Source: Malania oleifera
Lineage: Eukaryota > Streptophyta > Magnoliopsida > Santalales > Ximeniaceae
Reading direction: 5' to 3'
NCBI RefSeq assembly: GCF_029873635.1
Contig: NC_080423.1
Coordinates: 98,514,397 to 98,578,396, forward strand
Length of the DNA stretch: 64,000 nt
Below the pieces are notes generated by a model. It saw only the letters and a program-made list of their open reading frames with translations. It made no database searches and was not told the origin of the DNA. Below, piece after piece: positions 1 through 64,000 of this stretch (positions are counted from its first letter, which is position 1; every line of letters starts with the position of its first letter). The position numbers were made by a program, and so were the translations under genes.

Positions 1-2325
1 AAACCAAGTGGTGATCAGTTAAGATGTGATTTTTGATGAGAAAGTCATGTTGTTGTGTACTCAAGAAAAAGAGAAATGGGTGCCAGAAAATTGTAGCAGC
101 AATGAGCATGTGGTGCAAATGGAGTTAAAGACTCACGGTAGAGGTGACAATATTCAAAATGCAAGGAGTCCTAGCTCATAAGATTAGCAACATCATAGTA
201 TAGTTATAGACAAGCCCATACTCATTATCAGGCCACCCCCAAGTATGGTTTTAATGATTTGGTTTCTTATGCACTCATTACTAGTAGCAAGGATCCTACT
301 ACTTTTCAAAAGACGATGCACAACCAAAAGAAAAGTAGATGGATGGGTGATATGGTGGAGGAGATGGAGTCTTTGCATAAGAACCAGACATGGGAGTTGG
401 TGGAACTTCCAGATGGGAAGAGAGCGATAGTATGCAAATGGGTGTATAAGAAGAAAGAATCAATATCAGCCAAAAAAAAAAAAAAAAAAGGAAAAATTCA
501 AGGCTCATTTAGTAGCAAAGGACTACTTACAGAGGAAAGGGGTTAATTATGATGAGATCTTTTCCCCTGTTGTCAAACACACTTCCATCAGAGCAGTGTT
601 GGGACTGGTAGCACATTTTAATATGCATTTGGAGTAGATGGATGTAAAGATAGTGTTTCTCCATAATGATTTAGAGGAGTTGATTTACATGGTATAACCA
701 AAAGGGTTAAGTCAGCCTAGACAGGAACACTTGGTCTGTAAATTAAGAAAATCACTTTACGGGCTGAAGTAGTCTCTGAGGTAGTGGTACAAGTGATTTG
801 ACTCCTACATGGTCCAGATTGGCTATAGGAGATGTGAGTATGATTGTTGTATTTATGTGAAGATTCTTGATGATGGTTCATTTATTTTTCTCTTGCTTTA
901 TGTGGATGACATGTTGATTGCTGGGAAAAGTATGACTGAGGTCAACAACTTGAAAATCACGTTGAGCAAATAATTTGACATAAAGGATTTGGGTGTGGCC
1001 AAGAATATTCTTGAGATAGAGATTCGCAAGGATAGAGCTTCCAAGAGATTGCGGTTATCTCAGCGTAGCTATGTTGAGAGGGTTTTGGAGAGGTTCAACA
1101 TGGATAATGCAAAACCAGTAAGTACATATTTAGCGAATCATTTTAGATTGTCTACTGCCCAGTGTCCAAAAACAGATGATGAAGTTCAATACATGTCAAA
1201 GGTTCCATATGCTAGTGCAGTGGGGTGCTTGATGTATATTATGCTTTGTACAAAATCGGATCTGGCACAAGTTGTCAGTGTGGTGAGCAAGTTTCTATCA
1301 AATTCGGGATGACAATATTAGGATGTAGTCAAGTGGATTTTCAAATACTTAAGGGGTACTATAGATTATGACATCATGTTTGGCAAACAACAGGGCGGTC
1401 TTTAAGTTGTGGGATATGTGAATGCAGACTATGTGAGGAACTTAGATGACAGGAGGTCTACCACAAGCTATGTATTCACTATTGTGGGGGGGCCTATTTG
1501 TTGGAAGTCCATGGTTTAGTCTCTAGTTGCACTATCTACTACTAAGTTAGAGTATATGGCAATGGCTAAGGCTACCAAGGAAGCTTTGTGATTTACAGGA
1601 TTGGTCAATGAGTTAGGTATTCAGTTAGGTGGAGTTCAGTTGCATTGTGATAGTCAGGGTGCCATTTATTTGGTGAAGAACTAGGTGTATTATGCGAGGA
1701 CCAAGCACATAGATGTGAAATTTCACAAGATCAAAGAATTAGTTTCTTCTGGTGAACTATTGCTTGAGAAAGTTTACACGTCTGAGGATGCAACAGACAT
1801 GTTGACAAATTCTGTTACCACAGACAAGTTCAAGCACTGCTTGGACTTGATTAATGTTTCTAGATGCTAGATAGGAGGCGTCCCAACCTATTGTCCCATG
1901 TGGAGCTCCGAATTATGTTTTCGTTTTCTCCTAAGGGGTGAGTATTTTCCAAGGTGGACATTGTTGTAGTTTGTAGCTTATATTGAGTGGAACACATGTA
2001 TAGAGAAAACAGACTTAAGAACACAAGGAAGTTGGTCTGAAAAAAAATTGTTGACGGTTTGCATAAGTATGTCGACGGTTACATCAACGGTTTCAGCAAA
2101 AAGCCATTTAGAAGAAAACCATCGATGGTTTGACATAAAGACTTCGACGGTTTTATCCAGTAAAGGAAATTGTCAACAGTTTTGTTTGATTTTGTTTTTA
2201 AAATTTGAACTGGGATGATCAAAAGGTTGGGGATGCAGGGTCAAATCCTTCGCAAATTGATACAAGGGTATTTAAGGAATTCTTTAATATCTCTGTACGT
2301 TTATGGTTAGTATAAATACAATGAT
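1..2325 (+). mobile_element. Ty1/copia element, 3' part, decayed
   Basis: The stretch encodes remnants of a copia polyprotein in the usual order. Reverse transcriptase lies at about 400-1000, with a recognisable YVDDM-type active-site region near 900. The connection and RNase H region lies at about 1000-1870 and ends in the family motif around TKHIDVKFHKIKE. A polypurine tract at 1951-1961 leads into the 3' LTR at 1962. The element runs off the left edge, so its 5' LTR and gag are not visible. Its LTR is interrupted at 2325 by the gypsy element and resumes at 12523. It is an old copy, broken in roughly ten or more places. It is related to the copia element at 44465-48255: internal sequence and LTR starts are similar. 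Confidence 0.85.
1962..2325 (+). repeat. Copia 3' LTR, left part
   Basis: It starts TGTTG right after the polypurine tract AAGGTGGACAT. It contains several copies of a short motif around GTCGACGGTT or its variants. The LTR was split by the gypsy insertion and its right part is at 12523-12684. Confidence 0.7.
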
Positions 2326-2592
2326 TGTAAAAACCCCAAAAAGAGATATAAAATATTAGTGGATTGATTTCAAAAAAAAATAAAAATAAAAATAAAAATA
2401 AATAATTAAAAATAATAATAATTATTAATTAATTAATTAATTAAACGAATTTAAAAAAAAAGAAAAAAAGAAAAAAAATAATTAATTAATTAATCGAATT
2501 TAAAAGAAAAAGAAAAAGAAAAAAAATTAATTAAAATTAATTTTTATTTTTTTTTAATAAAATATATTATTATTATTAATATTAATTAAATA

Positions 2593-2632
<40 letters not shown>

Positions 2633-4885
2633 CCTTCCTGAAGGATCTGAATCCTTCAGGAAGGATGTTTTAAATTGAAAGGCCCCCCCCCCAGATTATC
2701 TTCTTCTTCTTCTTTTCTTTTCTTTTCTTTTCTTTCTCTATAACTCTCTGAACTCTCTCTCTCTCTCTCTCCTCACGTTCTCTCTCCCTCTCTCCTCGAT
2801 TTCATGACGGATTTTCGCCCGATTGAAAATCCGAAGATACCACTGGACTCCATTCGCCGCTGCCGTCATTTCTACCAGAGCGGATCAGTGGTAGGAGCGG
2901 CGTAAGAGTATTCCTCGGGGTAAGCCATTTTTCCATTTTTCTTTAATTTCTTGCAAAATATAAGCCCAATTGACGAACGGACACCACCACGAGAATCTAG
3001 GGATGATTCTCTACAAGTCTAGTGGGATGGAATTCTCGTGGGGGTATCGGGCCAAAATCTCAAATTTGGGGTGCGACGATTATTAAGGGGCTTATTTTTA
3101 ATTAATTAGCATTAATTTAGAAATGCTAAAATATTAAGCACTTGGGACTGAAGTAGGATTTCTAGAATTTAGGCCCCGGGTGAGCGCCGCGAGTGTAATT
3201 TTGGGACCCGCAAGCAAAACTTGGAAAATTAAGTGGGGATGTTAAATAATAGTTTAAATGTTAATTTGAGGTATATGAAGCCTAAGGAAGGCTAGATGAG
3301 TATTATTTTGAAGAAATAGATTAATTAATCTAGGAAAAAATGTAAATTGTAGGAATTAAATTTCGGGCGCCAAGGGCGTGAAATTTTGGGTCATAAGGAA
3401 TTTCTCAGTAAGCAGGTAAGGGAATAAACTAAAGCAGTAATTTTTCATACAAATTATTATTGATTATGAGTAAATTTATTTTCAGAAAAGCATATGTTAT
3501 ATTGTGTATTACGAATGAAATGTACGATTGGGAAAATACTGCTATGATGATTAAAATGTATATGTATGTATGAGATGAAAGAAATTCACGATTTTAGAAT
3601 ACGAAATATGACTTTTAACAGCATATGTGTGGCATGAATATTATTTTATGTGAAATGTATTATGATGTGAAAGATTTTACGATCAAAGCATGATTTCAGG
3701 TATTATGAAAATATGAGTTATGTTGTGATGGTTTTGACGATTATGTGATAAATGATGTATTTTCAGTATATATATACCTGAAACAATTTTGGCGCGAGGC
3801 TATATATTTATGTTATCGGCACGAGGCCGTATTTATGTTTTTGGCGCGAGACCATATATTTATGTTATCGGCATGAGGCCGTATTTATGTTATTGGCGCG
3901 AGACCATGTATTTATGTTATCGGCACGAGGCCGAATTTATGCTATCGGCACGAGGCCGTATTTATATTATTGGCGCATGGCCATATGTATGATTTCGGCG
4001 CGAGACCGTATCTATGTTTTCGGCACGAGGCCGTAATGATGTTATGTATGATCATGTATTATATATTTTCATAACTAGGATGTTAGTTTAGTTCAGATCA
4101 GGAGCTCGGTACCGTAGCTATGGGTTAATTTTGGCACGAGGCCTTATTAGTGCTACCGTCCCACGAGGGGATGGGAGATGGATAGTTGATGTGGCTTTCA
4201 GTAGAGTGTGGACATCCACTTGGCAGTACGGACCAGGGTGTGGTGGGCTCATCGTACTTACAGACATATTTGATTCGGCAGTGGTCGGCCAGCCATTGTC
4301 GGGTCCCGCCTTCGGGCTGCATAACCCGTCATGGGGGGTAATACATGACACTAGCTAGCTAGTCATCTTGGGTTTGTTTTCAGTACTACAGTTATAACAG
4401 ATGATTTATTAACAGATATGAAAATATATGTTTACCCAGTACGATATGATTATGTTTATAGAATTATGAAATGTACTGTATACGTACAAATGCATTAAAT
4501 ATTCATGTTGCCACACAGCTGTATTTAGTTTATTTTCCCTTACTGAGAAGTGTCTCACCCCCAAACTTAATTAATTTTTCAGGAGCTCCTGAGAGATTGG
4601 CGGGTCAGGGCCGCCGTTGAGCTAGTGAGATTACCCTGTGAGAAGGGTAAGATTTTGTAAAAGGGTCAAAGTTATTTCATGTTTGACCCTCGAGATATTT
4701 GGATGTATGTGAAGATGCATAGAATGCTCTGGTATTATGTTTTATGATTGGATGTTTGAGATTTTATGTTTACTGCTGCTAGGTTTTCCGCTGTGTTTGA
4801 CAGGTGTCCCCGTTACCCACGGGTTCGGGTTGACCATTTTATTTATTATGTGATATTTTATGTTAAGAAATTGAGGGACGTTACA
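2326..4885 (+). repeat. Gypsy 5' LTR (2560 bp)
   Basis: It begins TGTAAAAACC and ends GACGTTACA, with TG...CA ends. It matches 9930-12517 over its whole length. It holds an A/T-rich block near 2370-2630, a CT-rich block near 2700-2790 and a tandem array at 3785-4035. Confidence 0.95.
3785..4035 (+). repeat. Degenerate tandem repeats in the gypsy 5' LTR
   Basis: About ten units of 21-24 bp alternate between forms centred on GGCGCGAGGCC and GGCACGAGGCC, separated by TATTTATGTTAT-like spacers. The same array occurs in the 3' LTR with a different unit number. The open frames across it are a by-product of the repeat period. Confidence 0.85.
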
Positions 4886-4888
4886 TTT

Positions 4889-4899
4889 CGTATCAGAGC
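4889..4899 (+). promoter_or_regulatory. Primer-binding site (initiator Met tRNA type)
   Basis: CGTATCAGAGC lies three bases after the 5' LTR. It resembles TGGTATCAGAGC, the usual plant site complementary to the 3' end of initiator methionine tRNA. Confidence 0.75.
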
Positions 4900-5211
4900 C
4901 TAGGATACTAGGTTCTGTAGACTCTGGAGTGCAGCAGTAATAATACCAGAGTATAGGATAAGAGAACTTGAGGTTTGGTTTTGTAGTCTAGATGCAGGAC
5001 TTCCATGGTGGTTTGTATGATTTTCCTGGGGTGACGATTTCAGGAAATTCATTGTAAACTATCGTCGGGTTGGGTATCTAGATTTCAGGATTGAACCTTG
5101 AATTAAGATCAAGAGTGACGAGTTAATTAGAAAAAAAAAAAAAAATACCATATGAGTTGAGTGATATGTATAGAGAATGAGGTTTTGAGTTAAGTTATTT
5201 CTTCTTTCAGG

Positions 5212-8200
5212 ATGGACCTTGGTGGCAATAGTGCCCACGCCAGTGGGAGTGAGGGTGCTGGACCCTCAGGCGCTGCAGGTAGTGATTCAGATGCAGTCTT
5301 ACGCAGTGTTGCACAGCAGGTTATGGCAGAAATTACCAGGAGTTCGAGAGAACAGGGTGGTCCGTCTATAGGCCACGGTTGTACGATCGAGAAGTTCATA
5401 AAGATGAATCCTCCAGCTTTCTCAAGAGGAACGGATCCTGCAGTCGCTGAGAATTGGGTGTAGGAGATGGAGAAAATATTTACAGCACTGCAGTGTTCAG
5501 AGGAGCAGAATGTGCTGTTTGCCACCTACAGACTGACTGGAGAGGCCGAGAGATGGTGGTCAGCAGTGAGATTGTTAGAGCAGCAGAGGACTATACCTGT
5601 AGAGATGACTTGGGAGCGATTTAGAGAGATATTCTTCGACAGGTATTTTTCAGCCTCTTCCAGGGAGGTTAAGATTACGGAGTTCCTGAATCTGAAGCAG
5701 GGACAGCTGTCAGTACAGTAGTACGCGGCGAGGTTCATCAAGCTATCTCGCTTCGCCCCATACATTATTCCAGATGAGACGAAGAAGGTACGACAGTTTG
5801 AAAGAGGCTTGAGGAGAGAAATTTACAAGTAGGTATCGATATTGAAGTTGCAGGACTTCACCGAGTTGGTTGACCGAGCCACTATAGCAGAGATTGGTGA
5901 GTGATTGGAGGCTGAGGAGCAGAGGCAAAAGAAGAGATCCATACCTTCTGATTTTCAGCAAGGAGCCAACTGTGCCGCGTGGAAGAGAGGTGGCTATTAT
6001 AGGGATCGGAGACAGAAGACCGGGAATCGCGGTTTCCAGGGTGCACAGCCATCTCCCGCATGCCCATCTTGCGGGAAGAGACACCTGGGAGAGTGTCGTG
6101 CTGGGCGAGGTGTCCGCTACAAGTGCGGGGAGCCAAGACATATGATGAGGGAGTGTCCGACACAGATTGGTACTGTTCCTAGACCTACACGAGGAGGTTA
6201 CCAGGCACCACGAGGAGGCCAGCAGAGGAATACGACCCTAGCCAGAGTTTTTGCTTTGACACCGGGCGATGCTGAGGTGGCAGGAGATGTGGTGACAGGT
6301 ACTGTTTCAATACTGTCATTTAAAGCTACTATTTTGTTTGATTCTGGGGCGACGCATTCATTTATCGCCTGGGATTATGTTAAATTGTGTGGGTTTGAGC
6401 CTCAGCAGTTAGAAATTAGTTTGTCTGTTGCTACACCAACTGGGACCGTAGGGGTATACTCAGGGACTGTCCAGTGGATATTCAGGGGAGGTCTTTGTTA
6501 GCTAATCTGGTGGTTTTAGACATGCATGGGTTTGAGGTAATCTTGGGCATGGATTGGCTAGCTGCCCACTATGCTAGCATTGATTGCCATCAGAGAGTGG
6601 TAGTGTTTAGACCTCCAGAGGGACAGGAGTACAGATTTGTGGGATCACGTGTGCGCACCCCACCTCCGTTATTATCTGCTATTCAGGTGTGTAAATTGCT
6701 ATCAGAAGGTTGTCAGGGATATTTAGCCTATATGAAGGCTGTATCAGAAGAGGAACTGAGGGTGGAGGATATCCCAGTCGTGAGAGATTTTCCTGATGTA
6801 CTTCCAGAGGATTTGCCAGGACTACCTCCTGATCGTGAGGTAGAGTTCATTATTGATATGGTTTCGGGGACAGCACCGATTTCGAAGGCGCCGTATAGAA
6901 TGGCACTAGTAGAGCTGAAAGAATTGAAAGAACAGTTGCAGGAGCTGTTAGATAAGGGGTTCATTTGGTCCAGTGTGTCACCTTGGGGAGCACCAGTTTT
7001 GTTTGTGAGGAAGAAGGATGGCTCGATGAGATTATGCATCGACTATCGAGAAATCAATAAAGTAACTATCAAGAATAAATACCCGCTCCCGCGTATTGAT
7101 GATTTGTTTGACCAGTTACAAGGGACACAGATCTTTTTGAAGATAGATTTACGCTCCGGGTACCATCAAGTGAAAGTCAGGGCGGAAGATGTTCTGAAGA
7201 CGGCATTTAGAACACGGTATGGTCACTATGAATTTCTAGTTATGCCATTTGGGTTGACGAATGCTCCTACGATTTTTATGGATCTTATGAACAGGGTTTT
7301 TCACCAGTACTTGGATCGGTTTGTGGTAGTATTTATTGATGATATACTAGTGTATTCGAAGAGTCCAGAGGAGCATGAGGAGCATCTAAGTATAGTGTTG
7401 CAGGTATTGCGAGAGAAGAAGCTATATGCGAAGCTCAAGAAGTGTGAGTTTTGGCTGGAACAGGTTACCTTCCTTGGACACGTTATATCCAAGGGTGGTA
7501 TTTCTGTTGATCCGAGTAAAATTGAGGCGGTAGTTGATTGGGTACAACCAAAGAACGTGCATGAGATCAGGAGTTTCCTGGGATTGGCTGGGTACCACCG
7601 CAGGTTTGTTGAGGGCTTTTCTCGAGGCCCGTTGACCAGATTGACCAGGAAAGGAGTGAAGTTTGAGTGGTCTGATGAATGTGAACAGAGCTTCCAGGAG
7701 TTGAAGCAGCGACTCATCACTGTGCCTGTGTTGACGATTCCTTCAGGAGAAGAGGGGTTCTTAATTTACAGTGATGCATCCCATAAAGGGCTCGGATGCG
7801 TGTTGATGCTGCGGGGGAGAGTGATAGCCTATGCCTCACGACAGTTGAAAGAATATGAGAAGAATTACCCTACCCACGATCTGGAGTTGGCGGCAGTTGT
7901 TTATGCGCTGAAGATTTGGAGGCACTATTTATATGGGGGTAGGTGTGAGATATTTACTGACCATAAGAGTTTAAAGTATTCTTCACGCAGAAGGAATTGA
8001 ATATGAGGCAGAGGAGATGGTTGGAGTTAATAAAGGATTACGACTGCACTATTAGCTACCACCCGGGAAAGGCTAATGTGGTTGCTGATGCTTTGAGTCG
8101 GAAATCAGTGGAATCATCTGTATCTACAGTGGAGATTCAGCATCCGATTCAGATGGATCTGGAGAGGCTCGGTGTGGAGCTGGTAGAGGGCGATCACCAG

Positions 8201-9660
8201 GCGTTCATTGCTGACTTGGTTTTGTAGCCGACTCTATAGGAGAGGATTAAAGCAACTCAAAGGAATGATGCAGAACTAGTAGAGCTTATGGGAAAGGTAC
8301 AGGATGGTCAGGAACCAGAGTTCAACATTTCAGATGATGGAGCCTTGAGGTTCCATACCAGGTTATGTGTTCCTGCCGATCTTGAGATCAAGAAAGTCAT
8401 ACTGGAGGAAGCACATCGATCCCTATATACTGTACATCCGGGTAGCACTAAAATGTACAGGGATCTCCGAGGGTCCTTCTGGTAGAGCAACATGAAGAGG
8501 GAGATAGCTCAGTTTGTGGGTCAGTGTTTGACGTGCCAGCAAGTGAAGGCTGAGCATCAGAGACCGGCGGGATGGTTGCAGCCACTCCACATTCCTAAGA
8601 GGAAGTGGGAGCATATAGCGATGGATTTCGTCTCAGGATTACCGCTAGCATTGCATGGACAGGATGCTATTTGGGTAGTGGTGGATCGATTGACGAAGAC
8701 TGCCCACTTTTTGCCGATCAGAGTTAGCTACTCCATGGACAGATTGGCTGGGTTATACATCCACGAGATAGTTAGACTCCACGGCGTCCCAGTGTCCATA
8801 GTTTCAGATAGAGACCCACGATTTACATCTCGTTTTTGGAAGAGTCTGCAAGGGGCCATGGGTTCTCGGTTGTCGTTCAGCACAGCTTTTCATCCTCAGA
8901 CAGATGGACAGATAGAGAGGACGATACAGATTTTGGAGGATATGCTGCGAGCATGTGTACTGGATTTTGGAGGTCGTTGGATGCAGTATTTGTCACTGGT
9001 TGAGTTTGCGTATAACAACAGCTACTAGGCCAGCATTGGGATGGCACCGTATAAGGCACTGTATGGCAGGAGGTGCCGATCCCCGTTGTACTGGGATGAG
9101 GTTGGAGAGAGACAGATATTAGGGCCAGAGCTGATACAGCAGACTCAGGATAAAGTCAGACTCATCAGAGACAGGATCAGGACAGCGCAGAGCCGGCAGA
9201 AGAGTTATGCTGATACTCGTCGGCGAGAATTGGAGTTTGACACAGGAGATCACGTGTTCCTGAAGGTGGCACCGCTGAAGGGTGTTATGAGGTTCGGGAG
9301 GAAGGGTAAGCTGAGCCCTAGGTATATTAGACCATTCGAGATTCTTGAGAGAGTGGGTCCAGTTGCCTATCGTTTGGCATTACCACCGGTCCTATCTAGG
9401 ATCCATGACGTATTCCACGTTTCTATGCTGAGAAAATACGTCCCAGACCCCTCCCATGTGATTAGATATGAAGCACTGGAGTTGGGCTATACGTTAGCTT
9501 ATGAGGAAGTGCCAGTGCAGATTCTTGACTGGAAGGAACAGGAGCTACGAATGAAGAAGATTCCTGGTAAAAGTTCTGTGGCGCAACCATGTCATTGAGG
9601 AGGCTTCTTGGGAACTAGAGGATCATATGTGCCAGAGATATCCGCACTTATTCAGTGGAG
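5212..9660 (+). pseudogene. Gypsy gag-pol region, broken
   Basis: The order of parts identifies a Ty3/gypsy gag-pol. Gag is at about 5212-6040, with a zinc-knuckle region near 6060-6160. The aspartic protease, with an FDSGATHSFI core, is near 6335-6370. Reverse transcriptase is at about 6850-7420 with the FIDDILVYS active site, followed by RNase H at about 7750-8090. Integrase is at about 8440-9060 with the FHPQTDGQ region. A C-terminal part with the FHVSMLRKY motif precedes a chromodomain-like tail (about 9500-9660). Chromodomain-bearing elements with long LTRs are typical of the Tekay/Del lineage. The region is broken in about half a dozen places and is treated as a fossil. Confidence 0.9.
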
Positions 9661-9917
9661 TTAGAGTTGAGCCAGTCAAGTGAATGGAATATTGTTGTAG
9701 TTTTTATTTGTATAGTGTAACATAAGATAGATAAAGTTTTTAGTTTTGAAACGTGAATGGTTTTGGGAGAATTTTGACTAGTTGTAATCTCCCAGAGCCC
9801 TCGTTGTAACCACGGTATTCCTCCGCCGTAAGTGAGGGTAATCAATAAAAATAAGAAGTGTTTTCGCTAAGAAAGGGAAATAGGGGAATGGCAAATTTCG
9901 AGGACGAAATTTTAATA

Positions 9918-9929
9918 AGGTGGGGAGAA
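9918..9929 (+). promoter_or_regulatory. Polypurine tract of the gypsy element
   Basis: AGGTGGGGAGAA ends exactly where the 3' LTR begins; it primes plus-strand synthesis in this family. Confidence 0.85.
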
Positions 9930-10185
9930 TGTAAAAACCCCAAAAAGAGATATAAAATATTAGTGGATTGATTTCAAAAAAAAAAATAAAAATAAAAATA
10001 AAAATAAATAATTAAAAATAATAATAATTATTAATTAATTAAACGAATTTAAAAAAAAGAAAAAAAGAAAAAAAATTAATTAATTAATCGAATTTAAAAG
10101 AAAAAGAAAAAGAAAAAAAATTAATTAAAATTAATTTTTATTTTTTTAAATAAAATATATTATTATTATTAATATTAATTAAATA

Positions 10186-10225
<40 letters not shown>

Positions 10226-12517
10226 CCTTCCTGAAGGATCTGAATCCTTCAGGAAGGATGTTTTAAATTGAAAGGCCCCCCCCCCAGATTATCTTCTTCT
10301 TCTTCTTCTTCTTTTCTTTTCTTTCTCTGTAACTCTCTGAACTCTCTCTCTCTCTCTCCTCACGTTCTCTCTCCCTCTCTCCTCGATTTCGTGATGAATT
10401 TTTGCCCGATCGAAAATCCGAAGATACCACTGGACTCCATTCGCCGCTGCCGTCATTTCTACCGGAGCAGATCGGTGGTAGGAGCGGCGTAAGCGTACTT
10501 CCTGGGGTAAGCCATTTTTCCATTTTTCTTTAATTTCTTACAAAATATAAGCCCAATTGACGAACGGACACCACCACGAGAATCTAGGGATGATTCTCTA
10601 CAAGTCTAGTGGGACGGAATTCTAGTGGGGGTATCGTGCCAAAATCCCAAATTTGGGGTGCGGTGATTATTAAGGGGCTTATTTTTAATTAATTAGCATT
10701 AATTTAGAAATGCTAAAATATTAAGCACTTGGGACTGAAGTAGGATTTCTGGAATTTAGGCCTCGGGTGAGCGCCGCGAGTGTAATTTTGGGACCCGCAA
10801 GCAAAACTTGGAAAATTAAGTGGGGATGTTAAATAATAGTTTAAATATTAATTTGAGGTATATGAAGCCTAAGGAAGGCTAGATGAGTATTATTTTGAAG
10901 AAATAGATTAATTAATCTAGGAAAAAATGTAAATTGTAGGAATTAAATTTCGGGCGCCAAGGGCGTGAAATTTTGGGTCCTAAGGAATTTCTCAGTAGGC
11001 AGGTAAGGGAATAAACTAAAGTAGTAATTTTTCATACAAATTATTATTGATTATGAGTAAATTTATTTTCAGAAAAGCATATGTTATATTGTGTATTACG
11101 AATGAAATGTACGATTGGGAAAATACTGCTATGATGATTAAAATGTATATGTATGTATGAGATGAAAGAAATTCACGATTTTAGAATACGAAGTATGACT
11201 TTTAACAGCATATGTGTGGTATGAATATTATTTTATGTGAAATGTATTATGATGTGAAAGATTTTACGAACAAAGCATGATTTCAGGTATTATGAAAATA
11301 TGAGTTATGTTGTGATGGTTTTGACGATTATGTGATAAATGATGTATTTTCAGTATATATATACCTGAAACAATTTTGGCGCGAGGCTATATATTTATGT
11401 TATCGGCACGAGGCCGTATTTATGTTTTTGGCGCGAGGCCATATATTTATGTTATTGGCACGAGGCCGTATTTATGTTATTGGCGCGAGACCATGTATTT
11501 ATGTTATTGGCACGAGGTCGAATTTATGCTATCGGCACGAGACCGTATTTATATTATTGGCGCGAGGCCATATTTACTATGATTTTGGCGCGAGGCCATA
11601 TGTATGATTTCGGCGCGAGGCCGTATCTATGTTTTCGGCACGAAGCCGTAATAATGTTATGTATGATCATGTATTATATGTTTTCATAACCAGGATGTTA
11701 GTTTAGTTCAGACCAGGAGCTCGGTACCGTAGCTATGGGTTAATTTTGGCACGAGGCCTTATTAGTGCTACCGTCCTACGAGGGGATGGGAGATGGATAG
11801 TCGATGTGGCTTTCAGTAGAGTGTGGACGTCCACCTGGCGGTTCGGACCAAGGTGTGACGGGCTCATCGTACTTATAGACATATTTGATTCGGCAGTGGT
11901 CGACCAACCATTGTCGGGTCCCGCCTTCGGGCTGCACAACCCGTCATGGGGGGTAATACATGACACCAGCTAGCTAATCATCCTGGGTTTATTTTCAGTA
12001 CTACAGTTATAACAGATGATTTTATGTATGATATGATTTATTAACAAATATGAAAATATATGTTTACCCAGTACGATATGATTATGTTTATAGAATTATG
12101 AAATGTACTGTATACGTACAAATGCATTAAATATTCATGTTACCACACAGCTGTATTTAGTTTATTTTCCCTTACTGAGAAGTGTCTCACCCCCTAACTT
12201 AATTAATTTTTCAGGAGCTCCTAAGAGACTGGGGGGTCAGGGCCGTCGTTGAGCTAGTGAGATTACCCTGTTAGAAGGGTAAGATTTTGTAAAATGGTCA
12301 GAGTTATTTTGTGTTTGACCCTCGAGATATTTGGATGTATGTGAGGATGTATAGAATGCTCTGGTATTATGTTTTATGTTTGGATGTTTGAGATTTTATG
12401 TTTACTGCTGTTAGGTTTTTCGCTGTGTTTGACAGGTGTCCTCGTTACCCATGGGTTCGGGTTGACCATTTTATTTATTATGTGATATTTTATGTTAAGA
12501 AATTGAGGGACGTTACA
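9930..12517 (+). repeat. Gypsy 3' LTR (2588 bp)
   Basis: It is near-identical to 2326-4885. The length difference comes from the simple-sequence blocks and from the tandem array at about 11370-11655, which has about one more unit than the 5' copy. Confidence 0.95.
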
Positions 12518-12522
12518 ATGAT

Positions 12523-12684
12523 GTAACCCTGTATTTTGATGATAGTGCATTTTAGCCGCCGCTTGCTCCCATGGACGTAGGCATTCTATCGAACCATGTT
12601 AAATCCTTGTGTTGTTTTATTGTTGTTTCCATATCTGTATTATTTATCATAACTACATTGCACCATCGTTTTTTCGCAATAACA
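12523..12684 (+). repeat. Copia 3' LTR, right part
   Basis: It continues the LTR split at 2325. It carries a segment (TGCTCCCATGGACGTAGGC) that is also found in the LTRs of the copia element at 44465-48255 (near 44895 and 48060). The end at ...AATAACA is inferred from the expected TG...CA form. Confidence 0.6.
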
Positions 12685-12789
12685 AGATACATGCTCTTTT
12701 CCAAGACAATAAATAAAATAATAATATTAAAATACACTAACAAAAAATATTTACAAGAAAGGAAAAGAGAAAGAAAATTGGAAAGCGCA

Positions 12790-13450
12790 ATGTCACTTCC
12801 ATTTTGTCAATATATATCTCTTCTATATATTTTAATCCCATTTTTAAAAAGATTAATTTTGAAAAAAAAAAAAGAAAAAGAGTTATTTCTGTCACGTTCT
12901 TTTGTCACTCACTTTTTTCCCCAAAAAAAGAGAAAGAAAAGAAAAATCAATTATTTTTTTCTCTAAATCAAACGTAATGTAAATTTGTGATGAGTGATTT
13001 GTCGTTTCTAGCTTTATTTTTTTCTTTAGGAATTTTTTTTTCTTAGTAGCATGTATAATTCAATGATGTTGAGCTCAATAAAGACTTCCTTCAAAACTTA
13101 AAATCATACCATCTTGGAAAGTATGATTTTACTCTTCCTTTTTGTCGGGTATATTCTCTTCCATCTATTCTGCTCCCATCTTTACAAAGATTAATATTGA
13201 AAAGAAAGAAATGAATTATTCATGTCACTTTCTTCTATTTCTCACTCTTTCGCACAAACAGGGAAAAAAAATAACTCGTTTTTTCGTCTGTATCACACAA
13301 TGTAAATTTGTGACTTATGAAGCAGCTGTCACTATCTTTCCTTCTGGTTTTTTATTTAAGAAAAAAAAAAAAACTTTTCTTAATAGCATGTATGATTTAA
13401 TGAATGCAAAGTTCGATGAAGACTTCCTTCAAAACTTAATCATATCATCC
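12790..13450. repeat. Diverged tandem duplication, intergenic
   Basis: Two units of about 320 bp, at about 12797-13115 and 13134-13449, share the same order of landmarks. These are a TTTTGTC...CTCTTC start, a GATTAAT.TTGAAAA stretch, ATGTAAATTTGTGA, TAGCATGTAT and a GACTTCCTTCAAAACTTAA end. They have diverged by many substitutions and small gaps. No gene was recognised. Confidence 0.6.
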
Positions 13451-13522
13451 AATTATATATCCAACTAGATTGAAGCAACATTTAAGGGTCAAGCCATAAA
13501 GCTTAGCCACAAGGAATGAGGC

Positions 13523-13755
13523 CACAAGCTTACCCCTAGGGTGTGATTCAGGTACTACTATGGGCTGCAGGAGTGCCTCTCATGAGGTCAGGTGTTTAAA
13601 TTCTCTTGGATTCATTTCTGTCCCTGAACTCCTGAATTTACCCTCTCTTTAGAATTGTGGGGTCAATTTCAAGGGACGCAGGATTAGTCACGTAGACCGT
13701 AAAACAGACACGTGGATACCTGGGTAATTTAAAAAAAAAAAAAAAAAAAAAACAG
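13523..13755 (+). mobile_element. tRNA-type SINE with poly(A) tail
   Basis: A body of about 210 bp ends in an A-run (13731-13752). It is flanked by the direct repeat GGAATGAGGC (13513-13522 and 13756-13765). A degenerate B-box-like stretch (GGTGTTTAAATTC) lies near 13590. The 3' part, ending GGATACCTGGGTAATTT before the A-run, resembles Au-type plant SINEs as I recall them. It is non-coding and needs LINE enzymes to move. Confidence 0.65.
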
Positions 13756-13765
13756 GGAATGAGGC

Positions 13766-14072
13766 GACTAGAAACAAACAAGGTGGGGCGTGTGGGGACC
13801 TAGGCAGTTGGCAGGCAGGCTGTACCGCCACATTGAGCTAGCTACCTTAGCATTTTCTGTATGGATGCCCAGAAAATAAGGCAGGACAATTGGACAAATA
13901 CGACTGCAAGCTGTGGGGTAGCCAGCCTTGGATGGGACGTTGTGTACCAAAGTTGAAAGGATGGGACAGGCAACGTGGATACCAAACCAGGCGGTAGCAA
14001 TGCAGTGGGAGTAACAGTGCCGCACTGAAAGTCTGAAATCCACTACCCAACTTGCTTTCACTGTAGACCCGA

Positions 14073-14108
<36 letters not shown>

Positions 14109-14870
14109 AAATTTAAATCAGTATTTCGCTATTTAAAATGATTCAAGCTCTCTGCTATTTAAGCTTAGTTCACGAGTTGGTGTCATAAATTATCTTTTAA
14201 CTTAATGGGTAAATTTTAATTCTCCTTACTTAATAGCCAGGAGTTGAATGCTGAGGATTCTGTCTTCTTATTTAAAATTATGCCTTAATATTTTAGTGAA
14301 CAAGTATAAAAAAAAAAAAAACCGAATTGATTATTCGATGAATTAATCAAGCTTCCTAAAGGTTTCAAACACCATCAACTTTTTAAAAAAAAAAAACCTT
14401 TAAAGTTATCTCCCCTGACATACAACAACAATCATATACACAATTTGAAGAGTATAACATAATATTGAATGACCAATGAACTAGTAATTTTTTAAAAAAC
14501 AAGGTGATAATAATTACATCAATTAATTAGTACTTGAGAGTGAGTTTTAAATCCTAGATTTAATTTGTACAGATAGATAATCATTTCTTAAAATATATTA
14601 TTCAAATCCACACATTCTAAATTCCCAAACTGTGTTCAGTTGTGATTGGAAAAGAAGGTTCAATCAAGGCATCACCGAACCTAGATTTGCTTGTGTTCAA
14701 CACGAAATAATGCAGAATGACCCAACCTTCACAAGGTACTGGGTTCTGATTAATCTTGTTTATATTCACCGTCTGAAAGCAAAACTTAAATCTTCAATGA
14801 AAAATTGTAGATAAGAGAAAAAAAAAAAAACGAAGAGAGAGAGAGAATTAAATAAGTAAAGAGCAACAGT
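13766..14870. other. Intergenic DNA, no gene seen
   Basis: It is mostly A/T-rich and contains a (GA)n run at about 14076-14103. Short open frames here have no recognisable domain. It ends at the likely 3' end of the minus-strand gene. Confidence 0.5.
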
Positions 14871-14874
14871 ATAT

Positions 14875-14880
14875 TTTATT
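14875..14880 (-). terminator. Candidate poly(A) signal of the PEPCK-like gene
   Basis: AATAAA on the minus strand lies about 160 bases after the stop codon of the gene starting at 37474. It is the nearest canonical signal I noticed. Confidence 0.4.
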
Positions 14881-15038
14881 ACCTTTTATAGTACACCCTC
14901 CAGACATACCATTAGGAAGCAAAAATTTTACAAATATTGAGATGCATTTGGGGAGGGGGGGAAAACCCAAAAATAAAAATCAGTAAGAACATTGTTACCA
15001 TGGAAACGTAAAAAAGAGTTGCAATAACAAAAGAGATC

Positions 15039-16734
15039 TCAAAATGATAGTTCCTCGGGTAATTCTTGAAACTTGCCAAATAAAAAGCTCTTGATCTTTC
15101 CTTGGAGATCTCCGCCTGCAAAGACATCGTAATGTCCATAAGCGATACTGAAAAGATTGGTGCAGGTAAAAAAATTATGAAGCTACCTTTAGGTTTGAAT
15201 GGGGAAAGGTTTTGGGATAGAGTTGATTGCACCAATTTAACAAAATCATTGCCTGAAAAAAGAAAAGAAAAGAAGCAACAAAATATCACTGAACAAATGC
15301 ACAAAGATTAGGTCCATGGAAAAGGATCTCAAAAAGCAATGTAAATAGATATGGGTAAAAGGGAACAATTCTCAAAAGAAATAGCAATCTTGCTGATGTC
15401 ATAGCTCCAAAAAGGTAACTGCAATCTTTTCCTTTTTCTTGAGGAGCCCTTGCCCTTGTGCAGGGTCTATTGGGGAGGGGTTGAATCTCAACAGGACGCA
15501 AGTCACAGTAATCACTTAGTCACACATATTTGAGGCCCAACCCAATTTTTCTCATCATATAAATGTCCTCACTGTGAGCTACAAACTGAAGTCAGGAGCA
15601 ACTTGGTCTTCTTCCTATCTTTCAACGGAAGAAGCATGCAGAAAATGTTGCATCCAACAAAACTTCATTTCCTCTCTAAGAAAAATCATCTGCTCATATT
15701 ATACCAACAAGAGATGGGTACAGATCAAAGCAGACTATAAATGGGGTCTATAGATAATGTGATATGCAAGGATCAAAAGAGCAGTAAGTGCATAATTTTA
15801 ACCATTTCAAAGATTTTATTTCCTTTTCAGAGGAATCGTGCATTTGATTAGGACAAGCCCTATCATATGAACAACAATCTTTCATGTTTCAGGTTTTCCC
15901 ATTTGTTTAGTTCCTCACCAGTCACACGTTTTTCTGCTTCATTGACATTAACTAGGAAAGATGAGATTTGGTTGTCTTTCAACTGCGACAACAACAACAA
16001 CGAATAGGTCAATAGAATGCATCAAAAAGTGAAAGAAGCAATGAGTCCCTTATCTTCAAGTATAAAAATGCAGGCTCTACAGTAGGCTTTTGCATTACCT
16101 TGGATAGAAGAGCTTTTGCAAGCTCCAATGAGTCGATGGAAGAACCCTTACTGTATGCAGGAACAAACTTCCCATCCTGATAGCCAGCCAAAAAGTGATA
16201 AGCTGCTTGGCCAGCAGACAGCTTTGAAGCAGAAGGGACAACTCCTGAACTGCTTCAATACAGAAGAAACAATGATTACATTGGATAATTACTTGTAGGC
16301 GAGGGGGAAAAATTGCAGCATTTCATGCTGTACATGAAAACAATGATCCAAAATAATACGAAAGGAAAATAATAAAAAAGGAAGAAGGTGAAAAATAGAT
16401 GGGAAAAATGAGTAACCCAAGCAAGAAAAAAACAAGGCAATTTCATCCCAAAGCATTTGCTTTCCATACTCATGAAGCATGGATCACCAAAAAACAATGG
16501 TACATCCGCTGGCAGACCAAGTTATACACCGCTTCCAACAGGAAAAAGTTTTAGAGCCTTTGATTAGGGCCAATATTCAATTGGGCACTCAAAATATCAA
16601 GTATCAAATGGCTAACATTGTTTGAATGCATCAAAGTTGGTCTGCAATTGAATATTTACTGGTCAATATTGGTGTGACTTAATTGGATGACACCAAGCCC
16701 AAACACCACAGATATATTCATGCATATACATGCA

Positions 16735-16776
<42 letters not shown>

Positions 16777-18647
16777 TATTGATAAATCAGCAATATATCT
16801 AGTTCAATAGGTTGCAATTTCATCAGCTCCACAGATAATGGTTGAATTGGACCCAGACAGCAGCTGTTACTAAGTGGACTGCCAATTCAGAACAATGTTT
16901 ACATGATCATGGCTTCAAACATCAATATTGTTCTTCCAAAAGTCAGAAACTAAGAAACTGAATAAAAACAGCAACAGAAGTCCATGGTACAAGGAAAACA
17001 TTGGCCAGCAAAGCCAAAATGGCTAACCATATTTCTAAGCAATTCATTATCAAAAGAATCTCTAGCAATTATCGTGTCAATTACCTATCAGAAGTTGCGA
17101 GAATAACAGCAGCTGGTAACTTGAATAAATTTGGAGATGTGGAATCCCCCGTGTGAAAAAATGGGGCGACACCTTGTGGAGTAAGAACCACTCCTGCATC
17201 TGCAGATACCAATGAATCTGAACAGCTCTGAATTATATCTTCCGGTGCAAATAAAAGAATCACAGAATCACCAGAGACGAGAAGCCTGAAATTCACAACT
17301 CCATCGTGTAAAACACAAACTTTTTATTTCAATAATTTTAGTGCTCAAAGAGCATGGAGGTTCTTACCTTGCAGATAAAGGAATCCCTCCCCGTGCAGAA
17401 ATAATAGGTTCAGACAAGGCAGCTAGTGCTTCTTTTGTTCCATTTGTATCACAGAAAGCTTTACCACATAAAATGAGTGATGAGCGCTCAATATCCACAG
17501 CAATAAATCCATTATTCCCTTGAACTTTAAGACCAATGACATCCCCAGCATTTGGACTGCATAATCAGAAGTAGCAAATAGAATAACTCAATCACGTAAA
17601 TGTTCATACAGCAGTACAGCATAGATTTGTACATAGGATCAACAAGGTCAAGCTTCCCTTCCCACCACCAATGACCAAAGCTGAGGCAAAAATAGACCAA
17701 TCTAGAATATCATATTGGACAAATTATATTATCATGAGTCCCAAACATTGTGCAAACAGCCTATCCAAGAACGACAAAGTTAGCAATCTATTAGGACTGT
17801 ATGATATTGTCCTAAATCATGTGAAATGGCAGAAAAGGATTTATGCAGTCAACCCAGAAATGGAGGTGGTGGTGGCTGTAGATGAATTGATATCCCCACA
17901 GCAGGGGTGTACTCAGTTCTTATCAGTTCGGTTTTGACTAAAACCAATAACCAAAGAGAAAAAATCGGTCTTCAAAATCTAAAACTAAACTGACCAAAGA
18001 GAAAAAATCGGTCTTCAAAATCTAAAACTAAACTGAACCGTACACCAGCGGTTTAGTGTAACCGTAAACCAAATTTTTACGGAGTGGTTCAGTTTCACTT
18101 GGTTTTTAATATAAAATTTATATTTATAAAAAAATAAAAAAGATTTGCAAGCCCAAAAAGCTCAAACCTAAATCAAGTCCTTTTGAATGTAGACAAGGCC
18201 CAAGGGTAGCCCACCCACACAACTAGAATTAAGGGCCTTACTCAATGCAATGATAGGAAGGCGAGATGGGCTTTTATATGGGAAGGGAGGGAGCTTCTAT
18301 TCTTCCTCAAACCAATGTGGGACAAAGGTTCCCACAGGCCAAGTCCCCAACCCAACTTCCACTCCACTACACTTGTCCCACATCGCCAAAATGAGAATTT
18401 TGAGTCATGCATTTTGTATAAATCCCTTTCCCACTCCTTCCTTATCCTTGAGCAAGGTCAACAAGCCAGATTTAATTAGTTAAAAAAATTAATTAATTAA
18501 ATAAAGTATTAAATGGTTTCAATTATATAATTAAAGAAATAATATATTTGAAATAATATATTTAATCGGACACATATATACAATATTAAAAATAATCATT
18601 TTAAAATTTTGTACACCCCTACCTCCCCCACTCCCCAGCCGAATATA

Positions 18648-18688
<41 letters not shown>

Positions 18689-21600
18689 AATTATATTAAT
18701 TTATATATTTATTTTTTATTTAAATCGGTTTTTTGGTTTTTTCAGTTTGGTTATGTTTTGAAACCGAAAACGTGAACCAAAAAAACCGAACCGCTTTTGA
18801 TTTCGGTCCAGTTTTCAGTTTTTCGGTAATTTATGTACACCCCAGCCCACAGGCTCCATGTAAAGTAGCTGTTAGTAAGTTTCCTCACAAATAAATTGCT
18901 GACAGGTAGTCCACAGCACGAATCCTCTGCCAAACCACGCATTTATGCAATACAATAACACAAGAAACTGTTTTAAATCTAAATATAATTTCATCTGAGT
19001 TGGCCTTCAGGACACCCACTGAACATGCTACCTTTTTTAACTGATCCTTAACATGACCCCATCAAGTTGCTCATCATGACATCCTTGTCCTCCAGAATTA
19101 CAACAGCAATGCAGGACCTAAGTACTCCCACATAATGGGATAAACTGTAACTCAAATTCAATTCAATATTCAACATTCCAAAAAAAAAAAAAAAAGGAAC
19201 TCTTACAATCACATTTGTAGGCCTAATATGCTTGCTAATCAAGAAAATAAAATTAGGAAACATAAATACTACTAGCACACCTCTTTCCTAATATATAAAC
19301 CTTATATTCTACTTGATTATTACCTAATAAACTACTAGTATAAAATGCTGCGAGAATAGGAAATTTTTAAGAAAATAATAAAATTACAGGATTGCTAAAA
19401 AAGCATTAAAATTCCCAGCGTGGTGAATTCGCATGACAGGTCATTCACATTGGATCACTTCCCCCTGGTTGGTAAAAATTTGACCTTGAATTCAAAATTT
19501 TGAAGGGGGAGAAGAACAGATGAACCAAATGCAACTGTAGTTGACCAATATAATCTGCAGGCTTTAAAAATAAATATGAAAAAAAAAAATGCGCAATCTC
19601 ATCACATCTTTATCCTTGAACTCAACAAATTTACCCACCATGCCTAATCTTTTGCTAGTTCTACCTCCTCAAATTCCTTCGTGATTTCTTTGGGCTGAGA
19701 TGTCAATTTTTGTGTCCCTTATGCTCTCATATCCTATTTCAACAAGTGATCACAACTCCGGTTTTGACTCTAGCACACTCAACATCTCCACAGGCCTCGT
19801 CTTCTCCAAAAGTTAACTCTTTTCAGTCCGCCTCATTGAGAGTTTTAGCCATATTCTATTGATTGCTAAGCATTGTAACTGCCAAGACTTTGCTCTTATG
19901 GTAGACTGCTTCATGAGGTTTTCAAGGTGTTCTCGCAAGTTGATGTGCCCTTGAAGATTTAGTCATGGAATTGTACCTGCCCCCACTCTAATTCCCATAA
20001 CTGCTGTAAGCGAACTCAACAATGGATGGTTCCCAAGGCATACTGGAAATTAACGGAACAGAGCTCTAGATTTTGCTGGGTAGCGACTATGGTAGAACCT
20101 AAGGTACCATTTGTATTCTCAATTCCTTCCTCTTCTATCATTGTATCTAAACAGGCTATTACCATTATCAGTTTACGGCTGATGTCTCCAATATCCCTGC
20201 GCGGGGCTGCAACCTCCTAGCTGTATGTTGCATAGCCTGATTTGACTGCTTTTCAAGGAAACAGATACAATATCCCCACTCCTCCTTCGTCGCCATGGTT
20301 TTCAGTTCTGTCGGATCAGTTCAGACCAGTAGGGTTTTGGTTGTCAGATTAGTTCAAAAAAGTCCAGTTCTGTCATTCTTGCTGCACCACTGGTTCAGAA
20401 ATTTATGACAAGGGTTAGATAAAAGGCAGAGACCCTCTGTTGTGTTTGTCTCCCATGAAGGCTCCAAGCCTCCTTCAAACCAAAGAAATGATGTTCCACA
20501 CTCATAATATCATGGTGACACCAGTCAAAGATGAGAATTGTCAAGGCTGCTTGGTGTGGTGATCTCCAAAGAAGATTGAAGATTTCTGTTAGAAGACCTG
20601 CGTCGGCTTTCTTCTCCAATGATGAGTAAGGGGGGGACAGGGCTAGAAGATGACGGTTGAAGAAAAGAACTGCAAGGCTGTCCAACGATTGAAAATTCAT
20701 ACTTACTCAGCTGATTGTGTAGACAAAGGGGATGGTTGATGATGAAGTCATATGGTGAGATGATGGCTACAGTGACATGAGGAAATGGCTTGTGGTGGTC
20801 GTGGTGGCACTACAGCGGTTAAAATTGATGGGGAAGATGGTGGAGTGATGAATGGTGGTGCAATGCAGTAATAGACTCTGATACCACCTAAGTCCTCACA
20901 AAGGGATAAACCCTAACAACTTAAATCCAGTTCAATGTTCAACTCTCCTTGAAAACATTGACAATCACATATTTATAGACATAATATGCTTGGGAATTGA
21001 GCATATAAAATTAGGTAACATAAATACCACTGGGATACCTTTTTCCTAATAAGCACAATATACAGCCCTAGAATTTACTACATTATACCGAATAATTTAA
21101 AAAAAAAAATTAGAGAGATCAAGTCTTTACTAGAATAATAGGTTACGGCCAATAGATATGAGATCATGGTCTGTAATGGTTTCAGATGATATTGTGAGAA
21201 GGAAAAAAGAAAAATGCAAGGGGGGACGTTGGACAAGTGGTGACACGTAGCAAAAACTGACAAAAATCACATTTTGTGGTATCAAAATTTTGGCACTTAG
21301 GAGCGTACAAAAATTACCAAAAAACCAAGTGGACCAAAACTAAACCTTTTTATATTTTGTTTCTGCAATTTTAGGTTTAAGCTTTTTTTATTTTATAAAA
21401 AAATTGGTTTTCGGTTTTGGTTTCAGTTTTACAAGAAAACCAGACCAAAAATAAATTATAATATTAGTTTATATTTTTATAGTTAAATATTTTAATACTC
21501 ATAAACCACTACTATTCCTTTTTTGCTAATTTTTTTCAATCTGTAATTTAACAATTTTATTTCATTCAAACACATAGAACAGCTTGCCTAAAAATAAACA

Positions 21601-24600
21601 AATTAAGAGAAGAGATGGGGCTTTTATACAAGACGAAAGGCTCCCTCACCTAGTTCCTGTCAAAGTTGGACAAGGAATCCTCCTCCATGCTGCATGTGCA
21701 TGCTATTGGCATGTTGCTTTGTTGCTGCTGCAGCTACTTTGCTGCAGGGTGCTGCTTCTTGCCCCACATCTAGAAACAACACGAAAGTGGAAGCCTTCTT
21801 CTATAAAGTCATGCATCACTCAATTCATTATCAAATTGCACTTTGGGCACCAGAACAGTCCCTTCTGCTGGTTTATGGGCTTTCATAGTATGCCCATTTC
21901 CAATTTACTCTTTAGTCCATTAATACTCAATGACATTCTGATAGAGAACCACAAATGGAGAACTTAAGATGCTTAAATGCAGCTATAGCATTAGAAATTA
22001 GGGTTTTTTTTTTTTTTTTTTTGTTTTATAAGTTCAGTTAATTTGGCGGTATTTTTTTTATTTTAAGTATTTTGGGGTTATTTTGTAATTGTTCGTTTGA
22101 GTTGTAATTGTAACGTTGGTGTATAGGTATTCTGTTATGTATTGTATTAGACGGTTATATCTTTGAATTCAGATTTCCAGCTGGTTTCCCTCTCTATTGT
22201 GCAGCTTCGCCCATCTTCTCTTCTTCTTCTTCTTCTTCTTCTTCTACTTCCTCTTTTCTTTTTCTTCCATCTCTTTCTTCCCTTCTCCTAGTTCTGTTTC
22301 TCTCTGTTCTATCTCTGATTTCTGTTGTCTCTAATTTCTATTCTGCCTCTTTCTATTTCTTTACCTTAATTCTCTTTCTGTTTCTTTTACTATCCTACAT
22401 CAATTTGGTATTTGATGGAGAACCACCAATGGAGAACTTTAGCTGTTTATATTGTAACTATGGCATTAAAAATTAGCTAGGGTTTTATTTTAGCCTGCAA
22501 AATTTCTGGTTATTTTAGAACTTTAGTTAATTTTGGGTTGTTTGGTGCATTTTAAGTATTTTGGAGTTTCCGTTATAGTGGTAAAGTTGGTGTATAAGTA
22601 CTCCATCCATGTATCGTATTAGACAGTTATCATATTTTGAATTCAGATTTCCAGAACCGCCTCTCTATTGTATTAGACAGCTTCTCTCTCTGTTCTGTCT
22701 CCGATTTCTGTTCTGCCTCTAACTTCTGCTCTCCCCTGCTGTTTCTCTTTCTTCTCCCTTCTCTCTCTCTCTTTCTCTTTCTATTTTTCTCCCTTAATTC
22801 TCTTTCTTTATCTTTCTTTTACTGTCCTACGTCACATTCTGCTGTAAAAATTTTGTTATTGATGTGCTAGGAAAAAATTCTTAAACCCAATAGAAAACCG
22901 AACCAGAGGATAAAACCAACGGTTTGCTTTCTGTTGAATTGGGTTTTCAGTCCACTCTTGGTTTGTGATTTTGAAATACAAAGTGTTCAGTTTGGTTATC
23001 AGTTTTGGATAAAACTGAACCAAAAAAAAAAAACCATTACACCCCTATTGCATGTTGCAGCAATGCATTTTTCTTCGGACATTGAAAACCAAACCAAACG
23101 TATTTCCTCCAAGCTTTTTGAATTTAGGCAACACAACGAGAAACAGGCAACTGCATGGACACAAACCAGGCACTAATAAAATTGCAAAATTGCCCAAACT
23201 GTTAAAAATTCCAAATGTGATGTGTCTTTAGACAAACTAAAAGCTCACGTTGCATCATAATGAATTTCCTCACACAACTTGCAAAGGGCTAAAGGTTACC
23301 CTTTCCCTCTTGCAGAAGCCAAACTGGTGTACAGAACAAGTCACTAGATTTCAATATTCCTAAGTTAAAGAAACTTTTTAATGCATACTAAACAAGCATC
23401 ACTCACACAAGATCAAGCTTAACTGTTAACCAACTTGCTCAATCCAGCCTCAATTTATTAATTCATCCCAAAATTTGTATGCAAACAAAACAAGGTTAAA
23501 TAATCTTCAATTTTTTTTAAAATCCTTAATACTTTTCTTGTTATCTCACCTTTGCAGCTTTTATTTCCCTCTATGGTAAATTTATTTTCATAAAATAAAT
23601 GAATAAACAATATGTTACTTAAATTTGTGCAGACCAAATTTACAAACTAAAATGGAGAACCTTCACATGCACAAAGAGGCACACGCAAAAAATCCTAGGT
23701 GACAAATAGCTTAATCCTAGGCTCCTAGCAGGCTAGCACATAGACTGGGTGCAAAAAAAGTACTGGCCGAGCACAAATTAAACATATTTTAAAATTTTAA
23801 CAATTAGTGCTTTAAAAACTAAAGAAATGACACCATAAGATTCCACAATACCTTATAGATGCAGCAACATAAACAGTTAGAGGACAAGAATCATGGGATA
23901 CTGCACGAGTTGGAGTTCTCCAGAGAAAATTTGATAATGATAATACAGCAGAGGGACAATCACTTATCACACGAACTTTCGCATCACATTTTGGGAATGA
24001 ACCAATAGCCCCATCATGGACAAAAATATTTGAGACAGTTGATATGTGACTTGTGACCTGAAAAAATGCGGTTGGACAAAGGCACAAATCATGCATGCAT
24101 TAAACATAAAACGCCATAAGCATCATAATATGTGCAAAACACAGTAAGTTCAACGTAAGTAAGATGGAAGTACATTCATGCCTCTATATCAATTTTAAAA
24201 AATAGAATGAAAATAATATCTATATGAATATATCATAAAAATCATTAGTACTGTGAGTGAAAGCAGTAGCGTGTTAAACACACACATGCACACATCAAAA
24301 TACTATCCACAAAGGGAACAGTACAACAACAAAAAGCCAAGCCTTAAGTCCCACTAGGTGGGGTCAGCTACATGAATCCATTTCTACCAATTTACACGAT
24401 TGTAGGCAATCTTCTCCAACAATATGAGGGCTCTTAAATCCTTTCTCGCTATCTCATTCGAAGTTACTTTAAGTCTACCCCTACTCATTCTACTGCCACT
24501 ACCAGTAACTAGCTCACTCCTCAGCGGTTGTCACTGGGTCTAAGCTCACAGCACACAAATTTGTCACTACGTGGCACCAAGTGACACACTTGGTTAAGCC

Positions 24601-27600
24601 AACGTCAGACACATAACTATTGGTTAAATCCTGCAAGTGTATAGCAATTCAAATAAACATTCACAAGGCAACAAGCATTACAAGAGCAACAACTCCCAAC
24701 TTTTCTTTTATTCAAAGACAAGGAAATACACTCTAACATGTGCAGGAAACACACAACTCGTCCATCCCCATGCCCCCCTGCAACCCACAAGTTAAATTTA
24801 TACACAATTCACACCCCCAACTACCTAGGGTCTGCAGTTGACAACCCCAACTACCTAGGCTGTGCTGGACGTAACCAACAATTGCCAACAAAGCTAAAAC
24901 AAGTCATGCTTAAAAGTAAATGGCTAAAAACATGCCTAGACGTCCACCCACAAATTTACCCACTAACCATGCCTGTCTGCCAGCCATGCAAGGATAAACT
25001 GCCAAGTAACTGCCTAATTCTGATCAACATGTCAACATTGAGAGCAATTGGCATTGACATTATACACCCTATGAGTCAACACTTGTGTCTAGCATCATTC
25101 CCCTTAACCATGACTTGTCCACATCCCAACTACAGCAAATGTCACTGAGGCACTTGATGTAACCAAGTTAACCATCTGACCCTTTTAACTGAAACCAACC
25201 ATCGTAAGCAATCTTGTCAAGGACCATGACTCCAACCATGTCCATTCCTAACCAAGTCAAGTAGGCAACTTCGCTACTATGTGCTCCCCCTACAACAACA
25301 TAGTTTCACCAACCAACGATTATCAAGACAACCCATGACAGACCATCTCAAGCTATTGCCTTGGCACATGGTTTGCCCACGCCGTGTGCCTCGACAATGT
25401 CAAGCTACTCAAGGGTCTGACAGCGGTGCACTATTTAGCCTACATTCACACGCTCAAACCATCTAAGCCAACCCTCCCTTATCTTATCTAGCTTACTACA
25501 AATATATTCATTCTTTAATTTATCTTTGAACGTTATACAATAATACCATTTATCCACCTTATCATTCTCATTTTGGCAACTTTTGCTTTTTAGATATATT
25601 ATTTCTTGGTTGCTCAACATTCTGATCTAGATAGCATACCATATAGTTGTCTCAATAAAATTTTCTTTTAATTTTAAAGGTATTCAATGATTACACAACA
25701 TGTTAAAGCACTTTTCCATTTTAACTATCCTAATTTAACTTTAAGCATAACATCTTCTTCAATATCTCCTTCAGCTTGCATAATAAATCCAAGGTATCGA
25801 AGTCTAGTACTAGGAGTGCTACTAATTTCTCGACCATCAAGTTTAACTTTTTCTTTTGTATTCCACCTACCATTACTACATTTCATATCTTCTATCTTAT
25901 TTCTCTTTAACCTAAAACCTCTAGTTTCTAAAGCTTTTCTCCATAATTCCAACTTAGATTCTACTCCGCCCTAGTTTTATCAATTAAGACAATATCATTT
26001 GCAAACAACATATACTTTGGAACCCCATTTTTGGATACTCCTAGTAAGTTCATCCATCACTAGTGCAAAAATATAGGGATTCAAATACCTTGATTAAAAA
26101 TTCCTTAAACTCTCCACAAGTAGTCCTAATGCTAGTCGTTACTCTATCGTACATATCCTCAATGACATCAACCCGCAAACTAAATTCCCCTTTTTTCCCC
26201 TAAAATACAACATAGAACTTTCCCAGATACTCCGGTCATAGAGGCTTAAGTCAATAAAAACCATATTCAAGCCCCTCTTCTTTTCCCTAAACTTGTCCAC
26301 TGTTCTTAAATGAAATATATAGCTTCTGTAGTCAATCTCCAGGCATAAAACAAAACTGATTTTCTAAAAACCCTCATTTCTAACCCTAGTTTTTGTTCAA
26401 TTACCCTTTCCTATAGCTTCAATGTATGATTAATAAACATAATTACACAATAATTATTACAATTTTGAATATCACCTTTATTTTTATAGGTATAAAAGTG
26501 CTTTTCCTCCATTCTTCTAGCATTTTCTTAGTTTTTATAATTGTGTTAGATGTTAATAAAATAATTTTTTTATCACCTAGGCATTTCCAAACTTCAATTG
26601 AGATGTCATCTGGTCCTACACCTTTTCCATTTTTCATCTTTTTTAATGCAAGATTAACTTCATTAACTCCAATTTTGCAAATAAATCTCAAATTTTAAAC
26701 TCTTTCCTCATTTTTCAATTTTAAGTATTTTGCTTGGTTTTCATTAACTAGCTTATTAAAGCAACTTTGCTATCTTTCTTTTATGTATTATTCTTTAACC
26801 AAGATATATCATCCACATTTTTTATACATTTTACATTACCTAAATCCTACACTCTTTCTTTCTCTAGCTCTAGCAAGTCTCTTTCTCCTTCTTCTATATC
26901 TCTTCTAGCATATAAACTATTATATGCTCTATGTTTAGCTTCAACGACTTTTTTTTGCATCTTTTCTTGCATCTTTATACTTTTCAAAGTTTTCCATGTA
27001 TTTACACTTTTTCCATGTTTTATGATTTTTTTTTTTTTGTCTTCACAGATTTTTCGACTTTTTGCTTCCACCACCACCATCTTTACAAGCCAAGAATCTT
27101 CCTCTAGATTCACCTAAGATCTCTTTTGTTATCTTTTTAATAGAGTTAGCTACCCTACTCCAAAGAGGGCCTCCATCTACACTATCCCCATCATCCAACT
27201 ACCCTCTTTGACCATTTTATCTTTAAATTTTATTATTTTTCTCCCTTTAATATCCACCACCTAGTTCTCTTGCATTGATTTATGCTACCCATTCTCTTCC
27301 ATTTTTTAGTACATGTATCTAACACTAGAACTCTATGTTGTGTAGTTCAATTTTCACCAATCCTTGCATGAAAAATGATCTACCCCTCATAGTTTAGGAG
27401 AAAAATATCTATTTGACTTTTGTTCTGTCCACTCTCGGAAGTTGTCAAGTGTTCTACTCTCTTCTTAAAGCATGTATTCATTATAATAAGGTCATATGAC
27501 TTAACAAGTCTAAGATCATATCAACAAACTCATTTTTATCTCCATATCCATGTCCACCATGTACCCTCTCATTACCTTTATTTTCCTTTCCAATGTGCCC

Positions 27601-30600
27601 ATTCAAATCAGCTCCTATGAATATTTTTCTCAGTCTTTGATGTCCCTTTTATAATACCATCCATATCTTTCCAAAATTGTCTTCTAAGTTTTTCTGCTAA
27701 GCCTATTTTAGGAGCACAAGCACTCATAACATTTATTATCTTTCGACCTAAGATCATCTTGATTTTTATGATTCTATCCCTTACTCTTTTACCATCTTTA
27801 ACGCCATCTTTCAGGTTTTTATCTACAATGACTCCTACCCTACTTTTACATTTTTCTTTTCCAATGTACCAAAGTTTAAATGCTGATTTTTCACTTTATC
27901 TAGCTTGATCCCCTACCCACTCGGTTTCTTGAAGGCAAAATATGTTAATTTTTCTCCTATTCACTATGTTAACTATCTCCATGCTTTGACCCATAAGTGT
28001 CCCCATTTTCCATGTTGATATCCAACCCTAGTCTCCCAAACTAACTTCTTTAACTGCTAATGTTCAAAATGATACCCAGAACCTTCGCACATCTGACACC
28101 GTAGCTGGGCGCCGACACAGCACGTTGCTTTGGTCAAAGATTTAGCCCACCCTTTCCCATTTTTTTTCTTGACTAAGTGGTATAAGAGCACGAAAAGAAT
28201 AGTATCAACCTAAATTATGAAGACAAAAGCGTCACATAATGTCCATATTTCCTTTACCTAACATGAACCCTAGAAGTAAAATTGTAGAATCTTTCGTTGC
28301 GGTAAACAGGTAAAGCCACTGTTTTGGAGAGGAGTAAGACCAAAGAAAGAAATGAGAAAGTTGCATAGGATTAATTTTTGAATTTTATTTCAAATAACTG
28401 CTAAATTAAGCATTCTCTAGGAAAAGAAAGCTACTAAAACTCAGGGGAGTTTTGGAATCAGGTCATAAAAAGGATCAATTAACATCATAAACATATTCAG
28501 GACATGTTCATATTCTTTATGGATAAACTGCTTAGAGATCAAGTCTCCAGAGAGAGAAGAGAGACACATGGATATTTTTTTCTTGAAAATCACATTGAAC
28601 TGTAAACCCCCTACAAGTAAGCCTGGGTCTTCAATATACACGGACATCTAAACTGCCCTACACTCCTTGCCCGCCACTCTCACAGATACATATACAGAAA
28701 CATAATAAACTGTCTCTGAGCACTATTAACTTTTTTCAAATTTACAAAACTAATATAGGAAGTGTAATAATCATTAAAATATAATATAATAATTAACTTA
28801 CATTAAAGTAGAGACAAACCAATAAACAAGAAATATTTTCGTAATTATGTCAGAGTTCATATTAAAATATTGACTGCTGAAGCTACTTCCAGTTGGAAAG
28901 CTATCCATGGAGTTTATAACTAAATACGCCATGCACCAACAAATGGATAAAATTATTCTTCACATTATTACAGAATAAATGAAATTATTCAGTATTAGTG
29001 TGTGTGCACATGCATATATATATAAGCACAAAACTGCTACACCTACAATATATCTGCACAATTCGGAGGGAGAAAACAAAGAAAACAAAACAGGCAAATA
29101 TCCCAAAGAAAAAGGTTAAAGTATGCCTGTTTCAAAAGTTTACTATATTGGGCCTTGGAGATTTCTGCTGCACCTCCAGGTACATTTCCTCTAACATGAA
29201 CCGATAGTCCTGATAAAGCGTCTACAAAAATCCAAAATTTATTTAAACTATTATTTAAAAAGGGGCAAGCAAAGAAAGAAAAAACTGATAATTGTCTAAA
29301 TAAACATGTTGACATATTGAAGTTATCACCTGCAATGGTTGCACCTTTCTGCTGTAGTTCAGAGGATTTCAAGTTTCGAAAAGCTTTATCTTTGACAATT
29401 ACACCTTTTCCAGCCAAAGCCCAATTGAGACCATAGGAAACTCCAGGACCCTCCCTACAAAGAGAAAGAAATGAGTAACAGACAAGAAAAATAAGCCATA
29501 TGTTGTTGAGCTACTCTTATAATATGCAAGTAACTTCAAACATGGAAATGGAAGAACGAGGGAACTAAAATAAATTCATACACCAAATGTCTGACCAATG
29601 CTTCTAAACAAGGGACTACTCAAGTACCTTGGAAGTCTGAGATATAGTAAATTAGAAAGTCGGGAAACTTTCATGTTAATTTTGCAAGCCACCATTCATT
29701 GTATAGCTAAAAGATAAACAAAGGATCTGAGGTTAGCCGTAGCAACTCTTGAAGATAATAAAAGAGAAGGATGGCTAAGATGGTAGGACTACTTGAAACA
29801 TCGACCAAATATTGCTCCATGAGGGGCGACTTGGTTATTGTTAGCAGGAGTTGGCGGGGGTAAACCTAGGATAACTGAGACTGAGATAGTGAGAAAGGGT
29901 TTGAGAGCACTTCAACTTTTCGGGATATATCACCCTACATCATACTGAATTGCTAAAAGTAACATAAGCCCACCCAGTGGGACATAAGGCTTCATCGTCA
30001 TAGTCGGAATCATGACTAGTTGCTGTTTTTGTTTTACTTCCCCCTTGCAGGCTCAAGGGGCCACTCAGGCCAAACCAATATTACATGGACAAACCAATAT
30101 TACGTGAGTTCAAGGAGGAGAATTGAACAGTTCACCAATATTACATCTTGATAGTCAGGGAATGGACAGATCCTACATCTTAACACATGCTCACACCTGA
30201 TGCATGTACCCTTTGCAACAAAACATAAAACTATAGTCCCAAACTAATCCTAGATGACAATCATGTACAGAGTACATCGCATTTCTAGAACACATAAGCA
30301 TGCACATGCACACAAACACAACTTGCTTAAATATAATTAGTGCTCCTAAATATAAGAGAGCAAAATTTAACGGAGGAAAAACTAATACAAAATTCACATG
30401 ATAGCTTTGCAATAAAATCCCCATTAAAATTTTTGAACATAACCAAATGAAGGGTCACCTGGGGAACAAAACTGTTTCAGCTTCCTCCTCGACCATTGGG
30501 GCTGAAACTGCATTCTGTAGAGTTTCAAAACACACAAAAAGTTAGGTCATATGTACTTATTCCAAAATAATTAGTTTTTTATGGATAATAACAACACATA

Positions 30601-33600
30601 ATGCCCATCAATCAAACACATGCAATCATGGTTTTAAATAAAGGCCGCGACCGTTACGTAATGGTTTTTTGGGTTACCGATACCGTTACACAACGCAAAA
30701 TCAGTGGGAAGAAAAATCACGGTCGTAGTGGCCATTATAGACCGCGACCGTTACGTAAAGGCCGTTACAGCCGTTACGTAACCGCTATAGGACCGTTACA
30801 CCAAAAAAAAAAATTTTATTTTTTACTTTTTCTTCTCACTTTTTCTCTCTCTTTCATATGTCATTCTCAATATACCAAGTGGCAAGAGGGAGAAAGATTA
30901 TAATGAGGATGACAATGATACAAAATTTACTATTTTTGTAAATACTCACAATAGATGCATTAATTAACAATTTCAAAAGACTAACTTGTTAGGAAAAAAT
31001 TTTTTTTTTTTTTGATAATATTAGTAATGTGATATTTATGTTCTAAATCTTTCAACTTCAACCTTCTTTATTTTCTAGCTATTTTATATTTATATTATTC
31101 ATATGACTTATATGTCTAATAGATTAATGGAGTGTATAATGTATTTTGTTTTCGTAATTAATTTAGCACACATAAGAATTTATCACAAATAAGAACAATG
31201 AGAAGTATAAATACACACACACGTAATTTTCTATCAATGGTGGTTTAAAACAAATGTAAACTTGTTGCCCTTACTCCTTACCAAATAACTTAGTTACTTA
31301 AACTAAAAGATCCGAAATACACAAACTCTTTCTAAGAATGGCTAAAAGCTTAAAACATGCAAGTACGCTAATATGCACAAGGTTGTGCGTGTTTCAAAAA
31401 AATTCACGGTCGTTACACCCACTTCTCGTTATGTAACATCCGCTACTCCCGCTTCCCTTTACACCTCTTACCGTTATGTTACGCTACCCGCTACCGCGAT
31501 TTAAAACCATGCATGCAATACAACATTAAATTGAAATATGACATTAGCAAGAACTAGATTGATGTCTAATACTCCATCTATTTGTGACAACAATAAGAAT
31601 TATGCAACTAAGAAAAGGAAACAAGGTCAATCACATTAAGAAATCTTTTTTACAAGAAATAATATTAGGATCATTAATAAAAAATTCTTGATGTTCTGTA
31701 AGAGATCCAAAATGGCCAAAATCCCAACATTGCACTTTCTTACAAGTAAAAAAATTTGTCCATGCAAATTTGATTCTCCACAGTTTCATCTAAAGCTTGC
31801 GAGTTTGAATATAAGAATGGCGAAAGGACCTATTAGATTACCAAGTGGTAATCTAACATGGTACCAGAGGCATGGCTGCAAGGTGGTCTCGGGTTCTAGT
31901 CTTGGTGCCCACATTTAATATGGTACCAGATCCATGGCTGCAAGATGGTCTTGGGTTCTAGTCTTGATGCCTACATTTAATATAAGTTTGTTCGAAAATT
32001 GTCATCTACCCAATATATGGGCATTATTCATTGTTTGTTTATTTCTTCACGTGACCATGTTGCACACATAGGGGAGTGTTAAAGCTTGATATACATCGTT
32101 GGCCCACAACCTAACAACTTAATATACATTTAGGCGAAGTGATAATACAACAACACCAACAACAAAAACCAAGCCTTAAGCCCCACTAGGTGGGGTCGGC
32201 TACATGAATCCTTTTTCCGCCAATTTATGCAATCATAGACAAATTCTTTCAACAAATTCAAGACTATTAAATATTTACTCACTATCTCATTCCAAGTTAT
32301 TTTAGGTCTACCACTACCCCTTCTACTGCCACTCACAGTAACTAACTCATTTTTCCTCACTAGCACACTATATGGCCAATGTTGCAAGTGCCTAAACCAT
32401 CTGAGTCGTCCCTCCCTTATCTTCTACAAGAGCTACACCTAACTTACCACGAATATGTTCATTTCTTAATTTATCCTTCAATGTTATACCACTCATCCAT
32501 CTAAGTATTCTCATATCGGCAACTTTTACTTTTTGGATATGTTGTTTCTTAGTCGCCCAACATTCTAATTCATATAGCATAGCTGGTCTTATAACCGTTC
32601 TATAAAACTTCCCTTTTAACTAAAAGGGTATTCTACAATCACAAAGCACACTTGGAGCATTTCTCCATTTTACCGAGCCTGCTTTAACTCTATGCATTAC
32701 ATCCTCTTCAATTTCTCCTTCGGCTTGCATAATAGATCCAAGGTATCGAAATCTATTTATTTCTTCATCATCAAGTTTAACTTTGTCTCCAATATTCCTC
32801 CTACTATTACTGAAATTACATTTCATATATTATGTCTGATTTCTACTTATCCTAAAGCCTCTAGATTCTAAATTTTCTCTCTGTAATTCTAACTTAGCCT
32901 CTACTTCACCCCTAGTTTTATAAATGAATATAATATCATCTCCAAACAACATACACCATGAAACCTCATTTTGGATACTCCTTGTTAGTTGATCCATCAA
33001 TAAAGCAAAAAGCAGATCCTTGGTGTACACCTATTGTGATTGGAAATTATCGAGTCTCTCCACCTATAGTCCTTACACTAGACATTACTTCATCGTACAT
33101 ATCTTTAATGACATCAATATACCTACAACATGCACCTTTATTTTCTAAAACTCACCATAGTACTTCCCTAGGTATCCTATCATATGCTTTCTCTAAGTCA
33201 ATAAATACCATATGCAAGTCCTTCTTTTCCCTAAACTTTTTCATTGATCTTAAAATATATATAGCTTCCGTAGTAGATCTCCCAGGCATATAACCAAATT
33301 GATTTTCTGAGACCCACGTTTCTAACCTTAATCTTTATTCAACTCATTGTAGTCAAAAGCATGCCCCTAGCCCCACTACACCTCGCGCCTCATTCCTTTT
33401 GAGACGAGGCAACCTTCAAGAGGCGCAGGTAGGCGCATTGAGGTACAGGTAGGCGCATTGATGCTCCAAGCACAATGAGCCACGCCTTGAAATTTTTTAG
33501 CCTGTTAAGAAATAAAACGTAGCTAGAACCAGCCCTAGCCCTCTTGCAGCAATCCAGACTTCGACTCAGACCAGCCCTAGCCCTGCATCTTCAAGCCTTC

Positions 33601-36600
33601 AACTCATCTTCAACCCTTTAAACCAGCACAAAACCTAGAAGGAGCCCTTCGTCTTCGACCCTTCTTCTTCTTCTGCTGCTGCTGCTGCCTGCTGCTTCTT
33701 CTTATAATATTTACTTGCATTAAGCCACTAAGTTAATATTATACAATATGTAATTAATTATGTAGTTTAATGCAAGTTTATAATTAATATATAACATTTT
33801 TTACTGAATTTAGCAGCTGTTTGTAATTTTTTTGGAAATGCAGTATACAAATTATACAATATCATTCTCAATTTTTATACATTTTACATTACCTAAGTCC
33901 TTAATCTTTCTTTCTCTAGCTCTAGAAGTTTAAATATACCTATTTCACCGCCTTTTGTAGCTAATCTATCATACAAATTATTAAATGATCTATGCTTAGC
34001 TTCACTAACGGCTTTTTATGCATCTTTTTTTTCTCGCCTCTTTATATTTTTCAAAGTTATCCATGTTTCAACATTTTTGCCATGCTTTATACCAAATTAT
34101 TTTTGTATTTACAACTTTTTGGATATCTTGATCCCACCACCCCACCAACTTTCATTGCTATTTGAGAATCTTCCTCTTGATTCACCTAAAATCTCTTTTG
34201 CTATCTTTTTAATAGAGCTAACTATCCTACTCCAAAGAGTATTTATATCTATACCATCCTCTATAGTTCAATCACCATCTTTGATCATTTTATCTTTAAA
34301 AATTTTATATTTTCTCCTTTTAGGTTTCACCACCTAGTTCTCTTACATTGGTTTATTTTAACCTTCCTTTTCCATTTTTTAATACATACATCTAACACTA
34401 AAATTCTATTTTGTGTGGTCAAGCTTTCACCTAGGATAACTTCATAATTCTTACATGATAAACGATCTACCCTTCTAGTTAAGAAAAAATCTATTTTGAC
34501 TTTTATTTTGTCCACTTTTAAAGGTTATCAAGTGTTCTTCTCTTTTCTTATTCACTGTAATAAAAACATATGACATAGTGAAGTCTAATGTCATTTCCCC
34601 AGACTCATTTTTGTCTCCATATCCATATCCTCCAAGTATCCTTTCATAAGCTTTATTATCCCTTCCAATGTGTCCTTTCATATCTGCTCTTATGAATATT
34701 TTCTCAATCCCTGATATGCCTTGTATAATATTATCCATATCTTCCCAAAATTGTCTCTTAAGATTTTCTGCTAAGCCTACTTGAAGAGCATAAACACTAA
34801 TGATATTTATTATCTCTTGACCTAAGACCATCTTGATGTTTATAATTCTATCCCCTACTCTATTTACATCAACAACGCTATCTTTAAAGTTTTTGCCTTC
34901 AATAATTCCTATCGCATTCTTATATTTTTCTTTTCTAGTGTACCAAATTCTAATTTATCAATTTCTCTAACTTTCTCCCCTACTCACTTAATTTCTTGAA
35001 GGCAAATTGTATTAATTTTTCTTCTAATCATAGTGTCCACAATTTCCATGCTTTTACCTGTAAGTGTCCCTATATTCCAAGTTGCTAATTTAATCCTAAT
35101 TTCCTGATCTAACTTCTTTACCAACCCACGTCCAGAATGATGCGAGAACTCTCACATATTTGACAGTGTACCCAGGCGCCGACACAGTGTGTGGCTTCAG
35201 GGCTACGACCTAACCCACCCTTGCCCACTTTTCGCTACACTCAGGTGGTATAAGTGCAGTGCGTCACTCGTAGGGGACACCCCAAAGAATATTCGGTAAG
35301 GATTCATCATAGTGATCTAAAAAATTTTAGGTTGGTTGTCAGCTACCTAACGCAACCCTCCTCCTCTACCCAAGCTTGAAATCGGTTGTGTGTGAAAAGA
35401 TTACATTGCAGGCAGAGTTAGGCGAAGTGATAATCTGACATGATATTAGAGCTAGTCAGCAGGAGATCCTAGATTCTAATCTTGTTGCCGGCATTTCTTG
35501 TGTGGTGGTTAAAAATTATCTATGCCCCCAATTGGAGTTATTCATTGTTTGTTTATCCTGATGAATAACTCCAATAAATAACTCCAATTAGGAGCATAGA
35601 TAATTTTAAACCACCACACAGGAAAAATTGGCAACAAAATTAGAACCTAGGACCTCCTTCTGACTAACTTTAATACCATGTTAGATTATCACTTAGCCTA
35701 ACTCCGTCTGTGATGCACTTCATATCCTAATTTTTTCACACACAGTCAGTCCCAAGCCTGGGTAAAGAAGGAGGGTTGCATTAGGTAGGTGACATTCAAA
35801 GTAAAATTTGTCAGATCATTATGATATGAACTCCTACTGAATATTTGTTGGAGCGTCCCCTACGAGCCATGAGTTGCACCTATACCACCCAAATGTAGCG
35901 AAAAGTGGGTGAGAGTGAGCTAGGTCATTGCCCCAAAGCGATGCACCGTGTCAACACTTGGGTACAGTGTCAAATATGTGAGAGTTCCCACATCATTCTA
36001 GATGTGGGCAAATAAAGAAATTAGTTCAGAAGACTAGGATTAGAATAGCAACTCATAATATAAGGAAACTTACGAGTAAAAACATGAAAATTGTGAACAC
36101 TGATTAAAAGAAAAATTAATATAATATGCCTTCAAGAAACTAAGTGGGTGGGGAAGAAAACTAGAGGAATTGATAAATCAAGACAATTAAAGCTTGATAT
36201 ACATTGTTAGCCCACAATCTAACAGCTTAATCTTTTAGGTAAAGTGGTAATCTAACAAAACTCAATGGCTCAAATGAAGAAAACCTAAAATATAAGAAAA
36301 AAAAAAGAAGATTGTTTCCTTCCACAATTAAATTAATCAATAACTATTAGGACTTAGGAAGCACTGAATTTTAACCAAGTGACCTACTATGTGAATCAAT
36401 AAATCAAGTCTTCACTTGTCCGCTGTGGTGCTGCCATCAAAGAAGAAAGACAAACTCCATTGAAGAATAAGAAAATTATGAATTCGTCCCATACATTAGA
36501 AACTCAAAATGAAAAATAAAGCAGCCTTTCTTTCCTTCTGCAAAACTATAGCATCCTCACCTTCCTAAGGATTCAAGCTTCTCATAGACGAGGAAATCTA

Positions 36601-37298
36601 GAAATCAACTAAAAATTCAATCCACAACATTTTTTTTCCAAAGTAGGGGTCCCACACTCATTTTCTTGCCCAACCACTGGGTCTAGTTTGCATTCCAATA
36701 TATTCTTTGACTAGAGGCAGAAAGTATCCAGAAACCATGCCTTCATAATACAATGTTCAGAACAAAGATTAAGTCCAAAATCTCTCATTCAACAATACAT
36801 TTCATGAAACTCTCGAGCCTCTAAAACCTCCAAAACCTTTTCAAACGAACTCATCAGAATAGACATGCACACGCATTACACCCAACAAATCACCTAGTCA
36901 AATGCGAAAGCAACACCTCCAAATCCCCGAACCCATTTACCCAACAAACCCACTTCACCCAACCTCCTCTCCCACACCGTAATTATAAACCCTACAAGAC
37001 AGAACAATCAACTTTAACCAAAATTTATGTTACGGGATTTTTTATCTAAAGTTGGTACATTCACGTCAACAACGTCTGCGTACCATTCCCATTAACGACT
37101 TCAAAACACAGTGAGCTCAATTTACAAAATTTTAAAAAGTAATCGGAACCAACCCCAGAATCACAAATTACTCAGATCGTTAGCTTTTATCTAAAATTAA
37201 ACAGGCAGTATGTGAAACCAAACAGCAACAGCGGTTAGAAATGAAACCAAAATCTCAATAATTTAATGTATCTCTCGATCAGCCATTTGAAAGTTATT

Positions 37299-37352
<54 letters not shown>

Positions 37353-37474
37353 ACGCGTCGTGAAGAGAGGGAGAAGGGTAGAGAGGAAGCGAGTGCAGGA
37401 ATGGGGGAAGTGGAGGATCTGGAAGATAGAGCGAAGGAGGCATCAGCGAACCGCTTCAGCAGGAGGTTCCTCAT
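15039..37474 (-). CDS. PEPCK-like protein without catalytic motifs, probably mitochondrial
   Basis: Eleven exons splice to 449 aa: 37474-37355, 30514-30459, 29454-29330, 29221-29127, 24057-23852, 17556-17368, 17285-17085, 16249-16099, 15982-15919, 15252-15187 and 15115-15039. Lengths sum to 1350 nt and every junction keeps frame. The start ATG sits in ACCACCATG; an Arg/Ser/Ala-rich N-terminus with few acids (residues 1-40, one exon) looks like a mitochondrial presequence. The rest follows ATP-type phosphoenolpyruvate carboxykinase. KVRVISDCPSAV matches the VR.IT region. DIERSSLILCGKAFCD sits where the enzyme has NLTERMQLIGGTWYGGE. KLSAGQAAYHFLAGYQ (340-355) matches RLT..Q..YHFLSGYTAK. The P-loop GLSGTGKT, the GGEMKKG lysines and the GDDEH motif are absent, and it is shorter than usual (540 bacterial, about 670 plant). 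It is probably a pseudoenzyme or has a new role. Intron 4 has a GC donor. Confidence 0.8.
16739..16772. repeat. (TA)n microsatellite
   Basis: A run of about 16 TA units lies in the intron between exons 7 and 8 of the PEPCK-like gene. A similar run lies at about 18648-18683 inside the hAT-like element. Confidence 0.9.
17902..18844. mobile_element. Non-autonomous hAT-like element
   Basis: The left end is CAGGGGTGTAC and the right end is GTACACCCCA, forming a short terminal inverted repeat. Flanks CCCCACAG (17894-17901) and GCCCACAG (18845-18852) form an 8 bp target duplication with one mismatch, as expected for hAT. The subterminal regions repeat AACCGAAC-like motifs in both orientations. No transposase was seen. 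It lies in intron 5 of the PEPCK-like gene. Confidence 0.65.
19116..21056 (-). mobile_element. Small LTR-type element, minus strand
   Basis: Two direct repeats of about 180 bp (19116-19297 and 20886-21056) enclose about 1.6 kb. Next to the right repeat, on the minus strand, stands TGGTATCAGAG, the standard primer-binding site for initiator Met tRNA. This makes the right copy the 5' LTR of a minus-strand element. The internal part has no recognisable polyprotein. LTR ends are not cleanly TG...CA and no target duplication was found, so the limits are approximate. It is an old, non-autonomous fossil. Confidence 0.5.
21298..23047. mobile_element. Second hAT-like element, interrupted
   Basis: The left end TAGGAGCGTAC and the right end TTACACCCCTA are imperfect inverted repeats like those of the element at 17902-18844. 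Both also carry CCAAAAC- and GGTTTTCGG-type subterminal motifs and share an internal GATGGGCTTTTATA-like stretch. No clear target duplication was found. An LTR pair (21939-22834) has inserted inside it. Confidence 0.5.
21939..22834 (+). mobile_element. LTR pair with almost no internal region
   Basis: LTR-like unit 1 (21939-22402) runs TGATAGAGAACC...CTACATCA and unit 2 (22413-22834) runs TGATGGAGAACC...CTACGTCA. They match along their length apart from substitutions and CT-rich length changes. Only about 10 bp lie between them, including TTGGTAT, which looks like the start of a primer-binding site. CATTC precedes unit 1 (21934-21938) and follows unit 2 (22835-22839), a 5 bp target duplication. 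It is a fossil with no coding capacity. Confidence 0.75.
24324..28195 (-). mobile_element. RTE-type LINE, interrupted by a solo LTR
   Basis: The minus strand shows an endonuclease region at about 27550-28020, including IFCLQETEW. Reverse transcriptase pieces lie at about 25700-26850 (YLGFIMQAEGDIEEDV near 25770), followed by the C-terminal WFERV region. The 3' end is the standard plant RTE tail: GACCCCACCTAGTGGGACTTAAGGCTT followed by TTGTTG repeats. Several stops and frame changes disrupt it. An 884 bp solo LTR interrupts it at 24539-25422. It fills most of intron 4 of the PEPCK-like gene. Confidence 0.85.
24539..25422. repeat. Solo LTR inside the RTE LINE
   Basis: The segment starts TGTCACTGGGTC and ends GGGTCTGACA, so the ends are TGTCA...TGACA. 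GCGGT lies on both sides (24534-24538 and 25423-25427). Removing it restores continuity with the related LINE at 32147-35417. No internal retrotransposon region exists, as expected for a solo LTR. The orientation is unclear. Confidence 0.65.
29735..29990 (+). mobile_element. RTE LINE 3' fragment, plus strand
   Basis: The translated end GKPRITETEIVRKGLRALQL matches the C-terminus common in plant RTE elements. It is followed by a weakened 3' tail (CCCACCCAGTGGGACATAAGGCTT). It is truncated at its 5' side. Confidence 0.65.
30628..31510. mobile_element. TIR element with GC-rich CCGTTACG motifs
   Basis: Ends ATGGTTTTAAAT and ATTTAAAACCAT are perfect 12 bp inverted repeats. The subterminal regions carry many copies of CCGTTACG, GTTACGTAA and similar motifs in both orientations. 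ATGCAAT occurs close to both ends (30620-30626 and 31513-31519) and may be a target duplication. No transposase was seen. It lies in intron 1 of the PEPCK-like gene. Confidence 0.6.
31841..32146 (+). mobile_element. TRIM element, left part, split by a LINE
   Basis: An LTR end (CCAAGTGGTAATCTAACA) is followed at once by a primer-binding site (TGGTACCAGAG, 31859). Then come a short internal part, a polypurine tract (GGGGAG) and a second LTR starting TGTTAAAG at 32077. The RTE LINE at 32147-35417 interrupts this second LTR, whose last bases (CTGACA) are at 35435-35440. A further primer-binding site and internal stretch follow, so this was a tandem LTR-internal-LTR-internal array. A 62 bp internal segment is tandemly duplicated (31859-31920 and 31921-31982). 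Confidence 0.7.
32147..35417 (-). mobile_element. RTE-type LINE with 17 bp target duplication
   Basis: This is a near full-length minus-strand copy of about 3.3 kb. Both flanks carry TTAGGCGAAGTGATAAT (32130-32146 and 35418-35434), which lies inside a TRIM LTR. The coding order is endonuclease (about 34470-35080), reverse transcriptase (about 32620-33340, with FRYLGSIMQAEGEIEEDVM) and C-terminal MLYELECWATKKQH with LRWMSGI (about 32390-32580). The 3' end is the plant RTE tail with TTG repeats. At 33345-33868 about 420 bp of LINE sequence is replaced by about 520 bp of unrelated DNA. Several stops and frame changes are present. Confidence 0.85.
33345..33868. other. Unrelated DNA replacing part of the RTE LINE
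   Basis: LINE homology with 24324-28195 stops at 33345 and resumes at 33868. The segment includes a repeated AGGTAGGCGCATTGA motif (33426-33463), CCAGCCCTAGCCCT twice and a CTTCTTCTGCTGCTG run. No gene or terminal repeat was recognised. Confidence 0.5.
34955..36175. repeat. Large inverted repeat of a LINE-TRIM junction
   Basis: The left arm is about 34955-35553 and the right arm about 35561-36175, with only a few bases between. Both arms contain, in mirror order, TRIM internal sequence, a TRIM LTR end and the 5' part of an RTE LINE as far as the LQET(E/K)WVG region. The arms have diverged by scattered substitutions. Because both contain the same insertion junction, this is an inverted duplication and not two separate insertions. 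Confidence 0.75.
36186..36257 (+). repeat. TRIM solo LTR
   Basis: The stretch TTAAAGCTTGATATACATTG...GTGGTAATCTAACA matches the 76 bp TRIM LTR at 32077-32146. No primer-binding site follows, so it is probably solo. It abuts the right arm of the inverted repeat. Confidence 0.6.
37302..37349. repeat. (GA)n microsatellite beside exon 1 donor
   Basis: About 24 GA units read as CT on the coding strand. They begin five bases into intron 1 of the PEPCK-like gene, right after its donor. Confidence 0.9.
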
Positions 37475-40400
37475 GGTGGTCTGTTGTTGGAGACGAACCC
37501 AGCAAATGGAGAGACCAAAACCCCACTCTCTCCACTCCTACACAGCTCTATTCTGGCTTTGTGTCTTTTGGGTTTGGCTGCTACCAGCCTACCACCATCA
37601 TCAAAAAACACATTTAAAATTAAATAATATAAATGTTCATATAATATTATCAAACACTTTCTTTAAAAAAAATCGAATCATTTTCAATTTATATAAATTT
37701 TTAATTCAAATTAAAATAAAATGATCATAGGAATTTAAAATATTATTAAAATTAAAATTTTCATAAATTTTTAAATCTTAAAAAAATAATAAGAATCACT
37801 TACAAAATATTTTTACTGTTTTTTGACATAAGATTAGATTGTTCTTAATTTTGAAATTTAATAATTAAGTAAAATAATTATAATAATTTTTATTTTTATA
37901 ATATTTAATTTATTTATATTTTTGTTGTAATTTTTTTAAATTTTAATCATGTTTTTTTATCGACAAATGAGCTTTGTTTAATCAAGTTTCAATTTATTTT
38001 TATTTTACAATTATTAACTAAATAGATTATTGGTTTCGATTTTTAGTTTTTAATTCTTATTTTTTATTTTTGTTTCTATTTTTTTTGTTTTCGCAATTTT
38101 TGACGATGGTAACCAAACAACCCCTTCAACTCATATATTTTAGATCAAACACCTTCCTAATATTTGTTGAATATCTTTTCGCTCCTTTTATTATTATTTT
38201 TTAATGTATTTTAGATATGTTCATCATGGCATGACTTTATTTTTTTGCTTCTCCATTATTATATATAATTATTTTTTTTTCTTTTGAAATGATGGTATTC
38301 GAAGTCCTTTAGACACTCAACTAATCCATCGAAATCTCTATACTTTTTCATTTAAATATTAAAATATTATTTCAAATGGAAAGTCGTAATGCTCAAGAGA
38401 ATAACAACTACAAATTTTTTATTTGTTAATTTACTAAGTTTAGTTATGATGACATTTACAATGAAAGAAGATGTATACTAAAGTTTTCTATATCATAAAA
38501 GGAGGCATTATAAAGAAAAGGGCTATGTGGTTTTTCTATATGACCCAATTCTATGGTATAGACAAGGGTGGGCAAAAAGAAATTCAAAAAATTGAACCAA
38601 ATAGCAATATCAAGACCAAACTAAAAAAAAATAATATATAGTTTTGATTTGTATTTTTAATTTAATTTAGTTACCAATTTAGTTTTTGTTCAGTGTATTC
38701 AATAATCCTGGTTAATCAAGCTAATATATTAATGTATTGAAATTATAATATAATTATAAATTATGTATTTAAAATATATATTATTTATTTAAAGATATAT
38801 TATGTGGGAGTATGTACATCAATAAAACAATATTAATTTTTCATATTTTAAATTGTAAATATAAATTTTAATATCATTTTGGCATGGAATGTGTAATTAC
38901 TAGGTTAACCATTGGATTTAAAAAGTTCATGAACAAGAGTTCAATTAACCATTTAAACTGGTTCAATTTCAATTCATACTTTTGGTGGGTCAAAAATTTA
39001 GTTTGGTTAATGGTTTAAGTGAATAGTTTAACTAAATCATACCCGATTCTCGGTGCACATATTATTTGTAGCATGTTAATATTTTTTAAGAATCCGTTTG
39101 GATCAAGGATTTTGCTTAAGAAAAGGAAAATAATGAACAAACTCATTTTCCCTTATATTTTTCTTTTCTATCAAATTATATCCAAAATAAAATTTTATTT
39201 TAATATGACTAAAATTTAAGAAAAACTAAACATTAATTGTGTGTGAAATCAAAATTTTATTTATAATTTTGTCTATTCATTATTTTCTTTCTCACTTTCC
39301 TTAATAATCAAACATAAAAATGCGAATTCTTTAATATTTTACTTTCCTTTCACTAATATTTTTTGAGCTTCAAACATAGACTTAGTGTATCAAAAATATC
39401 GCTCATGTTGCTTTTGAAAATATGAATTTTGAGTTTTGAATTTAGACTTGTGTGGATATAAACCAAATTTAATAAAATATTCTATTAATATTCTAGTTCA
39501 TACAAATTAAATTTCCAACCTCTCTCAAACACCAAATCATAATTTCCTAAAATTCAAAGAAGTGGTTTGTGAACATGATGGTAGGAGTGAATTTGGACAT
39601 CCCTACACCCTACTTCAATCCTGATGCAGTGTTCAATTTCAGGCTTCATTGGAAAATTTTGTAGACCGATCTTTCTCCCAAAGGACTAAGTTACATCCAT
39701 GGGGAGGAAGCTTATATAAGAAAAATGGGAATGTATACACACACACACAAACAGTGCATTTTTAATTATGGGCTTAATTTGTAGAATGATTTTAGCATGG
39801 GATTGGGGGAGACTATTGTTCATGTTAGCTTTTAAACATTAATGAAGCATTTCGATAGCAAACACAAACATGAGGAGGACAATAAAGAAGAGGGGTTGAA
39901 GAGGTAGTCCTCTAGTCCATTTTATCAAGAATGATGGAAAGGCATGTGCCCATAGCAAGGCATGAAAATGATTAAGGAAAGATCGAAGACTCGTAGAAGG
40001 AACATATGGTTTCTCAATTGTTGCAGATAAGAAGATTGATGAAAGACTATAATATGACTTTTGATTTTTTGTCATATAAATTTGTCTTCATATAAACAGT
40101 TCAGATCAATTAAGCAGAATCCTCCTAATGATGGTTGGATGATAATGAATGTTGACAGTAGCTCTTGAGACAATTTAGGACGGAGAATTTGTGATCTTAT
40201 TATGGACCACTTTGGGAATTGGATAGTTGGGTTTTTTGTTCAGTTGGGATAATTACAAATATACTGGTGGAGGTAGAAGAAATTTCATATGGTCGTAATT
40301 TATGGTCTCAATTTAATTTGGAATCTAAGAGTGCGACATGTTTTTGTTTTTGTGTTTTGATTTTTTTGAGTTAGGTTCTTAGAGAACTCTTCGATGTGTG

Positions 40401-41590
40401 AATACATATAGGTCATATGTACATCTTTAATGACCTTTATTGCAAATATCAAACATTTCAAATATTTGTATCGACATAACTTGCATAAAGACTATTAATA
40501 TGCGACCTACTTGAGTTAATTGGATTAAGCAAAATACTTCTTCACGTAGCATTAGTTCACTTCTTGTATTGACAAGTTTAATTTTTTATTTTTATTTTTT
40601 TTATACTTTTTATTTTATAATTTCACACTACCAAAAAATGGAAGCATGAAAGTTCTTCATCTCATGAGCAAGTGTTCATGAACTAAAAAAAAAAGTTTAG
40701 AGCTATTGGCAGGAGTTGTTTTTTTTTTTTTTTTTTTTTTTTTTATATATCTCAAAAATTACACCATTATCAAACACTTGATTTAAAAAACCAAAAAAAA
40801 ACACACACACACCACCCTCTGAACTCTTGAACAGATTTTTTTTTTTTATAGCAAAAAAAGAGATTTCATTAAATAAGAGAAGAATTTACAAAGTAAAGAA
40901 TAAACATCTCCCAACAAAATTCTGAAAAAAATAAAATAAAAAGGAACTAAAAAGATAAATAAATATGCAAAGAATTCCTCGATTTCCAAAAAGCTAACTC
41001 CCTTTAAACATGGAAAGCCAAGGCATCATAAGAAAGCAAAGTATTAATCTTTTCCCGAATCAATAGCCAATTGATTTTTTCACTGAAATAACCAGTGCCT
41101 TGCACAAACATTAGACAAACCCAAGCTTGTCCCAACACACCAAATAATGAGCTCGGAGATGTATGCCACAAATATTGAAAGCAGAGCTTCAATGTTCATA
41201 TCATTAAAATTTAAAATGAGTTAACAACACAATCAAGTGAGACTTTAACGACTGCCCTGTGATTTACCTTTTCACTGGTGACATTGTTAAAATATCAAAC
41301 TAACAAATAACTAATTCACATTAGAAATAATACAATCAAAATGGCATTTAGTCACTAATAATCATTTTAATAATTTGACAACAAACAGATCATCATAATC
41401 ACTTTTCAATACAAGTCATCGTTAAAATACACCACCTGAACACTAAATTGATTATGTGCAAAATCAATCATCTTGTAATTAAATGTATAAATAAACAAGA
41501 AATAATCTAATATTACTTGTATAAAAGAGGGAACATGAGTATGTAGGCAAAATTGTACACTCTGAAACATAAAACTACAAATCTTGCGTC
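37475..41590. other. Intergenic DNA between the two host genes
   Basis: The first 150 bases are the likely 5' UTR and promoter of the minus-strand PEPCK-like gene. The rest is very A/T-rich. It includes a degenerate AACCAAA/GGTTAAT-type region at about 38570-39030, an RNase H fragment near 40100-40330 and long T-runs near 40721-40743. No host gene was recognised. Confidence 0.55.
40104..40330 (+). pseudogene. Retroelement RNase H-like fragment
   Basis: In one frame, NPPNDGWMIMNVDSSS followed by IMDHFGNWIVGF resembles the start of the plant RVT_3 (RNase H-like) domain, PP..GW.K.N.DGS...G..IRD..G.W..GF. The fragment is short and contains a stop. It is probably a LINE-derived relic. Confidence 0.5.
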
Positions 41591-44500
41591 TTATGCCTCT
41601 AATGAAATAGCTGAGGCATTCCCGTGAGCCGTCCCTTTAACTTTCTTGCGCACACCTTCTCTGGATTTTCGCGACTTCCTTTTCTTAGTAGAAGACTTCT
41701 CATTCTGCTCTTCAGAAGCCTGCTTCTGCACTGCATTGGCTGCATTTTCTGTTAATGGCCCCTCAACAGCATCCTCAAGATCAGAGTGCAACTCATGCTT
41801 GTCTTTCAGCTTCTGCACTGCATCAGTTGCATTTTCTGCTAATGGTCCCTCATCTGCATCCTCAATATCAGAGTGCAACTCAGGCTGGCTGTTCAGACCC
41901 TTTGCATCAGTTTCCGATTCAATAACAGACATTTCTGTAAGAGTGTAGTCCAACAAAAGTGTGCTTCTTATGAGCCTGTCGATCCTGTTGAAATGTCTCT
42001 GGGAGTATGGGATAAGACCTTCAAGGAGTTCTCCAATGCCTCTGATCTAAAACATCATCATACAACAAGATCATAATCACATTCACAAGACATTAATTGT
42101 ATTAAATCCTCAAATACAATCCTTAGATACTTAAGTCCCATTGGTGGGTATGAATCAGTTTCTGTCAATTCACACAATTGAGGGCATTTTCCTCAACTAT
42201 CTTAAGAGCTATTAAATCCTTCACATGTAATACATTTTTATAATATTAGCTTTATTATTCAATAAATATATAAAGAGGTATTAGGAAATGAAAACAGGAC
42301 ATCAAAGTGGGAGAATCCCCTTTTTATATGTATTTATGTTACAATTTTGCATCAGTAAAGCAAATATAAGTAGGTGCGAAAGGGATGCCAACCCAATGCA
42401 CGAAAAAACTCATTCACAAGCTGAAAATGAACATCTAGGAATTTCCTGGACATTTATCTCACAATTTTTATCATATTAGAAGTATAGACCTTTTTACAAC
42501 TTATTTTTAACCCTGTTGAGGAGATATGCAATTAATATGTTGACCAGATACCTTGGCGCTACACACACAGCCTATGATTAAAGCAAAACCCTTCAAAACA
42601 ACATATGGTTCATGCTAAAATTCAGGAGCTACAACCCCAATAAAATGTGAACAGAAGATGTCTACGTAACATTTTGAAAACAAACTGGAACAATCTCAAA
42701 TGCAGTTGAGATTATAACTCAAGCACTTCACATAGCATCATGATCACCTAAAGAAAAGGAGGAAGGGACCCACAACACAATGGCCCTTAAGAGGAAAATA
42801 GTGGGTGTCCAAATTTGATGGTGCTGTCATATATTCCAATTGATTTAGAGGATTGTCTTACTCACTAACATTGAAGACAGCAATTGTGAGCAGGTGGTTA
42901 AATCACCAACTCCGCATTATAAGTATGTATGCAGGCGGTTCTTCACCAATGGCGGCGATTCATTTTCTGCTGCAATAACACATTCTCTAACTGGATGTTT
43001 GTGAACTAACTTCATGGTTCATTCAAGTAACCAACCATGATATAACCTAAGTTCGATGGGAGGGAACAGTATTTCAGTGATTGCTGCTATTGTTGGTTGT
43101 TATCCTGATCCCAGTGGAATTTGGGAAAAGCGTCATATCAATCCATTAGAAATGCCTGTAAATTTAATAATAAAGAACTCTGAACCAGAATACTCAAAAG
43201 AAAACAACCTCAATAATCTCTGTTGGGGGAAGAATGTTGAAAACCCGGAAAAGCACAAATTGAGCAATGTGACAGAGTTTTGGCTTAGTGTTCCATTCTC
43301 GAACATACTCAAGCAGTAGATGAAATTCTTCCTTGCCAAGAGCATGAAGTGTTTTTTCTATCTGATCTTCAGCCTTTCTCTTCCTGAAAATAATTTTACT
43401 CAAAACACATTTGCAACAGTATATGCACGAAAAAGAGATGATTTCCTAACCTGCAAAGTTCAGCAAATAGTTCAAAAAGTTTATGAGGCCTGCGAAGTTC
43501 AATAGCAATTTGAATTGCTTCAGTGTAGTCGGCATCTAAGATGGCATTTTCAAGGTCTTGACCTCTCAGAACCCCTTCCTCCTGCATCAACAACACAGCA
43601 GTTTTATTAAGTAATTTCTTTAGATACCAGCTTTCTTTCATAATTAGAATTGTTCAACTTTTGTATGGAGTAAAAACAACAGATACAAGTCAGTGGATGG
43701 CCCTAAAACCAAGCACACAAATGCAGGAAAAAGTAAAATTAATATACAAATATATCAGCTGCACAAAGGATACCAATTTGTCTAAAGTTGGGAATTTTAC
43801 ACTTAGTGATGCACTTTCAAGCATTATGTTCAATGCAAAAATATTTCATGCAATTCATTGGAAAATGTACTTCAGGTGCTTCATGCTTGCACAGAACATT
43901 GACATGCACAAAAAATTCAGAGAGGCTTTCCCACTTCCCAACCTTACAAAATATCCTAGGTGACTAGGTACTTGGTAGTCACAGTTGCTCCTACACATAA
44001 ACTTAACAAATATAAGCAGAAGGTTAACATTGCAATACATAAATTCATTCAGTACAAACATTCTAAAATTCTAGTCCACAGCAAGAATAGTAAATGGCTA
44101 AGGAGTAAGAAGTAAGATTTAAGGACTGCAATTAGCCAAGGGATAAGGACTAAGGCATAACATTTAAGGAAAGATTTGACTACAATTAGTTGAGGAATAA
44201 GGCATACGGCAAAACATTTAAGGACTAGAGATTATTTGACCTCACATTTAAGCTTTTATCCATTTCTAACCTCACTTACATAAAATCGAAGGAGAAAAAC
44301 TTGCAAATTTTTTTTTTTTATTTTTTTAATACAGAAAGGAAAAACCTATCAAAGGATAAAGGAACCAATGCAAGAGCAGCCAGGACAACAAGTCCTCCCA
44401 AGCACTGAAGGGGCAAAAAGTAAAAGATAAGAAATATATGAAAAGAAAGGGTAAAAATAAAATTTGTTGTGTTTTTGTGGCTCTTATACTTGGTGGAGTT

Positions 44501-47500
44501 CATAAACAAAGGAAGAAAAACATATGTGTGAAGTCATTGGTGCTATGCAGCAGACATTCGTCGACGAATGGAGATACCGAGAGCAGATGAGATTTAGACA
44601 TTCAGAAGTCGTCGACGAATATGCCTAGTTCATCGACGAATGAACACTAATCGTCAATGAATGGACCCAATTTGTCGACGAATGGACTTGAGGCTGCGAG
44701 GATGATTTCAAATTTTGAATGTAAACATTAGGACGGTTGGGTTTTGGGCGGAAACCTCCGTGGGATTGTTAAATATGTCATTTTGGACATATTATGGAGA
44801 GAGAGAGAGAGAGAGAGAGAGGGGGAGGGGAAGGAGAGAAGATCATTGTATTGTGTATTTTGTGATCTTCATAGTGAAATCTTTGCCAATTGCTCCCGTG
44901 GATGTAGGCTTTGCCGAACCACATAATTCCTGGTGTCATTGCTCTTATTATTACTTTGTTTATTTGCTGTGGTTGTGGAGTAATTATGGATAATCACCAT
45001 TTATATTGTTGTATTTGGTTTTTGTTTGATCCTTTACACAATATACATATTCCGTTGTGCATTGTTTGAGAGGCATTTTTTACAACAATTGGTATCAGAG
45101 GGAAGTTGTAATGGCCTCCGCATCTTCTTTTGCGAAATTTGATGTTGTCAAATTTGATGAAACTGGAAATTTCGGTCTGTGTAGAGAAGGATGAAGGATC
45201 TCTTGGGGTAACAAGGTATGATGAAAGTTTTATACAGAATTTAACCGGATAGTATGGATGCAGCGACTTGGAATGAATTGGGAGCAATGGAAGTATCAAC
45301 CTTTCGACTTTGTTTGGCTAATGATGCGATGTATCATGTCATGGATGAGGATTCTCCGACATTAGTTTGACGAAAACTGGAATGCCAATATATGTCTACG
45401 AATTCGTCAAAATCTGCAAGTGTAGTGGAGGAAGATTCTGAATGTAGTGATGGAGGATATGCTATGTGTTTCATCGGGTTTGGAGTGCCTCACAGATGAT
45501 TCTTAGATCTTAGATATCGGATGCTTTTATCCTGGAAAATGATTTGACATCTACAGGTCAGTTTATGTTGGTTGTATTTTGATGGAAAATGATATTTCAT
45601 GCAAAATATTTGTTATTGGAAATGTCAAAATTAGAATGTATGATGGTGTTGTAAGAACCAAATGTGATGTAAAGTATGAACCGAGTCTAAGGAAGAATGT
45701 TATTTCATTTGATACTTTAAGTTGTAGTGGATATTGTTACAAGTTTGAAAGTGGAGAAATGAAAGTGTGTGAAGGCGACTCGATAGTGATGAAAGGAGAA
45801 AAAGTAGCGAGAAATATCTATGCACTGCAGGATGTTAAGGTTGTAGGTGGATCTGCAACTGTTGCATCTAAGTCAGATATCTTGTGGCATATGCGGTTAA
45901 AGCATATGGGTGACTACATGTATTCAAATATTTGGGAACTGATGATGATAGCATCAGGGGATAGACATATGTATAGTGGGTATATTACAAAGTGTCTTGG
46001 TGTACTTTATGCAGTGACTGAGATGGAGAACCAGACCGGGAGAGAGATTCTCAAGTCACACATTGGGGCTGAGTATGCTGGTTTTGTTCAAGGAGTGTTG
46101 TGAGTATGGCAGATCATATGCAGCGCTTGCAGGGTATTTCTTGGTGAAGTCAGTGAGTATAGCGCATTTCTTATGTGACCAATCGCCAAAGGTATCGCTA
46201 GATGAGAAAGTTGCAAGTGAATTGTGGACAAGTTTTGTGGTAGACTACTTGGTTGTGAGTGGATGTCCACTGGTGAACTATTCTAGTGATGGATGATCTA
46301 GGTTTGGTGTTATGTTCAGACAGTACACTTTTCTGGTGTATAAGAAAGGTGGGTACAAGCTGGGTGATCTTTTAGCAAACAAAGGGATGATCGATGACAT
46401 GACTTTTGTTGATGAAGCCATGGAACAACGTACCCAGGTAAAGAAAGAGAAACAAATGTCAGAAAATTACAGTAGCAACAATCATGTTAATTAGGTAGAG
46501 TTAGGGACTCAGGGAAGAAATACAGGGAGTTCTATCTCGGATCAACAGTATCACAGTATGAATGGGCGTGTGATGCACGTGGAGCTACAAACTTAGGGCA
46601 AAGATGGCATTGATCATATTACATGGAGTTTCAGCTTGAGAGACCAGTAGAATTGCGGTGGGCCCATGTACACTATCAGACCACCACTCAAGTATAAATT
46701 TGGCATTCTGGTGTTTCATGTATTCATTACTACTAGCAACAAGGTTTCTACTATTTTTCAAGTTGCAATGCATGACAAAGGTAAAAATAGAAGGATAAGT
46801 GTTATGGTAGAGAAAATGGATGTATTGCATATGTACCAGGTGTGTGAGTTGGTGAAACTTCCAGTGTGGAAGAAAGTGATAAGATGCAGTAAAGTGATGT
46901 ATCTGTTGTGTGTGAATGACATGTTTTTGGCTGGAAAGGTTTTAACTGAAGCTAATTAGTTGGGAACACTATTGAAAGTTTTTGACATGAATGTGTTGGG
47001 TACGACCAAAATGGGTCTTGGTTTGTTGATTCGCATATACAAAACTACATGGAGATTAGTGTTATCTCAGGGTGGTTTTGAGAACAGTGCTTCAGAGAGA
47101 TCGGAGTTATCTCAGGGTGGCTTTATGGATAGAACTGCAGGGAGACTTTGTTTGCTATCTCAAGGGGGTTCTGTGGAGAATTAATATGGAAAGTCTATCA
47201 TTTGGTACCCAAAAACGGGTTATGATGTCCAGGATATGTCAAAAGTTCCCCATGATTGTGCAATGGAGTGTTTTGGCACACAACAGAGTGGACCGTCAGT
47301 TGTAAATTTTGTTGAAGACTATGCAGGGGGCTTTGGTGATATAAGGCTTGCAGCAGCTTTTGTGCTTACTGTTGTGGGATGATCTTATTAGAAGCCTAAG
47401 GTGAAGTCTTCAGGTGTTGCATATACAACCGTATCAGGGTTGATGGTAGAAGCCGAAGCTGCCATTAGCAAGTTCAAGTGGCGTTGCTTGGACTTAGTGT

Positions 47501-50500
47501 TTGTCTCCAAGTGCTAGAAAGGAGACGGTCCCAACCAAACATTCAAAGGTTAAGGTGGAGAAATGAGATATGTTTTTCAGGTTCTCCTAAGAGGCGTATA
47601 ATCGCCAAGGTGGAGATTGTTGTGTTTTTGTGGCTCTTATGCTTGGTGGAGTTCATAAACAAAGGAAGAAAAACATATGTGTGAAGTCATTGGTGCTGTG
47701 CAACAAACATTCGTCAACGAATGGGCCTCATTTGTCAACAAATGGAGATACCGAGACCAAATGAAATTTAGACATTCAGAAGTCGTCGACGAATATGCTT
47801 GATTCGTCGACGAATGGACACTAATCGCTAACAAATGGACCCTATTCGTTGACGAATGGACTCAGGGCTGCGAGGATGATTTCAAATTTTGAATGTAAAC
47901 GTTAGGACGGTTGGGTATTTGGAGGAAAACCTCTGTGGGGTTGTTAAATATGTCATTCTGGGCATATTGTGGAGAGAGAGAACGGGAGAAGGAGAGAAGA
48001 TTATTGAAAATCATTGTATTGTGTATTTTGTGATCTTCATAGTGAAATTTTTGCTGATTGCTCCCATGGATGTAGGCTTTGCCGAACCATGTAATTCCTA
48101 GTATCATTGCTCTTATTAATACTTTGCTTATTTGCTGTGGTTGTGGAGTAATTATGGATAATCAACATTTCTATTGTTGCGTTTGGTTTTTGTTTGATCC
48201 TTTACACAATATACATATTCTGTTGTGCATTGTTTGAGGGGCATTTTTTACAACAAAATTCTACTGATTGTTAAGGAAATTTTATGAAGATAATTTCTAC
48301 TTCATCCAAGGAAGAATAAAACCCACCACCAAGCCCAAGTCACACTAGGTGGAGTCTAACTATATGAACTCTCTTCTAACATTTTGAATGATATAGGCGA
48401 TATCTGCAAAAATTGAAGTGTCAAATCCTTACTGGGGGGCCAATCTATTCTAGTGTCTATGCCACCCACCTTTTTCCATTACTACCACCACAACAAGCAA
48501 CTACATCTCCCCTCCTCACCAGGCCATTTATTTTATCTAAGTTGCAAGTGTCCCATATCTTCCACAAATGCTACAACTAGCTAACCACTCATCCATCTTA
48601 GCATTATTATTTGTGCAACAATCCTGCACGATTAAATAAATTAAACAACAATTATTTTATAATTTTGCATGCAATAATTAGATTAAAAGCTATTTTATCG
48701 AAAAAATTATTATGAGCAACAATGATTCTATTATAATTATTATTGTTATTACTTGATATCTCATGATTAAATAAATTTGAATCTTACGCAGAGAGATGCT
48801 TTTTCCCAAAACTAGAAATTCTTACACTAAGAGGACCCATTTTCTATCATGGAAATTTTATCCAATGACCTTGACCTTGAGCAAAACACAAAATGTTTCT
48901 CAAAAATTTCAGTACTACAAATTCAACAATCCAAAACCACCAATTCAAACTAAAAGCTTGGAAATTATCATTTTCTTAATAATTTAATCAAATGAATCAA
49001 AAGAAAAAGGGAACAAAAACATCTCTTCAAGATTTTAGCACAACCATCCAAAGAAATGCCAATACGAGGAGCTAATAACTTGATATTGTCCTGCAAGAAT
49101 TCTAAATTCCAGATAAAAGGATTGAAATATCATCTTAACAATATCAAATTTTGCATCAAATTTTTGTGAAAATTTTTTGTGTACCCGCACAGGCTTGTAC
49201 TGTACTTGAACTCAACCCGCCTCGCATTATAATATTCCTGAATATTCTACGATATTGGCAGTATCTGTTGACTAGATTATTTGTGCAGTGGTTTTTGTTG
49301 GTTACCCTTTTTCCTTGGGCATTTTTTTATTTTTTTTATTTTTCTTTCTGATTTGTGCCAGATTTTCTATATGGAGATGTCATATTCTAATTTTTGTATA
49401 TTCTTAATTTATTTATGAAATCTCTTCTTTTGCTGTCAAAACAACAACAATAATAATATTCACATGCAATTACATGCAGCTTGACTAAGACAATGGAACA
49501 TAGTTAAAATGAAAAATAAAAATAAATTTAAGAGGATGAAATTTAGGATTGTCAAACAAATTTTTTAAAAAAACAAATGTTGCATCCAAAATACACTATC
49601 ATAAAACATTACATGTTTACACCAAATAAACAATAAATCACTCAAACAAATAGCATTATATGCTTGCATCAAATAAACAACAAAGCACTAACAAAAGCAG
49701 CTTATATGACTCACTTCTTTACGAAAAGCTTCCTCTTTATCAGAAACAGTAGAGTCATTCCACAGATTGATGACACCATCATTGCCACCAGTTGCAAGCA
49801 TTTCTGTTTCCTTCCCAACAGCCAAGGCCCATACCTGCAAGATAAAATTAATTGAGTAAAACAAGGCCGCGACAGATTCAGAGAAAAAGCAAAAACTGGA
49901 CAAATTCCAAAAGAAAAAACAAAGGGGAAAAGAGGCTACCATGTCCACTAAATGAAAGATCAACTTAGAAGCAGATAGCAAAACATCCAAGTCTTATGTT
50001 TATATGAGTATAGATATGCACTTCAAAAAGTTCTTGTAAGAAATGAACACTACAATAGAATACAGGAGTTTACAGCATCAAAATTAAAAAATTTAAGCAT
50101 GAACTTGTACAGACTTAATAAACATCTCATTGATTTTATTAGCAGTGGAAATTAAAATATACAAATGTTTAAAAACTAAAATTAGCTTAACCAGTAAACA
50201 ACTAGTGAACTGTGGGCAGGTAAACCAAGGGAGTGGTGCTCGAAGGTGAACTTGAAGGAGTAATCAGTTTAATAATGAATAATAAATATGCTGGCATGCA
50301 GGCAAGCATGTGTATGCAGATTTGATAAAAGAATGGCATGACAGAGTGCAAGGAAACCTAGGTAAAAGGAATGACCTCAGAAAAGATATTGTAGTTATCA
50401 ACCCGCCAATGATCATCACCCAACTAGGTACCATCCCAAAAATTCTTTATTCATCTTCTTTTTTCACTATCATCATCCTTTTCAAAGGTTGAAACTGATG

Positions 50501-53500
50501 GCCCCAGGACGCACATTTTACTCATTACAGTTAGTACTTAGTACAACTGGATTGATTCATCAAAATACAACAATATTGAGCATCTACATAAAAACAGCAT
50601 CATCATCCCCTTCCAAATTACCTTTATAAAATGGAGAGACACACAACATGGCAAAGTGATGAGTCAGTTCCAGTATTTTTTTCTTCTCTGCTTTCAAAAT
50701 AAGGAAAATAAAGAGATAGGCAAAAAAGCTCGTAAGTCAAGTACAGAACGAGCCTTGTCTACGAAGCAGAGCAACCCTGTCTTCTAATGGGATAGGCGGC
50801 TATTAAAGCAGTATTCCCCCTTGAAAATAAAAACAAACGAATGATCAACGACTTTGAAATTAGTGAATATATTCTTTCCATGGGATTGTCTGTAAGTTTA
50901 GCAGTATACCTAGCGTTTCGCGCTGGACGACGTGTTCGCTCTCTAACACCCGAAAACATGGGAGATAAGTTGTCAGATTTTGCGTTCAACTCTTTGAAAG
51001 AGCTTATCTCAAATAAGCTAGAAGAGCTCTTTGGGTCGCAGGGTGTGCAGTTGCCCGCGAAAATTAGGATTCAAGATGTCGCCACCCATCTCCATTGTTT
51101 TTATAAGAGATGCAGCAATGCCAATTTAAAAAAAAAAAAAAAAAAAAGAGGATAAGACGCCCTGCAACCCTTGCTATCCTCTAAAAGAAACATAAAGGAA
51201 AATCTATTAAAATTTCAGAGAAACTCCCTAATCTGAACTGCTTTACGTGAATTATTATTTTTTTAAGTAAACAAGCATTCAGTTCACAAGGGCACCAAGT
51301 GGTTGCCAACCTGTACACAAAATCCATAAAGTCTTAACCAACTCATTTCTGTTATCCCTGTACCAATGGGATAACTAATTCATCAAACCATCAGTGAAGT
51401 TCCTATAAATTGAAATTTATATCCTCGAAAAATCTACTATTCATTTCCTTGAACAAAATAAAAAATTTAGAGAGGAATCAGATTGATAGGTTTTTTCCCC
51501 TCTCTCGCTGGTTTTAAGAACTGACCAGGCCAAAAGTTCCTGATTTATTGACTCAGCTGAAAACCATTTCTAAAATCCCCCCCTCCCCGCTCCCCACCCA
51601 AAAAAATAAAAATAAAAAATGCCCAAAGCCAAATCCCACAGCAACCTCCATCGGCGCTGAAAAAATAATTGCTTAACATCTTCCAACTCCTCTTCGCAAA
51701 CATAGCATCTGTTCACAAAATTCCAATTTCAGAAGTTAAAACCCTTCCTCAGGTTACACCACAAGCTAGGAACGCCACTTTGCCTTAGCTGACATTTCTC
51801 TAATAAGCAACTGTCTCGCCTCCCTCTGCCCTGAAATCTTCTAATAATAGGATTTAACACTATCCCTCCCTTCATTGTCGACCATCATAATAATACAGTT
51901 ATAGGAGAAAAGCTGAGAAGAGTTCATCTCTTCCAAACTTGATATTCCAAAAGTTCCGCCATCTGTGGTAAATAAAAATATGATAATAAAGCTTCTAAAT
52001 CCAAAGCCACAAAGAACACATCCGAGAAGAGCTAATGTGATTCCAACAACACCTATCTTTCTAGAAGTTAAACTTTTCCCGATTGCCCACAATAATCTGT
52101 TTGAAGGGACAACTCTACCCATCTCCGTCTTATCCAATTCCAAGCCCCAATTGCATACAGTTTTCTATTCTCCCCAGTGGCCTATTCATTTCCCCCCAAT
52201 TACATGCAACTTTTCCTCTGAAACTTCAATTCCATTTCCAAAAAAGGCCTTACTGAAAGTAACAAGATCTCTAAACTGCACCTTCTTGAGGAATGGGTTG
52301 TTTAACAATATCCAAATTCGACAAATGATGTTTGAGGCTCTCACCCACAATATACCGAAAAAATCTTCTTCAAATACCTTACAGTCACCAAACTATGTAG
52401 AAAGAAATGGGAAGAGATATAAAGTACCGGAAGGTAGAATAAGACGCTATTAATAAGAATTAGCCTTTCCACCTTGACAAAAATTTGCTCTTCTAAGCCA
52501 CTAGCTTCTTCTCAAATTTCTCAACCATGGGAACCCAGATAGATTTCTCACCATTAATCAAAATTGACAAGCCTGGGGTGGATATGCATTTTTTTATCTG
52601 AGAAATCCATTTCTTTGGAATTCAATTTTCCCAACATGAAAGGTGTAAGATCTCAGTTTCCACAATTGTAGGCCTTCTCCACGTCAAGCTTACAAATTAC
52701 ACCTCCTTCACCCCTTCCCCTTGCCCAAAAAGCATGCATCAAGAATTTCTCCCCTCAATAAAGGCATTTTGCAAGGGTCCTACCACCATGCCTACCACCT
52801 TTTTGAGCCTCAACACTAAACTTATAGGCAGTTATCTTCAATTTTTACCACCACATTTTTTCTTGAGAATCCAAGCAACGAAATCCGCAAAATTCCACCA
52901 AATTGTGTAGCTCCTCAAGAACGCCATCACCTCATTTTAATCAATCCCAAATTATCTTGCTAAAAATCCATCATAAACCCCCTAAACCCAGTGCCTTGTC
53001 TCCATGACCCTCCTTAAGAGCTTTAAAGACTTCGTCTTCAGTAAAATACATGCATAGAAAGTTATCTAGATCTTCACTAATCATATGCAATTCAAGGCCT
53101 GTTAAAGAAGGCTTCCCACATTTGAAAAGGTACGGCCCTACAGAAGTTACATGCTGCATTCTTAATAATATCAATACACATACATACATGCATATAGACA
53201 CATACACATATTTGTATAAGAGAATATATTAATAAAATCAGAATGAGATACAAAGTGAGGACGGGATGGCCTCCAAAAAGCAGCATAAAATATGCAAAAA
53301 AACACAATCAGACTCTGTTAAAGCTGCTCTCAATCTCTTTGAAGGCCGGCTAGAGACAGCGCCCAATTAAAAAAAAAAGAACAAACACCTAAAAAAAAAG
53401 GGCCCACGATGATGCCAAAAACACCACTATATCCCATCAAGCTAGTAGAGGTTGAACAATCCTTGAAAGTTCTTATATTCCTCTTGGAACAAATGATCGA

Positions 53501-56500
53501 TAGGGGTTCAAAAACTGAGCAGCCCCCAAGAACTCTTCCATTCCTGCTTTTCAAAAAAAAAAAAAAAGGAAAACTGGCAAGAAATCTACAAAATCCTAGG
53601 CACCTCCCAAGCTTCATCCAAGCAAGAGAAACGAGCATTCAAAGATAGTTTGCTGTCTGCCCAATTGCTTCTTTAGACGTGCGGCACATGAAGCATATAT
53701 CCAGACTGAAAGATTAATAAAATCCACTGATCTGTAACATATGTGCATTAATCCTATTGAAGTCACAGACTCATAGTCTAGATGAAAACCTGAATCTTAA
53801 CAGGAACCTTTGCCTTCCAATGATTTGGCTCCAAAGGAAAAAAATTTGGTGGAGTTTTTAAGAGGTGAAGGATTTCGATTTGGAAGAAAAGTGACTTAAG
53901 GAATTGGCCTCCCAAGCCCTCTTAACCTTAGGAACAGAACAAAGTGATCCAAGGCAATAAGCAAGGTTGGTGAGCTCATTGGCCTCCCGTCATTGAGATT
54001 CCTAAAAAAGTGGAAAAACAAAGAAGAACTCTCCCCAAAAAAAAACAAAGGAATGATATGTTCATCATGAAGAGAAGAAAGCTTTTTAAAAAATGAGGTC
54101 CCATCCAAGCAGCCTCCCAAACCCAAACCCTGTTGCCATTACGCAGTATGAAACAAATGAGATGAAACAAAAGACGAGAAAGTTGGGAAACAAACTTCTA
54201 AGGGCTAGCATGAGAAACAATGCCACTTCCCCTAGTATCTCACCCATTCCAATGAAGCCCACACTTTTTATCAACTTGTGCCATAGTGAGTTAACCTCTA
54301 AGGAGATCCTCCATAGCCATTTAGCAATCAAATAGATGTTTCTCAGAAACCACATTACGAAGACCCAATCCCCCTTTGGATGTAGGTTTTCTAACTACCT
54401 CCCCCAGCTAACAAGGTGATATCTCTTATTCTCCCCCCCCCCCCCCAACCTGACCAAAGAAAGTCGCCCATCATGTCATCGACCTCTTAAGAATCCTAGC
54501 AACACTCGTAAACCCTCAAGATAGAGATAAGAAATAATTTGGAAGTTAAAGAGAGAGGCAATAATGCATGTTATACAACCCCCATTAGATAAGTACGCCC
54601 TCTTACTCTCCAACCTCCAAATGACCCTCTCCGTCACCACGTCCCAAAAAGCTACAGAATTAGAATTACCACCAAGGAGAGGCCAACATAGGAAAGTAGC
54701 CAATCTAAGGAAACACACCCTACTAAGCCTTCAAAACCTCTAAAACCTTGTCTTCCAAATTAATGCCTGCCATCCCACTCTTCTAATATCTCTTTGATTT
54801 TTAGACACTTAGCCATCAAATTCCCCTTTATCAATAAAGTTAGATGTCTTGTGAGCACTTGCCACTTTATAAAGAAGCTTTGGTTTTCAATCTCTCTTTT
54901 CAAGACTTTAGACTCCAAGAGATTTCTTTTCAGCCCAATCATCTTGGAAGGTTCCTTTCACATGTTCATTCTCTTTTCATTATCCTCTACAAACATATGG
55001 CTTCATTACTCTCCCTTAAAAAAAGTTTATTTTTCACAATAACTTTTCCAAGAGCGTCCTTGTTCCACATCTCAATACCCTGATTAAGCATTTTCATTTT
55101 TTTGCCACAACAAAGCTAGCGTGGCCCTCCATCCCTAGAAACTATTCCATCAATCTCTAACTTGCTTGCAAATTAAAGGCTGCAAATGAGCCCGGGCAGC
55201 AAAGCTTTACCATGCTCAAGCTTGTTTACTAAATTTTAATTTGAGCTCAAGCTGAGTTCAAACCGAGCTTCAATATACTTGCTCAAGCTTGTTCATTTAC
55301 ATGGCAAAGCTACCGAGCTGCTGGCAAGCAGCTTGGTTCTTATGGGACCACTCACTATGAAAGGCGAGAGGCTCGTAGGGTTTTGTTAGGCAAAAAGTGA
55401 AAAGGAGCTCTTACTAATAGTGCCTTGTGGTTTATTTGCACCCTCCCTCAAAGCCAGCCTTATGACTGAATTTAAGTTATGGAGCTTGGGCTAAACAAGC
55501 CAACACCTCAATGGCCTCAACTTATAGGCTAAATAAGCGCATTACAATTCAAACTTAATTTGACCCTATTAAACAAGCCCTCGCCTACTCCAAGCCCTAT
55601 TGAACAATCCCAACCAAGCCTGTAACCAAGCCACTCATTCTTAAAAAAAGCCTCAAGGGAATCGCCAGCTTACATAACAAACAAGCCTAAACAAGCTCTT
55701 ACTAAGCCAAGCTCCCATGCCACTCATGAGCAATATGGTTTGTTTGTAACTGTATTTGCAATGCTATCCGATTTTCAGTGCACATTGCATGATTTTTAGT
55801 GCATATGGCATGCTTTTTACTGCACCCAACAACTTAGCAAAGGAACAATAAGAGTCCCTATTGTTTCCAAGCAACTGTCAGAATTTTAGCATTCTCACTC
55901 CTTTGACATTGTTGATCAACGCCATTGAAATTTGACAGGAGCACACAATCGCACCTCATGAAATCTTCTTTCTTTCTTTTTAGATTTTCTTTTACCATGA
56001 CAAAAAGGGTCAACTTCAATAACATGCCACATGCATATCTACATCATATCAATGCCTTCTCTAATGGATAGGCCACATCAAGGTTTTAAACACAGCCCTC
56101 TCACCAAACAGAAAACAGGAAAATCTACAACAGGTCATCTAAAATGAAAAGCGTAAGTTTAGCACAGCAAGCAACAAAAGCAAAATTGTCTGAAGTATCT
56201 CTTAAGGTGTGATATGCATTGTTGGCCTACAACCTAACAACTGAAGCAAAATGGACATCTAACATGGTATTGGAGCCACAGTTGCCAGGAGATCTTGGGT
56301 TCTAGTCTCATTGTTAGCATTTATTGGAAACTTTGATTAAAATTATCTTGCTCCCAGAAATGGATGTTGTTCATTGTTTTGTTTCTCTCTCCAAGTGCAA
56401 CCAAGCAGCAAATGCAGGGGAGGTTAAGGCTTGATTTACATTGTTGGCCCACAATCTCACAGTTTAAGCTTCTAAGTGAAGTGGTAATCTAACGTTATCC

Positions 56501-59500
56501 AACAGTACATTACAAGAAATAGCATCTGCTTCACAAGATCAAAGGACCCACAGATGGGAACTCCTAATCAGCTGGCACCATATTTCAGCAAACCAACAAC
56601 AATAGAAAATCATCTTAATCTTTCAGTGGCCTTGACCAAGACTGGATGCTACCTATGCCCCTCCAATAGCCCAAAAATTTACACATAAACAGCATTTCCC
56701 CTGAAATCAATCAATATCAAATAAAATAAAACTGCACTCTGTTTTCTAAAACATACCATCAGATAAAATGACGCTGGATCTGATCACATGAATGCAGTCC
56801 ATTTTTCAAAAACAAGGATAATTCTATGTATGATTTTTTTTTTTTTTTTGGACAAGTGGTTCTTTGTATGATATCAAAAACAGCTATGTTATTTACATGT
56901 ACAAAAAGAAAAGTAGAAAGACAATTCTTCAAAAGCTAAATTTAACCCAAAAAAAAATTAGAATTTCTTTCAGCACCTTGTCTTCATGTTGATCATAAGT
57001 AGCAACACATTCATTATCTTTGACCGTCCACAGCTTGACCAAGCCATCAGCACCTGAAAAAGGAAACTTTGCTTCCTTATAAATATTTCATCGAATTATA
57101 TACATATCAGGTGATAGTGCTCCTCATTACCACAAGAAGCAAACTGGGTCCCACGAGAAAGGAATGATGCTCTTAATACACTGGATGTATGCCCTTCAAA
57201 TGTTTTTAAGCAGGAACCATCAGATATAGCCCATATTTTTATTGTTTGATCACCAGATGCTGTTATAACACATTGATCAACTGGTGAGAACTCTACAGAC
57301 CAAATTTGCCTTTTGTGCCCTCTGAGTACAACTACAGATACCAGATCCGGAAGCCTCCAAACACGAGCTGTGCGATCCTAATCAAAATGATAGAAAAAAA
57401 TCAGAAAAATCTCAAGTATAGAAATTTGAGATTAAAGGTAACCATGTACTGTATTTTGATTTTTCTCATTCATAGAAAGCATCATTTCTCATCTCAAACA
57501 TATAGATATTAGATGTAAAGAAGCAAGGCCTTCTAATTTACTAACCCGTGAACCACTACAGACAAAACTGTCATTTGGAGCAACAGCCAAAGAATTTATA
57601 TCCTTATCATGGGCTGACACAACTGCTTTCGTTTTCAGATTAGTAGGCTGTTCCACACCATCAGAGAGACCATCCAAACTCCACACCTTAAGCATAAGAT
57701 CCCTAAGCATAAAATAAAAAATTAGTCAAGCATAAAATAAAAAATTAGTTAAGTTTAAAATAACTTAGGATAAGAATTGAGAAAAAAAGATTATGCATTT
57801 AATTTAACTCAAATCTAATGGGTCCCTTAAGGGTATGTTTGTTTTGCAGGATGGGTTTTTGCAGGACTGGAGTGGACTGAATAGAATTGAACAGGATTGG
57901 CAATTGCATATGTCCTTTATTTTGCCTACCATCCATGAGGGACAAGATTAGCAATGATAGTTATCGTGTCCCATGTTTAGCCAAGCCTTAAATCCTTTAG
58001 CTGCAAAACAAACGCACCCTAACACGTTCTTCAGAATCAGCTCCAAAGAAGGTCAAAACCAATCCATCTATTTCCTGGCTTCCTGCCCTACATATCTTAT
58101 ACCAGTGTGTGAACATCCTGACAAGCCAGCCATTTAAAAGGCCCTTGAAAAAATAATTCTTAATCTTGAAGTTGTCATGCACTGTTTATTCATTCAATCA
58201 AAGGTTCCACATAAAAACTAAGGCAAGCAAGCACTTAAATTGCAATGCCACACAGCTTAAGTGTACTGCCTGGGTAAAGCTCTCACCTACTACCACTTAC
58301 AAAGAAGTTCCGCTGTTTCTTGGAAAAAGCAACAGCTCCAACACCACGTTGATCATCTTCGCCACCCACACCAACTCCAACTTTTTGGGTGAAAACCCCA
58401 ACTCCTATACAAGACCTGTTTTCCATATCCCACAACCTCACCTATACCAAAAATAACAAATAAATGAAAATTCAAAATTAATTTCAGCATAAACCAATGT
58501 GTGACTCTGTGTGTGTGTGAGAGAGAAAGACAGAAAAAGAACAGTAGTTTGCATTAGAAAATCATATTAGATGTATTTCTATAATCAAGAAATGAAAGCC
58601 TAGGATTTTAAGTAATGAAAAAAAAAATTCTATTTTTGCAAAAAAATTAAAGGAAATTTTCTTCTATTATAAATGCAAAATGGAGTATTGTGTTCAAATG
58701 TTACATTTTCCAAAATGGAAAAATAGAATACAAGTTTCCTTGTTTTCAAACTTATACTTGGAACATGACTCCACACTTTCCAAATTTTTCAAGTTTATTT
58801 CACCCTCTTTTTTTAGCCCGTGGCACCACCATCTCTACTCCAAGACCACAGTTACACAATTTGTTGCCAGCACCAGCAGCTACACATTGACACCTACAAC
58901 TGCCACCCACCGACACCCCATAGCCATCACCAGCAACAGCCACCCGCCATTGTCAACACACCACACTGCATCCCATCATCACCTCACCATCACAGAACAA
59001 CCAGCCACTGCCTTATCCAACTGCTGCTGCAGCCCATCTCCACCACTCACCACCTGCCCCTAGCCCAGCTGCTGCCATCAACATTACCCATTGTCACCAG
59101 ACAAAAACCACTACTATACCTTTGTGTTACTTGTTTGGAGAAAAAATTTTCAATTTCAACAAATGAATGCGTTTCTGGAATTTCCTAATTATTTTCATGG
59201 AATAATTGCAAATGGAGATGAAAACAGAAAACAAAAAAAGAATGTTTTCCACAACTAACAGAACCTCAGAGACTGTAGTCAAGCTCTTCTAAGGGTAGTG
59301 CCGTGCCAGAAGTAAACCATGCTAGCTTTTGAAATCGCATTCAACCAAAATATTTTAGCAATAATTAAAGAGGCGCATCTTGACAATAACAAAGTGACAA
59401 AAGAAAACCTTACACTGTTGTCTTTGCTTCCCGTGACAATAAGCTTTCTTCCAGAACTTGATACACAAGTGTCAAGGCATAGAACAATGTCAGTATGACC

Positions 59501-59759
59501 TGCCAATACATAGGAACATGACATTGATGCAAGGTCATACACTTGTACCTGCACATGTTCCCATTAATAAATACTAATTCGGCACCAAAACTTCAAAATT
59601 AAATCCTATGTAGCACAGATACAAATACAACATTGGTACACCACAACATAATAAATGCTAGTGTGGCACATGGCTAAATCTGTAGTTAATTTTTCCCCCA
59701 AAAATAAGCGGAAAAAGAACATTAAGGACCAGAACCAGTAGTAATTTGACCCTGAAGGC

Positions 59760-59793
<34 letters not shown>

Positions 59794-60082
59794 ACGCACA
59801 ACGGGTAAATCCACTTGTCAATTAACAAAAATTATTGTCGGCCCGCTTAAGGCACACTTGACATGTATATTAGTGTTCCCATGTTCGACATATATACACA
59901 GACAAAAAATTTCAAAGTTAAATCCTATGTAGCACAGATACAGACACAACATGGGTACACCACAACACAAAAATGCTACTATGGCACATGGCAAAATCTG
60001 TGGTTTATTTTTCTGCCAAAAATAAGCAGAACAAGAACATTAAGAAAAGGACCAGAACCAGTAGTAACTTGACCCTGAAGGC

Positions 60083-60115
<33 letters not shown>

Positions 60116-63100
60116 CACCCAACAGGTAAATCCACTTGTCAATTAAAAAAAATTATTGTCAGCCAGCTTAAGGCACACTTGACATGTATCTTAGTGTTCC
60201 CATGTTCGACATATATACACAGACATTGCTCCTCCCTGGCCATTTTTTCCATAATTGATGCAAAGTCCATTTTGGAACCTACCCCAGAAGTTTGAATGTG
60301 TGGTCTCCAACATGAAAGTACCCTACTCAATAAGTTCATGTGTCCCCAAAAGGACCTGATGCATGCTCCTTCACACATATCAGGCTCAAAAGTAAGGCAT
60401 GTGCATACATAACAAAACAAAGCCACGTAAAATTGCTCATGCAAGCTACCTCTGACGACCATATTCATTGAGTTGGATCATAATCACATATTTTCAATGG
60501 AAAAAATATTTCTCCATGATCACTTTTTTCTACTAACACCACTTCGAAATTAATAGAATAAAGTGGTAATCTGTTTTTTTTTCTTCTTCGAATACTAGTT
60601 CACAACATCAGCAATGATGCAATTATGCAAAGCAATTGTAAAAACCTTTTTTTAATTATTTTTTAAAAGAGAGGGGTGCAACACGAGGACTTCCCAGGAG
60701 GTCACCCATCCTAGTACTACTCTCGCCCAAGCATGCTTAACTGCGGAGTTCTAATGGGATCCAGTGCATTAGTGTTGGTATGATTGCACCCAAGCAATTG
60801 TAAAAACCTGCTGATCATTATCTTTCAGAATAAATGACGCTCATAAATGTTGCTTATGAATTTATCCACGATGCTACAGGCATATATCAAAAACAATATC
60901 ATTTACATTTAACTTAAAAATGCATCTCCCACCTGAAAGTTGCAACACAAGTGTTTAAACATAATAAATTGTTTCAAGTGGTGACACGTCAACAGGTTAT
61001 TGATGAACAGGATATGAACAATTGGAAATATATATATATATATATATTCCATTTTAGACAAATTAACAACAAAAAGTGTAAAAAAATAGCAGAATAAGCA
61101 TATTACTGTTGAGCAGGAAAAGGAAATCCATAATGTGATTACACTTAGAGCCTCATAATTGAAGTCTCCAGCACCATGACAGGAAACATAGCACAAGACT
61201 AGAGATGAGAATACAGTCAACAATATACATGCTTTCGGATACTGCTACTGCTTAAGTCCAACATAATCAAAGGATTTTGGGTAATCTTGTTTGAGGGAGA
61301 AAAGAAGATTCTACAGCACGCATAAGAAAAAAATATAATCAGAACTAAGACCATAAAATCAGTTGATAATCCAGTTCATTTGGTCATATGCATAAATAAA
61401 TCAATTGACATGCACCACCACTTAAGACCAAATCCACAACTCATGATCCGCCCAGACAAAGCTTTTAAGGTGGATCAATCTACAGAAATTTACCTGTTCA
61501 TGATTTGTCGCAACTGCAAGGAATTCTTCACCATCACCAAGAAACTTCATATCCACAATTTGTTCATTATACCCAATAAACCTTTTGCTTAAGTTTAGCT
61601 TTAATTTCTCTTCAGAGTAAATAGCTGGTGAATAGAAAAGAAAATGCTGATCAGCAGTGGCACAGAGCAACCCTTGATCCAAAGGCAGCAAAACAGCAGC
61701 CGTGAAACCCCTTTTTGAGTCGTCTTTCTGAGAGTTGACAGTAACATCAGAGCACTGCTGCTCAAACAGACAAACTGCACTGTTGAGGAATCAAAATAAT
61801 TATGAAAGTAGAGAAACTAAATGCATATTAATTCTAGGAAAATATAAACAAGGACCTAAGAAAATGGATATCAAATAAATCAATGAATCATTTAACAAAG
61901 AAATATTCCAGAGAATTTGGCAAAACTTGTCTTTTACCCTTCAGAATTCCATATCCGTACAATTCCACGTTCACCAACTGTAACAAAAGAAATTGGGGGT
62001 GACCCGATTCTTTTCTTGCCACTCTGAGATTTACATGACCCAAGACAGGATGCAAGAGAAGTCCCAGATCGAACAACACAAACAGCTTCAAGCACCTCAT
62101 ATGTCGGCACAGTCATCTTGCAGGCATAGTCATGAAGATCCCACAAATTAACGATCTGAGATCATTAAATGCATAATTTGATGAATACAAGCACATGTCA
62201 ACAAGACTAATAATTTCAAACCTACTTTGATAAAGTTAAAATATATATATAACATATAATGACTGAGAACAACATAACCCAAAAAGAAAGTTCCAGTGAT
62301 ATGACTGATATGACTGTCCTGAAGTCCCTACAATGAATATCGCACATATATGGGATTGAATAGTCAACGCTCTATGCCATGGAAACAGCTCTGGTGGATG
62401 CCAAAAATCAGTAAATTATTAAAATGGTTTGTAAAGCAGAGAGGTGAGGCACTCATATCCAGTGCCTACAGAAGGAAAATTTTGTGAATTTCTGGTTAAC
62501 AGGTCACAATGTGAAAAGGTGAAATACAAATTTAAATATTGAAAATTAATTTCATCATTGACCAATTGAAAACCAAAAAAAAATTATGTGCCTCAAATTG
62601 CCACAAAGAATAATTTCACTTCTCACGTTGGGATTTAGGACTTGCAAACTAGCCTCCAACGAAGCAAACCATCTATGCACACAGAGCCTGGAAAGATTCC
62701 ACTTTGCAGTGCAGACTTTCAAATTCTTCAATTCAAAATGCAAAATATGAAAAATGCCCCAGGCTAACATCCACCCCTACCCCACTGCTTCCAGGGTGCA
62801 AAGGAGTGAAAAAAAGCATCAAATTTCAGCATTGAAATCAAAACTTCAATTCAAGGTTTGCTCCTTGCTTCATGAGTGATTGAATTCACTGAGCCAATGA
62901 ACTAGAGATTGAAATCTCAAAATTAGAACTCTCCACAAAATAAATCATTTGGCATAGTGGAGGTTCCCAAGTCCCACTTCAACTGGATTAAATAGTGTAT
63001 ATGACTGGCAACAACATAAAAAAGCTAGCAACGGACTGAGCTGAATATCATCACTAATGGCATGTGTTAGACTTGACCCAAATTATAACTCTATGAATTG

Positions 63101-63779
63101 CATATTTCAGACAGGAACCACAGGCAAGATTTCAGATTCCAATATGATATATGTATCATTTATAATGCAAGTAATAAATATAATGAAAGAATTTCATCTC
63201 TTAGGAAGACAATTAATAGCAGAGGCAAAAAGGAACTTTGCCTTATCTCTTCCAGCACTAATCAAGGTCCGTCCATCTTCAGATACTGCCATAGAAGTCA
63301 CTGCTGAGAAATGCCTCTCGAGTGTAGCAACACACTTCTTTGTTTGGAGATCCCAAACACGTATGGTTGCATCATCACTTCCAGAAAAAAGCTATAAAGA
63401 TAAACTGAAATGGTAAGCTGAGTAAATCATTTATGGCCCGCAAATAATGCATATGACTAGGGACATCGTAAAGTAACAAATAAACAATTCAGAAAAATTT
63501 GAACTATTATTGAGACCCAAAATGACTCTTTATGCAGCTCAAATAAAGCATAGCTACATGAGTCTATAGAAGTGCTTCAATTTAAAAGAAACTTACGATC
63601 AAACGATTGGGGTCAGAATGGAAAATGATACTAGCCACGACCCCTTTGTGACCTTTGAAGTAATGGGTGCAGAATCCACCATCCACATCCCAAACAAGGA
63701 CTTTCCTATCAGCTCCTGCTGTTGCAAGTAACCCGCCCGATGCATCACAAGCCATGCCCATGACAGGACCATCATGCCC
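41591..63779 (-). CDS. UTP13: UTP13/TBL3 (TOZ) WD40 protein, 5' exon(s) outside
   Basis: Thirteen exons encode the last 829 residues: 63779-63597, 63391-63242, 62155-61938, 61779-61494, 59548-59409, 58436-58287, 57702-57546, 57377-57131, 57053-56977, 49834-49715, 43581-43451, 43383-43209 and 42046-41591. All junctions keep frame and the stop is TAA at 41593-41591. About eleven WD40 units are visible: the first begins GHDGPVMGMACDASGG and ends VLVWD, the last ends GVINLW. They suit the double propeller of Utp13. The Utp13 C-terminal domain follows (43581 to about 41940: LRGQDLENAILDADY, then PPTEIIEIRGIGELLEGL). The tail is acidic with a 29-residue duplication, then a basic stretch (KKRKSRKSREGVRKKVK) likely to be nucleolar. 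In yeast, Utp13 belongs to the UTP-B complex of the small-subunit processome, needed for 18S rRNA maturation; Arabidopsis TOZ is embryo-essential. About 100 N-terminal residues lie past 64000. Intron 63241-62156 uses a GC donor. Confidence 0.95.
41723..41896 (-). repeat. 87 bp in-frame tandem duplication in the UTP13 tail
   Basis: Two copies offset by 87 bp encode ELHSDIEDADEGPLAENATD... and ELHSDLEDAVEGPLTENAAN..., 29 residues each. They lie in the last exon, upstream of the basic stretch. Confidence 0.85.
42105..42240 (-). mobile_element. Short RTE LINE 3' relic
   Basis: ACTTAAGTCCCATTGGTGGG and the following stretch with ATGAATCAG.TTCTGTCAATT resemble the 3' tails at 24330 and 32160. Its flanks are unclear. 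Confidence 0.4.
44465..45087 (+). repeat. Copia 5' LTR with palindromic motif cluster
   Basis: It holds about five copies of a motif around TTCGTCGACGAATGG between 44555 and 44690, and a (GA)n run at about 44798-44821. It pairs with 47618-48255. Confidence 0.9.
47618..48255 (+). repeat. Copia 3' LTR with palindromic motif cluster
   Basis: It matches the 5' LTR. It carries about six GTCGACGAAT-type motifs between 47705 and 47865, including one extra pair near 47708-47745. Confidence 0.9.
48325..48625 (-). mobile_element. RTE LINE 3' fragment
   Basis: It matches the 3' ends of the two larger RTE copies from the CACACTAGGTGGAGTC tail through CTTCCACAAATGCTACAACTAG. It is 5' truncated and more diverged. 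Confidence 0.55.
48630..49714. other. Intron DNA, nothing recognised
   Basis: A/T-rich UTP13 intron sequence without a clear element or conserved frame. Confidence 0.4.
50793..51146 (+). other. Unidentified frame ending in an A-run
   Basis: An open frame from ATG 50841 gives about 90 residues before it runs into 21 As at 51127-51147. A hydrophobic stretch (ILSMGLSVSLAVYLAF, residues about 11-26) is followed by a basic RAGRRVR and then a helical, charged part (LKELISNKLEELFG). The base composition is richer in G/C than the surrounding intron. I do not recognise the protein. It could be a truncated retroposed cDNA, organellar DNA or chance. No matching direct repeats at its ends were found. 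It lies in the 7 kb UTP13 intron, on the opposite strand. Confidence 0.3.
51440..53165 (-). mobile_element. L1-type LINE fragment (ORF2, RT to zf-RVT)
   Basis: In minus-strand order, the RT start GKPSLTGLELHMISED...TEDEVFKALKEGHGDKALG (about 53100) comes first. KKWISQIKKCIS and SILING (about 52570) and a linker near 52140 follow. A zinc-binding stretch resembling zf-RVT (CYVCEEELEDVKQLFF, about 51700) is last. Many stops and frame changes are present and the 5' part is missing. Confidence 0.6.
53190..55155 (-). mobile_element. Second L1-type LINE fragment
   Basis: In minus-strand order, MWNKDALGKV (about 55060) and the GLKRNLLESKVL region (54940) come first. AFWDVVTERVIWRLESKRAYLSNGG (about 54640) and AKWLWRISLEVNSLWHKLIKS (about 54310) follow. 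An ORF2 end near 53600-53340 leads to a T-rich 3' region ending in a TATG/TGTA simple repeat (about 53170-53215). The parts are those of ORF2 after the RT start, so it is separate from the copy at 51440-53165. It is heavily mutated. Confidence 0.55.
55160..55740. repeat. CTTGAGC/GAGCTTG-rich repeat-like segment
   Basis: Many copies of AAGCTTG, GAGCTCAAGC and AAACAAGCC occur in both orientations, as in the subterminal regions of plant hAT-type elements. Ends and target duplication were not resolved. Confidence 0.35.
56199..56494 (+). mobile_element. TRIM element
   Basis: The LTRs are about 56199-56264 and 56423-56494. The primer-binding site TGGTATTGGAGCC (56265-56277) stands directly after the first LTR and a CAGGGGAGG polypurine tract directly before the second. 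It belongs to the same family as 31841-32146 and 36186-36257. It has no coding capacity and lies in a UTP13 intron. Confidence 0.7.
58801..59100. other. CCACCA/CAGC-rich intron stretch
   Basis: Low-complexity CAC-rich DNA in the UTP13 intron between exons 59548-59409 and 58436-58287. It opens long frames rich in His, Pro, Ser and Thr that look like composition effects. Confidence 0.5.
59588..60225. repeat. 320 bp tandem duplication in a UTP13 intron
   Basis: Unit 1 (about 59588-59904) and unit 2 (about 59905-60225) share AAATCCTATGTAGCACAGAT, GGACCAGAACCAGTAGTAA, a (CT)n run and TTCGACATATATACACAGAC in the same order. They match closely with a few substitutions and small gaps. Confidence 0.85.
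60226..60629. other. Intron DNA, nothing recognised
   Basis: UTP13 intron sequence between the tandem duplication and the 5S retrocopy. No element ends or conserved frames were found. Confidence 0.4.
60673..60791 (-). pseudogene. 5S rRNA retrocopy
   Basis: The minus strand reads GGGTGCAATCATACCAACAC... to ...AAGTCCTCGTGTTGCACCCC, a 119 nt near-match to plant 5S rRNA. The internal promoter region (AGTTAAGCATGC ... GGATGGGTGACC) is mostly kept. The 3' side continues into an A/T-rich tail (60672-60648). The whole is flanked by the 18 bp direct repeat AAGCAATTGTAAAAACCT (60630-60647 and 60792-60809). That is the mark of LINE-type retroposition and not a remnant of a 5S array. It lies in a UTP13 intron and is probably not a working rRNA gene. 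Confidence 0.9.
62156..63241. other. UTP13 GC-AG intron
   Basis: On the coding strand the intron starts AAG|GCAAAG and ends TCTCAG. No transposable element was recognised in it. Confidence 0.6.
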
Positions 63780-64000
63780 CTAACCAAGAGTTGAAAGACA
63801 TTTATCACTCATAAACTTCACATAATCAGAATGCCTAACACCCTCCCCCCCCCAAGGGACCCAAAAAAGAAGCGAAGAATGTTTTGAATGACAATGTGAA
63901 TAACAATACATACAAATGATGGTCATGCTGGCAGACAATTGTGTATTAATAAAACATTTGCTTTGCATAAATTTACTTTTAAATAAATAATTACAAATAA

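What the first reader, a model, noticed from the sequence alone, without database searches (positions are those of the whole stretch)
15039..37474. A PEPCK-fold plant protein that has lost its catalytic motifs
Seen: the spliced 449 aa product can be aligned by eye with ATP-type PEP carboxykinase over most of its length. Matching points are the VRVISD region, an ERSSLILCGKAF segment opposite the enzyme's ERMQLIGGTWYGG, the SVILLF strand that should lead into the P-loop, and QAAYHFLAGYQ opposite YHFLSGYTAK. Known: the enzyme needs the P-loop GLSGTGKT, the GGEMKKG lysines, a catalytic His and GDDEH. At those places this protein has APEDIIQSC and unrelated residues. Inference: it is a conserved, probably mitochondrial, pseudoenzyme of unknown role. 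Intact frames and splice sites across 22 kb full of insertions argue for selection.
Basis: partly seen in the sequence, partly recalled or inferred. Interest (0 to 1): 0.78.

Follow-up and report, generated by a model that had tools for sequence, protein, structure and literature searches.

The report
Plant PEPCK-like protein without catalytic site
A plant gene encodes a protein derived from the sugar-making enzyme PEP carboxykinase whose ATP-binding and catalytic parts are gone, so it probably works by binding other proteins; one stretch resembles a dead relative built into the respiratory complex I of Euglena.

Summary
An 11-exon minus-strand gene (37474-15039) gives an open 449 aa product (exon 2 uncertain). 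It is a remote homologue of ATP-type PEP carboxykinase: Pfam PF01293 E=1.1e-15, above cut-off; hhalign 97% over 265 columns; 54.6 bits against at most 2.5 in 1000 shuffles. No alignment keeps P-loop, GDDEH, catalytic lysine pair or His. Two PEPCK genes with these motifs lie elsewhere in the genome, so this is an extra, almost certainly non-catalytic protein.

New lead: its exon-5 region finds, as best PDB chain, NDUEG2, a PEPCK-like subunit of Euglena complex I judged unlikely to be functional (E=0.056). They share H-D-G-A-x-G-S; its H and A occur in 0 of 72 bacterial PEPCKs there, and a tree pairs them 96/92. Against: AU tests allow separate origins, two bacterial PEPCKs score higher, masking the motif removes the signal, and no plant complex I chain in the PDB matched. 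Mitochondrial location, conservation in other plants, selection and fold: not shown.

The parts
37355..37474 (-). exon 1: start codon, MRNLLLKRFADASFALSSRS..., possible targeting peptide (40 aa)
30459..30514 (-). exon 2 (19 aa, NAVSAPMVEEEAETVLFPR), least certain exon
   Evidence: one of 17 phase-compatible candidates, two of which have this length; model
29330..29454 (-). exon 3, EGPGVSYGLNWALAGKGVIVKD...
29127..29221 (-). exon 4; followed by a GC-AG intron
23852..24057 (-). exon 5: NIFVHDGAIGS and KVRVISD, PEPCK N-domain stretch; best PDB match NDUEG2
17368..17556 (-). exon 6: DIERSSLILCGKAF, opposite the PEPCK segment before EMKK; the lysine pair is not kept
17085..17285 (-). exon 7: SVILLF strand, then AP-EDII; in one alignment the 50 residues from P-loop through GDDEH are missing here
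   Evidence: hhalign aligns the middle differently
16099..16249 (-). exon 8: SSGVVPSASKLSAGQAAYHFLAGYQ, strongest PEPCK match
15919..15982 (-). exon 9: SFLVNVNEAEKRVT, opposite PEPCK LVNTGW...GKRI
15187..15252 (-). exon 10
15039..15115 (-). exon 11 with stop codon

Best explanation
The gene makes a non-catalytic protein descended from ATP-type PEP carboxykinase. Shown: homology over N- and C-terminal parts, open frames, absence of the nucleotide-binding motifs and replacement of catalytic residues. Inferred: the remaining fold has been kept as a protein-binding scaffold, and it is imported into mitochondria. Most likely mode of action (inference by analogy with Euglena NDUEG2, where the C-terminal strand of NDUFS4 joins the central sheet of the subunit's Rossmann-fold domain): a partner protein docks on the sheet of the PEPCK N-domain. 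In plants the partner would be transient or loosely bound, since no plant complex I chain in the PDB matched. Probability that it has no PEPCK activity: about 0.95. Probability of the scaffold mode as stated: about 0.45. That the partner is complex I or its assembly: about 0.2.
For: Pfam PEPCK_ATP 57.7 bits, cut-off 26.5; profile of 72 bacterial PEPCKs 54.6 bits vs best of 1000 shuffles 2.5; hhalign 97.4%, 265 columns. Missing motifs and replaced residues in an alignment with 8 canonical enzymes; no GK followed by S or T anywhere in the 449 aa. Two PEPCK genes whose exons carry GEMKKG, GLSG/TGKT and GDDEH in the same genome. N-region: NDUEG2 best PDB hit; plant-NDUEG2 score 70 against a maximum of 48 in 2000 shuffles; H and A of H-D-G-A-x-G-S in 0 of 72 and S in 1 of 72 canonical enzymes at those columns; 8 of 29 doubly non-canonical columns identical; clade 96/92, support reached in 0 of 14 simulated independent-origin sets. 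He et al. 2024 (PMC10884005, passages and section 7 read): NDUEG2 lacks two ATP binding sites, has an incomplete C-terminal domain, is unlikely to be functional and is linked through NDUFS4.
Against: No orthologue from another plant was examined, so conservation is unproven. Fold not predicted. Bacterial L049 and L032 score 77 against the plant N-region, more than NDUEG2 (70). With the 11-residue motif masked the plant-NDUEG2 score falls to 28, inside the shuffled range (mean 21.3, maximum 37 of 1000). E=0.056 is not significant on its own. AU test does not reject separate origins (p 0.49). No plant complex I chain in the PDB matched.
Confidence: 0.45

Rival explanations
1. A plant-lineage PEPCK pseudoenzyme of separate origin: it lost its site on its own and has nothing to do with complex I; the H-D-G-A-x-G-S resemblance is chance on two fast-evolving sequences.
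For: Four separate-origin trees are only 4.5 to 12.7 log units worse and none is rejected at p-AU 0.05 (the worst, plant protein with plant PEPCK, is excluded by two of the weaker criteria there); long branches (2.4 and 2.5 changes per column); simulated separate origins paired the two in 3 of 14 sets, none with starred support; masking the motif removes the signal; plant complex I structures exist (8BPX, 8E73, cited) but no plant complex I chain matched.
Against: NDUEG2 tops the PDB for the exon-5 region while true PEPCKs do not appear at E<=10; the best tree pairs the two (96/92).
Confidence: 0.4
2. A regulator of the true PEPCK or of gluconeogenesis: the dead copy pairs with, or competes with, active PEPCK in the cytosol.
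For: Two PEPCK genes with the catalytic motifs coexist; pseudoenzymes that regulate their active relatives are a known theme (own knowledge).
Against: Very low similarity to the plant PEPCKs; sister relation to them alone is marginally rejected in one test (p-AU 0.042) and not in another (0.083); the N-terminus could be a targeting peptide (inconclusive).
Confidence: 0.08
3. A decaying gene: a PEPCK copy on its way to a pseudogene, intact by chance.
For: Introns 1, 4 and 5 are long (5.1 to 6.8 kb) and intron 1 holds reverse-transcriptase remains; what looks like a decayed PEPCK copy exists at C1:32.15M (L030).
Against: 449 open codons over 11 exons with usable splice sites and codon-position composition, at a divergence so large (end branch about 5 changes per column over 161 columns) that an unselected gene should hold stops.
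Confidence: 0.04
4. An enzyme with another, ATP-independent activity on oxaloacetate or PEP.
For: C-terminal strands and the KLSAGQAAYHFLAGY region are kept.
Against: Tyr, Lys, His and Arg positions that bind metal and substrate in PEPCK are replaced (roles of these residues recalled).
Confidence: 0.03

Closest known systems
ATP-type PEP carboxykinase (PF01293; E. coli PckA 1aq2, T. cruzi 1ii2; the plant's own PEPCKs at C1:4.93M and C8:67.18M)
   Same: Collinear homology of N-domain and of the C-domain strands
   Different: No P-loop, no GDDEH; catalytic residues replaced; 390 aa in exons 3-11 against about 530-550 for most of the bacterial enzymes; NCBIfam family cut-offs missed by far (48.6 vs 590 bits for pckA)
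NDUEG2 = NDUTB12/NDTB12 = DIPPA_18104, PEPCK-like subunit of euglenozoan complex I (PMC10884005; NDUEG2, NDUTB12 and DIPPA_18104 equated in PMC12699882 Table 1; that NDTB12 is the same name is my reading)
   Same: PEPCK-related, incomplete C-domain without ATP sites (paper's words for NDUEG2); NIF-x-HDGA-x-GS motif, 15 of 38 residues identical in the stretch compared
   Different: Similarity outside this stretch is weak; the euglenozoan protein is a stable complex I subunit, the plant one was found in no plant complex I chain of the PDB

Membership tests
ATP-type PEPCK (as a sequence family) | Match to the Pfam PEPCK_ATP profile above its cut-off | tested here: met
   57.7 bits, cut-off 26.5
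ATP-type PEPCK (as an enzyme) | P-loop GxSGTGKT | tested here: not met
   Missing after SVILLF; opposite SARGGIPLSA in hhalign; no GK followed by S or T in the protein, only GGDLQGKI near the C-terminus
ATP-type PEPCK (as an enzyme) | EMKK lysine pair and preceding Tyr | tested here: not met
   CGKAFCDTNGTKEA; Tyr is Phe; one Lys sits at or next to the first Lys position depending on the alignment
ATP-type PEPCK (as an enzyme) | His of MHCSAN, Asp of GDDEH, Arg of GRSPKD | tested here: not met
   PLSARL; missing; GATIAD
ATP-type PEPCK (as an enzyme) | NCBIfam equivalog score | tested here: not met
   48.6 bits vs cut-off 590.05 for pckA
PEPCK fold | Superposition of a model on PEPCK | not tested
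   A spliced product falls outside what structure prediction says it accepts, so none was sent
NDUEG2/NDUTB12 subunit family | Specific sequence relationship | tested here: inconclusive
   E=0.056, tree 96/92, AU does not exclude alternatives, L049 and L032 score higher
NDUEG2/NDUTB12 subunit family | Stable subunit of complex I | tested here: not met
   The 390 aa query finds no plant complex I chain in the PDB copy at E<=10; the only plant hits named in the list are two weak plastid-ribosome chains (5mmj_v 0.21, 5x8p_v 0.99). I did not check by search that plant complex I is in the copy. Transient association not testable
Mitochondrial protein | N-terminal presequence | tested here: inconclusive
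   6 R/K, 1 D/E, 12 S/T in 40 residues; best 18-residue moment there 0.36 against a 95% level of 0.41 in the rest

The most novel reading that the evidence does not exclude
Plants and Euglenozoa share one ancient, dead PEPCK-derived mitochondrial protein. In Euglenozoa it became a fixed complex I subunit (NDUEG2/NDUTB12); in plants it acts on complex I transiently, for example by holding NDUFS4 or the N module during assembly. A subunit listed as euglenozoan-specific would then be an old eukaryotic factor.
Probability: 0.2. Interest if true: 0.75.

Novelty: new variant of a known kind. Interest (0 to 1): 0.5.

Why it matters
Dead relatives of metabolic enzymes often turn out to be scaffolds or regulators (own knowledge). 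None of the listings of my ten literature searches showed a plant PEPCK pseudoenzyme. If the link to NDUEG2 holds, a subunit listed as special to euglenozoan complex I would have a plant counterpart, which can be tested by complexome profiling and a mutant in Arabidopsis.

Tried and rejected
Rejected: (1) recent paralogue of the plant PEPCK: divergence far too large; sister relation to plant PEPCK alone disfavoured only marginally (p-AU 0.042, 0.083). (2) The copy on C13:56.93M (L025) as a guide to selection: a small, recent copy of exon 11, intron 10 and flanks (74 of 77 exon-11 bases identical), cut in exon 10; uninformative. My notebook entry calls it a possible genome-duplication relic; one search replaced that. 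(3) DegS (best E=0.14) and plastid-ribosome hits as relatives: weak, no support. (4) NDUEG2 E=2.8e-13 is circular (its fragment was in the profile) and is not used. (5) Relatives in viral contigs: 19 stretches matched a peptide pattern, none encodes a relative. (6) PHROGs: none at E<=0.001. (7) A tree over 368 columns: the plant protein's end branch is 10, saturated and partly misaligned, so its place there is not used.

Literature: ten searches. Searches looked for a plant or any PEPCK pseudoenzyme or paralogue, for NDUEG2/NDUTB12 and complex I. The listings showed no paper on a plant PEPCK pseudoenzyme; I did not open the unrelated papers, and the library holds only open-licence papers. I saw passages of PMC10884005, PMC12854811, PMC12699882, PMC8312217, PMC8124061 and PMC6018760 and section 7 of PMC10884005. 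The papers disagree on one point: PMC12854811 calls Tetrahymena NDUTT2 the homologue of NDUEG2, PMC10884005 of NDUEG1; I followed the latter.
Full report
Gene. The window is part of a 1.49 Gb genome in 510 contigs (C7:98514397-98578396); that it is a plant is inferred from gene content, no tool names it. On the minus strand, 11 exons from 37474 to 15039 join to 1350 nt and 449 codons without a stop. Nine introns are GT-AG and intron 4 is GC-AG. GC at codon positions 1-3 is 0.53, 0.46 and 0.31. Exon 2 is not certain: 17 candidates of the right phase passed my filter in intron 1, two with the 56 bases that give 449 aa; I kept 30514-30459 by eye and because a peptide pattern recalled from memory hit it. 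A search of the own genome with the 390 aa of exons 3-11 finds 10 matches (a lower bound by the tool's account): 9 are this gene and one is a copy of the last exon on C13. That copy is 74 of 77 bases identical in exon 11, includes intron 10 and breaks off in exon 10, so it is a small recent duplication.

Homology. Pfam PEPCK_ATP is the only Pfam family found, 57.7 bits with cut-off 26.5. Seven NCBIfam models match at E<=10, six of them PEPCK models (best 6.6e-17), all far below their cut-offs. Of the 80 bacterial PEPCK loci kept (the best of 585 found), all 80 gave a frame with GTGKT; I used the 72 of 450-700 aa (2 shorter and 6 longer dropped). Their profile scores the 390 aa at 54.6 bits in two collinear parts, 61-177 and 248-296, while the best of 1000 shuffles has 2.5 bits. 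hhalign gives 97.4% and 265 aligned columns. Single-sequence search of the PDB finds PEPCKs weakly (best 1ii2, E=0.0014).

What is lost. In an alignment with 8 canonical enzymes GDSVILLF aligns with the GDVALFF strand, and the next 50 residues of the enzyme, from the P-loop through GDDEH to CYAK and a little beyond, are absent, with a further gap of 12 after two residues (count). GRSPKD is opposite GATIAD, the Tyr before AGEMKK is Phe, EMKK is opposite TKEA (in a local alignment one Lys falls on the first Lys position), MHCSAN is PLSARL. The middle is alignment-dependent: hhalign and the local alignment with L032 put SARGGIPLSA opposite the P-loop stretch instead of a gap. In neither is the P-loop kept; the protein has no GK followed by S or T, and its only GxxxxGK is GGDLQGKI at 425. 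Which residues bind what in PEPCK is recalled knowledge. Kept are KVRVISD, ERSSLILCG, the VILATSD strand, KLSAGQAAYHFLAGY and FLVNVN...KRVT. The genome has two PEPCK genes (L028, L029) whose exons, read by eye, carry these motifs, with an intron between GLSG and TGKT; I did not build full gene models. A third place, L030, gave one family match; the rest of it, read in three frames of one strand, looks like a PEPCK copy broken by stops. So PEPCK activity need not depend on this gene.

Lead to complex I. With the exon-5 region as query (80 aa), the best PDB chain is NDUEG2 of Euglena complex I, E=0.056, and no PEPCK appears at E<=10. He et al. [quoted passage not shown] It equals T. brucei NDUTB12 (PMC12699882 Table 1); the Euglena protein listed as NDTB12 had no recognised domain in an earlier study (PMC6018760 Table 1). 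Both proteins read NIF-x-HDGA-x-GS. At these columns H occurs in 0, A in 0 and S in 1 of 72 canonical enzymes. Plant region against NDUEG2 stretch scores 70; 2000 shuffles reach at most 48. Of 29 columns where both depart from the canonical state (under 5% of up to 75 rows: the 72, two plant PEPCKs and T. cruzi), 8 are identical (chance p 0.0016 if random identity is 8%, 0.059 if 15%; the stretch was chosen by a search, so these are optimistic). A tree of 43 rows (39 of the 72 bacterial enzymes, two plant PEPCKs, the plant protein, NDUEG2) over 109 columns joins them with 96/92.

Against the lead. AU tests do not reject four separate-origin trees (p 0.49, 0.49, 0.083, 0.22). Pairwise, two bacterial enzymes score 77 against the plant region and NDUEG2 70 (median of 73 canonical rows 45); NDUEG2's best bacterial match is 73, the plant protein 70. 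Masking the motif removes the signal (28 against a shuffled mean of 21.3 and maximum of 37). Plant complex I structures exist (8BPX, 8E73, cited), yet no plant complex I chain came up, so the plant protein is probably not a stable subunit there; I did not check by a search that those entries are in the PDB copy.

Relation to plant PEPCK. Over 161 well-aligned columns the plant protein has an end branch of 5.0 and no supported place; joining it with the plant PEPCKs alone is marginally rejected (p-AU 0.042), with their wider 17-row clade not (0.40). The protein is old and fast-evolving rather than a recent paralogue (inference from the branch length).

Conclusion. A catalytically dead PEPCK-derived protein is very likely; that it is a mitochondrial binding scaffold is inference; that it shares ancestry and work with the complex I subunit NDUEG2 is a testable lead at about 0.2.

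Noticed in passing
window 41406-62161, minus strand (extent judged by eye): Upstream neighbour on the same strand: exon frames with the Utp13-specific domain (PF08625 at 41591-42046 and 43396-43653) and WD40 repeats (57096-57377), probably a ribosome-assembly gene.
   Followed up: partly
window 5905-9598, plus strand: Ty3/gypsy-type retrotransposon pol region (protease, RT, RNase H in 6420-8000; integrase-like frames at 8486-9598 and the element type judged by eye).
   Followed up: no
window 32130-34954 and 25725-27895, minus strand: LINE-like reverse-transcriptase remains inside introns 1 and 4 (RVT_1 match at 33152-33334, none at 34475-34954; the rest judged by eye).
   Followed up: partly
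window 29126-24058 and 29329-29222: Intron 4 has a GC-AG border (donor CAG|GCATAC); intron 3 is 108 bases and open in frame, so retention would not stop translation.
   Followed up: partly
L030 (C1:32150001-32159000): Apparent decayed copy of a true PEPCK gene: pieces of PEPCK broken by stops in the three frames printed.
   Followed up: partly
L025 1055-1677 (C13:56.93M): Recent small copy of this gene's last exon, last intron and downstream sequence.
   Followed up: yes
plant PEPCKs L028, L029: The two PEPCKs with catalytic motifs group with a Gammaproteobacteria MAG (L033, 95/86) inside a 17-row clade of mostly Planctomycetota and Rhodothermota. The bacterial rows were picked by similarity to the plant enzyme, so this is only a hint at its origin.
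   Followed up: no
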